A stretch of 64,000 nt of DNA, taken from Ewingella americana ATCC 33852. GTDB lineage: Bacteria > Pseudomonadota > Gammaproteobacteria > Enterobacterales > Enterobacteriaceae. The position numbers and the translations under genes are program-made. The stretch covers positions 35,720 to 99,719 of the forward strand of contig NZ_JMPJ01000056.1 of assembly GCF_000735345.1 (NCBI RefSeq), read 5' to 3'. Below are positions 1-64,000 of this stretch, piece after piece. Positions within the stretch are counted from its first letter, which is position 1, and each line of letters opens with the position of its first letter. The notes below the pieces were generated by a model, which saw only the letters and a program-made list of their open reading frames with translations, made no database searches and was not told where the DNA came from.

Positions 1-638
1 TGGCAGAAGCCGTCGAAAACAGCCTGCAATACCTGCCGGACTCTGATCTGAACGCCATTGCCTTCTACCTCAAGAACAGCACGCCAGTGCGAGACCCTGA
101 GGATAAGCAGTCTGCCGATACCTTTGGCAAAGCCTTTAACGTCGAGGAAGGCTTGCGCGGCGCGCATCCGGCCAACGCCAACGGCACCATTGATAGCGGC
201 GCGGCGCTGTTCAGCGGCTATTGCGCCAGTTGCCACCAGCCGGACGGCTCGGGCAGTAAAAATCAGGCTTATCCATCGCTGTATAACAATACCGCGACCG
301 GGCTGGGCAATGCGTCTAACCTGATTTCGGCGATTCTGTACGGCGTTGATCGCAAGGTCGGCGATCACCACGTGCTGATGCCGAAATTTGGCGAAGGCTC
401 TTATGTCGGCCAACTTAACGACCAGCAAATCGCGGATATCTCCAACTATGTGCTGACCCACTACGGCAACGCGGCGATTCAGGTGAATGCCCATGACGTC
501 GCGGTGTTACGCGCCGGTGGGCCAATCACCCTTCTTGCCAAGTTGCAGCCTTATATGGCTCCGGCGATGGTGGCTGGCGTGGTTATCTTATTAGTGCTGA
601 TTTTCTGGCTGGGAAGACGGCGTAAAATAGTCAAGTAA
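1..638 (+). CDS. Membrane-anchored multiheme cytochrome c subunit, 3' part
   Basis: This is the C-terminal part of a c-type cytochrome; the reading frame is open from base 3, so the start lies outside the window. A CASCH haem-binding motif (CxxCH) is encoded near 223-237, and the protein ends in one hydrophobic helix followed by the basic tail GRRRKIVK. This fits the triheme cytochrome subunit of membrane-bound periplasmic dehydrogenases (gluconate 2-dehydrogenase or alcohol dehydrogenase type), which passes electrons from a periplasmic sugar or alcohol dehydrogenase to ubiquinone. Only the last haem domain is visible. The substrate cannot be read from this fragment, but the sugar-acid genes at 1.6-7 kb make a gluconate or ketogluconate enzyme plausible (inference). 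Confidence 0.8.
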   Translation, partial: AEAVENSLQYLPDSDLNAIAFYLKNSTPVRDPEDKQSADTFGKAFNVEEGLRGAHPANANGTIDSGAALFSGYCASCHQPDGSGSKNQAYPSLYNNTATGLGNASNLISAILYGVDRKVGDHHVLMPKFGEGSYVGQLNDQQIADISNYVLTHYGNAAIQVNAHDVAVLRAGGPITLLAKLQPYMAPAMVAGVVILLVLIFWLGRRRKIVK

Positions 639-671
639 GAGCCAGACCATAAGAGTGTAGGAAATACAGAA

Positions 672-696
672 AGTAGGCTTCAGAGCCTACTTTTTT
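672..696 (+). terminator. Rho-independent terminator of the cytochrome gene
   Basis: Perfect 8-bp stem (AGTAGGCT with AGCCTACT), four-base loop and a run of six T, 34 bases after the cytochrome stop codon. Confidence 0.85.
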
Positions 697-833
697 CATT
701 TTCACCGCCTTTCAAAGATCAAAATATTAACTTTTTAAATCTATACTTATTGAGTAGTTACCCTGCGTGACTATTTTGTTTCGGGTAATTATAGGTGAAG
801 TAGAAAAAAGTATTCTTGAAGGCGGATAATCCT

Positions 834-1535
834 ATGTTAAATAAATTGTCGGCGGAGTTCCTAGGAACCTTCGTTTTAGTTTTTGGTGGCTGTGGTAGTG
901 CGGTTTTGGCTGCGGCTTTTCCCGAGTTAGGTATTGGTTTTGCAGGTGTGGCACTGGCATTTGGTTTAACGGTTTTAACCATGGCTTATGCCGTGGGTCA
1001 TATATCCGGCGGCCATTTTAATCCCGCTATTACCATCGGCTTATTAGCTGGCGGTCGTTTCCCGGCGAAAGAAGTGGTTCCTTATATTGTGGCTCAGGTA
1101 CTGGGTGGTATTGCCGCCGCGGCAGTGCTGTATCTGATTGCTAGCGGCAAAGCCGGGTTTGACGCCACGGCCAGCGGCTTTGCGTCTAATGGTTATGGCG
1201 AGCATTCTCCGGGCGGCTTTTCATTAACCTCGGCGATTGTGATTGAGTTTGTATTATCAGCCGTATTCCTGATTGTTATTCATGGCGCGACAGACAAATT
1301 TGCCGCGGCGGGTTTTGCGCCTCTGGCAATTGGTCTGGCATTGACCTTAATTCATTTAATCAGTATTCCGGTGACCAATACTTCGGTAAACCCGGCGCGA
1401 AGCACGGCCGTTGCTTTATTCCAGGGAACCTGGGCTATTCAGCAACTGTGGGTATTCTGGCTGGTGCCTATTCTGGGTGGTATTGTCGGTGGGCTGATTT
1501 ATCGCTGTTTGCTTGAGAAGAAAAGTCATGCGTAG
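834..1535 (+). CDS. aqpZ: Aquaporin Z
   Basis: Water channel of the inner membrane; 233 residues, close to the 231 of E. coli AqpZ and similar along the full length. Both NPA boxes are present: NPAITIG in the first half and NPARSTAV in the second. The narrow-filter arginine follows the second NPA. I chose the ATG at 834, which gives the family N-terminus [13 protein letters not shown] and has a purine-rich AAGGCGG just upstream; the in-frame ATG at 816 would add six unconserved residues. It has its own intergenic regions on both sides and a strong terminator downstream, so it is probably monocistronic. Confidence 0.95.
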
Positions 1536-1566
1536 TCTGCGCAATAAGCTTTTTGTTATCTAATTG

Positions 1567-1597
1567 AAAGCGCCCGATAATCTCTCGGGCGCTTTAT
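1567..1597. terminator. Bidirectional terminator between aqpZ and a convergent dehydrogenase
   Basis: Perfect 11-bp stem AAAGCGCCCGA / TCGGGCGCTTT with a seven-base loop. Flanking A and T bases suit both directions. It sits between the convergent ends of aqpZ and the short-chain dehydrogenase. Confidence 0.85.
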
Positions 1598-1634
1598 TTA
1601 AATGAAGAATTAAAACAAACAATCTTAATAGTGA

Positions 1635-2378
1635 TTAACCGCGCCCGACCAATGGCATTGCTGACGCCATAATGGTCATGGATAACACATTGGTATCCAG
1701 CGGCAGTCCAGCCATAAAGGCTACGGCCTCGCCCACTCTGTCTACTGGGATCACCGGCTCTTCGGCAATCTCACCGTTAGCCTGCATTCTGCCTGCCAGC
1801 GCCAAATTGCCCATGTCCGTCGAAGCATTGCCAATGTCGATTTGCCCACAGGTGATGTTGAAGGCGCGGCCATCCAGCGCCGTCGATTTGGTCAAGCCGG
1901 TGATGGCGTGCTTGCTGGCGGTATAAGGGGCTGAGTTTGGTCGCGGCGACTGGGCCGAAATCGAGCCATTGTTGATGATTCTGCCCCCCATCGGGTTTTG
2001 CTGTTTCATCAACCCCACGGCGGCGCGGGTGCATAAGAACGCGCCGGTCAGGTTGGTGTTGATCACGGATAGCCACTCTTGCACCGGCAACTGCTCGATG
2101 GGCAGGTCTTTGGCATTGGTGCCCGCGTTGTTAAACAGCAGGTCCAGTCGGCCAAAGGTGGCTTGAATATCGGCGAACAGCGCCTCCACCGATTCAGGGC
2201 TGGTGACATCCAGTTGGCGAGCAATCGCCCGCCCGGAAGGCAGTTCCACCAGCGCCTGCTCCAGCTTCTGCGGATTGCGCCCGGTGATGATCACCGTAAA
2301 GCCAATCTCGGTCAGCGCTTTCGCCGCGTTCAACCCAATACCACTGCCACCGCCGGTCACTAAGGCTATTTTGGTCAT
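1635..2378 (-). CDS. Short-chain dehydrogenase/reductase (SDR)
   Basis: Classical SDR of 247 residues, a cytosolic NAD(P)-dependent oxidoreductase. Visible motifs are the cofactor glycine motif TGGGSGIG at the N-terminus, NNAG in the middle, and the active-site serine followed by YTASK. The ATG at 2378 is preferred because AAGGA lies seven bases upstream; a TTG six bases further out is also in frame. It lies 27 bases downstream of the idnO-like gene on the same strand, so the two are probably co-transcribed and may act on related sugar acids or polyols. The substrate cannot be told from sequence. Confidence 0.85.
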   Translation of the reverse strand: MTKIALVTGGGSGIGLNAAKALTEIGFTVIITGRNPQKLEQALVELPSGRAIARQLDVTSPESVEALFADIQATFGRLDLLFNNAGTNAKDLPIEQLPVQEWLSVINTNLTGAFLCTRAAVGLMKQQNPMGGRIINNGSISAQSPRPNSAPYTASKHAITGLTKSTALDGRAFNITCGQIDIGNASTDMGNLALAGRMQANGEIAEEPVIPVDRVGEAVAFMAGLPLDTNVLSMTIMASAMPLVGRG

Positions 2379-2405
2379 GATCAATCCTTTTAATTCAATG
2401 CCCGT

Positions 2406-3170
2406 TTACACGGCGGCCAGCATGCCACCGTCAATAAAGAGTAGATGACCATTGACGAAATCAGAGGCCTTGGAGGACAGATATACCGCGCCGCCAATCA
2501 GCTCTTCCGGGTTGCCCCAGCGCGCGGCCGGTGTGCGTTTGCACAACCAGTCGGAGAACTCTTTGTTATCCACCAGCGCCTGCGTCATATCCGTTTTGAA
2601 GTAGCCCGGCGCGATGCCGTTGACCTGAATATTGTAGCGCGCCAGCTCGACGCACATGCCGCGCGTTAACATCTTCACCGCCCCTTTCGACGCGGCGTAA
2701 GGCGTGATGGTGTCGCGACCCAGCTCACTCTGCATTGAGCCAATGTTGATGATTTTGCCGCGTTCGCGTTTCACCATGTAGCGAGCCACGGCCTGCGACA
2801 CCAGGAAGACGGATTTTTGGTTAACGGCCACGATGTCATCCCAATCTTTCTCTGGGAATTCGGTGAATTTGTGGCGGCGCTGGATACCGGCGTTGTTGAC
2901 CAAGACGTCAATCGGACCGATTTTACTTTCAATTTGGTCAATGGCGGCGTTCACCGCTTTGCTGTCGGTGACGTCAAAGGAGACGGCGTGAGCAATAAAA
3001 CCTTCGCCGCGCAGCGCCTCGGCCGCCTTTTCGGTGGTGTCTTGCGAGGTGCCGTTGACGATAATTTCTGCGCCGTGCTGCGCCAGCCCTTTCGCCAGCA
3101 GGAAGCCAATACCGCGCGTTGAGCCGGTGACCAGAATTCTTTTATTATCGAGGGAGAACAGGTTTGTCAT
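2406..3170 (-). CDS. idnO: Gluconate 5-dehydrogenase (5-ketogluconate reductase), IdnO type
   Basis: SDR of 254 residues that matches E. coli IdnO along its whole length, including NAGIQRRHKFTEFPE, SMQSELGRDTITPYAASKG, NIQVNGIAPGYFKTDMT and the C-terminal FVNGHLLFIDGGML. IdnO interconverts 5-keto-D-gluconate and D-gluconate in the cytosol in the L-idonate/ketogluconate pathway. The glycine motif TGSTRGIG and catalytic YAASK are intact. It is the first gene of a two-gene minus-strand unit with the SDR at 1635-2378. It diverges from a GntR/IdnR-type regulator, with a CRP-like site in the shared 201-bp region. No idnD, idnK or idnT lies beside it in this window. Confidence 0.9.
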   Translation of the reverse strand: MTNLFSLDNKRILVTGSTRGIGFLLAKGLAQHGAEIIVNGTSQDTTEKAAEALRGEGFIAHAVSFDVTDSKAVNAAIDQIESKIGPIDVLVNNAGIQRRHKFTEFPEKDWDDIVAVNQKSVFLVSQAVARYMVKRERGKIINIGSMQSELGRDTITPYAASKGAVKMLTRGMCVELARYNIQVNGIAPGYFKTDMTQALVDNKEFSDWLCKRTPAARWGNPEELIGGAVYLSSKASDFVNGHLLFIDGGMLAAV

Positions 3171-3248
3171 GATGGCGTCCGTCTAAAAATAAGCTGTAAA
3201 AGTGATGAATTCGTTATGTCACACTTAAACGGTTTATCGGCGGGCAAA

Positions 3249-3266
3249 CTGTGACGCAGATCACTG
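3249..3266. promoter_or_regulatory. CRP-binding site between idnO and its regulator
   Basis: TGTGA-N6-TCACT at 3250-3265 differs from the CRP consensus TGTGA-N6-TCACA at one position and has the right spacing. It lies about 80 bases upstream of the idnO start and about 105 upstream of the regulator start. Catabolite control fits a sugar-acid pathway. Confidence 0.65.
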
Positions 3267-3371
3267 TGCTCCGTGTTAACAAACTCTGTTACCACAAGCG
3301 TGATCGCTATCATTTTGCTAACATGTTTCCTGCATGATCATGCTTCTTTCTTCTTACAGGACCCTGCACGG

Positions 3372-4355
3372 ATGAGAAACCAGCGCGTCACCTTGCAAGA
3401 TATCGCGTTACTCGCCGATGTGACCAAAATGACCGTCAGCCGTTTTTTGCGTACCCCTGAAAAGGTGTCGCCCGAGACGCGCGATCGCATAGCTAAAGTC
3501 ATGGAAGAAGTGGGCTACCCGCTGGAAGATGTCGAACGGCCGCAAAAGACGCCGCGCATCGGCATTCTGGTCCCCTCCTTCAATAATCAGATCTTCTCAG
3601 ATTTGCTGGCGGGTATTGAATCTGTCACCTCGCAACAGGGCTATCAGACGCTGGTGGTCAACTACGAGTACAGCAAAGAGCGGGAAGAAGAGCATATTAT
3701 CAACCTGCTGACCTACCAACTGGCGGGTCTTATTCTGACTGACTCGGTTCACACCCTGAAAGCCGACAAATACCTGAATGCCGCCGCCATTCCTATCGCA
3801 CAGGTGATGGACCTTGATGACACGCATGGCCGCATCGCGGTGGGCTTCGACAACTTTAAGGCCGGGTATGACATGGCGAACACCCTGCTGGCCAGCGGCA
3901 AGCAACAGGTGGTCTATTTCGGCTCGATGTCCGACGCGCGTGATAAAAAGCGCTATCAGGGTTACAGCTTGGCGATGCAAGAACACGGGCTGGAGCCAAT
4001 GCACATCACGCCGAACCGCGTGTCGTCGGTGTCGATTGGCGCGGGCATGTTAGCGCTGGCGCAGCAGCTCTACCCTGAGGTTAACGCGGTGTTATGTACC
4101 AACGATGATATCGCGGTGGGCGTGTTACAAGAGTGCCTGAAGCAAGGGATCAAAATCCCCGAGCAGATGGCGATTTCCGGCTTCCACGGCTTGGATATTG
4201 GCCTCGCCACCACCCCGGTGCTGGCCAGTGTGATCACCCCACGTTTTGAAATGGGTAAAGTGGCTGCTGAGATATTACTGAAAAAAATCAAAAACCTGCC
4301 GACCATTGAACGCGTCGACCTGCATTACCGCATCTCCCTCGGCGGCACGATTTAA
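3372..4355 (+). CDS. LacI-family regulator of the GntR/IdnR type
   Basis: DNA-binding repressor/activator of 327 residues. The start at 3372 gives MRNQRVTLQDIALLADVTKM, close to the IdnR N-terminus; the longer upstream reading is hydrophobic and unlike the family. The helix-turn-helix TKMTVSRFLR, the sugar-binding domain opening IGILVPSFNNQIFSDLLAGI and the C-terminal LASVITPRFEMGKVAAEILL all follow E. coli IdnR. The linker between the two domains is odd: it reads GYPLEDVERPQKTPRIG where IdnR/GntR proteins have a Y-x-PN-x-A hinge helix. It probably senses a gluconate, idonate or ketogluconate compound (inference) and controls the divergent idnO unit and the downstream 4539-6957 unit. Confidence 0.85.
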   Translation: MRNQRVTLQDIALLADVTKMTVSRFLRTPEKVSPETRDRIAKVMEEVGYPLEDVERPQKTPRIGILVPSFNNQIFSDLLAGIESVTSQQGYQTLVVNYEYSKEREEEHIINLLTYQLAGLILTDSVHTLKADKYLNAAAIPIAQVMDLDDTHGRIAVGFDNFKAGYDMANTLLASGKQQVVYFGSMSDARDKKRYQGYSLAMQEHGLEPMHITPNRVSSVSIGAGMLALAQQLYPEVNAVLCTNDDIAVGVLQECLKQGIKIPEQMAISGFHGLDIGLATTPVLASVITPRFEMGKVAAEILLKKIKNLPTIERVDLHYRISLGGTI

Positions 4356-4365
4356 CACGCCTTTC

Positions 4366-4386
4366 TCCTCCCCTCTCCGGGGAGGA
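4366..4386 (+). terminator. Hairpin after the LacI-type regulator gene
   Basis: 8-bp stem TCCTCCCC / GGGGAGGA with a five-base loop, 10 bases after the stop codon. No clear T-run follows, so it may be a weak terminator or an mRNA-end hairpin. Confidence 0.45.
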
Positions 4387-4396
4387 ACCCAGATCA

Positions 4397-4410
4397 CGTT
4401 ACCAGTAACA
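4397..4410. promoter_or_regulatory. GntR/IdnR-type operator
   Basis: CGTTACCAGTAACA contains the inverted repeat GTTAC-CA-GTAAC (4398-4409). GntR and IdnR of E. coli recognise palindromes built on TGTTAC...GTAACA. It lies between the regulator gene and the dehydrogenase-permease unit starting at 4539, next to a CRP-like site. Confidence 0.6.
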
Positions 4411-4431
4411 TCCTTTTTTAACATGATCCAA

Positions 4432-4447
4432 CGTGACTTCAGTCACA
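4432..4447. promoter_or_regulatory. CRP-binding site upstream of the hydroxyacid dehydrogenase gene
   Basis: CGTGA-CTTCAG-TCACA matches the TGTGA-N6-TCACA consensus at nine of ten positions. Its centre is 99 bases before the start codon at 4539. Confidence 0.65.
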
Positions 4448-4538
4448 AAATAGTTTCCTGAAAATGCTTTTATTAGGACATCGACTGAGAAGTGCAGTGT
4501 CACTTTAAAGATAATCCGAATAGCAGCAGGTAACTGAC

Positions 4539-5462
4539 ATGACTTCACTGAATAAAGCGCGGGTATTAATTCTGGCTCCGGTAATGGACAGTCTGACTGA
4601 AAAACTGGAACAACAGTTTTCAGTTGAGAAATATTTTGAGCAGGATGATCCGCACTCATTTCTGGCCAATAAAGGGAAAGGCATTGTCGGCTTAGTCACC
4701 CGTGGAGATTTCGGCGCGAAAAATAGCGTGCTGGAATTACTGCCGGACTTAAAGGTTATTTCGGTATTTGGCGTCGGCACCGATGCCATTGATTTAGACT
4801 ATACCGCCGATAAAAATATCCACGTCGAAATTACCGAAGGGGTATTAACCGACGACGTCGCCGATATGGCTTTGGCGCTATTACTCGCCACCTCGCGCAA
4901 TATTTGTCAGGCCGACCAATTTGTTCGTGAGGGTAAATGGCAAAACGGCGGTTTCCCATTATCCAGCAAAGTCAGTGGCAAACGCGTGGGCATTTTCGGC
5001 ATGGGTCAGATTGGTCAAGCCATTGCCCGCCGCGCGCTGGGCTTCGACATGACCGTGGCATACGCCAGCAACCACAAGAAGCCCGAGCTACCTTACACCT
5101 TCTACCCTGACGTTAAGCAGCTGGCAGCCGAAAGCGATGTGTTAATTATCGCCGTTTCTGGTGGGCCAAAATCAGCCGGAATTATCGACAAATCGGTATT
5201 TAATGCCCTGCCAAACAGCGCGCTGGTGATCAATATTTCCCGCGGCAGCGTGATTAACCAAGGCGATTTAATTCAGGCATTAACCGATAAGCAAATTGCC
5301 GGTGCGGGCCTCGACGTATTTGCCGAAGAACCTAATGTACCGCAGGAATTAATTGCCATGACCAATGTGGTATTACAGCCACACTTGGGCAGCGCAACCC
5401 ACGAAACGCGTCAGGCAATGAGTGAGAAAGTCCTGAGCAACTTACATAAACGTTTGGATTAA
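4539..5462 (+). CDS. D-isomer-specific 2-hydroxyacid dehydrogenase
   Basis: NAD(P)-dependent cytosolic reductase of 307 residues. The Rossmann motif GIFGMGQIGQAIARRALG is near residue 150. The catalytic arginine is in NISRGSV, the glutamate in FAEEP and the histidine in QPHLGSATHETR. Family members reduce glyoxylate, hydroxypyruvate or 2-ketogluconate. It is followed after 139 bases by an ACS-type permease on the same strand, and both lie behind a GntR/IdnR-type operator and a CRP site. This suggests a 2-ketoaldonate reductase paired with its uptake system (inference). It is not a close match to E. coli GhrB beyond the shared motifs. Confidence 0.85.
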   Translation: MTSLNKARVLILAPVMDSLTEKLEQQFSVEKYFEQDDPHSFLANKGKGIVGLVTRGDFGAKNSVLELLPDLKVISVFGVGTDAIDLDYTADKNIHVEITEGVLTDDVADMALALLLATSRNICQADQFVREGKWQNGGFPLSSKVSGKRVGIFGMGQIGQAIARRALGFDMTVAYASNHKKPELPYTFYPDVKQLAAESDVLIIAVSGGPKSAGIIDKSVFNALPNSALVINISRGSVINQGDLIQALTDKQIAGAGLDVFAEEPNVPQELIAMTNVVLQPHLGSATHETRQAMSEKVLSNLHKRLD

Positions 5463-5549
5463 AATTAAACCAAGTACTTCCGTCACTCCCCAAGACCTTA
5501 AAAAAGGCGTTATTAAAAGCGCTTTATATAAGAACTGATGGACCCTTTG

Positions 5550-5569
5550 CCGGTGATGCAAATCACCGG
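5550..5569. promoter_or_regulatory. Inverted repeat upstream of the permease gene
   Basis: CCGGTGAT-GCAA-ATCACCGG is a perfect 8-bp inverted repeat 32 bases before the permease start codon. No T-run follows, so an operator or a leader hairpin is likelier than a terminator. The binding protein is unknown. Confidence 0.45.
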
Positions 5570-5601
5570 TAGAGATTCCCTGTATAACCGAGGTGTTAAC
5601 G

Positions 5602-6957
5602 ATGGATAATAAAATCCCTAAAGCCCGTTGGTTACGCGTCATCACACCAATATTAATCGCCTGTATTATCTCCTTTATGGACCGGGTGAATATTAGTTTT
5701 GCGATGCCCGGCGGCATGGATGCTGAATTAGGTATTACCGCCTCGATGGCCGGTCTTGCGGCAGGTATTTTCTTCATTGGTTATCTGTTCTTACAGGTGC
5801 CCGGCGGCAGCATTGCCGTTCACGGCAGCGGCCGCAAATTTATTGCGTGGTCACTGGTGGCGTGGGCGGTAATTTCCGTGCTGACCGGCATGGTCACCAA
5901 CCAATATCAACTGCTGTTCCTGCGCTTCGCACTGGGTGTCTCCGAAGGCGGGATGCTGCCGGTGGTACTGACCATGGTCAGCAACTGGTTCCCGGATAAA
6001 GAGCGCGGCCGCGCTAACGCTTATGTGCTGATGTTCGCCCCGCTCGGCGGCATGATCACCGCCCCGCTCTCCGGCCTGATTATTGACGCACTCGACTGGC
6101 GCTGGTTGTTTATCATCGAAGGCGGCCTGTCGCTGGCAGTGATGATGTTCTGGTGGTTCACCATCAGCGACCGTCCGGAAGAAGCAAAATGGCTGTCCGA
6201 GCGCGAACGCGACTACTTGGTAACAGAGCTGAACCGCGAGCGTGAAGCCCTGCGCGCCTTGGCTCCGGTGCAGCGCGCGCCGCTGAAAGAGGTGTTCCTC
6301 AACGGTTCGATTCGCAAACTGATCATCATTAACTTCTTCTACCAGAGCGGGATATACGGCTACACCCTGTGGCTGCCAACCATCTTGAAAAACCTGACCG
6401 GCGGCGACATGAGTTCGGTGGGCATGCTGGCCATCATCCCTTACGTCTGCACCATGCTGGGTATTTTGACCATGTCGGTGTTCTCCGATAAAACCGGCAA
6501 ACGCCGCCTGTTTATCGTGTTGCCGCTGTGTGGTTTTGCCGCCTGTCTCGCCGCGTCGGTGATGGCGAGCGGCAATATCTGGGTTTCCTACGGGTTCTTG
6601 GTCGGCAGCGGGTTCTTCTTGCAGGCCGCCACCAGCGCCTTCTGGACCATCCCGAGCAAAGTCACTACGCCTGAAGTGGCAGGCAGCGCGCGCGGCGTGA
6701 TCAACGGTCTGGGTAACCTCGGCGGCTTCTGCGGCCCTTATCTGGTGGGCGTGCTGGTCGGCCTGTATGGTCAAAGCACGGCGATTTACGCGCTGGTTGC
6801 CTCCCTGCTGATTGCCGCACTGGTTACCATGACCTTGCCGAAAGAGTGCGATATGGCGCTGGTTCCCGGCGCTCGTGCCAAGGCGATGGCGGATGACTAC
6901 GCGCGAGCTAAAGCCTCGCGGAAAAGCCAGAGCGTGAATGCGCAGATTGCAGGATAA
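5602..6957 (+). CDS. MFS permease of the anion:cation symporter family (sugar-acid uptake)
   Basis: Inner-membrane transporter of 451 residues with about 12 hydrophobic segments. The ACS-family signature is visible in helix 1 (FMDRVNISFA) and around helices 4-5 (GVSEGGMLPVVLTMVSNWFP, followed by DKERGRANA). This family imports organic acids such as glucarate, galactonate, hexuronates and tartrate. The ATG at 5602 is chosen because GAGG lies just upstream; an in-frame GTG lies nine bases earlier. It is downstream of the 2-hydroxyacid dehydrogenase and probably brings in the keto-sugar acid that the enzyme reduces (inference). Confidence 0.85.
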   Translation: MDNKIPKARWLRVITPILIACIISFMDRVNISFAMPGGMDAELGITASMAGLAAGIFFIGYLFLQVPGGSIAVHGSGRKFIAWSLVAWAVISVLTGMVTNQYQLLFLRFALGVSEGGMLPVVLTMVSNWFPDKERGRANAYVLMFAPLGGMITAPLSGLIIDALDWRWLFIIEGGLSLAVMMFWWFTISDRPEEAKWLSERERDYLVTELNREREALRALAPVQRAPLKEVFLNGSIRKLIIINFFYQSGIYGYTLWLPTILKNLTGGDMSSVGMLAIIPYVCTMLGILTMSVFSDKTGKRRLFIVLPLCGFAACLAASVMASGNIWVSYGFLVGSGFFLQAATSAFWTIPSKVTTPEVAGSARGVINGLGNLGGFCGPYLVGVLVGLYGQSTAIYALVASLLIAALVTMTLPKECDMALVPGARAKAMADDYARAKASRKSQSVNAQIAG

Positions 6958-6967
6958 AAACGGACGT

Positions 6968-6998
6968 TGGCTCCCTGCCCTAGAACGGGAGGGAGCCA
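6968..6998. terminator. Hairpin between convergent permease and bcr genes
   Basis: TGGCTCCCTGCCC pairs with GGGAGGGAGCCA with one mismatch. On the minus strand a GTTTTT follows about 10 bases later, so it may serve bcr; the plus strand has no T-run. Confidence 0.5.
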
Positions 6999-7009
6999 GA
7001 AGAAGTGAC

Positions 7010-8224
7010 TTAAGACTCTTTCGCCACGGCCGCTTTTAGCGGCCGACTTGCATATAAGTACAGCATCATGGCGATAGCCACGCAGAACGCCATACTGATG
7101 GTCATCGGCCAAGCGCTGTGTGCAGGCACCATCGCCAACAGCGCGGTGATCAACGCCCCGGTGCCGAAACGCAGGGTTCCCGCCAGAGACGCCGCCGTGC
7201 CCGCCATGTGTGGGAAATCATCCATAATGACCGCCATCGCATTCGACGTCACCATGGCAATCACCCCGACATAGCCTGCCACGCCGATAACCAGCATCCA
7301 GAATGGCAGGTTGAAGATGCACACAATCACCATCCACAGCCCCATCACGAACTGCACAATCAGCCCGAAACGGAACATCCACTCAGCCCCTTTGCGGCGC
7401 ACATAGCGGCCGTTAATCACCGTCAAGATAACCAGCGCCACCACGTTCAGAGCAAAGTAGAAACCAAAGTTCTGCGGAGAAACGCCGTTCAGCTCGATAT
7501 AGACAAAAGGCCCGGCGCTGAGGAAGGAGAACATCCCAGCGAAGGAGAAGCCGCTCGCCAGCATGTAGCTCAGCACGCGCTTATGGCGGAACAGCGTGGC
7601 GAAGTTGCCAAGGCTGGTGCGTAGACGGAATTTCTGCCGACGCTCAACCGGCAGCGTCTCTTTAATAAAGACCCCCACCAGCGTGGCGGCGATCAGCGCG
7701 GCAATCGCCATCGCCCAAAAAATCGCATGCCAGCTAAACACCACCATCAGCAATCCGCCGAGCATTGGGGCCAGCAGCGGAGCGACGGTCATGACCAGCA
7801 CCACAAAAGACATCATTCGGGAGAATTCGTCTTTGGTGAACATGTCGCGCATCAGGGCGTTGATCACCACGCTGGCTGCCGCCGCAGACAGGCCGTGCAG
7901 GAAACGCATGTGGACCAGCTGCTCAATCGACTGCGCCATGGCACAGGCCGCCGCCGCTAAAGCGAAGACCAGTACGCCCCAGAAGATAACCGGCTTACGG
8001 CCAAGGCTGTCTGCCATCGGACCGTAGAAGAGCTGCCCAACGGCAAAGCCCAGCGTGTAAGCGCTGAGGGTCATTTGCACATTGCCCGCTGGCACGCCAA
8101 ACTCTTTGGCAATCACCGGCATACTCGGCAAGTACATGTCGATAGCCAACGGCATCAACATCGACAGCAGTCCCAAAATGAAGATCAAACCCACATGGGA
8201 TACCCGTTTCTCTTCCACGTTCAC
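7010..8224 (-). CDS. bcr: Bcr/CflA-family multidrug efflux MFS transporter
   Basis: Inner-membrane proton antiporter of 404 residues that follows E. coli Bcr (bicyclomycin/sulfonamide resistance) end to end. Matches include [38 protein letters not shown] (the motif A loop), [20 protein letters not shown] and [15 protein letters not shown]. It starts with GTG at 8224, with GGAG close upstream; a second in-frame GTG two codons later is possible. It is next to rsuA, as in E. coli. Confidence 0.92.
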
Positions 8225-8267
8225 CTGCTCCTTTTCACGACATAAAAATCATTAATCACTAGAGCCA

Positions 8268-8356
8268 AACCCTAAATCATTCGTGTTGCAACCAGGCGGC
8301 AACCGGGGTGAGCTAGGGCAGCCAACGCCGTTGCAGCGCGAAGGATGACGGGTTTA
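8268..8356 (-). repeat. Dispersed intergenic repeat, internally deleted copy
   Basis: The stretch between bcr and rsuA resembles the reverse complement of 11658-11790. Both ends align: GTTGCA...AGGCGGCAA on the left, and CCAACGC...GCAGC followed by GAAGGATGA on the right. The central 45 bases or so are missing here. The repeat runs into the last codon of rsuA. It looks like a palindromic intergenic element of the type scattered through Yersinia and Serratia genomes. Confidence 0.6.
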
Positions 8357-9061
8357 TCGGCCAGGAACGTCTACGCTGGCAATCTCTGCTTCTGTTAATG
8401 GACGGTATTCGCCCGGCTCCAGATCTTCATCTAACACGATGTCGCCAATGCGTTCGCGGTGCAGCTCCACCACGCGGTTACCCACGGCGGCAAACATGCG
8501 TTTTACCTGATGGTAACGGCCTTCGCTGATGGTCAGACGCACCACGCAATCTTCCAACTGCTCCAGCACGGCTGGCTTGGTCAGTGACTCTTCGTTGTGC
8601 AATTGCACACCGGCGGTGAACTGCGCGGCGGTGTCGTCGGCCAGCGGCTGTTCGAGGGTCACCAGATAGGTTTTCTCGCAATGATGTTTCGGAGAAGTGA
8701 TGCGGTGCGACCACTGGCCGTCGTCGGTCATTAAGACCAGACCTGTGGTATCGATATCCAGACGCCCTGCGGCATGCAGCTTGTAGGCCACCGGCTCTTC
8801 GAGGAAGTAGAGCACCGTTGGGTGATCGGGGTCATCGGTTGAGCACACATAGCCCTGCGGCTTGTTGAGCATGAAGTAGCGAGGACCGGTGATCTGCTCG
8901 AGCACATTGCCGTCGAACTCGACGCGCTGCTCAGGATCCAGCTTCAGCGCGCCGGTTTTGACGATTTCGCCGTCCACGGTCACGCGTTTGTTACGAAGTT
9001 CACGCAGTGCGATTGCGCGGCTAACACCCAGTTGCTGGGCTAAAAATTTATCGAGACGCAT
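8354..9061 (-). CDS. rsuA: 16S rRNA pseudouridine(516) synthase
   Basis: Converts U516 of 16S rRNA to pseudouridine during small-subunit assembly. The protein has 235 residues, about the family length. An N-terminal S4 RNA-binding domain ([20 protein letters not shown]) precedes the synthase domain. The catalytic aspartate is in [19 protein letters not shown], and the C-terminal [16 protein letters not shown] is typical of the RsuA/RluB/RluE/RluF family. It lies next to bcr on the same strand and diverges from radD. The stop codon lies in the edge of an intergenic repeat. Confidence 0.95.
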
Positions 9062-9392
9062 TGAATCTGCCTAACCTTTCTTGGCGACCTCGCGGGCCGC
9101 TCTACTGATAAAATACAACACCCCGCCGCTACCAAAAGGCCGCTGACAGGGTTGAGAGTTATTCGGTACGTATCTTTGCAAAGCGTTAGTCATCGCAGAG
9201 CGTGACCAGAATTACGCGGGGGCAGCCGGGCTGCCGGTGTGAAGTGTCAGTATAGCCGTGCTTGTCGCATCATCATAGAATCTTATCAATGAGAAACCAA
9301 AAGACGGCACGCAGAGATAATCGCCATCAATGGCAAAAGTTGGCATACTCCATAACTGGCTTTATTTACAGTATTAACCTGTGTGGATTAAC
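9062..9392. other. Intergenic region between rsuA and radD
   Basis: 331 bases between divergent genes with no convincing ORF. It contains a small GC hairpin (GGCAGC-CGG-GCTGCC at 9221-9235) and a possible radD promoter whose -35 is TTGGCA at 9340-9345 with only a weak -10. I see nothing else I can support. Confidence 0.5.
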
Positions 9393-11156
9393 GTGACTGC
9401 TTTTACACTTCGCCCCTACCAACAAGATGCCGTAGACGCCACGCTGCGTCACTTTCGCCAACACGACGAACCGGCGGTGATTGTCTTACCCACCGGCGCG
9501 GGTAAAAGTCTGGTGATCGCCGAGCTGGCGAGGGTTGCGCGTGGTCGCGTGTTGGTGCTGGCGCACGTCAAAGAGCTGGTGGCGCAGAACCACGCGAAAT
9601 ATCTCTCCTACGGGCTGGAAGCCGACATTTTCGCCGCCGGGCTGAATATCAAACAGAGCAGCGGCAAAGTGGTGTTTGGCAGCGTTCAGTCGGTAGCGCC
9701 CAATCTGGCGGCCTTCGGCGGCGAGTTTTCCCTGCTGATCATCGACGAATGCCACCGAATTTCCGACGACGAAAACAGCCAGTATCAGCAAATTATTAAT
9801 CATCTGCGCAGCAATAATCCGCGTTTGCGCCTGCTCGGCCTGACCGCTACGCCTTATCGGCTGGGCAAAGGCTGGATTTACCAGTATCACCATCAAGGCA
9901 TGGTGCGCGGCGACGCCGACAGCCTGTTCCGCGACTGCATTTATGAATTGCCGCTGCGTTACATGATTAAGAATGGCTTTCTGGTGCCGCCCGAACGGCT
10001 AGACATGCCGGTGGTCAGCTATGATTTCAGCCGTTTGCAGGCCAACAGTAACGGCCTGTTTAGTGAGGCGGATCTCAATGACGAGCTGCGCCAGCAGAAA
10101 CGCATCACGCCGCATATCATCAGCCAAATCGTCGAATTCGCCGCCGAGCGCAAGGGCGCGATGATTTTTGCCTCCACCGTCGAGCACGCCGGGGAGATCT
10201 ACGGCCTGCTGCCCGCCGGGCAAGCCGCGTTGATCAGCGCCCAGACGCCCGCCGTGGAGCGCGATCGCCTGATAAACCAATTCAAGCAGCAGCAACTGCG
10301 TTTTCTGGTCAACGTTTCGGTGCTGACCACCGGCTTCGACGCGCCGCATGTGGACCTGATTGCCATTCTGCGCCCTACCGAATCCGTCAGCCTGTACCAG
10401 CAAATTGTCGGCCGCGGGCTGCGGCTTTCGCCGGGCAAAACCGACTGCCTGATTTTGGATTACGCCGGAAACCCGCACGACATCTTCACTCCAGAAGTCG
10501 GCAGCCATAAGCCGGGCAGCGACAACAAACCGGTGCAGGTCTTCTGCCCCGCCTGCGGTTTCGCCAATATCTTCTGGGGGAAGACCACAGAAGACGGCAC
10601 GGTAATCGAGCACTTTGGCCGCCGTTGTCAGGGCGTATTAGAAGATGACGAAGGCGAACGCGAGCAGTGCGATTACCGTTTTCGCTTCAAAAGTTGCCCG
10701 CACTGCGGCGCAGAAAATGACATTGCGGCCCGCCGCTGTCATCAGTGCCAAGAGATCTTGGTCGACCCGGATGACATGCTGAAAGCCGCGCTGCGCCTGA
10801 AAGACGCGTTGGTGCTGCGCTGCGGCGGCATGAATCTGGAAAATGGCCGCGATGAGAAAGGCGAATGGCTGAAAATCACCTATTACGATGAAGACGGTGC
10901 CGACGTTTCCGAGCGTTTTCGCTTAAACACCCCGGCCCAGCGCATGGCGTTTTTGCACAACTTCCTGCGGCCACATCAGCGCGCTCCGGGCGTTGCTCTT
11001 GAGTGGCAAACCGCCGCCGACGTGGTGGCACAACAGGTGCTGCTGCGCCATCCCGACTTTGTGGTCGCCCGGATGAAAGGCCAGTTCTGGCAGGTTCGCG
11101 AAAAAGTTTTCGATTATCAGGGTCGCTATCGGCGGGCCAATGAACTGCGCGGATAA
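9393..11156 (+). CDS. radD: ATP-dependent helicase-like DNA repair protein RadD
   Basis: SF2 helicase-type protein of 587 residues (E. coli RadD/YejH has 586). In E. coli it acts in double-strand break repair and recombination and interacts with single-strand binding protein. The Walker A motif VLPTGAGKS is near residue 33, the DECH box near 119, [11 protein letters not shown] follows, and motif VI is [16 protein letters not shown] cysteine-rich zinc segment (CPACGF, CPHCG, CHQCQE) lies in the C-terminal half. The GTG at 9393 gives the family N-terminus [14 protein letters not shown]; a further GTG at 9381 would add four residues. Confidence 0.95.
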
Positions 11157-11172
11157 TGTCCAGATAGGACTT

Positions 11173-11199
11173 TTAGTCCTAATGACAATCCGGTATAAT
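11173..11199 (+). promoter_or_regulatory. Probable rplY promoter
   Basis: A perfect -10 TATAAT at 11194-11199 lies 17 bases after radD-proximal TTTTAG/TTAGTC sequences that would be a poor -35. The inverted repeat AGGAC-TTTTA-GTCCT (11166-11180) covers the -35 position. Transcription would start near 11206. Confidence 0.55.
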
Positions 11200-11205
11200 G
11201 CCGCC

Positions 11206-11293
11206 CGCTTTCGCCTCGCGTGGAAGCTGTAATACTCAACTCGTCACTCGGTCGCAGGTGGCGGGGCAAACATTCTTATATAGAGAAACATAC
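11206..11293 (+). promoter_or_regulatory. rplY mRNA leader, candidate L25 autoregulatory element
   Basis: The leader of about 88 bases ends in ATAGAGAAACATACATG, without a good Shine-Dalgarno sequence. In E. coli and related bacteria rplY is reported to be translationally autoregulated through a structured leader that lacks a canonical ribosome site, and the layout here agrees. I have not folded it. Confidence 0.45.
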
Positions 11294-11584
11294 ATGTTCA
11301 CTATCAATGTAGAAGTACGTTCAGAAGCAGAGCAGGGCAAAGGTGCGAGCCGCCGCCTGCGTACAGAAAACAAATTCCCAGCTATCGTTTACGGTGGCTC
11401 AGCTGCTCCAGTTTCTATCAAACTGGACCATGATTCTGTTAAGAACATGGAAGTTAAAGCGGAGTTCTACTCTGAAGCTATTACTCTGGTTATCGACGGT
11501 AAAGAAACCAAAGTTAAAGTTCAGGCTGTACAGCGTCACCCGTTCAAGCCAAAACTGGCTCACATCGACTTCGTTCGCGTTTAA
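11294..11584 (+). CDS. rplY: Large ribosomal subunit protein bL25
   Basis: 5S rRNA-binding ribosomal protein, 96 residues (94 in E. coli). The start at 11294 gives [20 protein letters not shown]; the longer upstream frame is unconserved leader. The short single-domain form without the C-terminal CTC extension is the enterobacterial type. It sits alone between radD and yejK and carries its own terminator. Confidence 0.96.
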
Positions 11585-11634
11585 TCGCTAACTAAGTTGT
11601 AACGCATCGGGACGCCGTGCGAGAACAAATAAAG

Positions 11635-11660
11635 AACGCCGCTTAATGCGGCGTTTTTTA
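11635..11660 (+). terminator. Rho-independent terminator of rplY
   Basis: 8-bp stem AACGCCGC / GCGGCGTT, five-base loop and a run of T, 50 bases after the stop codon. Confidence 0.9.
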
Positions 11661-11790
11661 TATCCTTCATACTTGAAGCTGCCGCTGCGTTGGCCGCTCT
11701 CGCCAACCCGAATCACTGACCAACGTCAGCTCATCGGGATTGACTCCCTTGCCGCCTTGCTGCAACTCCAATTATTTCGGCTATACCTGC
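11658..11790 (-). repeat. Dispersed intergenic repeat, full-length copy
   Basis: About 130 bases between the rplY terminator and the yejK stop codon. Its ends are ATACTTGAAGCTGCCGCTGCG and GCTGCAACTCCAATTATTTCGG. Read in reverse complement it matches the element at 8268-8356 at both ends but keeps the central segment. No ORF. It is likely non-coding and palindromic. Confidence 0.6.
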
Positions 11791-11804
11791 GTTCGTATTA
11801 CTTA

Positions 11805-12809
11805 TTACTTACTCGAAGATCGACGCTGCAGCTGGTCGCGCAGATTCGGTGGTGTGCCTTTAATAGTCAACGTGTCGGTGGCCGGGTCCCAGAAGATGCG
11901 CTCGCCCATCAGCATGGCGTCAAAATTGATGCTCACCCCGCCGCCGCTACCGGCAAACTTGGTTAACTGGCGCAGCGTGCCGCGATCGGCCGGGAACGTC
12001 TCTTCCAGCTGATAACCCTGCTCTTGGGAAAACTCTTTGAATTTCTTATCGTCCCAAGGTGGTAGCTCGTCGGACAGCGCGTCGAGGGAAATCTCCTCCC
12101 CGGCCTGAAGCTGCTCGTTGCAGTAGCTATAAACCTGCTGGCGCACGTTTTGGCGCTCGTTCTTATCCAACTGGGCTTCTGCACAGAAGTCATCCACCGC
12201 CTGCAGCAGGCCGCGGTTCTGCGCTTTGGTGTCTAAACCTTCTGCTGCTGCAAGGAAGTCCATAAAGAAGTCGGAAACTTTACGACCCACTCGGCCTTTC
12301 AGGAAGGTCAGGTAACGGGTGGATTCTGGATTGGTTTCCCACTCGGTCAAATCGATGCGCGCCACGATGTCGGCGTGATTGATGTCGAGATAGTGAATGC
12401 TGCTGACGTCCAGCTGCTCGTTTACACGCATACTGCTGCGGCTGTTGAGCACGGCAATCAGTAAATACTCAACCGCCAAGAAGCGATAGTGGCAGAACAG
12501 CACCACGCCGCCTTCGGCAAAAGGATACTTGGCCAACTCATCGCGCAAACGGCCGGTGGCAGCGCGGCTGAAACCGAGGAAATCCTCATCGCCTTTACGG
12601 CAGCTACGCAAAGACTCTGCCAGCTCGCTATCTTGATTAAACAACCCATAAGCTTTGCTTTTCGCGCTGTACACACGATGCAGTTCGGCCATCATCTCTT
12701 CAACCGCGGCATTCGGGGTTAACAGCGTATCGCGCAGCACAACGTCCAGCGTTTGCTCGTCACGCTTGTTCAACTGGTGTAGAGCAATCTGCTCGATATC
12801 CAGACTCAT
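11805..12809 (-). CDS. yejK: Nucleoid-associated protein YejK (NdpA)
   Basis: Spermidine-nucleoid-associated protein of 334 residues, matching E. coli YejK nearly throughout. Matches include RRVYSAK-like and AYGLF segments, [39 protein letters not shown] and the C-terminal [20 protein letters not shown]. Its biochemical role is not well defined; it binds the nucleoid. The ATG at 12809 ([13 protein letters not shown]) is the conserved start and is preceded by AGGAGAAGCC; the longer frame upstream is not conserved. It diverges from yejL-yejM, as in E. coli. Confidence 0.95.
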
Positions 12810-13071
12810 GGCTTCTCCTAAAATGAGTGTCTTTATATAAATGCTGTAGAAATATCTGAAAAGCGGGCGGCTTGGTGGAATGATTTTTTCGCCGAGGCGG
12901 GTATTCAAACACTTAATATAGAGGGCTTGCAACCGCAAAGCCTTGAAGTTGGAAACACAAATAAATACATCTCATCAATACCCCAACGTTCAACGCATTA
13001 TAAAAATGCAGAAACTGATGCCACGATACGTTAAGATATTGCACTTTGTCAGGCTTTGAGCACATTAATCC

Positions 13072-13299
13072 ATGCCACAATCATCTCGTTACAGTGACGA
13101 ACACGTTGAACAGATCCTTTCGGAACTGGCCACCGTACTGGAAAAACACCGCGCGCCCACCGACCTCTCGTTGATGGTGTTGGGTAATATGGTGACCAAC
13201 TTAATTAATACCAGCGTTGCGCCAACCCAGCGTAAAGCTATCGCAGGCTCTTTTGCTGGCGCGCTTCAAGCGTCAATAAGAGAAGATAAAGCCCATTAA
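13072..13299 (+). CDS. yejL: YejL family protein (DUF1414)
   Basis: Small cytosolic protein of 75 residues ([20 protein letters not shown]...) of the conserved enterobacterial YejL family, function unknown. It lies 24 bases upstream of yejM on the same strand and is probably co-transcribed with it, as in E. coli. No signal peptide or membrane segment. Confidence 0.9.
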
Positions 13300-13323
13300 T
13301 CTACTATTTGCCCAAAACCTCTT

Positions 13324-15108
13324 ATGGTGACAAATCGTCAGCGCTATCGCGAAAAAGTATCCCAGATGATCAGCTGGGGGCACTGGTTCGCCCTATTTAA
13401 CATTCTGCTCGGTCTTGGACTCGGCAGCCGCTACCTCTTTGTCTCCGACTGGCCCTCTTCTCTTGAAGGACGCATTTATGCGTTGGTGAGTTGGCTTGGG
13501 CATTTCAGTTTTATTGGCTTTTCCGCCTACCTGCTGATCATCTTCCCACTGACCTTTGTGGTGATGTCGCAGCGGCTGATGCGTTTCTTGTCCGCTATTC
13601 TGGCCACCGCCGGTCTGACGCTATTACTGGTCGATACCGAAGTCTTTACCCGCTTCCACCTGCACATCAATCCGGTGGTGTGGGAACTGGTTGTCAACCC
13701 CGGTCAAGGTGAATTAGCCCGTGACTGGCAGCTGATGTTTATTGCCGTGCCGGTGCTGTTCCTGATCGAAATGCTGTTTGGCACGTGGGCATGGCAGAAG
13801 CTGCGTAGCCTGAACCGCCGCAATTTCGCCAAGCCAATTGTGGCGCTGTTTATCGTCAGCTTCTTTACATCACACCTGATGTATATCTGGGCCGACGCCA
13901 ACTTCTATCGCCCAATCACCATGCAGCGCTCGAACCTGCCGCTCTCCTACCCAATGACCGCGCGTAAGTTCCTTGAGAAGCACGGCTTGCTGGATGCGCA
14001 GGCTTATCAGCAGCGTCTGATTGAGCAAGGTAACCCAGAGGCGCTGTCAGTTGAGTATCCACTCAATGACATCAGCTTCCGCGATACTGGGCCGAAATAT
14101 AATTTATTGATGATTGTGGTAGACGGTATTCACGCCTCGACCACGGTCAAAGATATGCCAGCGCTGACCGATTTCGCGCGGCAAAACGTCAGCTTCAACC
14201 AGCATTACAGCTCGGGTAATCGCGTGGATAGCGGCCTGTTCGGCCTGTTCTACGGCATTTCTCCAACCTATATGGAAGGCATTATTGCCGCCCGTAAGCC
14301 GTCGGCGCTGATGTCCTCGCTGGCGAAACAGGACTATGAATTCGGCCTGTTCTCCTCCGACGGCTTTAATAGCCCGCTGTACCGTCAGGCTCTGCTGACC
14401 GACTTCACCTTGCCGACCCCGGCGGCGCAGGGCGATACTCTGACTACCCAGCAGTGGCAGCAATGGCTAGCCGCGCGCGGAAGCCGCCCTTGGTTCTCTT
14501 ACGTGAATCTGAATGGCGTCTCGACGGCGCTGCGTCAGGGCAGTGATGCCGCCGTGCCGACCGGCAATGTGTTTATGCAGCGCTACCAGCAAGGTGCGAA
14601 AGAGGTTGATCAGCGCATCAGTGAGATCCTGCAAGGCCTGCAAAAACGCGGCGAGCTGGACAAAACCGTGGTGGTGATCACCGCCTCCCACGGCATTGAA
14701 TTTAACGAGAACGGCACTTGGGGTTCAGGCAACAACATGAACCGCGACCAGATGCGCGTACCTCTGGTGGTTCACTGGCCGGGCACCCCAGCGCAGTCGA
14801 TTAATAAGCTGACAGATCATGAAGATGTGATGACTACTTTGATGCAGCGCCTGCTGCACGTCACCACGGCCCCGGCGGATTATTCGCAAGGCGAAGACCT
14901 GTTTGCGGCCAAACGCCGTCATGATTGGATCTCCACCAGTGACAACGGCACGCTGGTGATCACTACGCCAACCCAGACGCTACAGCTGGAGCGCAATGGT
15001 GATTTCACCGCTTATGATGAACACGGAAAACGCATTAAAGATCAGAAACCTGAACTCGGCCTGCTGTTACAGGTTCTGACCAATGAGAAGCGGTTTATTG
15101 CGGATTAG
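13324..15108 (+). CDS. yejM: Inner-membrane LPS-level sensor YejM (PbgA/LapC)
   Basis: Essential inner-membrane protein of 594 residues. Five hydrophobic helices occupy about the first 190 residues, followed by a periplasmic alkaline-phosphatase-superfamily (sulfatase-like) domain from about residue 250 (YNLLMIVVDGIHASTTVKDMP) to the C-terminus. In E. coli YejM senses periplasmic LPS and restrains the LapB-FtsH pathway that degrades LpxC, so it sets LPS synthesis. In this fold the nucleophile position reads GIHAST. The YPLNDISF-type linker joins the two parts. Operon partner of yejL. Confidence 0.95.
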   Translation: MVTNRQRYREKVSQMISWGHWFALFNILLGLGLGSRYLFVSDWPSSLEGRIYALVSWLGHFSFIGFSAYLLIIFPLTFVVMSQRLMRFLSAILATAGLTLLLVDTEVFTRFHLHINPVVWELVVNPGQGELARDWQLMFIAVPVLFLIEMLFGTWAWQKLRSLNRRNFAKPIVALFIVSFFTSHLMYIWADANFYRPITMQRSNLPLSYPMTARKFLEKHGLLDAQAYQQRLIEQGNPEALSVEYPLNDISFRDTGPKYNLLMIVVDGIHASTTVKDMPALTDFARQNVSFNQHYSSGNRVDSGLFGLFYGISPTYMEGIIAARKPSALMSSLAKQDYEFGLFSSDGFNSPLYRQALLTDFTLPTPAAQGDTLTTQQWQQWLAARGSRPWFSYVNLNGVSTALRQGSDAAVPTGNVFMQRYQQGAKEVDQRISEILQGLQKRGELDKTVVVITASHGIEFNENGTWGSGNNMNRDQMRVPLVVHWPGTPAQSINKLTDHEDVMTTLMQRLLHVTTAPADYSQGEDLFAAKRRHDWISTSDNGTLVITTPTQTLQLERNGDFTAYDEHGKRIKDQKPELGLLLQVLTNEKRFIAD

Positions 15109-15127
15109 TTTCAGACGACTTCACACT

Positions 15128-15264
15128 AAAAGGCGTTATCGTTGCAGTCAGTTTGGACACGGCCAGCACGGAGAAACCGCAGCGTACAAAGGTACGTGAG
15201 CCAATTTATATCCAAAAAAACGAGCACTGCCTGGGTTCAAAATGGCAAATAAGATAGCCTTTTT
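15128..15264. repeat. MITE-like dispersed repeat abutting scsD
   Basis: A 137-base element between yejM and scsD. Its ends form an imperfect inverted repeat, AAAAGGCGTTATC (15128-15140) and GATAGCCTTTTT (15253-15264). The interior contains GTTTGGACACGGCCAGCACG and GAGCACTGCCTGGGTTC, which I recognise as a kind of non-coding element common in Serratia and Yersinia intergenic regions. It has no ORF. Its right end overlaps the scsD stop codon. Confidence 0.55.
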
Positions 15265-15763
15265 AAAGCTGCGCCAGCCATAGGCGCAGCTTCATTCCCC
15301 AATATGACGTCCAGCCCGTCGTGGTGCTCACCACCCTGCCCTTATCGATAATCACAAACGTCGGCGTGACGCCAATGTCCCACGAGGCGGAAATATCGCC
15401 GCGCGGGTCATTCACCACCGGCATGCTGATATTCTTGCCCTGCAAATAGCGCTCGATTTTATCTTTATCCCCTGAACGCAGCGCCACGCTCAACACATTG
15501 CCGCCGTTGGCCGACAGCTTGCCGACGTCCGGCGTGGTGAATTTACAGACGCTGCACCAGCTAGCCCAGAAGTAAACCAGCAGCGGCTGCTGCTGGCTTT
15601 TCTCATTGAGCGTCAGGGTCTGGCCGTCGAGGGTTTGCAAGGTCTGATTGCCGAAATCGACCGGAGCCTGCGGCGCGCGCAGGAAGTCCATGCCAAACAG
15701 CACTGCCATCAGCAATACCGCGCCAACCAGAATCTCTTTAGCCCAACGCTTAGCTTTTCCCAT
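15263..15763 (-). CDS. scsD: Suppressor of copper sensitivity protein D, thioredoxin-like (ScsD)
   Basis: Membrane-tethered periplasmic thioredoxin-like protein of 166 residues. A single N-terminal helix (ILVGAVLLMAVLFGMDFL) is followed by a TlpA/ResA-type fold with the active-site CSVC in YFWASWCSVCK and the cis-proline loop GVTPTFVI. It belongs to the scsABCD locus known from Salmonella, linked to copper tolerance and periplasmic thiol redox. It overlaps scsC by 14 bases, so translation is probably coupled. Confidence 0.9.
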   Translation of the reverse strand: MGKAKRWAKEILVGAVLLMAVLFGMDFLRAPQAPVDFGNQTLQTLDGQTLTLNEKSQQQPLLVYFWASWCSVCKFTTPDVGKLSANGGNVLSVALRSGDKDKIERYLQGKNISMPVVNDPRGDISASWDIGVTPTFVIIDKGRVVSTTTGWTSYWGMKLRLWLAQL

Positions 15764-16358
15764 CTTTCACCTTCTTCAGCTGGGCATTCACCAGCTCTTC
15801 TAAGTCCTGATAAGAGATAGCGCCGGGGATGATCTGGTCGCCAATAATGGTCGCTGGCGTGCCCTGAATGCCCAGCACTTCGGCAATTTCCACGTTAGTT
15901 TTCAAGGTGGTGTAGCTTTCTGGCGTGACTTTTACCGGCGGCAGGCCAACTTTGGCGATTGCCGCGTCGATGCTCTCTTCGTCATGCGGGCCTTTTTTCG
16001 ACATCAGGCGCTGGTGCAGTGCCATAAATTTGTCCGGCTGCTGCTCCCACACGGTCATGGCAGCACGGGCAGAACTGATGGAACTGGCACCACGGAATGG
16101 CAGCAGTTTGAGCACCACCGCGACGTCCGGGTGCTCCTTCACCACTCTTTCCAGCAGCGGGTCGAACTGCTTGCAGTAAGGGCAGTTGTAGTCGGTGAAG
16201 GAGACCAGCACCAGCTTGGCGTCTTTGGCACCAAAGCGCGGCGTGGCCGGGTCGCGGAACAGCATATCCTCTGGCGTCGGGTTTTGTGGCGCAGTCTGCG
16301 TCTGAGCCAGCGCCATAGGGGAAAGCGCCATCATTAAAATCAGCATTAAGGTTTTCAT
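15750..16358 (-). CDS. scsC: Suppressor of copper sensitivity protein C, DsbA/DsbG-like (ScsC)
   Basis: Periplasmic thiol-disulfide protein of 202 residues with a signal peptide (MKTLMLILMMALSPMALAQ). The thioredoxin fold carries CPYC in SFTDYNCPYCKQFDP and a threonine-proline cis loop (GIQGTPATIIGD). Salmonella and Proteus ScsC are substrates of the ScsB reductase and act as isomerase/chaperone-like proteins under copper stress. The start overlaps the scsB stop by one base (TAATG), indicating coupled translation. Confidence 0.92.
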   Translation of the reverse strand: MKTLMLILMMALSPMALAQTQTAPQNPTPEDMLFRDPATPRFGAKDAKLVLVSFTDYNCPYCKQFDPLLERVVKEHPDVAVVLKLLPFRGASSISSARAAMTVWEQQPDKFMALHQRLMSKKGPHDEESIDAAIAKVGLPPVKVTPESYTTLKTNVEIAEVLGIQGTPATIIGDQIIPGAISYQDLEELVNAQLKKVKDGKS

Positions 16359-18397
16359 TATTTATCTCCACGGGCGTCTTGCAGCCCTTGTAAAACGGCG
16401 TCGCGAGTCAGCAGTGGCGATAAAATTTCACCAGATGGCAGGCCCGGACCATAAATTTGGTTGAAAGGAACGGCAACGCTGCCGCGCTTTTGCAGGAAGT
16501 CATTAATCGGTTTGGAAGGACGGCTCCAGTCACCGCGCAGGGCCACCACGTTGTCGGCGGTCAGCGCTTTCTGCACGTCTTCGCGCAGTAAGACGTTAAA
16601 TTTGTTAGCTTTGCAGGTGACACACCAGTCTGCCGTGACGTCCACGAACACCACTTTGTTGTCCGCCACCGCCTGAGCAATCGCCTGCTCGGTCAGCGGC
16701 TGCCACTTCACGGCGTCCTGCAATGGCTTAGCGCCGTTGGTATAGGAAAGCGCGGCCGCCAGCATCACCAGCCCCGCCACCAGCAGGCTGACGCACACCG
16801 CAATCGCGGTATTACGCTTGCCGTAGCGGCGCAGCGAACCAACCACCAGCGCCAGCAGGAATACCGCCGCGACAATCAATACGCTTTGCAGACTGATGTG
16901 GTTGAGCATCAGGCTGAGCAGCCACAGCGACGCGGCGAGCATCAGCAGGCCAAGCGCTACGCGCAGACGCAGCATCCAGCGCCCCGGACGCGGCAGGCGC
17001 AGCGCCAGTCCCGGCCAAGTTGCAATCATCAGCCACGGCAGGCTCATGCCGATGCCCAGCATCAGGAATAATCCCCACAGCACCGGCAGCGGTGCCGCCA
17101 GCGCGAAGGCCACGGCGGTGCCCAAGAAAGGTGCCGAGCACGGCGTGGCGAGCAGCGTCGCGAAAGCGCCTTCCGCGAAATTACCTTTTAAGCCGCCGCG
17201 CTTTTGCGTCGCCAAACGGGTAGTCATGGCAGAAGGCAGGTTGATTTCGAACAGGCCCAGCAGGTTGGCGGTGAACAGCGCGGTGACAATCACCATAAAG
17301 CCGATAAACCACGGGTTCTGGAACTGAATTCCCCAGCCAAGGGTCTGGTTGCTGTAGCGCAGCACGGTCATCAGCAGCGCCAGCGCAAGGAAGGAGCTGA
17401 TAATGCCCGCTGAAGAAGCCAAGAACTGCACGCGAACGCTTTTACGGTCGCGCTGCTCCACCTGCAAAATCGAACCCAGCTTCATGCCCAGCACCGGCAG
17501 CACGCACGGCATCAGGTTGAGAATAAAACCACCCGCCAGCGCCATCAGCGCCACTTGCCACAGAGCAATGCTGCTCTGGGTAGCGGGTGCCAGAGGCTCC
17601 ATCTTGAGGTCGAGCTGCTGAGCGATGCCGCGATCCGCCAGCACCGCGCTAACCGGCTTGCCCGTCAAGTCACCGGCCTTGTCGCCCCACTCATCGGTCA
17701 CCGGCACGGTTATCTGCGCCAGCGGGCCGTCAACTTTGACACTCGGCTTGCCAAACGAACTGCCTTCAAGGGAGTCAATAAACAGCTCCGGCTGCTGCCA
17801 GCCCTGAGCGCGCTCGGCAGAAATCACCAATGTGCCCTGACGGTAGCCCGCCGACACCTTATCGGTCAGCCCCTGCGCAATCGGGATTTGCCCCATAGCG
17901 CTGGCAAAACGGCTGGCGAAATCGCCTTGGTCGCCGCTTGCGTGCAGATCCAGATTGAAGTCGTAATCGGTGAGAATACAGACGTTGCTACAGGTCGGCA
18001 GCGTCAGGGTTCCCGCCAATTTTTCAGGCACTTTGCCTTTGATAACAATCGGCAACGTCACATTGTCGTGATAGCCCTGCGTGGTTATTCCGGCGACGTC
18101 GAAACGCGCGGGAGTCGGCCAAAACCAGTCGGCTTGGGTTGACGGGTCTTGCCAAGCGATAACCGGCGCAACGCCGCCCTCACCCGGTGAACGCCAGTAA
18201 GTTTTCCAGCCCTTTTCGAGGCTGACAGACAGCAATAGATGGGTTTCATCCCCCGCGCCGTCGGTAGGCTCGGCCTGAAAACGCACTTTGGCATGGTTGT
18301 TTTGCGGGCTCTCTATCCAGCCGGAATCCGCCGCATAAATGGCAGGTAGCCACAGCAGCAACAGGCTGGCAATCGCCGCCCTGAAGGCATAACGCAT
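16358..18397 (-). CDS. scsB: Suppressor of copper sensitivity protein B, DsbD-like reductase (ScsB)
   Basis: Inner-membrane electron shuttle of 679 residues. A signal peptide (LLLLWLPAIYA) and a long periplasmic N-terminal domain with CSNVC near residue 136 are followed by about eight membrane helices, with the paired-cysteine motifs MPCVLPVLGMK and TPCSAPFLGT. The C-terminal thioredoxin domain has CVTC in VTADWCVTCKANK. It carries cytosolic reducing power across the membrane to ScsC and probably ScsD. It is the largest member of the scs operon on the minus strand, 53 bases behind scsA. Confidence 0.93.
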   Translation of the reverse strand: MRYAFRAAIASLLLLWLPAIYAADSGWIESPQNNHAKVRFQAEPTDGAGDETHLLLSVSLEKGWKTYWRSPGEGGVAPVIAWQDPSTQADWFWPTPARFDVAGITTQGYHDNVTLPIVIKGKVPEKLAGTLTLPTCSNVCILTDYDFNLDLHASGDQGDFASRFASAMGQIPIAQGLTDKVSAGYRQGTLVISAERAQGWQQPELFIDSLEGSSFGKPSVKVDGPLAQITVPVTDEWGDKAGDLTGKPVSAVLADRGIAQQLDLKMEPLAPATQSSIALWQVALMALAGGFILNLMPCVLPVLGMKLGSILQVEQRDRKSVRVQFLASSAGIISSFLALALLMTVLRYSNQTLGWGIQFQNPWFIGFMVIVTALFTANLLGLFEINLPSAMTTRLATQKRGGLKGNFAEGAFATLLATPCSAPFLGTAVAFALAAPLPVLWGLFLMLGIGMSLPWLMIATWPGLALRLPRPGRWMLRLRVALGLLMLAASLWLLSLMLNHISLQSVLIVAAVFLLALVVGSLRRYGKRNTAIAVCVSLLVAGLVMLAAALSYTNGAKPLQDAVKWQPLTEQAIAQAVADNKVVFVDVTADWCVTCKANKFNVLLREDVQKALTADNVVALRGDWSRPSKPINDFLQKRGSVAVPFNQIYGPGLPSGEILSPLLTRDAVLQGLQDARGDK

Positions 18398-18450
18398 AAA
18401 TTTTCTCCAAAAATAAAAGACAACATCCGAATCAATTCGCGGACGTGTTT

Positions 18451-18819
18451 TTATTCCCGGAAGACGCAGAGCCGCAGATGCACCCGTAATATCGGCACCG
18501 GAACGACTTCAGGCAGGCGAGTACGCAGAATGGCCACGTTGCCCGGCGAGAGGAATGCCAGCAGCAAGCTAAAGACCAAGAGTGCGAAATCAAGAATGAC
18601 AGGAGGCACGGAAAGCAGCGATTTGCTGCTCAATTCGCAAGGCGCGGGAATTTCAGTCAGGTCAGAGGTCGACTTGGCAGACACCGCCTGAGAGGCGACG
18701 TCCTGACGCAGGGAAGCAGACAACGCGTTCAGCCCGGCGATGCGCTGCGTCATACAAGTAAGTATGACCAGACAAGCCAGGCAGAAGAAGATCAGTGCTG
18801 AACGCCGTTTTTTATCCAT
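18451..18819 (-). CDS. scsA: ScsA-like small membrane protein
   Basis: Protein of 122 residues with two hydrophobic stretches (ALIFFCLACLVILTCM near the N-terminus and a central ILDFALLVFSLLLAFLS). The PCELSSKSLLSVPPV segment between them is typical of ScsA. It is the first gene of the scsABCD set and has the expected length of about 120 residues. The ATG at 18819 is preferred over the TTG three bases upstream because GAGGG lies eight bases before it. The function of ScsA is poorly defined; a role in peroxide and copper tolerance has been proposed for Salmonella. Confidence 0.8.
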   Translation of the reverse strand: MDKKRRSALIFFCLACLVILTCMTQRIAGLNALSASLRQDVASQAVSAKSTSDLTEIPAPCELSSKSLLSVPPVILDFALLVFSLLLAFLSPGNVAILRTRLPEVVPVPILRVHLRLCVFRE

Positions 18820-18952
18820 CAATCCCTCATGAAATTACGCCAGTATTCTAGCCCCCGGCCAAACATTCACAAGGATTATGTATCCGCCATTACAGGACTT
18901 TACGTTCAAGGTGCTGAAATGACACTTATTCCGCCGCCTAAAGCATTGGAAT

Positions 18953-18981
18953 CGGCTAAATGATACTGTATATTTAGCCAG
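18953..18981. promoter_or_regulatory. LexA-like box with overlapping palindrome upstream of dinI-like gene
   Basis: CTGTATATTTAGCCAG (18966-18981) matches the LexA box CTGT-N8-ACAG at seven of eight defined bases. It overlaps a perfect inverted repeat GGCTAAAT (18953-18960) / ATTTAGCC (18972-18979). It lies 29 bases before the start codon. Confidence 0.6.
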
Positions 18982-19009
18982 TTAATTACCTATAAAGGAT
19001 TGAGACTAA

Positions 19010-19252
19010 ATGTTAGTAGAGCTGGTGTATGACAAACGTAATGTTTCCGGCATTCCTGATGCCAATGACAAAATCCATGCCGAATTAACCAAGCGCGTCC
19101 ATCGCCTGTTCCCGGATGCAGCGGTGAAGGTCAAACCGATGCAAGCCAACGGCTTGAACACCTCGGGTGCCAGCAAACAGGACCGTTCGCAGCTCAACCA
19201 GATGCTCGAGGAGATGTTTGAAGAAGCGGATGAATGGCTATCCGTTGAATGA
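19010..19252 (+). CDS. DinI-family protein
   Basis: 80 residues, the same size and pattern as E. coli DinI (81), with the family ending LNQMLEEMFEEADEWLSVE. DinI stabilises or modulates RecA filaments and so tunes the SOS response. Sequence identity to DinI is modest, so this may be a paralogue or a phage-type DinI-like protein. A LexA-like box 29 bases upstream agrees with SOS control. AAGGA lies 12 bases before the ATG. Confidence 0.8.
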   Translation: MLVELVYDKRNVSGIPDANDKIHAELTKRVHRLFPDAAVKVKPMQANGLNTSGASKQDRSQLNQMLEEMFEEADEWLSVE

Positions 19253-19517
19253 TTTAGAGGATTGTTTGCCGTTAAGGCAAATAAGGTGTGAAATCCGCCC
19301 GCCAATTCGTATTTACTTACAAAGGGCAATTGAATTAAACATAACCCAGCAGCGGCTTATTATAATATGTCTATGATACTAAAAATCATATCAATCAGAA
19401 TGATGAGCACTGTTTTTTCCGCTGGGTTTTTTAACCATTTTTGGGTCTATAACCCCCTTCGCGACGGCAGGCTTGTCATTTTTGGCACTATCACGCCCAT
19501 GACTTTGCGAAGTAAAC
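19253..19517. other. AT-rich region between the dinI-like and ftsI-like genes
   Basis: Contains a short hairpin TTTGCC-GTTAA-GGCAAA (19265-19281) that may end the dinI-like transcript. A -10-like TATAAT follows at 19361-19366. A separated inverted repeat, CCCAGC...CGG near 19345 and CCGCTGGG followed by six T near 19419, flanks it. The last could be a terminator of a short transcript, but I cannot define one. Confidence 0.35.
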
Positions 19518-21293
19518 ATGCCTCCAAAAAAACCGACTAAGCCGGCTGCACAACCCCACTTTTACTCGAAGCGCTTTGCCCTTATTTGTGTCGGCATCTT
19601 GGGTTGTATGGCATTTTTGCTGGCCCGCGTAGGCTATTTGCAACTGCTCAACCGCCCGATGCTTGAGCGTCAGGCCGACCAGCGCTCTTTGCGCTCCACG
19701 GTGATCCCAGCCGATCGCGGCACCATTGCTGACCGCAGCGGCCATCCGCTGGCGCTGAGCGTGGCTTCCAAAGACATTATTGCCGATCCTTTCCGCGTTC
19801 TTCAGCTGCACAGCGATCTCAATAGCCCGAAATGGCAATATCTGGCGCAGGCGCTGAACATGCCGCTGTCCCAGTTGCAGCAAACCATTACCAGCGATCC
19901 GAACCGCCGCTTTGTCTACCTTGGGCGTAAAATCGAGCAAGGCATCGCCAATGACATTGCCCAGCTGCATCTGGGTGGTATCACCAGCCAGCACGATGAC
20001 AGCCGTTACTACCCGATGAGCGACGCCGCCGCCAACCTGGTGGGGATTGTCGGCACGGATAACGAAGGTCTGACGGGCATCGAGAAAGGCTTCAATACCC
20101 TGCTTGAAGGCAAGCCGGGCATGCGCGAATACCGTCAGGACGGCCACGGCAACGTGATTGGTATTTTGAAAGAAGTGCCGCCGCAGCAGCCGCCAACGGT
20201 CAATCTGAGTATCGACAGCTTTATGCAGTACGTGATGTATTCACGCCTGCGCGCGGGGGTGATGCTCAACCAAGCAGACTCGGGCGCTGCGGTGCTGGTG
20301 GATGTGAATACCGGGGAAATTCTCGGGATGGCCTCCTACCCTTCTTATAATCCGAACAACTACGCCGGCGTTCAGCCAAAAGACATGCGTAACGTGGCGA
20401 TAAGCGACAGCTTCGAGCCGGGTTCGACGGTGAAACCTCTGGTGGTGATGGTGTCGCTGGCGCGCAAAATGATCCGCCCGGACTCAGTACTCGACACCCA
20501 CCCGTACACCGTTAACGGCCACTTAATCAAAGACGTCGGCCACTGGCCTGCGCTGACCATCACCGGCGTGTTACAGAAATCCAGTGACATCGCGGTATCA
20601 CACATGGCGCTGGCGATGCCCGCGCAGGTGCTGGTTGACCTCTACCACTCGTTTGGCTTGGGTAAACCGACTGACTTGGGTATCGGCGGCGAGAGTAGCG
20701 GCTACTTCCCGCTGCACCGCGACCGTTGGGCTGACATCGAGCGTGCTACCTTCTCCTTCGGCTACGGCCTGCGCGTGACGCCGCTGCAAATCGCCCGCGA
20801 ATACGCCACTATCGGCGCATTAGGCATTTACCGTCCGCTGTCGATAACCAAAGTGACGCCGCCGGTGATCGGCAAGCGCGTGATGGCCGCTGACGTGGTG
20901 CAAACCGTGATCCATATGATGGAAAGTGACGCCCTGCCCGGCGGTTCGGGTCTGAGCGCGGCGGTGCCGGGTTATCGTCTGGCCATCAAAACCGGTACGG
21001 CGGAAAAGCTGGGCACCAGCGGCAAGTATGATGGTGGCTACGTCAACTACACCGCGGGCGTGGCTCCGGCCAGTAACCCACGGGTTGCGCTGGTAGTGAT
21101 GGTTAACAACCCGCAAGCGGGTAAACACTTTGGTGGTTCAGTGGCGGGGCCGATTTTCGGCCAAATCATGGGACAAGTGCTGAATCATATGAACATTGCG
21201 CCTGACGCGCTGGTGCCAGAAACGCCGCCGGAAACTATCATTAACGGCGGTCAAAAAACCAACTTAGTGCGTCGTAACGCTAGCTCAGAATGA
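19518..21293 (+). CDS. FtsI paralogue, PBP3-like peptidoglycan transpeptidase
   Basis: Class B penicillin-binding protein of 591 residues. It has a cytosolic N-terminus, one membrane helix (FALICVGILGCMAFLLARVG), a pedestal domain and a C-terminal transpeptidase domain. The active-site serine is S302 in GSTVKP, and the KTG motif is at 491-493 in AIKTGTAEK. The SxN motif reads S355-S-D357. It is not in the dcw cluster, so it is a second FtsI-like enzyme, comparable to PBP3SAL of Salmonella, which supports division in acidic conditions. It stands alone between a DinI-like gene and small membrane ORFs. The role here is inferred. Confidence 0.88.
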   Translation: MPPKKPTKPAAQPHFYSKRFALICVGILGCMAFLLARVGYLQLLNRPMLERQADQRSLRSTVIPADRGTIADRSGHPLALSVASKDIIADPFRVLQLHSDLNSPKWQYLAQALNMPLSQLQQTITSDPNRRFVYLGRKIEQGIANDIAQLHLGGITSQHDDSRYYPMSDAAANLVGIVGTDNEGLTGIEKGFNTLLEGKPGMREYRQDGHGNVIGILKEVPPQQPPTVNLSIDSFMQYVMYSRLRAGVMLNQADSGAAVLVDVNTGEILGMASYPSYNPNNYAGVQPKDMRNVAISDSFEPGSTVKPLVVMVSLARKMIRPDSVLDTHPYTVNGHLIKDVGHWPALTITGVLQKSSDIAVSHMALAMPAQVLVDLYHSFGLGKPTDLGIGGESSGYFPLHRDRWADIERATFSFGYGLRVTPLQIAREYATIGALGIYRPLSITKVTPPVIGKRVMAADVVQTVIHMMESDALPGGSGLSAAVPGYRLAIKTGTAEKLGTSGKYDGGYVNYTAGVAPASNPRVALVVMVNNPQAGKHFGGSVAGPIFGQIMGQVLNHMNIAPDALVPETPPETIINGGQKTNLVRRNASSE

Positions 21294-21381
21294 TTTTTTT
21301 ACCCGCGCAGACTGGATTTCTGTGATTAATATGGGTAACTTCCCGCTTGTCTCGCCCGGTACGGGTAAGCTAAGAGGAAGA

Positions 21382-21495
21382 GTGAAAACTCTGAGAAGTA
21401 AAACGATGAAACGGCTTTTTATGGTTTTAGTGGTTTTTATCGCAGTGTGTGCCGCCGTCATTGCCTTAAATATGCACGGCACCGGCCCTTGGTGA
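21382..21495 (+). CDS. Putative small membrane protein, 37 residues
   Basis: A short ORF starting at GTG 21382 with a good AAGAGGAAG just upstream, or at ATG 21406 giving 29 residues. The product has a basic start (MKRLF), one hydrophobic helix (MVLVVFIAVCAAVIAL) and the tail NMHGTGPW. I do not recognise the family. The ribosome site and helix support a real membrane microprotein. Confidence 0.45.
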   Translation: MKTLRSKTMKRLFMVLVVFIAVCAAVIALNMHGTGPW

Positions 21496-21528
21496 TAGGT
21501 ACCAGCCACTTTCCAGCGAGGGGTGATT

Positions 21529-21636
21529 TTGCCAACAGGTAAGCGATTTATCATATTGATTATTGCGATTTTGATTGGCATCGTGGTGCTAGACGATATC
21601 ATCGCGCGGGTTATCCACTGGATTTTACTGCACTAA
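21529..21636 (+). CDS. Putative small membrane protein, 35 residues
   Basis: ORF from TTG 21529 (or GTG 21523) with GAGGGG a few bases upstream. The product has one hydrophobic helix (FIILIIAILIGIVVL) and the tail DDIIARVIHWILLH. It follows the other microprotein after 33 bases on the same strand. The family is unknown. Confidence 0.4.
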   Translation: MPTGKRFIILIIAILIGIVVLDDIIARVIHWILLH

Positions 21637-21810
21637 TCAATGGCCCGTTGGGTCGGAGTGAAACCTCTCCGTCATCGGGTCATTTATTGCCTTACCCCTG
21701 AATTTATAAGGGTTTTCTTTGGCAACAACTCATCTCTGCTACTTTAGGCTCCTGCGCCAACACGGCGAAGTTGTGTATAATAGCTTATCGAACATTAAGA
21801 AAGACGGGTT

Positions 21811-22197
21811 ATGGCTCAGGACATTCATCTCACAATCGTCTGCGCACTCAGCAAATGGATCGAAGGCCATCTTGGGCGCGTTATCCACCTTGAAGAGTTG
21901 GCTGAATACTCAGGCTATTCGCTGTGGCACATGCAAAAACTGTTCAAAGAATCTACCGGCATTTCACTCGGTAAGTATATCCGTGAGCGCCGTTTGGCGA
22001 GTGCGGTCTATCAATTAAGCAGCAGTGACACGCCGATTTTCGATATCGCAATGGATTTTGGCTTCGGCTCACAGTCGCATTTCACTTACATGTTCCGTAA
22101 GCGTTTTAACATCACGCCTTATGAGTTCCGCCAAAATCCCGATATCAAGCTCGAAGTCGCCCCGCCGCTGCATATCATTCATCAAAAAACGGCCTAA
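21811..22197 (+). CDS. AraC/XylS-family activator of the MarA/RamA/SoxS type
   Basis: Stand-alone AraC-type DNA-binding protein of 128 residues (MarA has 127), with no effector domain. The two helix-turn-helix units are visible: LEELAEYSGYSLWHMQKLFK and, in the second, FDIAMDFGFGSQSHFTYMFR. GISLGKYIRERRL between them matches the MarA/RamA/Rob group. Such proteins activate stress and efflux genes by binding marboxes. A -10-like TATAAT sits at 21776-21781. The micF promoter 3 kb away carries a marbox, so it may be a target. Confidence 0.85.
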   Translation: MAQDIHLTIVCALSKWIEGHLGRVIHLEELAEYSGYSLWHMQKLFKESTGISLGKYIRERRLASAVYQLSSSDTPIFDIAMDFGFGSQSHFTYMFRKRFNITPYEFRQNPDIKLEVAPPLHIIHQKTA

Positions 22198-22205
22198 ATC
22201 TGGCG

Positions 22206-22673
22206 TTAGAATCCGAAGTCGCTCAATGAAGGATAATCATCCGGGCGACGACCTAACGGCCAGTCGAACTTGCGTTCACTCTCTTTGATCGGCAGATCGT
22301 TGATGCAGGCGTAGCGGGCAAACATCTGACCTTCCTCGTTAAACTCCCAGTTTTCATTGCCGAAGCTGCGATACCAGTTGCCGGAATCATCTCGCCATTC
22401 ATAGGCAAAACGCACCGCGATGCGCGCGCCGTCGAAGGCCCACAGCTCTTTGATCAGGCGATATTCCAGCTCTTTGGCCCATTTGCGCTCCAGAAATGCC
22501 ACCACGGCGTCCTGCCCTTCGGCGAACTCACTGCGGTTTCTCCAGCGAGTGTCTTCGGAGTAAACCTGACGCACACGCTGCGGATCGCGGCTGTTCCACG
22601 CATCTTCGGCTAAACGAACTTTTTCAATCGCGCTTTCACGGGTAAAGGGCGGCAATGGCGGTTTAATTGGCAT
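22206..22673 (-). CDS. NTF2-like protein of the DUF1348 family
   Basis: 155-residue protein of the SnoaL/NTF2-like fold, family DUF1348 (YybH-like nuclear transport factor 2 fold). Typical segments are [29 protein letters not shown] and [19 protein letters not shown]. The molecular role is unknown. The ATG at 22673 is preferred because GAGG lies five bases upstream. It diverges from a TetR-family gene, with a twin palindromic operator in the 125-bp gap, so it is probably the target of that repressor. Confidence 0.85.
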
Positions 22674-22696
22674 AAGCACCTCGAGTTAGAAATTTA

Positions 22697-22752
22697 TGTA
22701 GACAACTCTGTCTACGTAATTAAACTAGCTCAAGTAGACAGAGTTGTCTACA
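22697..22752. promoter_or_regulatory. Twin palindromic operator of the TetR-type regulator
   Basis: TGTAGACAACTCTGTCTAC (22697-22715) and GTAGACAGAGTTGTCTACA (22734-22752) are perfect 19-base reverse complements separated by 18 bases. Each arm is itself a palindrome GTAGACA-N4-TGTCTAC, as expected for a TetR-dimer site. It lies between the divergent DUF1348 and TetR genes. Confidence 0.85.
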
Positions 22753-22798
22753 CTGACCATCGCCGAAAAATGAAATCAATCGCTGACTGGAAATCCTA

Positions 22799-23386
22799 AT
22801 GCCTCTCTCTCCTTCTACTGATATCAGTACGCTGGCTGCCCGCGACCGCATCCTGCTGACGGCTCATCAGCTGTTTTACCGCGACGGCATTCGCGCCACG
22901 GGCATTGATCTGATCATCAAACAGGCTGGCGTCACCAAAGTGACCTTTTACCGCCACTTTCCCAGCAAGAATGCCTTGGTTTTGGCTTTTTTGGAGTATC
23001 GCCATCAACGCTGGATGAGCTGGTTCGCCAACAGTTTGCAGAAGAATATGGCGCAGCCTAACGCCCGTCTCGCCGTGGCGCTGCCAAAAACGCTGGAAGA
23101 GTGGTTCAGTGATGAGGATTTTCGCGGCTGTGCTTTTATCAACAGCGCGCTGGAATTCGCCGAAGCCCTGCCCGAAGTCACCACCCACGCGGCGCAGCAT
23201 AAGCAGCAAATGGCTGAGGAGATTGCGCGTTACCTGCCCGGATCCGCACCCGATTTTATGGCGCAGGCCATTGCTTTGCTGGTGGATGGCGCGATTGTCA
23301 ACGCGCAGATTGGTGGAGAGAATAAGCAGGAGACGGCCCTACTCTGCTCGGCGCTGGAGCTCTGGCTTGCTCCGCGAGCAGTCTAG
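22799..23386 (+). CDS. TetR/AcrR-family transcriptional regulator
   Basis: 195-residue repressor. The N-terminal helix-turn-helix is complete: ARDRILLTAHQLFYRDGIRA, then GVTKVTFYRHFPSKNALVLA. The C-terminal ligand domain has the RGCAFINSALEFAE motif common in the subgroup that controls DUF1348 or oxidoreductase genes. It very likely binds the two palindromes upstream and represses both itself and the divergent DUF1348 gene. The inducer is unknown. Confidence 0.88.
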   Translation: MPLSPSTDISTLAARDRILLTAHQLFYRDGIRATGIDLIIKQAGVTKVTFYRHFPSKNALVLAFLEYRHQRWMSWFANSLQKNMAQPNARLAVALPKTLEEWFSDEDFRGCAFINSALEFAEALPEVTTHAAQHKQQMAEEIARYLPGSAPDFMAQAIALLVDGAIVNAQIGGENKQETALLCSALELWLAPRAV

Positions 23387-23395
23387 GCGACGGGC

Positions 23396-23420
23396 ACAAA
23401 AAACGCGGCATAGGCCGCGT
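23396..23420 (-). terminator. Terminator of the porin gene
   Basis: On the minus strand ACGCGGC-CTAT-GCCGCGT is followed by seven T. It lies about 70 bases after the porin stop codon and just past the convergent TetR gene. Confidence 0.85.
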
Positions 23421-23488
23421 CTTCTGTTACTGCATCATTCTGTGTCTGAGAATGCCTGTCTCTTGTGGCAATGGTCCACGCGAACAGG

Positions 23489-24610
23489 TTAGAACTGGTA
23501 CACCAAGCCAACCGCCGTGACGTTATCAGTATTGATACCGGCATTTTGGGTGAACTGGTTGTCATCAAGCAGGTTAATTTTGTAGTCGACATAAGTGGAC
23601 ATATTTTTGTTGAAGTAATACGTCGCACCCAGATCCACGAATTTGACCAAGTCCTGATCGTCGTAGTTGTTACCCAAACGGTCAGTACCTAAGTCAGAGC
23701 CGCGAGTCTGGTTATAGGCCACGAATGGACGCAGACCAAAGTCGAACTGGTAGCTGGCGTAGGCTTCTACAGACTGAGCTTTGTTGGCATAACCGTAAGC
23801 TTCTGAATCCGTAGAACCGAAGCGTGACGCGTTATAGGACTGAGTAAACATCGCTGCCAGATAGACATTGTTGGCGTCATATTTCAGGCCGCCGCTGTAA
23901 CCTTCAGCCTTCTTACCTTGCCCCATAATGCCCGGCGCAGAGTTCTGCTCATCGGTACGATCAGAGTTGAAGAAGGCACCGGCCACGCTGACGCCCGCGC
24001 CAATGTCATAGCTCAGAGACGCACCGTAGCCGTCGCCGTTCTGCGTTAAGACGTCACGCGTACCCGGCTCACCGCCACCGCTGTCGTTTTTGCCTTGATA
24101 TTGCAGAGCAAAGTTCAGGCCATCGACTAAGCCGAAGAAGTTGTTGTTACGGTAAGTGGCTACACCGTTGGTACGCTGGAACAGGAACTGGTCCGCGCCA
24201 TAGGTGGAGCCATCGAACTCAGGCTGTAAGTCGGTCCACGCCGCGACGTCGTACAGCACGCCGTTGTTACGACCGTAGTCGAATGAACCGTAATCGCCGA
24301 ATTTCAGACCTGCAAAACCGTAACGGGTAAATGAACGGTTATCTTCGCTTTCCGCCTGATTGGCTTGAACCTGATACTCCCACTGGCCGTAACCGGTCAG
24401 TTGGTCAGTGATCTGAGTTTCGCCTTTAAAACCAAGACGGATGTAGCTCTGATCGCCGTCAGAACCTTTATCGCTCGAGAAATAGTGTAAACCATCGACC
24501 AAACCATACAGGTCGAGTTTATTGCCATCTTTATTATAAACTTCTGCCGCACTTGCTGATCCTGCGACTAATAAAGCCGGGATCATAAGAGAAAGAATAC
24601 GACGTTTCAT
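23489..24610 (-). CDS. ompC: OmpC/OmpF-type general porin
   Basis: Outer-membrane trimeric porin of 373 residues. A 21-residue signal peptide ([21 protein letters not shown]) precedes the mature start [15 protein letters not shown]. The 16-strand barrel ends in a C-terminal phenylalanine (VGLVYQF). The constriction loop L3 appears as [16 protein letters not shown], where E. coli porins have PEFGGDT. Position next to micF matches E. coli ompC. Expression is expected to depend on OmpR; the -10 TATAAT is at 24688-24683 with a poor -35, and OmpR-like boxes lie upstream. Confidence 0.88.
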
Positions 24611-24682
24611 TTTGAGCTATCCTCGTAGGGTGTCGAGCCTGCCACTGATTGATAAATGCAAGGTGAAGGTAAAACGTTTCGA

Positions 24683-24688
24683 ATTATA
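24683..24688 (-). promoter_or_regulatory. Porin promoter -10 element
   Basis: Perfect TATAAT on the minus strand, leaving a 5' untranslated region of about 65 bases, with no good -35. This is typical of an activator-dependent ompC promoter. Confidence 0.6.
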
Positions 24689-24761
24689 TGCTCGACATGG
24701 CAAATCCATTCTCTGGATATAAAGGGAATTAATCCAGAAAGAAAATGATACCAAATTAATG

Positions 24762-24795
24762 ATAATGTTTCTGAACAATTATTAGATGTAAGAAA
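24762..24795 (-). promoter_or_regulatory. Candidate OmpR-binding boxes of the porin promoter
   Basis: On the minus strand TCTTACATC and TCAGAAACATTATC resemble the E. coli ompC OmpR boxes (TTTACATTTTGAAACAT). They lie about 75-110 bases upstream of the -10. Confidence 0.4.
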
Positions 24796-24902
24796 ATATT
24801 AATAAAAGGGAACTTTTCGCTAGCTTTACACATGTTAAAATAAAGCACTAATCGCTAAAATACTGAAAAAACCTTACAAAACAACAAACTAAAATACATA
24901 AC

Positions 24903-24922
24903 AGAGCACTAAGTGATAAAGC
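24903..24922 (+). promoter_or_regulatory. Marbox of the micF promoter
   Basis: GCAC (24906-24909), eight bases, then AAA (24918-24920) fits the MarA/SoxS/Rob consensus GCAC-N8-AAA. It overlaps the -35 position for the -10 TATACT at 24941-24946. The E. coli micF promoter has an equivalent site. Confidence 0.65.
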
Positions 24923-24953
24923 AAAAAAAGTGGGAATCTATATACTTTATCTC

Positions 24954-25035
24954 GCTATCATCATTATTGTTAATTATTACCCTCATTACCAGATTATCTG
25001 GAAACAACAACCGGTCTTATGACCGGTTTTTTTTT
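24954..25035 (+). ncRNA. micF: MicF antisense small RNA
   Basis: Starts with GCTATCATCATTATTG, the conserved 5' antisense end of MicF (GCTATCATCATTAACT in E. coli). It ends in ACCGGTCTTATGACCGGT followed by nine T, an Hfq-type terminator. Length is about 82 bases against 93 in E. coli. It is divergent from the ompC-type porin gene, as in E. coli, and has a -10 TATACT at 24941-24946 and a marbox. MicF base-pairs with the translation start of ompF-type porin mRNAs and blocks translation, also acting on lrp and other mRNAs. Confidence 0.92.
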
Positions 25036-25471
25036 GCCAAAAATGCGGTAGTTTCCCAATGTGACATTCCCATGAAAATGTTATTTCTCAGCGGTAGTAT
25101 AATAATGAGAATTCGCAAATAATTTACTTTTGACATATTAACTCCTTATTTCCTACATACTCCTTCCGTATTTCTTATCGTTATTTACTTAATATCCTCA
25201 CATTTCCGACAGCATTTTCTTAATATCCGCTAGAAAAATAATCAGTAATAATGACCATAAAACAGTCAGTTAATTAACCTTGCGGGTTTGCTCTCCACAA
25301 AAATCTCATTATCTGTACAGTATTAGTCACGCGGCAGGCGGATCCGGTACTATAAGAGCAATCTCGCTGATGTGATGATTTGCAACCGATACACTGTCGC
25401 CTATCTAAGGCACGTCGCGCGTTAAATTGATGACATCGCCACCCTTATACGTCCCGGATTGAAGGAATCTC
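25036..25471. other. AT-rich gap between micF and the DUF4034-like gene
   Basis: 436 bases, AT-rich up to about 25300, then near average. No ORF is convincing. A possible promoter for the gene at 25472 has TATAAG at 25351-25356. I see no terminator or repeat. Confidence 0.4.
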
Positions 25472-27457
25472 ATGCCACAAGAGAATCAGCACGACAACCT
25501 CTCCAAAGCCAGAATGCTTCTGGCAACCCGCCGTTTTGTTAAACTCGACGAGTGGCTGTTGTCGCTGATGCGCGGTTGGCAGAACCAAACTGATACTCAC
25601 AGCGATTACGGTCTGGTGCTGCATCCGGGTACGCTGATCGCCGGGGCTGAAAACCATACCGTTGATCCGCTGGATATCCTCAGTGACTGGGCGCAGCAGT
25701 GCCCGCAAAGCTACCACGCCCACGTGCTGCTAGGGATGTTTTGGCACGAGCAGGCATGGGTTATCCGTAATGCCAACGGCGAACATGTCGAAGACAGCCA
25801 GTGGCTGGGCGCTCAGCTGTGCTGCGACTACGCGGTGCTGGCTTTCCTGCGCGCCATTGAGCTGCACCCTCGCCCAACTCACGCCTTCCGCCACCTGATG
25901 AACCTGAGCGGCGGCTTTGGCGAACCTTACTGGCTGCGCGACCTGTTCGCTGGAAAATCCCCGTTGCCGCTGCATGAAAAATTCAATATTGCGGGTAGTC
26001 AGGTGTGGCAAACCGGCGTGGGTTATCTGCACGCCATTGGCGTCGAGCCTGCCACTCACTGGCCGCAAAGCCTGCCCGCCGCGCTGCAACAGACCCGCAA
26101 AGCCGATGAAGAAGCGCTGGATTATTGGCTGCGCATGGCGATGTCGGTGCGCCACAGCGATGTCGGCAGCATGGAGTCTTACCTGATTTTCCACTCTGCC
26201 GCCTGGGGCGGTGACGACAGCCAGCAAATGGCGATTATCGACGGCCCGCTGTGCGCCGAGTTTGATGAAGACGAGCGTAACCATTTCCGCGCCAACGCCC
26301 TGATTGACGCTCTCTCCGGCGAGATTGCCGATAAAGACTCCGAGCGCGCCCAGCACCTGCAAGCCCAGCTGCACCACCTGCTGGCTCAGCCGTTGCCGGA
26401 CGCCACCCGCATTCGTTTATTAGATTTGTACGGCACCTGCGCCGCCTATTGGCAGGATGACGATCAGGCCGGGCTGGATATTTATGACCAGCTGTTTGCC
26501 GTCTCTCCGCAGGCCATGCCGGGCCATTTCGCCGCCATGTTTATCTCCAGAGCCGTACTGGCGAATGAGCAACAGCAGGGGCTACCGACGCTGACCAGCC
26601 TGCTGATCCGCGCCATTAACCAGCCAGAAAATCCGGTGCTGGTGGCCTATGCCGCCACCGCGGTGCAGTACGGCCTGTATGGTTTGCCGCAGCAACCCGA
26701 GCTGAGCGATGACTTGCTTGACCACGCAGTCCGCCTGATTCAGCTCTCTGGCACTGACAGTGCGGCCAAAGATTTAATCACCATCGCCCACGACATGGCG
26801 ATCAACGATGATTTCGACGCCGCCCACTTCCTGATGACCGAAATGGCGCGGCGCGGTAATGCGCTGCACACCTACGAGCTCTATTTCTTCTATCGCAATG
26901 GCTGGCATCAGGAGGTTCCTGAAGTTTTCCACAGCGACAGCAATGCGCTGGAGTGCGTGCTCAGCGCCGCCCGCTCGGGGCTGGTTCCGGCCATGTTTGC
27001 CTGCGCCAACGCCCTGCGCGAAGGCATTGGCGGCGAAGTGGATTACCAGCAAGCGATGCAGTGGTATCAGCGCGCAATGGACGCCGGACACGCCTCGTCC
27101 GCCTACTGGCGCGCCAGCTGCGCCTTGGACCTCGGCCCGGAGCAGGATAAGCGTTTGGCGGCCGAGCAATGGTTGCCAGAGATCTTGATGAATCCGTCCC
27201 ACCCCGAGCGCAGCGAAGCGGCCTACACCCTCGGCATGGCGTGGCTGACGGGCAGCGGCGTGAAGAAAAACCGCCACATCGCCGGCCAGTTTATGGAGTT
27301 TGTGTTGGAGCTAGATCCAAGCTCCGACGCCGCGCGTCAGGTTTTGGAGGAGTTAAACGGTTCGCTGCGCGGTCGCATGAATCTGTGGCAGGACAAGCGT
27401 AAATCGGAAGAAATTGATGTGATAGCGAAGTATCGTGTTCGGGTGGAGAGTGAGTAA
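25472..27457 (+). CDS. DUF4034/Sel1-repeat-like protein
   Basis: Cytosolic protein of 661 residues without signal peptide or membrane helix. The N-terminal two thirds (RRFVKLDEWLLSLMRGWQ..., YHAHVLLGMFWHEQAW) resemble DUF4034 proteins. The last 200 residues contain Sel1/TPR-like helices (ALREGIGGEVDYQQAMQWYQ; AYTLGMAWLTGSGVKKNRHI). Such repeats usually mediate protein-protein contacts. GAAGGA precedes the ATG by six bases. It converges on the type I secretion genes and begins the accessory block between micF and rcsD. Whether it serves the secretion system is unknown. Confidence 0.75.
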   Translation: MPQENQHDNLSKARMLLATRRFVKLDEWLLSLMRGWQNQTDTHSDYGLVLHPGTLIAGAENHTVDPLDILSDWAQQCPQSYHAHVLLGMFWHEQAWVIRNANGEHVEDSQWLGAQLCCDYAVLAFLRAIELHPRPTHAFRHLMNLSGGFGEPYWLRDLFAGKSPLPLHEKFNIAGSQVWQTGVGYLHAIGVEPATHWPQSLPAALQQTRKADEEALDYWLRMAMSVRHSDVGSMESYLIFHSAAWGGDDSQQMAIIDGPLCAEFDEDERNHFRANALIDALSGEIADKDSERAQHLQAQLHHLLAQPLPDATRIRLLDLYGTCAAYWQDDDQAGLDIYDQLFAVSPQAMPGHFAAMFISRAVLANEQQQGLPTLTSLLIRAINQPENPVLVAYAATAVQYGLYGLPQQPELSDDLLDHAVRLIQLSGTDSAAKDLITIAHDMAINDDFDAAHFLMTEMARRGNALHTYELYFFYRNGWHQEVPEVFHSDSNALECVLSAARSGLVPAMFACANALREGIGGEVDYQQAMQWYQRAMDAGHASSAYWRASCALDLGPEQDKRLAAEQWLPEILMNPSHPERSEAAYTLGMAWLTGSGVKKNRHIAGQFMEFVLELDPSSDAARQVLEELNGSLRGRMNLWQDKRKSEEIDVIAKYRVRVESE

Positions 27458-27467
27458 ATCTTTCTTT

Positions 27468-27493
27468 CTCCTCCCCCTTATCAGGGGGAGGAG
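27468..27493. terminator. Strong hairpin between convergent DUF4034-like and exporter genes
   Basis: Perfect 11-bp stem CTCCTCCCCCT / AGGGGGAGGAG with a four-base loop. It has no T-run on either strand. The same motif, shorter, is at 4366-4386, so it may be a repeated mRNA-end element. Confidence 0.5.
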
Positions 27494-27518
27494 CAGAACC
27501 CATTCAAATCAACAAAAG

Positions 27519-28688
27519 TCATCTTTCCCGCAACGACTCTTTCACTTTATTCAGCGGTTTAATCAGATAATCCAGTACGGTTTTCTGCCCGGTTTTGATC
27601 TCTACGCTGGCCACCATCCCCGGCACGATGGGGAACTGGCGACCGGCTTTATTGGTTAACACGGCTTTGTCTGTGCGGACATACACGCGGTAGTAGAACT
27701 GGTCGCGCTTGACCTCATCCTGCAAGGTGTCTGGCGACACGCTCTCAACCTGCCCTTTCAAATCGCCATAAATAGAAGAGTCGTAGGCGCTGATTTTCAC
27801 CGTGGCTTCAAGGCCCGGACGGATATAGGCGATGTCGCGCGGGTTGATGCGGGTTTCAATCAGCAGTTGGTCTTCTATCGGGACGATCTCCATCAGCTTG
27901 CCGCCCGGTTGCAGGACGCCGCCGACGGTACTGACCTGAATATCTTTGACGATGCCGTGAACCGGCGAGAACAGCTCGGAGCGCGTCACCTGATCCTCCT
28001 TGCCCGCCATCACTTGCAGCTCGGCGTCGAGGTCGGCGTTGTTCTTCACCTGCTCTTCGCGCGCGCGCACCGCGTACTGGTTGATGGCATCATCAATTTT
28101 GCCGCGCAGTTCGCTGGATTGGCGCTGAAGGCGAATCACCTCCACCTGCCCCGCCGCGCCTTTCGCCACCAGCGGCTGGGTCATGCTTATCTCCTGATTG
28201 ACCAGCTTTAGCGACTGTTGCAGGTTGCTGACGGTTTCATCGCGGTTCTGCTTGCGAGATAAGTAGAGCTGGCGCTCGCGGGCGACCAGCTCCGGCGATT
28301 TCATGGTTTCCGGGCTGAATTTCAGCGGCGCGCCGGTCAACTCCGCGCTTAAACGCTCTGAAGACGCGCGCAGCGTGCGCACTCTGGAAGCCGCCTCGCC
28401 ATAATTCGACTGCGAACGGGTCGGGTCGAGCTGGGCCAGCAACTGGCCGCGATTGACGATGGAGCCTTCCTGCACCAGCAGTTTCAAAATCACCCCGCCG
28501 TCGAGGGAGTCAATCTGCTGCGCCTTGCTGGATGGCGTGACCTTGCCGGTGCCGACCGTCACCTCGTCGAGGGTGGCGAAGTAGGCCCAGACAAAAAACA
28601 GCACCAGCCCAACCAAGGAAACCCAGACAATTCCCGACACCTTTTTCTGTTGCGCGTCCAGATCATCATGCAGTGTTAAATGTGCCAT
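27519..28688 (-). CDS. Type I secretion membrane fusion protein, HlyD/LapC family
   Basis: Periplasmic adaptor of 389 residues. It has a short cytosolic N-terminus, one membrane helix (VWVSLVGLVLFFVWAYFATL), a barrel-lipoyl half (VGTGKVTPSSKAQQIDSLDG; VQEGSIVNRGQLLAQLDPTR), a long coiled-coil region around residues 90-230, and the second lipoyl/barrel half (SPVHGIVKDIQVSTVGGVLQ). It links the ABC exporter to the TolC-type channel. It is the last gene of the exporter operon, 17 bases after the ABC gene, in the order channel, ABC, fusion protein. Confidence 0.93.
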   Translation of the reverse strand: MAHLTLHDDLDAQQKKVSGIVWVSLVGLVLFFVWAYFATLDEVTVGTGKVTPSSKAQQIDSLDGGVILKLLVQEGSIVNRGQLLAQLDPTRSQSNYGEAASRVRTLRASSERLSAELTGAPLKFSPETMKSPELVARERQLYLSRKQNRDETVSNLQQSLKLVNQEISMTQPLVAKGAAGQVEVIRLQRQSSELRGKIDDAINQYAVRAREEQVKNNADLDAELQVMAGKEDQVTRSELFSPVHGIVKDIQVSTVGGVLQPGGKLMEIVPIEDQLLIETRINPRDIAYIRPGLEATVKISAYDSSIYGDLKGQVESVSPDTLQDEVKRDQFYYRVYVRTDKAVLTNKAGRQFPIVPGMVASVEIKTGQKTVLDYLIKPLNKVKESLRER

Positions 28689-28705
28689 ATTCAGTCCTTA
28701 TGCGC

Positions 28706-30922
28706 TCAGGCTGCGCCCTGTTGGTTACCGGAAGCAGCCGCGACGGCCGGCGTGGTGGCGGTATTAGCGACCGCGTTACCCAGAATTTGATCGCGCGGAC
28801 CGTCGGCGATAACCCGGCCGTTGTCCATCACCACGATGCGATCCACCAGCTTAAGCAATGCCGGGCGATGGGTGACCACCACCAGCGTGCGGCCGGTCAG
28901 CCACGTGTGCATTTGGCGAATGACATACTCTTCCAGCTGTTCATCCATTGAGGCCGTAGGTTCATCCAACAGCACCACCTGGGGATCGCGCAGGATCATG
29001 CGGCTCAGTAGCACCATCTGGCGCTGGCCGCCGGACAAGCCGCGCCCGCCTTCATTAATGATCTTATCCAGACTCGAGGCATCGGCCTGCACCATCGAGA
29101 GCGCGCCGCTGATCCTCAGGGCTTGCAGCATTTCCTGATCGGTGGCGTGCGGGTAACCCAGCATCAGGTTTTGGCGCAACGTGCCGAAGAACAGCCGCGA
29201 ATCTTGAGACAGATAGCCAAGCTGGCGGCGCACGTCGGCGGGCTCGATGCGTTTCATGTCCACGCCGTCGATGATCACCTTACCTTGCGACGCCTCGGCC
29301 TGCCCAGAAAGCAGCTTCAGCAGGGTCGATTTCCCGGCCCCGACTTTGCCCAAAATCGCCACTCGCTCGCCCGGTTTGATCTCCAACTGACCAATGCCCA
29401 GCACGTTCGGCGAATTCTCTTTGTCATAGGTATATTGCAGATTGCGCAGCTGATAGTGGCCGCTCAGGGTCGGGCAGTGCGACAGCTCGGCGTCTTCCGG
29501 GCGGTCGATAGGTTTTTTCAGCAAATCGTCCAGCCCTTTCATGGCGCTTTTGGCGTGCTGCCAGCGGGAAAACACCATGGTCAGCTGCATCAGCGGTGCG
29601 ATGGTGCGGGACGACAACATACTGCTCGCCACCAGCGTACCCGTGGTGATATCGCCGCTGAGCACCAGATAAACCCCCGCCACCAGCATGCCCGCGTAGG
29701 TCAATTGCTGGACGGTAGAAGCCCAGCCGGTCAGCCGCGCGCCCCACAGACGCTGCTTCATGCCGACCGACGCGCTGACTTCGTGAGTCTGCTCCCATTG
29801 GCGTTGGAAGTAGGCTTCGGCCTGCAAGGCTTTGATATCTTCAATGCCTTCAATGGTTTCCACCAGCACCGCGTTGCGCAGCGCCCCTTCACGCATCCCC
29901 TCTTTTGCCAGTTTGGCCATCGGCCACTGGATCAGAATACCGGGAATGACAATCAGCGGAATAGCCAGCAGCGGGATGATCACCAGCGGCCCGCCAATAA
30001 AGAACATGATGCCAAGGAACAGCAGCACGAAAGGCATATCGGCGGCAGCGCTGACGGTGGTGGAGGTCAGCAGTTCGCGCACCTGATCGATTTCACGCAG
30101 CTGTGAAATAAAGGAGCCGGTGGACTTCGGCCGATCATCGTTTTTGATGTTCATGGCGCGAACAAAGAACAGCGACGAGACCTTGAGGTCGATGCGTTTG
30201 CCCATCAGGTCTGATACCAGCGTGCGCATCAGGCGAATGATGTATTCCACCCCGGCGGCCAGCACCACGCCGAAGAACAGCACCCACAGAGTGGGCAGCG
30301 ACTGGGCGGGGATCACCCGGTCGTAAATCTGCATTGAGAACAGGATACCGGCCAGCGCCAAGACGTTGCCGATGATTGACGCCAGCGAGATCTCAGCGAT
30401 TTTACGCCCTTGGCCGCGGAAGTTGTCCCAGAACCAGTGCTTCTTATAGGGCTGCACAAACTCGTCGATACGCTGGTCGCGACCGCGCGCCGCGACGCCG
30501 ACTAAGAATACTGGGCCAGAGCCTTGCTGAAGTAAGGTGGAGAGTTCGGTGGAGCGCAGCAGGTCGCCGCCGTCAGTCAGCCAATAGTCGGCCTGCCCGT
30601 CGTCGTGCAGCCGCTCAATCACCGCGATGCCGCCCTGCTCCAGCTGGATAATGGCGGGCAGCACTTCTGGCCGCCAACGGACTTTAGTCCAGCTGACCAT
30701 GCCAACCTGTAGGCCAATCAGGCCGCTGAGGCGGTCGAGCTGGCGGCCCAACGACTGATTTTCAAACCAGCGCATTTGCTGGCGCAGATAGAGCGGGTCA
30801 GACGGTTTACCAAAGGTTTCGGCCACGCGCACCATGGCGCTGATCCAGACATCAATCGACGGCGGTGGAGCCTTGACCGTGGCGTTTGAGCGGGTTTCTT
30901 CACTGTTCGTTTCGGTACTCAT
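28706..30922 (-). CDS. Type I secretion ABC exporter, LapB/HlyB type
   Basis: Permease-ATPase of 738 residues. The N-terminal 150 residues form a C39-like domain without the catalytic cysteine, as in exporters of RTX proteins and large adhesins that do not cleave a leader. About six membrane helices follow (residues 190-460). The nucleotide-binding domain has Walker A GKVGAGKST, signature LSGGQRQMVLL, Walker B VVLLDEPTA and the switch histidine in VVTHRP. It energises export of the giant adhesin encoded just upstream. Family names used elsewhere are LapB (Pseudomonas) and BapB (Salmonella). Confidence 0.94.
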   Translation of the reverse strand: MSTETNSEETRSNATVKAPPPSIDVWISAMVRVAETFGKPSDPLYLRQQMRWFENQSLGRQLDRLSGLIGLQVGMVSWTKVRWRPEVLPAIIQLEQGGIAVIERLHDDGQADYWLTDGGDLLRSTELSTLLQQGSGPVFLVGVAARGRDQRIDEFVQPYKKHWFWDNFRGQGRKIAEISLASIIGNVLALAGILFSMQIYDRVIPAQSLPTLWVLFFGVVLAAGVEYIIRLMRTLVSDLMGKRIDLKVSSLFFVRAMNIKNDDRPKSTGSFISQLREIDQVRELLTSTTVSAAADMPFVLLFLGIMFFIGGPLVIIPLLAIPLIVIPGILIQWPMAKLAKEGMREGALRNAVLVETIEGIEDIKALQAEAYFQRQWEQTHEVSASVGMKQRLWGARLTGWASTVQQLTYAGMLVAGVYLVLSGDITTGTLVASSMLSSRTIAPLMQLTMVFSRWQHAKSAMKGLDDLLKKPIDRPEDAELSHCPTLSGHYQLRNLQYTYDKENSPNVLGIGQLEIKPGERVAILGKVGAGKSTLLKLLSGQAEASQGKVIIDGVDMKRIEPADVRRQLGYLSQDSRLFFGTLRQNLMLGYPHATDQEMLQALRISGALSMVQADASSLDKIINEGGRGLSGGQRQMVLLSRMILRDPQVVLLDEPTASMDEQLEEYVIRQMHTWLTGRTLVVVTHRPALLKLVDRIVVMDNGRVIADGPRDQILGNAVANTATTPAVAAASGNQQGAA

Positions 30923-30970
30923 ATCGCCTCTTTACGCATTCTGTGCGGACAATCGTTTTATAAGGAGTGG

Positions 30971-32353
30971 TCAGAGAGAGGGAATGGTGTCACCGGTCTC
31001 TTTTTGTCGGTCGATGCCCAACATATCCACCAGATTGTCTACGGCTGCGGCATAGCGCACTGTGGCATCCCAGCCGTCGTACAGCGCGCCGATGCGCATG
31101 GTGTCAGCCTGAAAAACGTCCTGCTCGACGCTGAGTAAATCATTCAGGCTGCGTTTGCTTAGTTTGTACTCGTCCTGATAGACGCTGCGGGTGTGGGTGG
31201 CGCTGGAGTATTGGTCCTCGCCCGCCACTTGCCGCTGTTGGCCGCCAATCATGTCGGCATAGGCCGTGGAGGCTTTCTGGTTGATGTCCAGCTTGGCTTT
31301 TTCCACATCAGCCTGCGCCGCCTGACGCTCCCCCTCTGCGGCACGGGTTTTAGCGCTGACCGCGCCGCCCTGATAGACCGGCGCATCCACAGCCAGTTGG
31401 AGCTGGTCGTCCCAGTAAGAGCCGCCGCTGCCTGCGGCATTCTGGTAACGGGTGCGCCCCGCCTGCACTTTGATGGTCGGCCAATGCTGCGATTCCGCCT
31501 GATTCACCCGCTCAATCGCCGCCTGCTGCTTGGCCTGAGCAGCGCGAACCAGCGCGCTGTTTTCATAGGGGATTTTGTTCAGTGTGACTTTTTGGTTGAG
31601 TAAGCTTTGCGGTAAGTCCGGCAGATTGTCGGAGACCACGCCGGTCAGTACGGTGAGCTGGGCCTGTGCCGAACGCTGCTGGGCACGGTATTGTTCGACG
31701 GTGGCGCGCATCCCGGCGATGCGGGTTTCGGCCTGTAACACGTCAGATTGCGAGCTTAACCCCGCGTCGGCGCGCAGCTTGGCGGTGTCCGCCACGCGTT
31801 GCAGTGATTCAATATTGTCGCGAGCCGCCACGCTCAGTGCCTGATAGCGCTTCACTTGCAGATAGGCTTGCAGCGTACTCAGCGCCACGTCGGTCATGGT
31901 GCCGTAAAGGGCGTAACGGTAGGAGTCGGAGAGGCGTTCTTGCTCGTCGATACTGCCGCCGGTGCGCCCAAAGTCATACAGCAGCTGGCTGAGCTGAATG
32001 CCGCCAGACGCGTTGTTATCCAGCGTGCCGGAGGAGTCGGTTTGGCGCGACTTACCTGCGGTCCCCTGCAAAGAAATTTGTGGATACCAGGCACTTTTCG
32101 CCACATCAAGGTTCCCCGCGCCCACGCGAATTTGCGCAGCCGCTTCGGCTATCTGTGGGTTGCGAGCAAAGGCGCGCAGTATGGCATCTCGTAAAGTCAG
32201 GCTAGATCTCATCTCCTCGGTAGGTGCTGCTTGCCAATCAAACTCTGGCTGTTTCTCAGCCGCGAATACTTTCCCACTGTTTGCACCAGCAACAACTATC
32301 CATATCGTCCCCAGTACCACGGCAAATTGCCGCGATGATTGTTTCTTTTTCAT
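30971..32353 (-). CDS. TolC-family outer-membrane channel of the type I secretion system
   Basis: Outer-membrane channel of 460 residues with a signal peptide ending near GKVFA-AEKQ. Two TolC-type repeats are visible: SLTLRDAILRAFARNPQIAE with AGNLDVAKSAWYPQISLQGT, and ESQHWPTIKVQAGRTRYQNA in the second half. It resembles LapE/AggA-type channels dedicated to large adhesins. The ATG at 32353 is chosen for the basic start MKKKQSSRQ; a GTG 12 bases upstream is also in frame. It heads the exporter operon, 130 bases behind the adhesin gene and beyond its terminator. Confidence 0.92.
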   Translation of the reverse strand: MKKKQSSRQFAVVLGTIWIVVAGANSGKVFAAEKQPEFDWQAAPTEEMRSSLTLRDAILRAFARNPQIAEAAAQIRVGAGNLDVAKSAWYPQISLQGTAGKSRQTDSSGTLDNNASGGIQLSQLLYDFGRTGGSIDEQERLSDSYRYALYGTMTDVALSTLQAYLQVKRYQALSVAARDNIESLQRVADTAKLRADAGLSSQSDVLQAETRIAGMRATVEQYRAQQRSAQAQLTVLTGVVSDNLPDLPQSLLNQKVTLNKIPYENSALVRAAQAKQQAAIERVNQAESQHWPTIKVQAGRTRYQNAAGSGGSYWDDQLQLAVDAPVYQGGAVSAKTRAAEGERQAAQADVEKAKLDINQKASTAYADMIGGQQRQVAGEDQYSSATHTRSVYQDEYKLSKRSLNDLLSVEQDVFQADTMRIGALYDGWDATVRYAAAVDNLVDMLGIDRQKETGDTIPSL

Positions 32354-32440
32354 GAGCGACACCACTTTTCTCGCCGGATTATTATTATTTTTCAGCCTTT
32401 TCTGGCCTTACCAATTCATTTACTGCCTAACGCTCATTGT

Positions 32441-32475
32441 AAAAAAATGCCCCCGGCGCATACGCGCTCGGGGGC
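32441..32475 (-). terminator. Strong terminator between the adhesin gene and the exporter operon
   Basis: On the minus strand GCCCCCG pairs with CGGGGGC around an inner GCG/CGC pair, followed by A and then seven T. It starts seven bases after the adhesin stop codon. Confidence 0.9.
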
Positions 32476-32482
32476 TTTACTC

Positions 32483-35400
32483 TTAGCTTTGCTGTTGTAC
32501 GTGCAGACCGTGCTGAACCAAGACGTCTCCCAACGTGTTGGTGCTCGCCAGCGACGCGTTGTGGTAGACGTCAAACGTCAGGCCATCCACGGTGCGCTGT
32601 CCGGTTTCAGTCCAAGCACCATCGCTTCCTGCGACCAGATTCACCAGACTTCCCTCGCCGCCTTTGATGATCACTTCATCATTCGGTGCGTCTTTAACCG
32701 TCAGCGACTCATGCAGGTTCAGCGTGATGCTGTTGGTGCCAGAGTTACCGAGGTCAAAGATGTCGATATGCTCGACTTTGAAGCCCAACAGGGTGAGATC
32801 CAGATGCTGGTTGGTGCCGCCAAGTTGCAGGGTATCCACGCCAGCGCCGCCGTCGATGTGACCGAAGTCCAGCGTATCCAGCACGATGATGTCGTTGCCG
32901 TCAGTACCCACCACATCCTGCTGGGTATGAGCCACGTCAATCGTCACGCCGCCGATGGAGAACGCCGTTTCGTCATGCGCCGTGGTGCTGGTGTCAGTTG
33001 ACGCCGCCTGCGCACCGGCATCTGCCGTGACCAGTGGGTCGGTCAGGGTGCTGGTGGCGTGATGCACGGTGTCAGTGGTTGAGCTATCGCTGCTGGTGGT
33101 ATGCAGCGCCGCTACCGCGTGGGTGTCGTCCGTGGTCTGCACATCCAGCGATTGCGCTTGCAGCGAGATAAGTGGGCTACCCGCCGCCAGCCCCACGTGG
33201 AGGTTGACGCCGTTACCCGCCAGATCTGTCGCTTGAAGCCCAACCACGTTACCGGTCAATGCGCCCAGCAGAGTGAAGAGGTTATAAGCCGCAAACACTT
33301 CACTGCTGAACTTCGCCTGCCATGAGCCGTCCGCCTGCACGACCGCGCCGATGGTGGTACCCAGCAAGGTGACGCTAATAATGCCGCCCTGCCCGATGTT
33401 GGCGCTGCTGCCTTTCAGCGTCAGGCCCGCACCAAGGATGCCACCAATCAAGCCACCCAGAGAGCCAAGACCGTCGAGGGAAACCAGCGGCAAGGCGTGA
33501 GTTTTCACCACCAGCGGACTGGTTTGGGTGGTGATGTTACCCACCGCATCGGTAATAGTGACTTTAACCGTGGTTGCGCCATCGGCGAGCCCCTTCAGCT
33601 CAGCGGCGGTAAAGGTGACATTCCACGTATTGTTGGTGATGGTGCCGGTATGGACCACCCCACCGACGTTGACCGACACCGAGCCGTTCTGCACGTTAGT
33701 TGTGCCGGTCAGCGTGGTGTTGCTGCTGGCTTCAGCAAGGTTCAGGAAGCCGTCACCACCAAACAGCGTGCCCAGATTCAGCGTTGGCAGAGTATGAATA
33801 CCCACGGTGACATTGGCATTGGCGCCAACGGTGTGGTTCGCGGCGTTGGTGACAGACACACCTACCCCGACCGTACCGTCAAGCAGGGTTGAAAGCAGGC
33901 TTGGCAGCACGTTGACGGAGAAGGTACCGTCTGCTTTCACCACCGCCGACAGGCTGGCCCCGCCGATAGTCACCGTCACTGTAGAACCTTCGGCGTTGGT
34001 GGTTTTGCCACTGATAGTCTGGGTAACTAGCGCCTGCACCGCATTCAGCAGGCCATTGTTAAACAATGGATCCAGCGTGATGGTTGGCAAGGCGTTGGCA
34101 ATAACGTTCACCGCGTTGGTGATGGTGCCGACGTTGCCTACCGCATCGGTGAAGGTCGCGGTGACGTTCTGCAAGCCATCGGTGAGAATGCCTTTCAGAT
34201 CCAACGGTGGAACCGTCACGCTGAATGCCCCGCCCACGCCGACGGTCGCCAGATAGGTTTTCCCGTTGAGGGAAATCTGTACCTGAGAACCGACAGAGAC
34301 GTTGGTCGCCACGCCACTGATGGTTTGGCCGGTCAGCAGGTCAACCACGCTCAGCACGCCGTCACCAAAGATTGGGTTAAGAACAATCGATGGCAGGTTG
34401 TGAATACCCACGTTCAGACCCGCGTTGACGCCGCTGGTGTTACCCACGGCATCCGTGACGGTTACGCCAACGCTGAGGTTGCCATCCAGCAACTGGCTCA
34501 GTTGCAGCGGCGTAACCTGTACGTTGAAGTGCCCGGTGCCATCGACAGTGCCGTTGAGAACCAAAGGCCCCAAGGTGATTTTGACCGACGAGCCCGCCGT
34601 AGCGTTCAGCACGGTACCGCTGATGGTTTGGGTCAGCAGCGCTTCGGCCGCGTTGAGCACCCCGTTGCCACCAAACAGTGGGTCCAGCACCACTTTCGGC
34701 AGGCTATTGATAATGACGTTGGCATTAACGTTGGTCGAACCGACGTTACCCGCGTCGCTGACGACCGACACGCCGATAGCCAAGGTGCCGTCAGCCAGCG
34801 CTTTCAGGTCGCCCGGTTGCAGCGTAACGGCAAATTTGCCGCCCGCATCGGTCACGCCGAGGAAGGTTTTGCCTCCCAGCGTCACTTTCACCGTGGTACC
34901 CGCCGTTACACCGGTAACTACGCCGCCAATGACCTGCGACGTCAGTGCATCCACCGCACCCAGCACGCCATTGTGCAGAACGTCCGTCAGGTTGATGGTC
35001 GGCAAGGTGACGTTAATCGCCGCCTGCGCGCCCACGCTGGTGGTGTTACCGTTGGAATCAGTCAGTGATACGTTGACACCAAGGTTGCCGGTGGTCAGGC
35101 CGCTCAACAGGTTAGCTGGCACAGTGACACTGAAGTGCCCGGTGGCATCAACCTGCGCGGTCAGCGGCGCACCCGCGCCGACTTGCACCGATAGAGTGGT
35201 GCCCGCCGCGACGTTTTTCACCACGCCGGTAATGGTCTGGTTCAGCAGGATATCCGCCGCGTTCAGCAAGCCATCGCCAAACAGCGGATCCAGCACGATT
35301 TGTGGCAGATTGTGCAGTGCCACGGTCAGCGGATTCAGCGCCTGAGTCAGCACGTTGCCCGCTGCGTCGGTGGCGGTGAGAATTACCGGCACCACACCGT

Positions 35401-38400
35401 CGGCCAGACTTGCCAGAGCACCCGCTGGGATAGCAATGCTGAAGGCGTTGTTCACCACGGTTCCGGTAAAGGTCAGCGCCCCGACCGCAATCTTAACAAT
35501 GGTGCCGTCGGCCGCGGTCAAAGCACCGCTCACGGTTTGCGCCGCGCCAGAAACCACGGTGTTGAGGATGTGATCCACATTGCCCAAACCGGAGGTCAGG
35601 TCGCCCAGCACTGGCAGGATTTTCGCCACGTTGAGGTCGATAACCTGCACTTTGGTATTACCCGCGGCATCGGTCAGCACGACGTTCAACGCCAGTGGAC
35701 CGTTTGGCAGGTTAGCCAACAGCGTTGGAGGAATGCTCAGGTTAAATTGACCATTCACACCCACATCGGCGGTGATCGTTTGCCCGCCGATTTCCACCGA
35801 CACCTTGGCACCGACGCCCGCACTGGTGGCGACGCCGCCAATGGTTTGAGTCAGCAACAGGGAAGCCGCGTTGAGCACGCCACCAACCAGTCCGCTGGTG
35901 ATATCAAGATCCAGCAAGCTGTTGAACAGCACGTTGATACCCACATCGACGCTGGTGGTGTTTCCTGCCTTATCGGTGACCGACGCGGTGAGGACGTTTG
36001 GCCCATCCAGCAGGCCAGACAGGCCCGTTGGCAGGATTTCAGCACTCCACGCCCCTCCCGGTTGAATCACTGCGGTACCCACGGTGACGCCAGCAATCTT
36101 GATGGTGACGGTCTGCCCCGCTTCGGCGCTGGAGGTACCGGTCAACAACTGAGTGACCAGCCCTTCCGCCAGATTCAGCACGTTGTCGCCCGCCAGCACG
36201 CCCACGCTCAGCAGAGGTGCTGTGGTGTTGGTGGTGAAGGTGTGTGGCGTGGTGGTGGTGTTACCCGCCGCGTCACTCAGGCTAGCGCTGATGGTGTTAG
36301 TGCCCGGTGGCAACCCTTGCAGGTCTGCTGCCGGAACCGTGGTGCTCCATGCGCCACCCGCACCGACCAGCGCGGTGTAGGTTTTGCCATTCAGAGTCAC
36401 CGTCACCGTACGGCCAATTTCCGAGGTTGAGGCAGTGCCGCTAATAGTCTGGTTAGTAGCTGCTTCTGTCCCATTAAGCACGTCATCACCGGCAAAGGCG
36501 CTAACGGTCAAGGTTGGTGGAGTACGGTCGACTACAACGGTTTGTGTCACTGTCGCCGTCGTGCCATTAAGGCCAGTCATAGATACTGTGACGGTATAGT
36601 TACCATCCGTTGGGAAGGTGACTAATTGCGACAGCCCGACAATAGTCCAGGTACCACTCGCGCTTGGCAGTGCTGGGAAGGTGCCCACGACTGGAACACC
36701 GTTAACGAACACGGTAATTAACTGCGGAGTCAGTACAGTTTGGTTATTCAGATACTGACCGGTAAAGCTCATGATCAAGCCGCCATCATCCGTTGAGTTG
36801 ATGATGTTATCGACACTGATTGGGTTAAGTGTCAGGAACGCCGCAGGAGGCGTCACGCTGACTGTAATGTCATGAATATCTGGCGTTGCAGCATTACCCG
36901 CAAGGTCAGACACGTTCGCCGTGATGTTGGTCGCACCATTACTTAGCGTCTGCAACTGAGCAGGAGACAGCGTTAGGCTCCAGCTACCGTCAGCCTGAAC
37001 AATAGCGCTTAATCCGGTGATTGAACCCACAGTAACATTAACAGTTCGCCCAGCCTCGACGTGAGCCGTGGTACCGCTAATAGTTTGCGGTGTGCGGCTT
37101 TCAGCGAAGTCCAGAATGTTATCACCTGCAAAAGTACCCACGGTCACGGTTGGCGCAGCAGCAGCGTCTGTCGCAATACCCACGTGGGAAATCGCCGTGC
37201 TGGTGTTACCCGACGCATCTGTCGCAGTGACGGTAATAGTCTGGCTGCCCTGCGGCAGAGTCGCTATCTGCGCCGCAGTTAAGTTCAGCACCCAGGTTCC
37301 GCCCGACACGGCGGCGATGAAGTCTTTGCCACCGATATTGACATTGACGCTGGTGCCATCCGTGGTGCCGTTTATAAGCGTCCCCGCTGCCGCTTCGGCC
37401 AAGTTAATGTAGCCATCGGTGGAGACGTTGGTCACTGCAACCACTGGCGGTGTGAAGTCAGTGGTGAAGTCCACAGGGACAGTTTTGGTGTTGCCGCTGG
37501 CGTCGGTCGCGGTGATGTTGATGGTGTGATCGCCGCCAGTCAGGCCACTTAACGCGCCCGCAGGCAGGTTCAGTGTCCAAGTACCGTCAGGCAAGACAGT
37601 GGCGTTATAGCTGGTGCCATTGACATCAATCACCACTTTAACCGCTTGGCCTGCGCCAGTTAGGCCGGTGGTGCCCGCAATGGTGATAGGCCCCGCCGCT
37701 TCGGCGATATTCAGCACATTATCCGCACCAAATGGCTGATTGGTGATGCTTGGGTTAGGAATGTTCAGGTCAACCGTAAACACTTCTGGCGAGCTGACAT
37801 TGCTGTTTCCGTACTGGTCGGTGCTGGTCACGGTGATGGAGTGCGTAGCCAACCCGGCGATATCCGCCAGTTGGGTAACTGTCAGATCCAGCGTCCATTT
37901 GCCGTCTGCGCCCACGGTAGCGGTCAGCGGTGCAGCAATTCCTGCGAAGGTAACCGTCACGATTTGGCCTGCGCCAGTGATGCCCGTTGAGCCGCTAATA
38001 GTCTGGCCTGCGGCCGCTTCTGCCGCATTGAGCACGCCGTCACCAAACACCAGATCAATGGTTGGAACTGGAGGTGGTGTCAGTTGAACCGAAATGTTCT
38101 CGGCTTGGGTGCTGGAGTTGCCCGCAACGTCGGTCACCGTTACGGTGGCCGTCCAGGTGCCATTCGGCAAGCCTTGCAGGGTCGCGGCATCCAACGGCAG
38201 AACCCAAGTGCCGGTCGCTGAATTCACGTCGGCGGTATAGTCCTTACCGTTGAGGTTCACCGTCACTTTCTGACCATCAGAAGTGATCCCGGTGGTGCCG
38301 CTGATGGAGCCACCCAGCGCCGCTTTATCAATGTTAATCGTGCCGCCAAAGCTGTCAGTGATAGTCGCCGTCGGCAAGGTATTAATGTAGGAAACAAATG

Positions 38401-41400
38401 GCACATCGCTCGAGGTGCTGTTGCCCGCTGCATCGGTCACTGCCACAGTCAGGGTGTTTTGGCCGTCGGTCAGGCCCAGCAGCGTGGCTGTTGGGATAGT
38501 CGCCGTCCACGTCCCATCCGGACCCACTACCGCCGTCACCGGTTTACCATCCAGCGTCAATACCACGCTGTCGCCCGGTGCAACTTTACCGGTCACAATT
38601 TGGTCGACGCCTGACTCCAGCTTGTTCAACGCGCCATCGCCAAACAGCGGGTCGACAACGGCAGCCACAGGAGGTGTCAGATCGACCGTCACGCTGTGCG
38701 AAGCCGAGGCCGGGTTGCCCGCCGCATCGGTGTAGCTCACGGTGACGGTGCCTACGCCTTCAGCGATATTTTGTGGCGTGATAAGGCCCGGTGCCACGGT
38801 GGCGGTCCATACGTTATCCGTTACCGTGCCGGTCACTTGTACACCCGCGACACTCACCTGCACCACCGTGCCGTTTGGCAAATTAGTGCTGGTACCGGTG
38901 ATAGTGAAGCCATCGGCAGCCGTGGTGATATTGACGAACTCGAGAGGATCCAGCGTCAGGACTGGCAAGTTGTTGATTGCCAACTCGATTGCCGGGTTAA
39001 CCGTCACGTCCGCGACATTGCCTTGTGCATCGGTCACTGTGGCGGTGATAACCAGTGGGCCATCGGTGGTGATGGCTTTCAGGTCAGCCGCAGGAATAGT
39101 CAGCGTCCAGTTGCCGCCTTCTGGCACCAGTACCGGGTAAGGCTTGCCATCGACAGTCACGGTGACCGTTGTGCCTTCAGGAGCCGTACCGCTGATTGGC
39201 AGGCCGAGCGCCGCTTCCACCGCGTTCACGATGCCATCAGCACCCGCATCCACCACGATAGTCAGCAGCGGAGGCGTGGTATCTACCGTCACCTGATGAG
39301 TGCCGGTCGCCACGTTTTCAGCGACATCATTACCGGTCGCGGTAATGGTGTATTCCTGATTTTGCAGCGCCTGCACGTCGGCGACAGGAACGGTGGTGCT
39401 CCATTTGCCGTCATCGCCAACAATCGCGGTGTAAGGCTTACCGTTCAAGGTGATGTTAATGGTTTCGCCCGCCACCAAGTGGTTGGACGTACCGCTGATC
39501 ACCAGAGGTTGGTTGTGCTCGGTGCTGTTAATGACGTCGTCACCAGCAACTTTATCAATGGTAATGGTTGGCAAGTTAGCTTCGCTCGCCAGTACATTGA
39601 CCTCGTGGGTCGCCGATGCTGGGTTGCCTGCCAGACTGGTGGCGTTAGCGGTAATAGTCGCCTGACCATCACCCAGCCCGGCCAGATCGGCAGCCGGAAC
39701 CGTGGTGGTCCATTTGCCTTCGCCATCCACCACGGCGGTGTAAGTCTTACCGTTGAAGGTCAGAGTGACTTCACGGCCCTCTTCAAGCTTGGTCGAGGTA
39801 CCGCTGAGCACCAGATCTTCGCCTTTCTCCGTGGCGTTGATGTAGTCATCACCAGAAATCGTATCGATGGCAAGCGTTGGGGTATAAGCCGCGCCAGCCT
39901 CAATGGTGAATTCATGGTTGATGGTGGTGGTGTTGCCCGCAGCATCCGTCAGCGTGGCGGTAATGGTGTGAGGACCATCGCCCAGAGCTTGCAACGCGTC
40001 GTTAGGCAGTGGAACTGACCATTTGCCATCCGTGCCGACGGTGCCTTCATAGGTCACGCCGCCCACCACCAGACTCACTTTAACGCTCTGGCCGCTATCG
40101 TTAACCGAGGCGGTCCCGGTCAGGGTGAGAGGTTGCAGCAGTTCAGCGGCGTTAATGATGTCGTCACCCGCCACCAAGTCGACGGTCAGCGTAGGTGCGA
40201 CGGTATCGACGGTCGCCTGAATGGTGCTGCTGCCAGTCGCGCCAGACGCGCTGGTCGCAGTGACTTCAATGCTCAACGGCCCTTGTGGCAGGCTCGCCAA
40301 GGCATTGGCCGGAACGTCCAGCGTCCAGTGACCATCCGCGCCCACGGTGGCATCAAAGTCTAGCCCGCCGATGTTCACCTTCACGGTTTGACCCGTGCCG
40401 GTCGCGCCAGTGGTCCCGGTCAGCGTCTGCACTTCAGCCAGCTCGATACCGTTAAGGATGGTGTCGCCGAATGGTGCATCAATCGATGGGAACAGCGGGC
40501 TAGGCACGCCAGTTACATTGACGCTGCCATCAACCACGGTCTGGTTACCCGCCGCATCGGTGACAGAAACGCTGTATGGATGGTCGCCAACGGTCAGGTC
40601 GCTCAGCGCATTTGGTGGTACCAGCACAGACCAACTACCGTCCGGCTGGATCACACCGGTGTAGGTGTGGCCGTCAATAGACACGGTGACTGGACGACCT
40701 GCATCGCCAGTGTCGCTGGTGCCTTGGACAAGGAAGCCGGTCGCTACTTCGTCGGTGTTCAGCTTGTCATCGCCAGTCAGTGGGTCAACGCTCAAGGTTG
40801 GAGCCGTCAAGTCCACGGTCACATTGGTAGTGGTTGTGCCCGTGTTACCCGCTGGGTCAGTGACGGTAACCAGCAGAGGCGAGGAGCCGTCAGTCAGGTT
40901 ATTGAGGGCGTTGGCCGGAATAGTGACCGACCAAGTGCCGTCATTACCCACCGTGCCGGTGTAATCTTGCCCGCCAATGTTCACGGTGACTTTCTGATCT
41001 GGGCCGACTGCACCGGTGTTACCGGTCAGAATCTGGTCGACGCCCGCTTCAGGCTTGCTCAGCACGCCGTCGCCAAATGGCGTATTCAGCACAGGGACTG
41101 GCAGCTGGGTGAAGACACCCACTGACTCAGTGGCCGTGGTGCTGTTGCCCGCCGCGTCAGACAGGGTTGCGGTTAAGGTGTATTGGCCATTGGCTAAGCC
41201 GAGCAGCGAGTTAGCCGGAATGTCGGTGGTCCACTTGCCGTCTGCCCCCACTTCGGCCTGATAGGTTTGGCCGTTAATGGTCAGAGTTACGATGCGCCCT
41301 GCTTCAGCAGGATCTGTGGAACCACTCAGCGTTACGGCGGCAGCGGCTTCAGCTGCGTCAATGTAGCCATTGCCCGAAATTGGGTCGATGGTCAGCGTTG

Positions 41401-44400
41401 GCGCGGTGAAGTCGACCGTCACGTTAGACGTGAGAGGCGTGCTGTTGCCTGCGGCATCGGCGGCTGTCACGGTGATAGCGTTATCGCTCTGCGGTAGCGC
41501 CTGCAAATCAGCCGATGGAATGGTCACGGTCCACTGACCATTGCCGCCGACGGTGGCGGTGTACTCCTTACCACCGAGGGTCACGGTCACGGTTTGGCCA
41601 TCGCCAACGATGCCGGTCGAACCACTCAGGGTCTGGCTGGTGGCGGCTTCCGCGGTGCTCAGCAGGCCGTCGCCAAATGGTGTATTGATAGTTGGCGTTG
41701 GCAGTTGATGGGTATAGACATCCAGCGTGACGGTGCTGCTAACCGCATTGCCTGCGGCATCGGTCGCGGTCACTTTCACCGCCAGCGGCCCGTCGCCGAG
41801 CAGCGCCAGATCGGTTGCGCCTACTGGCACGGTCCAAGTGCCATCCGCGCCAACGGCGGCGATGTAGGTTTTACCGTTCAAGGTGACAGTGACGTTAGCG
41901 CCTTCAGCCACGTTGTGCGATGTCCCGCTGATGTTGATGCCTGCGCCCGCTTCCTGCGCGCTCAGTTTGTTGTCGCCGGTGATTGGGTCAATCGCCAGAC
42001 CGCTCAACTCGGTGTTAATGGTCAGTGGCAGAGAGCCCTGCGCCGGGTTACCTGCTTTATCAGCCACTTCGGCGGTCAAGGTGATTGAGCCGTCGGTCAA
42101 GGCAGTCAGGTCAGCCGCTGGAATTTGCACGCTCCATGCGCCGCTGGCTCCCACTGTCGCAGTGTAGGTTTTGCCATTCAGCGTAATGTTCACTTGCTGT
42201 CCGGCTTCAACATGGGTGGTAGTACCGCTCAGCGTTTGGTCCGCCAGACGCTCGGCTCCATCGATGACGTTGTTACCCGCAAAGGCGTTCAGCGTCAGGG
42301 TTGGTTGAGAGTCGACGCCAGTCGCCAGTGTGACATTGGAGGTCTGGGTGGTGGTGTTACCCGCTTCGTCAGTCAGCGATACGGTCAACGGATATTGCCC
42401 GCTGGCCACGCCGTTCAGTACGCCAGCCGGAATATTCACCGTCCAATTGCCGTCACTGCCTACAAGGCCGGTATAAGTCGCGCCGTTGAGGGTCACGGTG
42501 ATGGTTTTACCTGCTTCGCTGACGGAGGCCGTACCTGTCAGCTCAAGCGCTCCAGCTGCTTCTGCACTGCTGACAATGCCGTCGGCGGTCAGAGGGTTCA
42601 CGGTCAGCGTTGGCGCGCTCAGATCCACGGTCACATTGCTGTTGATCGTCGTGCTGTTGCCCGCGCTGTCAGAGGCAACCACTACAATTGGGTTGCTGCC
42701 TTCTGGCAGGCCTTTCAAGTCAGCCGATGGAATACTGATAGTCCAGCTACCATTGGCGCCGACGGTGGCGGTGTACTCATGGCCGCCGAGGGTGACGGTA
42801 ACGGTTTGGCCGTCGCCCGCCTTACCGGTGGAGCCAGTCAGCGTTTGCGCCGTGCCTGCTTCGGTGATGTTCAGGAAGCCGTCGCCGAATGGTGTATTGA
42901 TAGTTGGTTCCGGTGCTACGTTGTCGACGCCGACGGAAACGCTGTTGGTCAGCGTATTGCCGTTGGCATCTTTGGTGACCGCGCTTACCGTGGTGGTGCC
43001 TGGGTCAATTCCCGCCAGTTCTGGGCTGGTGAAGTTCACCGACCAGCGGCCATTGGCCAGCACTTGTACGGTATGCGACACAGTGCCAAAGGTCACGACC
43101 ACGTCGGTGCCCACTGGCACACCGTAAGTCGTACCCGTAACCTGAATTCCGTTCTCAGTTTCCACCGCGTTGATGACGTTATCGCCCGTTACCGGGTCGA
43201 TTGCCACACCGTTCTCAGTAATATTTACCGTGAAGTTGTCGGTGCCAGAAGCTGAGTTACCGGCCTTGTCCGCCACTTCAACCGAGATGGTCTGCGTGCC
43301 GTTGGTCAGCACCTGCATGTCGGTAACCGGGATGATGACGCTCCAGCTGCCGCTCTGCTGAACTTCAGCCGTGTAGGTGTGGCCGTTAAGGGTGATTTTA
43401 ACGATTTGGCCCGCTTCCACGTTGGCCGTGGTGCCGTTCAGCACTTGCGCCGTTTGGACTTCCGCACCGTCTACCGCGTTGTCGCCACCAAATGGATTGA
43501 TGGTGATGGTCGGTTGGATAGTCGGGTCGGAAACCACGTGGATGGTATTAGTGGTGGTCGTGCTGTTGCCCGCCGCATCGCTCAGCGTTGCATTGACAAC
43601 AAAATCACCATTGAGGTTGTTTAAGGCGCCGGCAGGCAGCTCAACGCTCCATACCCCGTTAGGCCCAACCGTCGCGGTATAGGTTTCATTGTTCAGCGTG
43701 ATGGTGACTTCGCGGCCCGCTTCCGAAATGGAGGCAGTACCGGAAAGGGTCAGCGCGGTTGCAGCTTCCGCCAGACTGATTTGCCCATCGCCCGCCAGCG
43801 GGTTGATGGTCAGCGTTGGGGCCAACGTATCTACCGGCACATTATCATTGATAGTCTGGCTGTTACCGGCGACGTCGGTCGCAATCACCTGAATTGGCGC
43901 AGTGCCGTTCGGCAAGCTGCTCAAGACGCTGGATGGAATGCTGACGCTGAAGGTGCCGTCATTAGCCACCGTGGCGGCAAATTGCTGACCGCCGATAATG
44001 ACTGTCACACTCTGGCCTGCGCCCGTGACTCCGGTATTCCCAGTGATGGTCTGCCCAGCGGCGGCTTCGCTGCCATTCAGGGTGCCATCGCCAAACAGAG
44101 TGTCCAGCGTAGGGGCTGGCAGGTTGTGCACGTAGACATTGACGCTGCCGGCGGTGGAGATAGGGTTACCGCCGCCATCGGTGGCGCTCACTTCGATATT
44201 CTGTTTGCCATCGGCCAGTGCCTGAATAGCGGCCGTAGAAAGTTGAATGCTCCAAGTGCCGTTAGGAGCAACATCCGCCAGATAATTCACGCCACCAATG
44301 TTAACGGTGATCGCGCCAGGACCCGCTGGGACATTGAAAGTGGTCCCGCTGATGGTCACGCCTGCCGCGGCTTCAATGGCATTGATGTTGCCATCCACGG

Positions 44401-47400
44401 AAATAGGATCAATGGCGATACCGCCTAACTGATCATTAATCTCATACGGACGAGTTGCGGTCGCTTCGTTGCCAGAACTGTCACTGACTTTGACGTCAAA
44501 GTCTCCAGAACCATTACCGACATCATGCAGCGCGGTGGCCGGGATGGTCACGCTCCACGTACCATCTGCCCCTACGATACCGGTGTAGGTTTTGTCACCA
44601 AAGGTGACAGTAACGGTGTTCCCCGCTTCGACATTAGTGGTGCTACCGGTCAGTTTCTGATCGACCTGAATCTCTGCGCCGTCCACGATGTCATTACCCG
44701 CAAAGACGTTAACAGTCAGTGAAGGCTGAAGCGCCGGGTCTGCGGCGACGTGTACGGTGTCAGTGGTTGTCCCAGTGTTGCCCGCAGCGTCAGTCAGCGT
44801 GGCGGTAATAGTAATATCGCCATTTGTCCCAGTCAGCGTGCCGGCTGGCAGGTCAAAGCTCCATTTACCGTCATTGCCTACAATGACGTTATGCGGATCA
44901 CCGTTTACGTTGAGAACCAGCGTGCGACCCGCTTCAGAAGCCGATGCCGTACCGGTAATGGTGATAATGCCTGCGGCTTCATTGAAGGAAATTTTATTGT
45001 CACCGGTCACTGGATCGATAGTGACGTTTGGCGCAATGGTATCTACATCGACAGCAATTGGCGTGCTGATACCGCTGGAGTTACCGGCGGCGTCTTTCAC
45101 TTCCGTCGTCAGGCTGTGTGGGCCTTCGGCCAGCGGCTCGGCTGGGGTGTAAGACCAGTTACCCTCGCCATCAACTGGCACGGTCGCCAAGACTTTATCG
45201 CCATCGCGAATGGTTACCGTGCTGCCCACTTCAGCCTTGCCGCTGAGGGTTGGCGTGGTGTCGTTGGTTGCGCCGTCGATTGGCAAGTCATCGTTATTCA
45301 CCAGTTTAACGTCGGTCGCAGCGCCCGGCGCGGTGGTATCAATTTCAACAGCAATTGGCGCACTGATGCCGCTTGAGTTACCGGCCGCATCGCGCACTTC
45401 GGTGGTCAGACCGTGTGGGCCTTCCGACAGCGGATCTTGCAGCGTAACGCTCCAATTACCATTTTCATCAGCAATGGCGCTACCCACGATGGTGTTGCCA
45501 TCACGCACAATGACTTTGCTGCCCGCTTCGGCTTTGCCGCTGACGGTTGGCGTGGTGTCATTGGTGATGCCGTCTACCGGCAGGCCGTCTCCATTAAGGA
45601 TTTCTACCGCCGTGGCCGCAGCCGGAGGAATGGTGTCGATGTTCACGACGATAGGCGTGCTAACGCCGCTGGAGTTGCCCGCGGCGTCGGTGACTTCAGT
45701 AGTGATGCTGTGTGGGCCTTCGGACAGCGGCTGATCCAGAGTCAAACTCCAGTTGCCACTGCCATCGGCTTTGACGGTGCCAAGTACGGTGTCGCCATCG
45801 CGGATAGTGATGGCGCTGTCGGCTTCGGCCTTGCCGCTGATAGTTGGCTTGGTGTCATTGGTGCTGCCGTTAGTGCCGATAGGCGTGTTTTCACCGTCGG
45901 TTATCTGCACGTCGGTGGCCGGAGAAGGAGAACTGGCGTCCACGACAACAGCAATTGGTGTGGTTGGCGGGCTGCTGTTCCCCGCTGGGTCGGTAACCAC
46001 CACGGTCAGGCTGTGGTCGCCATCGCCAAGCGGTGGATTCGGCGTGAAGGTCCAGTTGCCGTTGCCATCCACCGGCGCGGTACCAATCACCGTGCCACCG
46101 TCGCTGACGGTAACGGTGCTGCCCGGCTCGGCTTTGCCACTCAGAGTTGGCGTATTGTCGTTGGTGCTGCCAGTGATTGGCTCGTTGGCGTCATTGACCA
46201 GCGTGACGTCTGTCGCGGCACCCGGCGCAGTAGTGTCAATCTCAACCGCGATAGGTGCACTCACGCCGCTGGAGTTGCCAGCAGGGTCAGTGACTTCAGT
46301 GGTAATGCTGTGATTGCCTTCGCCCAGTGGCTGAGTTGGGGTAACGCTCCAATTGCCATTGCCGTCGGCAACGGTAGAGCCAATTACCGTGTCACCGTCA
46401 CGGACGGTAACCGTACTGCCCGCTTCCGCCTTACCTGTGATGGTCGGCGTGGTATCGTTTGTCGCGCCAGTGATCGGCTGGTTTGCATCGTTAACCAGCG
46501 TCACATCCGTTGCACCAGCTGGTGCCGTAGTATCGACAACCACCGCAATCGGCGTGCTTGGTGGGCTGGTGTTGCCCGCCGGGTCGGTGACTTCAGCGGT
46601 GAGGCTGTGATCGCCATCGCCCAGCGGCGGATTCGGCGTAAAGGTCCAGTTGCCATTGCCATCTACCGGCACGGTACCAATCACGGTGCCGCCATCGCTG
46701 ATAGTGACGGTGCTGCCCGGCTCGGCTTTACCACTCAGCGTCGGCGAGTTGTCATTGGTCGGGCCAGTGATAGGTTGGTTTGCGTCATTGACCAGCGTCA
46801 CGTCTGTCGCCGCACCCGGCGCAGTAGTGTCGACGCCAATGGTGACGCCCTTGGTGATAGTTTGTCCGTCGGTGCCTGTCACGCTGACATTAGCCACATA
46901 GGTGCCATCTGCCAGGCCTTGCAGGTCGCCCGCAGGCAGCGTGATGCTCCATGAACCGTCTGCCGCGGTGGTGGTGGTGTAGGTTTTGCCATTCAGGGTC
47001 AAGGTCACGGTCTGCCCGGCGGTGACGTTAGTCGTCGTTCCGCTAAACACCTGCGAGTCGCCCACTTCAGCTTTATTCAAAACGTTATCGCCGGCGAAGG
47101 TCGCCAGCGTCAGGGTTGGTGTTTTATCGGAACCGCCCGGTTGCCCCGGTTGGCCTGGCTCTCCGCCATTGTTGCTGCTACCACCGCCGCCGCCACCGCT
47201 GTTGCTTGCGGCAATGGCAATACCCGCGCCCAATGCCACGACACCAAGCAATGCGCCGAGAATAGCCGGGTCGAAGTTGGAACCGTCGAGCAACAGTGCG
47301 CCGACGTCTGGCACTGTTTCATACCCTGGCACCACCGCCACGGCCGATCCCGGAGCAACGCCGGTATCGACGAAGGTGGCATGTTCAATCGGGTGCACAC

Positions 47401-47665
47401 CGTCATCGAAGATAAGCTCACTGTGGTGGCCTTTGCTGTCGGTGTTGAAGAAGCTGTGATAGCGAACCGTGCTGCCATCCTGCATGTGCAGGATCAGGTC
47501 ATTCCCCGCGCGCTCGTAGCTCAAAACCGCCGCGCGCGTAGCATGGACACGTACAATGCTGAGTTGGTTAAGATTGACAGTCTGGCTGGCGCCGGACACC
47601 TGGGAAATTACGCTGCCGTTAGTACGGGAAAGTACGTCGACGATGACATTGCCTTGTTGAGCCAT
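32483..47665 (-). CDS. Giant BapA/LapA-type surface adhesin secreted by type I system
   Basis: 5060 residues in one unbroken frame. The N-terminus (MAQQGNVIVDVLSRTNGSV) is a BapA-type prefix domain. It is followed at about 132-162 by a hydrophobic Ala/Gly stretch and a Gly/Pro linker. About 45 Ig-like domains of roughly 100 residues follow, each with a W in DGxWSV and ending near TDAAGN. Residues 275-873 hold six copies of one domain type; 873-2088 hold three copies of a four-domain cassette. The last 170 residues carry RTX-like GTDGND and GGAGVD segments and the secretion signal. It should form biofilm or attachment fibres held at the surface by its N-terminus. I saw no TAAG/PAAG LapG site near the N-terminus and noticed no cysteine. 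AAGGGG precedes the ATG; the longer frame to 47704 is unlikely. Confidence 0.92.
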   Translation of the reverse strand: MAQQGNVIVDVLSRTNGSVISQVSGASQTVNLNQLSIVRVHATRAAVLSYERAGNDLILHMQDGSTVRYHSFFNTDSKGHHSELIFDDGVHPIEHATFVDTGVAPGSAVAVVPGYETVPDVGALLLDGSNFDPAILGALLGVVALGAGIAIAASNSGGGGGGSSNNGGEPGQPGQPGGSDKTPTLTLATFAGDNVLNKAEVGDSQVFSGTTTNVTAGQTVTLTLNGKTYTTTTAADGSWSITLPAGDLQGLADGTYVANVSVTGTDGQTITKGVTIGVDTTAPGAATDVTLVNDANQPITGPTNDNSPTLSGKAEPGSTVTISDGGTVIGTVPVDGNGNWTFTPNPPLGDGDHSLTAEVTDPAGNTSPPSTPIAVVVDTTAPAGATDVTLVNDANQPITGATNDTTPTITGKAEAGSTVTVRDGDTVIGSTVADGNGNWSVTPTQPLGEGNHSITTEVTDPAGNSSGVSAPIAVEIDTTAPGAATDVTLVNDANEPITGSTNDNTPTLSGKAEPGSTVTVSDGGTVIGTAPVDGNGNWTFTPNPPLGDGDHSLTVVVTDPAGNSSPPTTPIAVVVDASSPSPATDVQITDGENTPIGTNGSTNDTKPTISGKAEADSAITIRDGDTVLGTVKADGSGNWSLTLDQPLSEGPHSITTEVTDAAGNSSGVSTPIVVNIDTIPPAAATAVEILNGDGLPVDGITNDTTPTVSGKAEAGSKVIVRDGNTIVGSAIADENGNWSVTLQDPLSEGPHGLTTEVRDAAGNSSGISAPIAVEIDTTAPGAATDVKLVNNDDLPIDGATNDTTPTLSGKAEVGSTVTIRDGDKVLATVPVDGEGNWSYTPAEPLAEGPHSLTTEVKDAAGNSSGISTPIAVDVDTIAPNVTIDPVTGDNKISFNEAAGIITITGTASASEAGRTLVLNVNGDPHNVIVGNDGKWSFDLPAGTLTGTNGDITITATLTDAAGNTGTTTDTVHVAADPALQPSLTVNVFAGNDIVDGAEIQVDQKLTGSTTNVEAGNTVTVTFGDKTYTGIVGADGTWSVTIPATALHDVGNGSGDFDVKVSDSSGNEATATRPYEINDQLGGIAIDPISVDGNINAIEAAAGVTISGTTFNVPAGPGAITVNIGGVNYLADVAPNGTWSIQLSTAAIQALADGKQNIEVSATDGGGNPISTAGSVNVYVHNLPAPTLDTLFGDGTLNGSEAAAGQTITGNTGVTGAGQSVTVIIGGQQFAATVANDGTFSVSIPSSVLSSLPNGTAPIQVIATDVAGNSQTINDNVPVDTLAPTLTINPLAGDGQISLAEAATALTLSGTASISEAGREVTITLNNETYTATVGPNGVWSVELPAGALNNLNGDFVVNATLSDAAGNSTTTTNTIHVVSDPTIQPTITINPFGGDNAVDGAEVQTAQVLNGTTANVEAGQIVKITLNGHTYTAEVQQSGSWSVIIPVTDMQVLTNGTQTISVEVADKAGNSASGTDNFTVNITENGVAIDPVTGDNVINAVETENGIQVTGTTYGVPVGTDVVVTFGTVSHTVQVLANGRWSVNFTSPELAGIDPGTTTVSAVTKDANGNTLTNSVSVGVDNVAPEPTINTPFGDGFLNITEAGTAQTLTGSTGKAGDGQTVTVTLGGHEYTATVGANGSWTISIPSADLKGLPEGSNPIVVVASDSAGNSTTINSNVTVDLSAPTLTVNPLTADGIVSSAEAAGALELTGTASVSEAGKTITVTLNGATYTGLVGSDGNWTVNIPAGVLNGVASGQYPLTVSLTDEAGNTTTQTSNVTLATGVDSQPTLTLNAFAGNNVIDGAERLADQTLSGTTTHVEAGQQVNITLNGKTYTATVGASGAWSVQIPAADLTALTDGSITLTAEVADKAGNPAQGSLPLTINTELSGLAIDPITGDNKLSAQEAGAGINISGTSHNVAEGANVTVTLNGKTYIAAVGADGTWTVPVGATDLALLGDGPLAVKVTATDAAGNAVSSTVTLDVYTHQLPTPTINTPFGDGLLSTAEAATSQTLSGSTGIVGDGQTVTVTLGGKEYTATVGGNGQWTVTIPSADLQALPQSDNAITVTAADAAGNSTPLTSNVTVDFTAPTLTIDPISGNGYIDAAEAAAAVTLSGSTDPAEAGRIVTLTINGQTYQAEVGADGKWTTDIPANSLLGLANGQYTLTATLSDAAGNSTTATESVGVFTQLPVPVLNTPFGDGVLSKPEAGVDQILTGNTGAVGPDQKVTVNIGGQDYTGTVGNDGTWSVTIPANALNNLTDGSSPLLVTVTDPAGNTGTTTTNVTVDLTAPTLSVDPLTGDDKLNTDEVATGFLVQGTSDTGDAGRPVTVSIDGHTYTGVIQPDGSWSVLVPPNALSDLTVGDHPYSVSVTDAAGNQTVVDGSVNVTGVPSPLFPSIDAPFGDTILNGIELAEVQTLTGTTGATGTGQTVKVNIGGLDFDATVGADGHWTLDVPANALASLPQGPLSIEVTATSASGATGSSTIQATVDTVAPTLTVDLVAGDDIINAAELLQPLTLTGTASVNDSGQSVKVSLVVGGVTYEGTVGTDGKWSVPLPNDALQALGDGPHTITATLTDAAGNTTTINHEFTIEAGAAYTPTLAIDTISGDDYINATEKGEDLVLSGTSTKLEEGREVTLTFNGKTYTAVVDGEGKWTTTVPAADLAGLGDGQATITANATSLAGNPASATHEVNVLASEANLPTITIDKVAGDDVINSTEHNQPLVISGTSNHLVAGETINITLNGKPYTAIVGDDGKWSTTVPVADVQALQNQEYTITATGNDVAENVATGTHQVTVDTTPPLLTIVVDAGADGIVNAVEAALGLPISGTAPEGTTVTVTVDGKPYPVLVPEGGNWTLTIPAADLKAITTDGPLVITATVTDAQGNVADVTVNPAIELAINNLPVLTLDPLEFVNITTAADGFTITGTSTNLPNGTVVQVSVAGVQVTGTVTDNVWTATVAPGLITPQNIAEGVGTVTVSYTDAAGNPASASHSVTVDLTPPVAAVVDPLFGDGALNKLESGVDQIVTGKVAPGDSVVLTLDGKPVTAVVGPDGTWTATIPTATLLGLTDGQNTLTVAVTDAAGNSTSSDVPFVSYINTLPTATITDSFGGTINIDKAALGGSISGTTGITSDGQKVTVNLNGKDYTADVNSATGTWVLPLDAATLQGLPNGTWTATVTVTDVAGNSSTQAENISVQLTPPPVPTIDLVFGDGVLNAAEAAAGQTISGSTGITGAGQIVTVTFAGIAAPLTATVGADGKWTLDLTVTQLADIAGLATHSITVTSTDQYGNSNVSSPEVFTVDLNIPNPSITNQPFGADNVLNIAEAAGPITIAGTTGLTGAGQAVKVVIDVNGTSYNATVLPDGTWTLNLPAGALSGLTGGDHTINITATDASGNTKTVPVDFTTDFTPPVVAVTNVSTDGYINLAEAAAGTLINGTTDGTSVNVNIGGKDFIAAVSGGTWVLNLTAAQIATLPQGSQTITVTATDASGNTSTAISHVGIATDAAAAPTVTVGTFAGDNILDFAESRTPQTISGTTAHVEAGRTVNVTVGSITGLSAIVQADGSWSLTLSPAQLQTLSNGATNITANVSDLAGNAATPDIHDITVSVTPPAAFLTLNPISVDNIINSTDDGGLIMSFTGQYLNNQTVLTPQLITVFVNGVPVVGTFPALPSASGTWTIVGLSQLVTFPTDGNYTVTVSMTGLNGTTATVTQTVVVDRTPPTLTVSAFAGDDVLNGTEAATNQTISGTASTSEIGRTVTVTLNGKTYTALVGAGGAWSTTVPAADLQGLPPGTNTISASLSDAAGNTTTTPHTFTTNTTAPLLSVGVLAGDNVLNLAEGLVTQLLTGTSSAEAGQTVTIKIAGVTVGTAVIQPGGAWSAEILPTGLSGLLDGPNVLTASVTDKAGNTTSVDVGINVLFNSLLDLDITSGLVGGVLNAASLLLTQTIGGVATSAGVGAKVSVEIGGQTITADVGVNGQFNLSIPPTLLANLPNGPLALNVVLTDAAGNTKVQVIDLNVAKILPVLGDLTSGLGNVDHILNTVVSGAAQTVSGALTAADGTIVKIAVGALTFTGTVVNNAFSIAIPAGALASLADGVVPVILTATDAAGNVLTQALNPLTVALHNLPQIVLDPLFGDGLLNAADILLNQTITGVVKNVAAGTTLSVQVGAGAPLTAQVDATGHFSVTVPANLLSGLTTGNLGVNVSLTDSNGNTTSVGAQAAINVTLPTINLTDVLHNGVLGAVDALTSQVIGGVVTGVTAGTTVKVTLGGKTFLGVTDAGGKFAVTLQPGDLKALADGTLAIGVSVVSDAGNVGSTNVNANVIINSLPKVVLDPLFGGNGVLNAAEALLTQTISGTVLNATAGSSVKITLGPLVLNGTVDGTGHFNVQVTPLQLSQLLDGNLSVGVTVTDAVGNTSGVNAGLNVGIHNLPSIVLNPIFGDGVLSVVDLLTGQTISGVATNVSVGSQVQISLNGKTYLATVGVGGAFSVTVPPLDLKGILTDGLQNVTATFTDAVGNVGTITNAVNVIANALPTITLDPLFNNGLLNAVQALVTQTISGKTTNAEGSTVTVTIGGASLSAVVKADGTFSVNVLPSLLSTLLDGTVGVGVSVTNAANHTVGANANVTVGIHTLPTLNLGTLFGGDGFLNLAEASSNTTLTGTTNVQNGSVSVNVGGVVHTGTITNNTWNVTFTAAELKGLADGATTVKVTITDAVGNITTQTSPLVVKTHALPLVSLDGLGSLGGLIGGILGAGLTLKGSSANIGQGGIISVTLLGTTIGAVVQADGSWQAKFSSEVFAAYNLFTLLGALTGNVVGLQATDLAGNGVNLHVGLAAGSPLISLQAQSLDVQTTDDTHAVAALHTTSSDSSTTDTVHHATSTLTDPLVTADAGAQAASTDTSTTAHDETAFSIGGVTIDVAHTQQDVVGTDGNDIIVLDTLDFGHIDGGAGVDTLQLGGTNQHLDLTLLGFKVEHIDIFDLGNSGTNSITLNLHESLTVKDAPNDEVIIKGGEGSLVNLVAGSDGAWTETGQRTVDGLTFDVYHNASLASTNTLGDVLVQHGLHVQQQS
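41402..45045 (-). repeat. Three tandem copies of a four-Ig-domain cassette in the adhesin
   Basis: Domain openings recur in fixed order on the minus strand. A is xAPTLTINPLAGDG, B is QPTLTLNAFAGNN with VDGAE, C is GxAIDPITGDN, and D is PTINTPFGDG. Copies begin near 45045, 43826 and 42620, so the period is about 1.21 kb (about 404 residues). The units are diverged, not identical. Confidence 0.8.
45045..46840 (-). repeat. Six tandem 100-residue Ig-like repeats near the adhesin N-terminus
   Basis: Units of about 299 bases, each opening with variants of TTAPGAATDVTLVNDANQPI and continuing with TNDxTPTLSGKAEPGSTVT, G(N)GNW and LGDGDHSL. Nucleotide similarity between units is high, especially units 1-3. 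Confidence 0.85.
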
Positions 47666-48344
47666 GCTGTGTGCCCCTTGAACCCAGAGTAAGTAAAGAC
47701 GCACCGCAAAAGTTCCTTTTTGACAGAGTCAGAAAGCGAACTGCGGTGAATTTTATGATCACGAAAACAATGATTTACTTTCCAACTGGTGTGGGTTGCT
47801 GCATGTAAAGTCGACAAAAAAGTCAAAATTATTGCCTGCTTTTCGCAGGTTTTTTATAGAGAACGTCAGGCTTATATTTGCCTTAACTCCAATAAGTTAT
47901 ATGCATGATTTAACCCAAATACATTAAAAAATTGTTATCACTACGATAAGAAAAATGAATCGAAATATTTTGAAACATAAGTTTGACGAAGTTTAAATGG
48001 TCGGCTACGCGGGAAAATTTGACTTTATTCGCCTGATTTACAAGCAATTTGACTTAAATAAGGGTTTTTAACAAGTGCCACTTTTTCGAATTAATAAGCG
48101 TTTCTCATCTTAAAAAAGCATAACTAAAACTTAACGATTATGTGATCGAAACTAAAATTTCACATTTTATTTACACAGCAAAACCGGACAAATAGGATTA
48201 ATGGTAATAACACGATAAAAAGTACGCTGTTAAAATGTGCCGCCTAAATTCGAAGGTTCATTTGCCACCTTGTACCGGGTATGTGATAAAGCACAGTCCT
48301 GTAACGATTTTTTGTTTTTCTCTATCTCACGGACGTTCGATATC
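47666..48344. other. AT-rich regulatory region upstream of the adhesin gene
   Basis: 679 bases between the divergent adhesin and MFS genes, markedly richer in A and T than the flanking genes from about 47820 on. This suits H-NS binding and complex control of the adhesin (inference). It holds one perfect plus-strand terminator at 47835-47855. I could not assign a promoter for either gene with confidence. Confidence 0.5.
47835..47855 (+). terminator. Orphan plus-strand terminator in the adhesin leader region
   Basis: CCTGC-TTTTC-GCAGG followed by six T. No plus-strand gene lies upstream, so it may end an unannotated small RNA. A -35-like TTGACA lies at 47722-47727 without a matching -10. Confidence 0.65.
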
Positions 48345-49520
48345 ATGCCTAACCACGACACCCAACAAGCCACTTCGCCCCCTCATACCGCCCCTCTTCC
48401 CGGTGTTGCTCAGCAACATGCCACGCGGATCATCTTTTTTTTGTCGGGTTTTGCCATGGCGGCGTGGGCTCCATTGGTGCCTTTTGCCAAATTACGCTTA
48501 GATATCAGTGATGGGACGCTGGGTTTGTTGCTGCTGTGCATCGGCGCGGGTTCAACATTCTCCATGCCGTTGACCGGTTTTCTCACCGGCCGATTGGGCT
48601 GTAAAAATGTCATTTTGCTTGCTGCAACAATGCTTTGCCTTGATCTCCCTTTCCTGACCTTGGCGGATGGCGTCGGCACCATGGCCTTGACGCTACTGGT
48701 ATTTGGTGCGGCGATTGGCATGGTTGACGTGGCGATGAACGTCCACGCCGTGGTGGTCGAAAAAGCCAGCGGCCGCGCGATGATGTCGGGTTTTCACGGT
48801 TTTTTCAGTCTCGGCAGCATTTTTGGCGCGCTGGCGGTCACCCTGCTGTTATTCCTCGGATTAACGCCTTTTCAATCAATTTTACTTGTGGTCGCGCTGA
48901 TGATTGTGGCGCTGATCCCCACCACGCCGCATTTTTGGCAGCACACCCGCAATAGCAGCGACGAACCGATGTTCGTTCTGCCGCGCGGCTGGGTGATTTT
49001 CCTCGGCCTGCTGTGCTTCGTAATGTTTATGACCGAAGGCGCGATGCTCGACTGGAGCGCGCTGTTCCTCGCCACCGAGCGCGGTGTGAGCAATCATCAG
49101 GCAGGAATTGGCTACGCGGTGTTCTCTATCGCCATGACCATAGGACGCCTGACCGGGGATCGCATTATCAGCATCATGGGGCGTTTCAAGGTGCTGTTGC
49201 TGGGCAGCCTGTGCGCCAGCATTGGGGTTATCCTGCTGGTCAACGTTGAAAGCTTGTGGGCCGCCGGAATAGGCTTCATTATGACGGGCTTTGGCGCCTC
49301 GAATTTAGTGCCTATAATGTTCAGCGCAGCGGGCAATCAAACGGCTATGCCAGCGAATTTGGCGATTGCTTCTGTGACAACCCTTGGCTATGCCGGTATT
49401 CTTGCAGGCCCAGCCTTAATTGGTTTTATTGCTCAACTCAGCAGCTTATCGGTTGCACTAAGTTGCGTAGCCGTCTCGCTGCTGCTGGTTACTGCCAGCG
49501 CGCGCGCCGTGACTCGATAA
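48345..49520 (+). CDS. MFS transporter, YbjJ-like
   Basis: Inner-membrane transporter of 391 residues with about 12 hydrophobic helices. It resembles the E. coli YbjJ group (FLSGFAMAAWAPLVPFAKLR; GMVDVAMNVHAVVVEKASGR; MMSGFHGFFSLGSIFGALAV; FMTEGAMLDWSALFL). The substrate is unknown. The start at 48345 (MPNHDTQQATS) is chosen because the longer upstream frame is unlike the family. It ends 21 bases before rcsD on the same strand, so read-through into rcsDB is possible. It diverges from the adhesin gene across a long AT-rich region. Confidence 0.82.
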   Translation: MPNHDTQQATSPPHTAPLPGVAQQHATRIIFFLSGFAMAAWAPLVPFAKLRLDISDGTLGLLLLCIGAGSTFSMPLTGFLTGRLGCKNVILLAATMLCLDLPFLTLADGVGTMALTLLVFGAAIGMVDVAMNVHAVVVEKASGRAMMSGFHGFFSLGSIFGALAVTLLLFLGLTPFQSILLVVALMIVALIPTTPHFWQHTRNSSDEPMFVLPRGWVIFLGLLCFVMFMTEGAMLDWSALFLATERGVSNHQAGIGYAVFSIAMTIGRLTGDRIISIMGRFKVLLLGSLCASIGVILLVNVESLWAAGIGFIMTGFGASNLVPIMFSAAGNQTAMPANLAIASVTTLGYAGILAGPALIGFIAQLSSLSVALSCVAVSLLLVTASARAVTR

Positions 49521-49541
49521 TCAAGGAAAAGCGTCACCACT

Positions 49542-52235
49542 ATGCCAAGTAAATATTTGTCGCTGACGTCGACTAACATTACGCGTTTTTTCTGGTTGTT
49601 CATCCTGCTACTGGCCATGGGGCTGGGTATGTATGGCTACAATTACACCAACGCCTATTTGCGAGATAAAGAGAGAACGCTGCAAACTACGGCAGAATTG
49701 ATGCAAAAACGCATCGATAACTACCGTTATATGACTTACCAGATTTATGACGATTTCACCGGCACGGCGCTGACGCCCGAAGCCACCGCCGGGCAGGAAG
49801 TTCGCCTTCGTCAGGACATGTACTTCATCAATAAGCCGCATAAAAAAACCGATGCGCTGATTTTTGGTACCCATGACAGCTCGACGCTGGACCTGACGCT
49901 CAAAATCTCTTCTTATCTTGACGACCAGTGGGGAGCCAAGAGCCAGCCCTACTCCATGTACTATTTGAATGGTCAGGATAACAGCATGATCCTGGTGACC
50001 ACTCAGCAGCTACAACAACAGGATTCGCGGCTTAAAGAGAACTACTTCACTAATACCTTGCAGGCACGCCGTGCCGAGATGCTCCAGCAGGCCAACACGC
50101 TGGACGAGCGCGAAAGCTACTCCAACCTGCGCCACTCGCGTCTTGCCAATGAAGCTTTCTTCTCGCTGCGCACCACCTTTAACAACCCCGGCCATCTGGC
50201 AACGGTGATTGCCTTTGACCTGCCGATGACCGACCTGATCCCGCTGTCAATGGCGCGTGATAACTTCCAGATAACCAACAGCAGCGACGCCGTTAATGAA
50301 GGAGATCCGGAGCAGAGCACCGACACCAGCGGCAGTATTACGCTGCAAGGCTGGTCGGTTAACTTCGCCGCGCCGTTGAGCAATTCGCCGCTGATACTCA
50401 CCTACCACGTGCCGCTGGTCAGCATTATCGTGGATTTGACCCGCAACAACTTCTGGCTGGTGCTGATCAACCTGCTGCTGCTGGCGCTGGCGATGACCGG
50501 CATCTACTTTATTCGCCATCAGTACATCCGCCCGAGCGAAAATATGGCGGCCCAGCTGCACACCCAGCAGGCGCTGAATCAGGAGATCATCTCCAGCCTG
50601 CCGATTGGCTTACTGGTCTATAACTTCAGCAACCACAGCGTGGTGGTGAGCAATAAGATTGCTGACCAGCTGCTGCCGCATCTCAGCCTGAACAAAATCG
50701 CCAATATGGCCGAGCAGCACCACGGCGTGATTCAGGCCACGGTGAATAACGAAGTCTATGAAATTCGCATGCTGCGCAGCCAAATCTCGCCAGAAACCTA
50801 TCTGTTCTTGCTGCATGACCAAGATAAAGAAGTGATGGTGAACAAGACGCTGCAACAGGCGCGCCGCGAGTTCGATAAGAACCTTCAGGCCCGCAAACTG
50901 ATGCTGCACAACTTGGGGATTGAGCTGAACCAGCCGCTGAATGAGTTGAATGAGTTGGTGTCGTCGCTGAGTGAGAGTCAGGACGAGCGCGAGCGCCAAA
51001 CCCTGCATGGTCGCCTGCTCAATGAGTCGCGTAACGCACTGACGCTGGTGGATAACATCACCCTGCTCACACGCCTTGAGACGCAAGATTGGCAGCCATC
51101 GCATCAATCTTACGGACTTTCGGCGCTGGTCGATGAACTTTTGCTGCAAGCGCTGCCTAAGGTTAATCAGAAAGGTTTGATGATCCTCAATCATTACCAT
51201 CCTGAACCTGAGTTAAATTTGCTGGGTGACGGTCAGGCGCTGAAGAAGGTGCTGTCGCTGCTGATTGATTACGCCATCGTCACGACGTCGGTGGGCAAGA
51301 TTACCTTAACCACCGAGCATGACACTGAGCATCCGGGTCAGCTGATTTTTCACATTACTGACACCGGAAGCGGCATCTCGAAGGAAGAGTTGAGTAACCT
51401 GAACTATCCCTTCCTGAGCCAAACCATGGTGGATCGCTTTAACCACGGCTCAGGGCTGACCTTCTTCCTGTGTAATCAGCTGTGTAAGAAGCTCGGCGGA
51501 CAGTTGGAAATTCGCAGCAAAATTGATATCGGCACCCGCTACACGGTGCGCATCAAGCAGACGCTGGAAGAGCAAGAAGATCAGACGGCAGACGAAAAGC
51601 TGCTTGATGATGTGACGCTGCTGCTGGATATCACGTCAGAGGAAGTTCGCGGCATCGTGACCCGCGCAATGAACGCTTACGGTGCGGTGTGTATCGTGGC
51701 GGACGAGCGCCAAGTGACTCGCGAGTATGACGTGTTGCTGACCGATAACCCGCAAAATAGCGATAAATATACCCTGCTGCTGACCAGCGATGAAGCCGGT
51801 TTCCAGCAGTTGGAGAAGCATTATATCCGCGTCAATTACAACATCAGCAGTGCGCTGATCGACGCAACCCTACTGTTAATCGAGCAGCAATTTGCTGAAT
51901 CTGATGACAGTATTTCATCCGAAGAACCCGGTGAAGACTCTCTCGAATTTTATGAAAAACAGCTAAAATCAAGTGATTACTATCAGCTGTTTGTCGAGAC
52001 AGTACCGGAAGACCTAGATAAACTGTACAATGAAAATGAACGTCGTGATTTTACATCGCTTTCCCAAACCGCGCATCGCCTTAAAGGGGTATTCGCCATG
52101 CTGAACTTAACCCCAGGCAAACACCTATGTGAAACGTTAGAACAACATATCGTCGCTGGCGACGTATTGATGATCACTGATAACATTAATCACATTGATT
52201 CTTTTGTCTCCAGACTGCTGCAGCAAGGTAGCTAA
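49542..52235 (+). CDS. rcsD: Phosphotransfer intermediate protein RcsD
   Basis: Inner-membrane phosphotransferase of the Rcs envelope-stress relay, 897 residues. The first helix is FFWLFILLLAMGLGMYGY, a periplasmic domain follows, and the second helix is near residue 310. The histidine-kinase-like domain lacks the catalytic histidine (GIELNQPLNEL in place of HELRTPL). A degenerate receiver-like part and the C-terminal Hpt domain follow, with H845 in TAHRLKGVFAML. It relays phosphate from RcsC to RcsB. It lies four bases upstream of rcsB. Confidence 0.96.
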   Translation: MPSKYLSLTSTNITRFFWLFILLLAMGLGMYGYNYTNAYLRDKERTLQTTAELMQKRIDNYRYMTYQIYDDFTGTALTPEATAGQEVRLRQDMYFINKPHKKTDALIFGTHDSSTLDLTLKISSYLDDQWGAKSQPYSMYYLNGQDNSMILVTTQQLQQQDSRLKENYFTNTLQARRAEMLQQANTLDERESYSNLRHSRLANEAFFSLRTTFNNPGHLATVIAFDLPMTDLIPLSMARDNFQITNSSDAVNEGDPEQSTDTSGSITLQGWSVNFAAPLSNSPLILTYHVPLVSIIVDLTRNNFWLVLINLLLLALAMTGIYFIRHQYIRPSENMAAQLHTQQALNQEIISSLPIGLLVYNFSNHSVVVSNKIADQLLPHLSLNKIANMAEQHHGVIQATVNNEVYEIRMLRSQISPETYLFLLHDQDKEVMVNKTLQQARREFDKNLQARKLMLHNLGIELNQPLNELNELVSSLSESQDERERQTLHGRLLNESRNALTLVDNITLLTRLETQDWQPSHQSYGLSALVDELLLQALPKVNQKGLMILNHYHPEPELNLLGDGQALKKVLSLLIDYAIVTTSVGKITLTTEHDTEHPGQLIFHITDTGSGISKEELSNLNYPFLSQTMVDRFNHGSGLTFFLCNQLCKKLGGQLEIRSKIDIGTRYTVRIKQTLEEQEDQTADEKLLDDVTLLLDITSEEVRGIVTRAMNAYGAVCIVADERQVTREYDVLLTDNPQNSDKYTLLLTSDEAGFQQLEKHYIRVNYNISSALIDATLLLIEQQFAESDDSISSEEPGEDSLEFYEKQLKSSDYYQLFVETVPEDLDKLYNENERRDFTSLSQTAHRLKGVFAMLNLTPGKHLCETLEQHIVAGDVLMITDNINHIDSFVSRLLQQGS

Positions 52236-52239
52236 TCAC

Positions 52240-52890
52240 ATGAATAATATGAACGTAATTATCGCTGATGACCATCCTATTGTCCTGTTTGGTATTCGTA
52301 AGTCACTTGAACAAATTGAATGGGTAAATGTGGTAGGTGAGTTCGAGGATTCTACCGCGCTTATCAATAGCCTGAGCAAATTGGATGCTCATGTTCTGAT
52401 CACCGACCTGTCTATGCCAGGCGACAAGTATGGTGATGGCATTACGCTTATCAAATACATCAAGCGTCACTACCCGCAATTGTCGATTATCGTTCTGACC
52501 ATGAACAACAACCCGGCTATTCTTAGCTCGGTGTTGGACTTGGACATTGAAGGTATCGTACTGAAGCAAGGCGCGCCGACTGACCTGCCAAAAGCACTGG
52601 CTGCGTTGCAGAAAGGGAAGAAATTCACGCCGGACAGCGTCGCCAAGTTGCTGGAAAAAATCAGCGCCAACGGCTACGGTGACAAGCGTCTTTCGCCGAA
52701 AGAGAGCGAAGTTCTCCGCCTGTTCGCCGAAGGTTTCTTGGTCACTGAGATTGCGAAGAAGCTTAACCGCAGTATCAAAACCATCAGTAGCCAGAAGAAA
52801 TCAGCCATGCTGAAACTGGGCGTAGAGAATGATATCGCCCTACTGAACTATCTCTCCTCGGTGAGTTCTCAGCCGGTTGATAAAGAGTAA
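52240..52890 (+). CDS. rcsB: Response regulator RcsB
   Basis: 216-residue response regulator almost identical to E. coli RcsB. The receiver domain has the acidic pair in IIADDHP and the phospho-accepting D56 in LITDLSMPG. The LuxR-type helix-turn-helix is LSPKESEVLRLFAEGFLVTE. It controls capsule, motility and envelope genes, alone or with partners such as RcsA. The ATG at 52240 (MNNMNVIIADDHP) is the conserved start. Confidence 0.98.
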   Translation: MNNMNVIIADDHPIVLFGIRKSLEQIEWVNVVGEFEDSTALINSLSKLDAHVLITDLSMPGDKYGDGITLIKYIKRHYPQLSIIVLTMNNNPAILSSVLDLDIEGIVLKQGAPTDLPKALAALQKGKKFTPDSVAKLLEKISANGYGDKRLSPKESEVLRLFAEGFLVTEIAKKLNRSIKTISSQKKSAMLKLGVENDIALLNYLSSVSSQPVDKE

Positions 52891-52921
52891 GTTTAATCAG
52901 TAGTTACAGGCTTCAAACGAC

Positions 52922-52949
52922 AAAAAGGCACCCTTGAGGTGCCTTTTTA
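52922..52949. terminator. Bidirectional terminator between rcsB and rcsC
   Basis: AAAAAGGCACC pairs with GGTGCCTTTTT around a short loop. A and T runs on both sides serve both convergent genes. Confidence 0.9.
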
Positions 52950-52989
52950 ATGCCTATCTTACCGCCGCCGTGGTTGCCCACGCTGGCGG

Positions 52990-55860
52990 CTAGACTTTAG
53001 CGTCGCGCAGTCGGCGCACCGATTTACTGTAGTAAGCCAGCGTGTCGCGCAGAGTTTCCAGCGTGACCGGCTTCGACAGGCAGTTATCCATCCCAGCCTC
53101 CAGACAGCGCTGGCGCTGCTCGGCCAAAGCGTTGGCCGTCACGCCAATCACCGGCAAGGTGTAACCCAGCTCGCGCAGTTTCTGCGTCAGGCCGTAACCG
53201 TCAAGCTTCGGCATGTTAACGTCACTGAGCACGATGTCGATTTGGTGGACGTTCATCGCATCCAGCGCATCCAGACCGTCATTGGCGGTCACCACCTGAT
53301 AACCCATAGAACTGAGCTGATCGGCTAGCAAACGGCGGTTGATTGGATGGTCATCGACCACCAGCAGGTTGATATCGCTGTTGTCCTGCGTAGCCAGTGC
53401 GCCGAGAGCAGGCAGGTTCAACCCGCCCTCTTCCGACTCATCTTCCAACTGATAAATCCGATTGAGCAGCGCGGTCACTTCCAGCGGCGTCGAGGTGCTG
53501 TGCACCCAGTAGCCCGGACGGGTTTCCATCGGCGGCCCAATATGGTCGATGCTGAATTCAATCTGCGCGGCCAATTCCCCGTTGTACATCAGCAGGGTGT
53601 CGGTGATCAGCACATCTTCAGGCTGAAGAATACAATCAGGCTGCCAGCGCTGGACAGTAGCTCCTTGATGGCGCAGCAATTGGGTCAGGTAGCTTTCGAG
53701 GTGCGCGTTGCGGATTTCCAGCCACAGATTTTTGCCCTGCCACGCATCGAGTGGCTTTTCGCATGGGAAAGTGGCGTTATACAGCGGAATTCGCACGGTG
53801 AACTGGCTGCCCAACCCCGGCGCAGAATCCACCGAGATATCGCCATCCATCAGGTTAATCAGCTTCTCACAGATAGCCAGCCCCAACCCGGTCCCTTGGA
53901 AGTGGCGCTGCACGCCGCTGCCCACTTGGAAGAACGGGTCAAACAGACGGGTGATTTCGCGCTCTGGAATACCGCAGCCGGTATCGCGAACTTGGAACTC
54001 CATATAATTACCACAGGTGCGCGCATGCAGCACGATACAGCCGGTATCGGTGAATTTAATCGCGTTATTGAGGATGTTCGACAACACCTGCTGCAAACGA
54101 ACCGGGTCACCCAAGAAGGACATCGGCACGTTATGCTCGATAAAGCAGTAAAGCCCAAGGTGCTTCTTCACCACCAGCGGCAGGTAGTTACCGGCAATAT
54201 GGGTGATCACTTCGCGGCAGGAGAACTCCTGCGGCTCAATTTTCAGCTGTTCGGACTCAATCTTCGAGAAATCGAGGATATCACTGATGATTTTCAGCAG
54301 CAGCGCCGACGAGTTATTCATCGCGGTAACAAGACGATCCACGCCCTGCGGCAGGCCCTGAGTTTGCAGCAAATCGAGGTTACCGATGATGCCGTAAAGC
54401 GGCGTACGCAACTCGTGGCTGACGGTGGCCAAGAACATCGATTTCGACTGGCTGGCCTGCTCGGCGGCGTTGGCCATCTCCTGCAATGACTCTTCCATTC
54501 TGACGCGCGCACTGACGTCGATCAGCACGCAAATCGCCACGTCTTCATTGCGGTAGCGCGAGTGAACAAAGCTCAGCTGAATATTGTTGTTGTCTTTGGT
54601 TATCACATCAACAAAGTTGACCTGCTGGTCGCAGATGATGCGCGTAATGCGCTGGCGGTCTTCTGCCGTCAGCATGTTGATGTAGTTGTGTGCCAGCTCG
54701 TTACTGAGGATATTCACCCCATCGCTGATGCGTAGGATGGAAATCCCCACCGGCGCCGAGGCGACAATCTTGTGGTTAAACTGCTCGTGCTCTTCAAGAC
54801 GGAAGGCATTTTGCTCGGCGGGCAGGAAGATTTTGCGCTCGAACACCCACGCCAGAATAAACAGCAGTAAGGCTGAGAAGATATTCAGCAGCACGGCGTT
54901 AAAGATAAGAATTTTAAAGCGCTCAATCACCGTGTTGAACGGCAACGAGTAGACCACGCTGAGGCTCGACGGCGATAAAGACTTCTTATAAACCAAGTCG
55001 TTATAGCCGTTCATGTAGCCGAAATAGGTCGATTCTGCTGGGAATGCACCAGTCGCAGGACTCCGCCCGCCCTCGGAGAAGCTGAGTAAAGGTTCGTTGT
55101 CGGCATCCAAAATCGTTACGCCGGTGTGCAGCGATGAGGCCGTGACCATATCTTCCTGACGCAGCGTCTGCTGGATGCCCATCAGCGCTTCCAGCTTGTT
55201 CCCGACATAAATAGGTGTCAGAACATAGAGATAGCCCAAGTCTTTATTGGGGCCGGACGACACCCAGTACAGACTGTTCTCTTTATCCTGATTCTTGCCA
55301 TTGCGGTACTTGAGGATCTTCTCATGCAGCGACTTCAGCACGCTGCTGTTATCGCGCTCGATTGGCTGGCTGTTCAGGCCGAAGTCGACCATGCACAGGC
55401 TTTCGCCACCGATGAAAAATACGCGATTCAAATCATAGGCATCGGAAAAATTGTCTTTCCAATAGTGAATCATGTTGCCGAGTGAATTGAGCGAATTACG
55501 GTAGCTATCGCTGAGCTGCCCGCAGTCAGATTCTGAATAGAGCGGATGATAAGTCGGCTGGACATTTTTACTGCTGATGACGCCGTTGATGATGTCGAGG
55601 CCGTTCATCGAATCGCTGAGGCGTTTTTCAGCCATGTATTTGATATCCCGCATAATGTCGGCGGAATTCTTAATGTAACTCTGGGCCTGATCGTAATTGA
55701 GGTTGTCCTCATCACGGATTTCCGACTCTTTATTGTGGAAGATATTCAGGACGTAAAATGTCGTCAGCAATGCGCCCAGCGACCACAGCATAAACGCCAG
55801 TACCCTGAACAGGTAACGGGAGATGCGCAGCGTTGTTCTAAAGGAGGTTAAATATTTCAA
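52990..55860 (-). CDS. rcsC: Hybrid sensor histidine kinase RcsC
   Basis: 956-residue inner-membrane hybrid kinase matching E. coli RcsC (about 950). Helix 1 is VLAFMLWSLGALLTTFYVL, then a periplasmic sensor domain, then helix 2 near residue 325. The dimerisation/phosphoacceptor segment is FLATVSHELRTPLYG, with H482. An ATPase domain (NAIKFTDTG; GTGLGLAI) is followed by an RcsC-type ABL domain and a receiver domain with D880 in VLSDVNMP. The start codon is TTG at 55860, giving the conserved MKYLTSFRTTL. The periplasmic domain is more diverged than the cytosolic part. Confidence 0.97.
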   Translation of the reverse strand: MKYLTSFRTTLRISRYLFRVLAFMLWSLGALLTTFYVLNIFHNKESEIRDEDNLNYDQAQSYIKNSADIMRDIKYMAEKRLSDSMNGLDIINGVISSKNVQPTYHPLYSESDCGQLSDSYRNSLNSLGNMIHYWKDNFSDAYDLNRVFFIGGESLCMVDFGLNSQPIERDNSSVLKSLHEKILKYRNGKNQDKENSLYWVSSGPNKDLGYLYVLTPIYVGNKLEALMGIQQTLRQEDMVTASSLHTGVTILDADNEPLLSFSEGGRSPATGAFPAESTYFGYMNGYNDLVYKKSLSPSSLSVVYSLPFNTVIERFKILIFNAVLLNIFSALLLFILAWVFERKIFLPAEQNAFRLEEHEQFNHKIVASAPVGISILRISDGVNILSNELAHNYINMLTAEDRQRITRIICDQQVNFVDVITKDNNNIQLSFVHSRYRNEDVAICVLIDVSARVRMEESLQEMANAAEQASQSKSMFLATVSHELRTPLYGIIGNLDLLQTQGLPQGVDRLVTAMNNSSALLLKIISDILDFSKIESEQLKIEPQEFSCREVITHIAGNYLPLVVKKHLGLYCFIEHNVPMSFLGDPVRLQQVLSNILNNAIKFTDTGCIVLHARTCGNYMEFQVRDTGCGIPEREITRLFDPFFQVGSGVQRHFQGTGLGLAICEKLINLMDGDISVDSAPGLGSQFTVRIPLYNATFPCEKPLDAWQGKNLWLEIRNAHLESYLTQLLRHQGATVQRWQPDCILQPEDVLITDTLLMYNGELAAQIEFSIDHIGPPMETRPGYWVHSTSTPLEVTALLNRIYQLEDESEEGGLNLPALGALATQDNSDINLLVVDDHPINRRLLADQLSSMGYQVVTANDGLDALDAMNVHQIDIVLSDVNMPKLDGYGLTQKLRELGYTLPVIGVTANALAEQRQRCLEAGMDNCLSKPVTLETLRDTLAYYSKSVRRLRDAKV

Positions 55861-55933
55861 AGGACTACCATCGACATTGCGGAGTCACCACAGGGCGGAA
55901 AACGACAGTTAGAATACACTATTGTCGCAGAGA

Positions 55934-55968
55934 CTAAAAAGGGCACAACCCAAATAGGATGTGCCCTT
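55934..55968 (-). terminator. Terminator of gyrA
   Basis: On the minus strand AAGGGCAC pairs with GTGCCCTT (loop about 15 bases) and is followed by a T-run. It lies about 27 bases after the gyrA stop codon. Confidence 0.8.
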
Positions 55969-55994
55969 CTATAGCGTTTCAAAGCGACTGAAAC

Positions 55995-58670
55995 TTACTC
56001 TTTTTCAGCGTCTTCGTCGTCAGCGTCAACATCATCTTCGACAGCGTCGTCGTCTGATTCTGCTTCATCTGGCAACTCAGCTTCCTGAGCAGCTTCCAGC
56101 TCACCTTCAACCGTTGCTACGCCATCCAACTCTTCGTCTTCAACTGGCTCGGCAACGCGTTGCAGGCCAACAACGTTCTCGTCTTCTGCGGTACGGATAA
56201 GCGTCACACCTTGGGTGTTACGGCCTACGGTACTCACTTCAGAAACGCGAGTACGCACCAGCGTACCTGCATCGGTGATCATCATGATCTGGTCCGCTTC
56301 ATCAACCTGAATCGCGCCAACCACTGGACCGTTACGCTCGCTCACTTTGATTGAGATAACGCCCTGCGTTGCACGGGACTTAGTTGGGTACTGAGCAGAC
56401 TCGGTACGCTTACCGAAACCATTCTGCGTCACGGTCAGGATACAACCGTCGCCGCGTGGAATGATCAGGGAAACGACGCTGTCGCCTTCGCCCAGACGGA
56501 TACCGCGAACACCGGTCGCCGTACGGCCCATCTTACGCACGGCTTCTTCAGAGAAGCGCACCACTTTACCGGCCGCAGAGAACAGCATGACTTCGTCTTT
56601 ACCGTCAGTCAGATCAACACCAATCAGCTCATCACCCTCGTTGAGGTTGATGGCGATGATGCCCGCGCTGCGTGGACGGCTGAAATCAGTCAGCGCAGTT
56701 TTCTTCACGGTGCCGCTGGCGGTTGCCATGAACACGTGACGCCCTTCTTCATACTCGCGTACTGGAAGGATGGCGGTAATACGCTCGTTCGCTTCAAGCG
56801 GCAACAAGTTGACGATTGGACGACCACGCGCACCACGGCTGGCTTCTGGCAGTTGGTAGACTTTCATCCAGTACAGACGGCCACGGCTGGAGAACATCAG
56901 GATCGTGTCGTGCGTATTGGCGACCAGCAGGCGGTCGATGAAATCTTCTTCTTTAATACGTGCTGCGGACTTACCTTTACCACCGCGACGTTGCGCTTCG
57001 TAGTCGGTCAGAGGCTGGTACTTCACATAGCCCTGATGCGACAGCGTCACCACAACGTCTTCCTGATTGATCAGGTCTTCGATGTTGATGTCGGAGGTAT
57101 TGGCGGTGATTTCAGTACGACGCGGATCGTTGTACTGGTCACGAATCGCTTCCAGCTCTTCACGGATAACTTCCATCAGGCGATCTGGGTTTTCCAGAAT
57201 CAAGATCAGTTCCGCGATTTGCGTCAGCAAGTCTTTGTATTCATCCAGCAGTTTTTCGTGCTCAAGGCCGGTCAGTTTCTGCAAACGCAGATCCAGAATG
57301 GCTTGTGCTTGCTGCTCGGTCAGGAAGTATTTCCCGTCGTGAATACCAAATTCTGGCTCCAGCCATTCAGGACGCGCTGCGTCGTCACCGGCACTTGCCA
57401 GCATCGCTGCAACGTTACCCAGATCCCATGAACGTGCGATCAGGCCCGCTTTCGCTTCGGCAGGCGTTGGCGCTGCGCGGATCAGTTCAATGATTGGATC
57501 GATGTTTGCCAGAGCGATAGCCAGTGCTTCAAGGATATGAGCACGGTCACGCGCTTTGCGCAGTTCGAAAATAGTACGGCGGGTCACCACTTCACGGCGG
57601 TGGCGCACGAACGCGGACAGGATCTCTTTCAGGCCCAGAATCTTCGGCTGGCCCTGATGCAGAGCAACCATGTTGATACCGAAAGAAGTCTGCAACTGCG
57701 TCAGGGAGTAGAGGTTGTTCAGAACCACTTCACCCACGGCATCGCGTTTGATTTCAATAACAATGCGCATCCCGTCTTTGTCAGACTCGTCGCGCAGTGC
57801 ACTGATACCTTCAAGACGTTTTTCCTTCACCAGCTCGGCGATCTTCTCGATCAGACGGGCCTTGTTCACCTGATAAGGGATCTCGTGAACGATGATGGTT
57901 TCGCGACCGGTTTTAGCGTCAGCTTCCACTTCCGCGCGGGCACGAATTAGGATCTTGCCACGGCCGGTACGGTAGGCTTCTTCGATACCACGGCGGCCAT
58001 TGATGATGGCGGCGGTAGGGAAGTCAGGCCCCGGGATGTGTTCCATCAGCCCTTCAATGCTGATGTTTTCATCGTCGATATACGCCAGACAGCCGTTGAT
58101 AACCTCGGTGAGGTTATGCGGTGGGATGTTGGTCGCCATACCTACTGCGATACCTGACGCACCGTTAACCAACAGGTTAGGGATACGCGTCGGCATGACC
58201 GCAGGGATCTGCTCGGTGCCATCGTAGTTAGGCACGAAGTCGACGGTTTCTTTTTCTAAGTCTGCCAACAGTTCGTGGGCAATTTTTGACATGCGTATTT
58301 CGGTATAACGCATGGCCGCAGCGGAGTCGCCGTCTACCGAACCAAAGTTACCCTGCCCGTCCACCAGCATATAGCGAAGTGAAAAAGGCTGAGCCATACG
58401 AACGATGGTGTCATAGACCGCGGTATCACCATGTGGGTGATACTTACCTATAACGTCACCGACCACACGGGCCGATTTCTTATAGGGTTTATTCCAGTCG
58501 TTACCCAGAACGTTCATTGCGAAAAGTACGCGGCGGTGCACCGGTTTCAAACCATCGCGCACATCTGGCAACGCACGCCCGACGATAACGGACATGGCGT
58601 AATCCAGGTAAGAGTTTTTCAACTCTTCTTCGATGTTTATCGGTGTGATTTCTCTGGCAAGGTCGCTCAT
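55995..58670 (-). CDS. gyrA: DNA gyrase subunit A
   Basis: Type II topoisomerase subunit that cuts and rejoins DNA during negative supercoiling, 891 residues (875 in E. coli). The breakage-reunion domain has the catalytic tyrosine in [11 protein letters not shown]. Beta-propeller repeats make up the C-terminal third, including the GyrA box QRRGGKG. The acidic tail (DDEDAEKE) is longer than in E. coli. The quinolone-resistance-determining region reads [10 protein letters not shown]: residue 83 is threonine (codon ACC at 58424-58422) where E. coli has serine, and D87 is conserved. Confidence 0.97.
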
Positions 58671-58730
58671 GGAGCTGCTATCCCTCTACTGATTATTCAT
58701 TGCCGGTGCCTGTATAGGCAAAGGTGTAAA

Positions 58731-58759
58731 ACTATACCACAAAGCTGAGATCTGTGGAA
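58731..58759 (-). promoter_or_regulatory. Possible gyrA promoter
   Basis: Minus-strand TATAGT at 58736-58731 lies 17 bases from TTCCAC at 58759-58754. The -10 is good and the -35 poor. Confidence 0.4.
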
Positions 58760-58910
58760 AAGAACCTCCCTATTTCGCGCTATTTTAAATCCAAATTGTC
58801 GGCCTGATTCAAACCTTTGGCGTCGTCCCCTGTTCTTTGCACGGCAAACGCCAGCATTTCGCGCAAACATTCGCCACACAGACAAAACTGAACCTCGGTT
58901 GAGGAATATG

Positions 58911-58916
58911 TATAAT
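58911..58916 (+). promoter_or_regulatory. ubiG promoter -10 element
   Basis: Perfect TATAAT 36 bases before the ubiG start. No clear -35 was found. Confidence 0.5.
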
Positions 58917-58951
58917 CTGCCCTATCAAGCTATAGGGAGTTCATCACGCTC

Positions 58952-59689
58952 ATGAATACAGCATCGACCCATAACACGCAGAATATCGACCATGACGAAA
59001 TCGCCAAATTTGAAGCCGTGGCTTCGCGTTGGTGGGATTTGGAAGGCGAATTTAAGCCGCTGCATCGCATCAATCCACTGCGCCTTAACTATATCCTTGA
59101 ACGCGCCGACGGCCTGTTTGAGAAAAACGTCCTCGACGTCGGCTGCGGCGGCGGCATCCTGAGCGAAAGCATGGCGGTCGCTGGCGCCAAGGTTACCGGT
59201 CTGGACATGGGCGGTGAGCCTCTGCAAGTGGCTCGTTTGCACGCCCTAGAGAGCGGCGTCAACGTCAGCTATGTACAGGAAACGGTGGAAGCTCACGCCG
59301 AAGCCAACCCACAAAAGTATGATGTGGTGACCTGCATGGAGATGCTCGAGCACGTCCCGGACCCGGCATCCGTGGTTGCTGCCTGTGCGCGTCTGGTTAA
59401 GCCGGGCGGCCACGTGTTCTTCTCCACCATTAACCGCAATAACAAAGCGTGGTTAATGGCTATTTTTGGTGCCGAATACGTGCTGAAAATGGTTCCAAAA
59501 GGCACGCACGACATCAAGAAATTCATCAAACCGTCCGAACTGCTGGCGATGGTTGACCGCACCGACCTGTTCGAACGCGGCATTATGGGTCTGCACTACA
59601 ACCCGCTGACCGACCACTTCAAACTCGGCAAAAATGTTGATGTGAACTACATGGTTCACACGCAATCTCTGGCCGACGAGAAAAAATAA
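58952..59689 (+). CDS. ubiG: Ubiquinone biosynthesis O-methyltransferase
   Basis: S-adenosylmethionine-dependent enzyme of 245 residues that performs both O-methylation steps of ubiquinone synthesis at the cytosolic membrane face. The methyltransferase motif I is [16 protein letters not shown]. Further conserved parts are [17 protein letters not shown] and [14 protein letters not shown]. It matches E. coli UbiG (240 residues) throughout and is divergent from gyrA, as there. Confidence 0.97.
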
Positions 59690-59719
59690 AGCACAGATTA
59701 AGCCCTGCTGCTGGTATTA

Positions 59720-59757
59720 AAGCGCAGAAAATGGTTTTTAAACCAGATTCTGCGCTT
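59720..59757 (+). terminator. Long hairpin after ubiG
   Basis: AAGCGCAGAA pairs with TTCTGCGCTT, enclosing an inner TGGTTT/AAACCA stem. Only a weak T-rich tail follows. Probably the ubiG terminator. Confidence 0.6.
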
Positions 59758-59988
59758 GTAACAAACAGTAAAAGCTTAGTTTTTAGCAGTTTGACGAGAA
59801 GTCTGTTAGCTACATCTTTTTTTAGAATAGTTAGCAACACTAATATAGCGTTTTTTTCTAACGTTTAAGAAATCGGCAGTCGATCAAGTTTTCAAAAAAT
59901 ATAAGAAAATCGTATTGTAGATATTGACACTTTCACCGCCCCAGCAACCACGTACACTCCAGCCCAGCCCTGAGAATTTCTCCCCAAC

Positions 59989-59997
59989 TTATCCACA
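59989..59997 (+). promoter_or_regulatory. DnaA box upstream of nrdA
   Basis: Perfect 9-base consensus TTATCCACA. DnaA binding upstream of nrdA is known in E. coli and couples nucleotide supply to replication. Confidence 0.7.
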
Positions 59998-60035
59998 AAA
60001 ATGGCCATTTTGTTCACTTGCAAAAGCCACACCCA

Positions 60036-60082
60036 GCCACTATCTTGTCATCAGAAATTAACAAACCCACAATATATAGTGT
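60036..60082. promoter_or_regulatory. Two NrdR boxes at the nrdA promoter
   Basis: GCCACTATCTTGTCAT (60036-60051) and CCACAATATATAGTGT (60067-60082) fit the NrdR consensus ACACWATATATWGTGT. Their centres are 31 bp apart, three helical turns, which is the standard NrdR arrangement. They overlap the likely promoter. Confidence 0.75.
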
Positions 60083-60180
60083 TTATATCCTGAGCAGCAC
60101 ACAACGCGCAGATTAGACAGATTTCACTGGGAATCTGCGTTTCGTCAGGCCCTTTATAAACCTCTAAGGTACAGCCCCTA

Positions 60181-62463
60181 ATGAATCAGAGTCTTCTTGT
60201 TACTAAACGCGATGGCCGTAAAGAACGCATCAACCTTGATAAAATTCACCGAGTCATCGACTGGGCTGCCGAAGGGCTTCAAAACGTCTCTGTTTCGCAA
60301 GTAGAACTCCGTTCTCACATTCAGTTTTATGACGGGATTAAAACCGGCGACATTCACGAAACCATTATTAAAGCCGCTGCGGACCTGATTTCTAAAGATG
60401 CGCCTGATTACCAATATCTGGCTGCGCGTCTGGCTGTGTTCCACCTGCGTAAAAAAGCTTACGGTCAATTTGAGCCGCCAAAACTTATCGATCAGGTCAA
60501 TCGTATGGTCGATATGGGGAAATATGACAAACATCTGCTGGAAGACTACACGGCTGAAGAGTTCGAGCAGATGGACAGTTTTATTGATCACTGGCGTGAT
60601 ATGAATTTCTCCTATGCCGCGGTTAAACAGCTGGAAGGTAAATACCTGGCGCAAAACCGTGTGACTGGCGAAATTTATGAAAGTGCTCAGTTCCTCTACA
60701 TTCTGGTCGCCGCTTGCCTGTTCTCTGGCTACCCGCGCGAAACCCGCCTGGACTACGTTAAGCGTTTCTACGACGCTATTTCGACCTTCAAGATCTCGCT
60801 GCCAACGCCAATCATGTCCGGCGTGCGTACCCCTACGCGCCAGTTCAGCTCTTGCGTACTGATCGAATGTGGCGACAGCCTCGACTCTATCAACGCCACC
60901 TCCAGCGCCATTGTGAAATACGTTTCTCAGCGCGCAGGTATCGGGATCAACGCAGGTCGCATCCGTGCGCTGGGTAGCCCAATTCGCGGCGGCGAAGCTT
61001 TCCACACTGGCTGTATTCCTTTCTACAAGCACTTCCAGACTGCGGTGAAATCCTGTTCTCAGGGCGGCGTGCGCGGTGGTGCTGCCACTCTGTTCTACCC
61101 AATGTGGCACTTGGAAGTTGAAAGCCTGTTGGTGCTGAAAAACAACCGTGGCGTCGAAGGCAACCGCGTTCGTCACATGGACTACGGCGTGCAGATCAAC
61201 AAACTGATGTATCAGCGTTTGGTGAAAGGCGGCGACATCACCCTGTTCAGCCCGTCTGACGTGCCGGGCCTGTACGATGCGTTCTTCGCAGACCAAGATG
61301 AATTCGAGCGCCTGTACGAGAAATACGAGCAAGACGAGAGCATCCGTAAGCAGAAAGTGAAAGCCGTTGAGCTGTTCTCCCTGATGATGCAAGAGCGCGC
61401 CTCCACTGGCCGTATCTACATTCAGCACGTTGACCACTGCAACACCCACAGCCCGTTTGACCCGGCTATCGCGCCAGTTCGCCAGTCTAACCTGTGTCTG
61501 GAAATCGCCCTGCCAACCAAACCGCTGGACGATGTTAACGACGAAAACGGTGAAATCGCGCTCTGTACGCTGTCTGCTTTCAACCTCGGCGCTATTAACA
61601 GCCTCGACGATTTGGAAGAGCTGGCAACGCTGGCGGTTCGTGCGCTCGACGCCCTGCTCGACTATCAAGATTACCCAATCAAAGCCGCAAACCGTGGCGC
61701 GATGGGCCGCCGTACTCTGGGTATTGGCGTCATTAACTTCGCTTACTATCTGGCGAAGAACGGCGTGCGCTACTCCGACGGCAGTGCGAACAACCTGACG
61801 CACAAAACCTTCGAAGCGATTCAGTACTACCTGCTGAAAGCCTCTAACAACTTGGCGAAAGAGCAAGGTGCCTGCCCGTGGTTCAACGAAACCACTTATG
61901 CACAGGGCATCATGCCTATCGATACCTATAAAAAGGATCTCGATGCCATTTGTGATGAGCCACTGCACTTAGACTGGGACGCGCTGCGTAATGACATTAA
62001 AGAGCACGGCCTGCGTAACTCCACGCTGTCTGCCCTGATGCCGTCTGAGACCTCTTCGCAGATCTCTAACGCCACCAACGGTATTGAGCCACCACGCGGC
62101 CACATCAGCATCAAAGCGTCGAAAGACGGGATTCTGCGTCAGGTTGTTCCTGAGTACGAAACCCTGAAAGACCAGTACGAACTGCTGTGGGATATGCCGA
62201 ACAACGACGGCTACCTGCAGTTGGTAGGTTTGATGCAGAAATTTATCGATCAGGCGATTTCGTCTAACACCAACTACGACCCGGCGCGCTTCCCGAACAG
62301 CAAAGTGCCGATGAAACAGTTGCTGAAAGACCTGCTGACCGCCTATAAGTTCGGCGTGAAAACCCTGTACTACCAGAACACCCGTGACGGTGCTGACGAC
62401 GTGCAGGAAGACATGAAAGCCGAAGCTGCGGACGATTGTGAAAGCGGCGCCTGCAAAATCTAA
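60181..62463 (+). CDS. nrdA: Class Ia ribonucleoside-diphosphate reductase subunit alpha
   Basis: Large catalytic subunit, 760 residues (761 in E. coli), making deoxyribonucleotides aerobically with NrdB. The N-terminal ATP-cone (LLVTKRDGRKERINLDKIHR) provides allosteric control. Active-site cysteines lie in FSSCVLIECGD, SNLCLEIAL and ALCTLSAFN, and the C-terminal redox pair is in CESGACKI. AAGG lies upstream of the ATG. It is followed by nrdB after 73 bases, with a terminator-like hairpin in the gap. Confidence 0.98.
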   Translation: MNQSLLVTKRDGRKERINLDKIHRVIDWAAEGLQNVSVSQVELRSHIQFYDGIKTGDIHETIIKAAADLISKDAPDYQYLAARLAVFHLRKKAYGQFEPPKLIDQVNRMVDMGKYDKHLLEDYTAEEFEQMDSFIDHWRDMNFSYAAVKQLEGKYLAQNRVTGEIYESAQFLYILVAACLFSGYPRETRLDYVKRFYDAISTFKISLPTPIMSGVRTPTRQFSSCVLIECGDSLDSINATSSAIVKYVSQRAGIGINAGRIRALGSPIRGGEAFHTGCIPFYKHFQTAVKSCSQGGVRGGAATLFYPMWHLEVESLLVLKNNRGVEGNRVRHMDYGVQINKLMYQRLVKGGDITLFSPSDVPGLYDAFFADQDEFERLYEKYEQDESIRKQKVKAVELFSLMMQERASTGRIYIQHVDHCNTHSPFDPAIAPVRQSNLCLEIALPTKPLDDVNDENGEIALCTLSAFNLGAINSLDDLEELATLAVRALDALLDYQDYPIKAANRGAMGRRTLGIGVINFAYYLAKNGVRYSDGSANNLTHKTFEAIQYYLLKASNNLAKEQGACPWFNETTYAQGIMPIDTYKKDLDAICDEPLHLDWDALRNDIKEHGLRNSTLSALMPSETSSQISNATNGIEPPRGHISIKASKDGILRQVVPEYETLKDQYELLWDMPNNDGYLQLVGLMQKFIDQAISSNTNYDPARFPNSKVPMKQLLKDLLTAYKFGVKTLYYQNTRDGADDVQEDMKAEAADDCESGACKI

Positions 62464-62492
62464 TTGTCTGTTTTTAATTAAATAATTTATTT

Positions 62493-62515
62493 AAAACCCC
62501 CGTCAGGGGGTTTTT
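62493..62515 (+). terminator. Terminator-like hairpin between nrdA and nrdB
   Basis: AAAACCCCC-GTCA-GGGGGTTTT followed by T: a canonical intrinsic terminator inside the nrd operon, 22 bases before the nrdB start. Confidence 0.8.
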
Positions 62516-62536
62516 ACTGAGAATTCAGAGGACGTT

Positions 62537-63667
62537 ATGGCCTATAGCACTTTCTCCCAGAACAAAAATAACCAACTTCTTGAGCCGATGTTCTTCGGTC
62601 AGTCTGTTAACGTCGCGCGTTTCGACCAGCAGAAGCATGAGATTTTTGAAAAGCTGATCGAAAAGCAGCTCTCCTTCTTCTGGCGTCCTGAAGAGATTGA
62701 CGTTTCTCGCGACCGTATCGACTTTCAGGCGCTGCCAGAGCATGAGAAGCACATCTTCCTCAGCAACCTGAAATACCAGACCCTGCTGGACTCCATTCAA
62801 GGCCGCAGCCCGAACGTCGCCCTGCTGCCACTGATCTCAATTCCAGAATTGGAAACTTGGGTTGAAACCTGGGCGTTCTCTGAAACCATCCACTCGCGCT
62901 CTTACACCCACATCATCCGTAACATCGTGAATGACCCGGCGCTGGTGTTCGACGACATCGTCACCAACGAAGAGATCTTGAAACGCGCCAAAGACATCTC
63001 TGGCTACTACGACACGCTGATTGAAATGACCAGCTACTACCACCTGCTGGGCGAAGGCACCCATCAGGTCAATGGTAAAACCGTGGTGGTCAATCTGCGT
63101 GAGCTGAAGAAGAAACTCTACGTCTGCCTGATGAGCGTGAACGCGCTGGAAGCCGTGCGTTTCTACGTCAGCTTCGCCTGCTCCTTCGCCTTCGCCGAGC
63201 GCGAACTGATGGAAGGTAACGCGAAAATCATCAAGATGATCGCCCGTGACGAAGCCTTGCACCTGACCGGCACCCAGCACGCGCTGAACCTGCTGCGCTC
63301 TGGCAGTGATGACCCAGAAATGGCGGAAATCGCCAAAGAGTGCGAGCAAGAGTGCCACGACCTGTTCGTGCTGGCGGCGCAACAAGAGAAGGATTGGGCA
63401 GAATATCTGTTCCGCGACGGCTCAATGATTGGCCTGAACAAAGACATCCTGTGCCAGTACGTCGAGTACATCACCAACATCCGTATGCAAGCGGTTGGCC
63501 TGACTGCGCCTTTCAAAACGCGCACAAACCCAATCCCATGGATCAACGCATGGCTGGTGTCTGACAACGTGCAGGTTGCGCCACAAGAAGTTGAAGTCAG
63601 CTCCTATCTGGTCGGTCAGATTGATTCAGAAATGAATGCTGACGACCTGAGCGATTTCGAGTTCTAA
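62537..63667 (+). CDS. nrdB: Class Ia ribonucleoside-diphosphate reductase subunit beta
   Basis: Di-iron tyrosyl-radical subunit of 376 residues (as in E. coli). Metal ligands and the radical tyrosine are visible in [12 protein letters not shown] (tyrosine about residue 123) and [12 protein letters not shown] (E and H ligands near 239-242). It supplies the radical to NrdA. GAGG lies upstream of the ATG. It ends two bases before yfaE. Confidence 0.98.
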
Positions 63668-63668
63668 G

Positions 63669-63929
63669 ATGAGTCAGTCAACCGTAACGCTTTCAGCCAA
63701 CGGTAAGCGGCTGGCCTGTCTGGCCGGCCACAAAAACCTGCTGGAAGTGTTCGAGCATCATGACGTTCAAGTCGAGTACCAATGCCGTGAAGGCTACTGC
63801 GGTTCATGTCGCATGCGGCTGGTCAGCGGTGAAGTGACCTACAGTGAGAAACCTCTGGCATTCCTGCTGGAGGGCGACGTCCTACCCTGTTGTTGCCTGC
63901 CGGTGGGGGACGTTGAACTGGAGTTTTGA
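63669..63929 (+). CDS. yfaE: 2Fe-2S ferredoxin YfaE, NrdB cofactor maintenance
   Basis: 86-residue plant-type ferredoxin. The cluster cysteines are in CREGYCGSCRMRL, with the fourth in the CCCLPVG segment. In E. coli YfaE reduces the NrdB di-iron site for radical maintenance and biosynthesis. It begins one base after the nrdB stop codon, so it is co-translated with the reductase. Confidence 0.95.
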   Translation: MSQSTVTLSANGKRLACLAGHKNLLEVFEHHDVQVEYQCREGYCGSCRMRLVSGEVTYSEKPLAFLLEGDVLPCCCLPVGDVELEF

Positions 63930-63930
63930 T

Positions 63931-63961
63931 GTGGGGGTTGCGGCCCCCACTTTGCCGCTTT
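63931..63961 (+). terminator. Terminator after the nrdAB-yfaE operon
   Basis: GTGGGGG-N6-CCCCCAC followed by TTTGCCGCTTT, directly after the yfaE stop codon. Confidence 0.75.
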
Positions 63962-63964
63962 AAA

Positions 63965-63999
63965 TTCAACTTCAACTTCAACTTCAACTTCAACTTCAA
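63965..63999. repeat. Hexanucleotide tandem repeat (TTCAAC)n
   Basis: TTCAAC is repeated nearly six times at the right edge of the window and may continue beyond it. In frame it would read Phe-Asn repeats, or Val-Glu on the other strand. No gene could be assigned. Confidence 0.85.
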
Positions 64000-64000
64000 A

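Follow-up and report, generated by a model that had tools for sequence, protein, structure and literature searches.

A single gene in the window, as we call the whole analysed stretch of 64,000 nucleotides from Ewingella americana ATCC 33852, encodes a giant adhesin composed of many Ig units and raises the question of how such a protein grows and what determines its length. The original prediction had read an order in the units, in which a cassette of four different domains (A-B-C-D) is repeated, and had proposed growth by duplication of multi-domain blocks. The features of the locus are compiled in Table 1. Besides the start codon given there, the open reading frame listing offers an alternative GTG start for the adhesin frame at position 47704.

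The N-terminal domain matched BapA_N (PF22783) with 6.7e-17 and NF033677 with about 2.4e-22 to 1.7e-21, both above the cut-off. The Ca_tandemer model NF033510 matched 23 stretches in each half of the adhesin. For the last 239 residues, no NCBIfam family was found at E ≤ 1. Genes encoding a TolC-type, an LssB-type ABC, and an HlyD-type protein are located directly downstream and are codirectional with the adhesin gene. BapA-type adhesins (with SiiE) share the prefix-like N-terminus, the tens of Ig units, and the adjacent TolC/ABC/HlyD genes, and three features of the type (prefix-like N-terminus, long Ca-tandemer Ig array, adjacent type I secretion genes) were found here. The SiiE-related model NF047714 scored 58.4 bits with a cut-off of 425. 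A LapA-type adhesin would be released by the protease LapG (PF06035), which had no match in the 92 contigs of the window's own genome; a control search matched one of 14 genomes (Caulobacter). From these matches, we read the protein as a BapA-type giant adhesin that is probably exported by its own type I system. Between a porin gene and the secretion genes, a DUF4034 protein is encoded (window 25472–27457), for which a weak match to Sel1 narrowly missed the cut-off.

Table 1. Position of the adhesin gene, its parts, and the neighbouring secretion genes in the window
Feature	Position	Strand	Remarks
Giant adhesin gene	32483..47665	minus	5060 residues counted from ATG at 47665
BapA prefix-like N-terminal domain, presumed cell-proximal	47282..47641	minus	residues 9–128; PF22783, NF033677
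Unit u01, B-like, lone, opens the array	46832..47131	minus	90% identical in same-genus L046
Units u02–u07, six E-type domains (SiiE/Bap-like)	45044..46831	minus	
Cassette 1 (A1 B1 C1 D1, u08–u11)	43832..45043	minus	unit HMM, identity matrix, trees
Cassette 2 (A2 B2 C2 D2, u12–u15)	42626..43831	minus	matches Rahnella slot 2
Cassette 3 (A3 B3 C3 D3, u16–u19)	41414..42625	minus	A, B, C match Rahnella slot 3; D matches slot 2
u20–u21 (A, D), probable cassette 4 without B and C	40814..41413	minus	position scores of u20, tree place of u21
u22–u23, probable older A-D junction ahead of the tail	40208..40813	minus	u23 with junction D of relatives; placement of u22 weak
Conserved tail, 23 units u24–u46, presumed distal arm	33203..40207	minus	colinear in relatives
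C-terminal 239 residues, presumed type I secretion signal	32486..33202	minus	
TolC-type outer membrane protein of the secretion system	30971..32365	minus	TIGR01844 1.2e-91, above cut-off
Type I secretion ABC transporter, LssB type	28706..30922	minus	TIGR03375 1.4e-253, above cut-off
HlyD-type periplasmic adaptor	27519..28688	minus	TIGR01843 3e-95, above cut-off

With a unit HMM built from the window protein itself, 46 Ig units (u01–u46) of about 100 residues each were defined in the adhesin. The array units behind u01 are only 36–70% identical in L046, as if u01, with its higher identity (Table 1), belonged to the N-terminal anchor. The six copies of one domain type that had been predicted are present as u02–u07, which are mutually 52–91% identical and form type E. 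The three tandem A-B-C-D cassettes of about 404 residues were recovered as u08–u19 (41414–45043), with like units spaced 402–404 residues apart. Where about three further rounds of A and D alone had been expected, only two were found (u20–u23), in which u22 is a weak A (38% identity to A1–A3). The third A, u24, opens the conserved tail. It is A-like, yet it scored best as the first unit of the tail in the same-genus models (103 versus 84 bits); on the Rahnella models it was nearly tied with A1 (110 versus 113 bits).

The mean identity between units of u08–u19 was 34.6, 34.0, 35.0, 49.3, 33.3, 36.2, 36.6, and 46.4% at lags 1 to 8, respectively, and the anticipated period-four bands of the identity matrix are visible (49.3% at lag 4 versus 33.3–36.6% at lags 1–3 and 5–7). 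When the order of the 12 units was shuffled 200,000 times, the resulting period-four contrast of 13.6 points was reached nine times and never exceeded. The 1.2-kb period that had been predicted for the DNA between 45.0 and 41.4 kb is present as well. The codon-aligned DNA of u08–u19 was 57% identical at lag 4, 56% at lag 8, and 47–48% at the other lags up to 7. A blastn self-comparison of the same region yielded 12 off-diagonal matches, six of them at one or two cassette lengths, including the best (lag 1212, 79% over 192 nt, 6e-44) and the second best (lag 1206, 2e-12). The six matches at non-cassette lags were all weaker (5e-7 or worse). Tandem Repeats Finder reported nothing, because the copies have diverged and the cassette is longer than the 500-base limit of the program. 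The four-domain cassette is confirmed in the window protein.

The original prediction also held that A, B, C, and D form separate clades. In a tree of the window's units alone, E and B formed starred clades, and C (support 94/77) and D (85/93, including u30 and u31) were each recovered. All six A units were grouped without support (15/0); A1–A4 held together (95/84, starred), and A5 and A6 were not firmly placed. After the addition of 69 units from four relatives, a starred branch separated each of the four classes from the rest (A, 25 rows, 100/96; B, 16 rows, 100/97; C, 19 rows, 100/94; D, 25 rows, 100/99), and three changes were needed, which is the minimum. The separation thus holds in the enlarged tree, but not for all six A units in the tree restricted to the window. 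A strict history of whole blocks was rejected, since the window-only subtrees disagree about the closest copies: A and C pair cassettes 1 and 2, and B and D are closest between cassettes 2 and 3. We read these conflicting pairings as probable later exchange between cassettes.

Short-read assemblies can collapse repeats, and two genes of the same genus are broken into several frames, which could raise the suspicion that the layout was produced by assembly or by forcing units into classes. This is highly improbable: With a DNA identity of only 57% at lag 4, the window copies cannot have arisen from each other by mis-assembly, and the layout recurs in independent genomes. For the window, an assembly artefact is excluded. 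In one of the broken genes (L099 of G001, also L045), the frame changes at u36, after which u37–u46 and the C-terminus continue colinearly in a different frame. In the other (L047/L009, G002), the adhesin is split into several open frames. Either decay or assembly error may lie behind the breaks in both genomes.

Relatives were identified with the N-terminal 158 residues as query in 198 genomes of the family, of which 69 matched. The N-terminal 480 bases used as query gave no match in E. coli genomes. The analysed genes comprised 20 + 20 fetched ones and six named Rahnella loci, which end about 10 kb into the gene and were left out of the tail and joint counts. As to four other loci, L008 is the same contig as L046, no more than two and eight units are present in L009 and L010, respectively, and L017 (37%, weak) was unused. 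One genome per species was compared, so all variation in array length reported here is between species. The genome of the window and G002 belong to the same genus-level group.

According to unit typing, the order A-B-C-D is common to other genera. The protein of Rahnella victoriana (L012) consists of u01, four ABCD cassettes, A, D, and then the conserved tail. The same arrangement, but without the first B, was found in four further named Rahnella (L011, L013, L014, and L016), in L048, and in the same-genus L046. In Rahnella inusitata (L015), the array is longer and altered. Scored against models of the Rahnella positions, u12–u15 were best placed in slot 2 (A2 150, B2 150, C2 104, and D2 150 bits; runner-up slots 112, 134, 60, and 117 bits, respectively). 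Units u16–u18 were assigned to slot 3; only u19 deviates and falls into slot 2. With same-genus position models, the A and C units received the same assignment, u13 and u15 were placed in other slots, and u17 was tied. Because of the matches of u12–u15 to slot 2 and of u16–u18 to slot 3, cassettes 2 and 3 appear to be older than the split from Rahnella, and B and D copies were apparently exchanged to some extent afterwards.

The AD-AD of the window corresponds to ABCD-AD in L046, L047, L048, and five named Rahnella. An A-D junction was found at the same place in 12 of 19 relatives with a continuous tail (L045 was omitted owing to its frame change). In the enlarged tree, u21 is placed beside D4 (94/90), and u23 joins the junction D of the relatives (99/98, starred). 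Since u21 sits with D4 and u23 with the junction D, the window most likely carries a cassette 4 that lacks B and C, followed by the older A-D junction. The proposed loss of B and C is therefore supported for u20–u21, but not for u22–u23, where the junction seen in 12 of the 19 relatives is found. The exact event near u20–u23 is uncertain because the A units are muddled: u20 scored as A4 in the same genus (130 versus 95 bits with L046/L047) and as the junction A in Rahnella (134 versus 119 bits).

The block of six E-type domains is present in the window and in L045 (G001) and absent in L046, L010, and the six named Rahnella. Its G+C content is not unusual. Units u02–u04 matched BIg50-52 of SiiE (PDB 2YN3) with 6e-15, and the E-type units are also near a Bap (7DM0). 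As units resembling the E type were found in the other adhesins L100 and L101, the block may derive from an adhesin of this kind. In L101 (G119), an E-type adhesin, the unit scores oscillate with a three-domain period at protein positions 205–1335. Copies at lag 302 were seen in L081, and both observations together hint that a three-domain cassette may exist.

The copies in the window are ancient, and the proposed growth by duplication of multi-domain blocks draws its support mostly from relatives, above all from L050 (G052). This protein contains seven ABCD cassettes. Their units mostly share 84–100% identity at lag 4 (54% for the first A, 78% for the last A), compared with about 39–41% at lags 1–3. 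Its DNA is 89% identical at lag 1212 nt (locus positions 1232–8460). Since the L050 copies are mostly near-identical at lag 4 and their neighbours near 39%, the cassette is, to judge from these sequences, a unit of duplication. L052 and L058, too, have recent copies at a lag of four units in their arrays (88% and 91% DNA identity where matching). In L073 (G074), a recent four-unit duplication (residues 3458–3900; types 37, 38, D, and 40 twice running) is located inside the tail and was not counted as a further example of cassette growth in the array.

Other block sizes were found in the same sample. In a second, more distant adhesin type with a BapA prefix, recent copies are six units apart (about 597–600 residues). 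They were detected in L074, L075, L077, L078, L083, and L084, with a trace in L079; the DNA copies are about 80–94% identical where matching, and in the four proteins typed, the units do not follow the A-D cassette order. The second-type adhesin of G052 has an open frame of 11,324 codons, and L078 contains 486 residues of a 60-residue repeat, which is not the Ig unit length. Arrays of a single domain were observed in L053, in L058, and in the E block of the window. The first units of L053 and L058 are arrays of one B-like domain with lags of 105 and 103, respectively. Single-domain growth thus appears to coexist with cassette growth at the same N-terminal end.

The order might carry no function at all. 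A chance duplication of four domains, followed by homologous recombination, would yield the same layout, and we regard such a neutral expansion as plausible, if not quite probable. In L050, sufficient similarity for recombination exists only between copies at a distance of four units or a multiple of four. According to the accessible part of PMC1553488, the common way for repeated domains in general to multiply is by several at once, and other spacings (about three, five, six, and ten units) occur in the sample, as does the three-unit score pattern in L101. The persistence of order and joint chemistry across genera at 33–68% identity speaks against neutrality, but weakly, as an order would persist unselected, too.

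Alternatively, dissimilar neighbours may be selected: If adjacent Ig domains of the same sequence misfold once they are secreted, multi-domain blocks would be the form of growth that is tolerated, and the cassette would be favoured instead of being an accident. Among 1725 units, 222 (in 17 of 41 proteins) have a partner of at least 75% identity within their own protein; 184 of these 222 have both neighbours below 50% and 18 have a neighbour of at least 60%, numbers which represent few independent arrays from a set of 41 proteins that includes near relatives. The unrelated adhesin type that grows by six-domain blocks shows the same neighbour property. In the accessible parts of the literature, neighbours in large multidomain proteins are described as usually less than 50% identical (PMC8201768), and a figure of 40% is also given (PMC4647330). 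However, the single-domain arrays of L053, L058, and the E block break with this pattern, MpAFP has about 120 identical neighbours in the part of PMC4083281 available to us, and neutral recombination would likewise retain the block that arose first. We advance selection for dissimilar neighbours only tentatively and think it somewhat less probable than neutral expansion.

The extender domains of MpAFP and MhLap (4P99, 5IRB, and 6XI3) are the closest solved relatives of the A-D domains, with 4P99 in first place (4.1e-36). Ca ions in the linkers rigidify the MpAFP/MhLap rod, and Ca-binding acids are placed at such joints in published structures, as far as the accessible texts go (PMC4083281, PMC7493085, and PMC4083281, PMC5466336, respectively). 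In the clearly typed units of the adhesins (units with a class margin under 8 bits were dropped), an acid residue in the linker core was present in 58 of 60 D-A, 32 of 42 A-B, 17 of 48 B-C, 5 of 51 C-D, and 3 of 15 A-D joints. Counted by genomes with an acid in most joints, the fractions were 16/16, 10/15, 5/17, 1/18, and 3/14, respectively. At the core position of the B-C joints, Asn accounted for 67% and Asp for 23%. A stiffness pattern of period four is therewith possible. A joint code as a general rule was dropped because the six-domain arrays carry acid or Asn at most joints. The linker Asp was not equated with Asp104 of MpAFP, as the 4P99 alignment places it two residues off; the equivalence is only suggested.

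These joints bear on the fibre periodicity of about four units that the original prediction had raised as a possibility, and on the idea that four domains make one turn of the rod. In that case, each type would face one side, and the cassette would set the geometry of the fibre and its repeating pattern of stiff and soft joints. The joint chemistry with its period of four is in line with this, as are the repeats of 4P99, which rotate by about 90 degrees each in the available account (PMC4083281). An AlphaFold model of A2-B2-C2-D2-A3, based on 25 aligned cassettes (pLDDT 91.6, pTM 0.70), had its best match in 4P99 (E 1.5e-30). The domains agree and the rod does not (TM 0.30, rmsd 30), so the model keeps the fold without the 4P99 rod shape. 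It did not support a fibre periodicity of four units, and one helical turn per cassette is not claimed. Moreover, the twist of solved relatives repeats every two to four domains, including i+3 and i+2 tandems (accessible part of PMC7493085), the six-domain arrays carry acid or Asn at most joints, and the joint residues may simply be inherited with the class. We therefore consider a structural period unlikely. The four-domain rod of 4P99 is 190 Å long (PMC4083281, as far as available), and a cassette would add about 19 nm if it were built alike.

Behind the array, the number of units hardly changes. Counted back from the C-terminal end of the Ig region, unit number 24 is of type D in 27 of 28 relatives, which span 25 genus groups; the exception is L073. 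D labels make up 28% of all units. Among the 28 orthologs searched (window, L046, and L048–L073), repeats of at least 75% identity in the tail region were found only in L073. The units u24–u46 were reciprocal best hits in C-terminal register in 23 of 23 cases in L046 and 22 of 23 in L047. In the Rahnella-group sequences L048 and L049, 16 and 17 of 23 were obtained, and in distant genera 2–10 of 23, so that the constancy of the tail in the latter rests on the D position and on end-to-end alignment. L045 and the fragment L047b were dropped from the tail and A-D junction counts because of frame changes, L047 from the array-length count, and L074–L084 (second adhesin type or more distant) from both tail and array-length analyses. 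The distal part is nearly always fixed at 23 units, and the proximal array is variable: Up to and including the D unit at position −24, it contains 5–39 units among the 27 counted. These lengths fit 1 + 4k (without the A-D junction) or 3 + 4k (with the junction) in 18 of 27 relatives and in 9 of 15 distinct length states, a rule framed post hoc on relatives that are not independent (17 of 26 without L056, which has a false 43-residue unit).

In type I adhesins, the C-terminus exits first and the N-terminus remains at the cell. For this reason, the N-terminal end of the window protein is presumed to be cell-proximal, the array to be the proximal stalk, and the 23-unit tail to be the distal arm. 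Taken as a whole, we consider it probable that the protein has a BapA-type stalk with a cassette-built, variable proximal array and a distal arm that is near-fixed at 23 domains. The length of the array near the N-terminus would shift largely via gain, loss, and exchange of ABCD cassettes (404 residues, 1212 nt), presumably by recombination between copies four units apart, and the number of the 23 mutually dissimilar distal domains would nearly always stay constant. In the lineage of the window, the old cassettes 2 and 3 would have been kept, cassette 4 would have lost B and C, and six E-type domains would have been added N-terminally. Array length probably determines the distance between the cell and the conserved distal arm. 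The model has its limits: Array lengths do not always step by four, single domains also multiply (E block, L053, L058), L073 breaks the −24 rule, and the slots are blurred for same-genus B and D units and for A4 versus the junction A.

In open-access full texts, no BapA-type four-domain higher-order repeat with a fixed 23-domain tail was found; subscription papers were mostly outside this scope. A direct precedent for a multi-domain cassette is the three-part EFG module of the Acinetobacter BAP, present in two or four copies. According to the accessible part of PMC4647330, this module differs in its domains and their number and lies in the COOH region, whereas the window cassette is part of the N-terminal array. 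Periscope Proteins likewise carry a conserved far end on a stalk of variable repeats, as outlined in the available parts of PMC8201768 and PMC9704523. Their neighbours are highly identical, whereas here neighbours are dissimilar and the near-identical unit (L050) comprises four domains; highly identical DNA repeats were not found in the window (57% at lag 4), and in L050 the identity is 89%. MpAFP and MhLap use one domain type in identical or similar copies, and the available parts of their descriptions (PMC4083281, PMC7493085) contain no cassette order. The seven-domain and other multi-domain duplications of nebulin (PMC1553488, accessible part) and the super-repeats of titin are similar higher-order repeats, but in eukaryotic muscle proteins.

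The cassette represents a concrete and countable unit of stalk growth, combined with a nearly fixed distal arm. Two questions can now be tested with natural sequences: whether secreted multi-domain rods are under selection for dissimilar neighbours, and whether tuning of reach proceeds cassette by cassette, in increments of about 19 nm, a length taken from 4P99. Giant Ig adhesins of enterobacteria may even grow by higher-order cassettes in general. Recombination between long DNA units of close similarity (1.2 kb with four domains, 1.8 kb with six) would then change the length of the stalk, dissimilar neighbours would be kept, and a 23-domain distal arm would be retained, although we would at present sooner doubt than assert this generality. 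If true, such growth would allow periscope-like variation in length without breaking the rule of dissimilar neighbours, while the distal arm would be kept at 23 domains.
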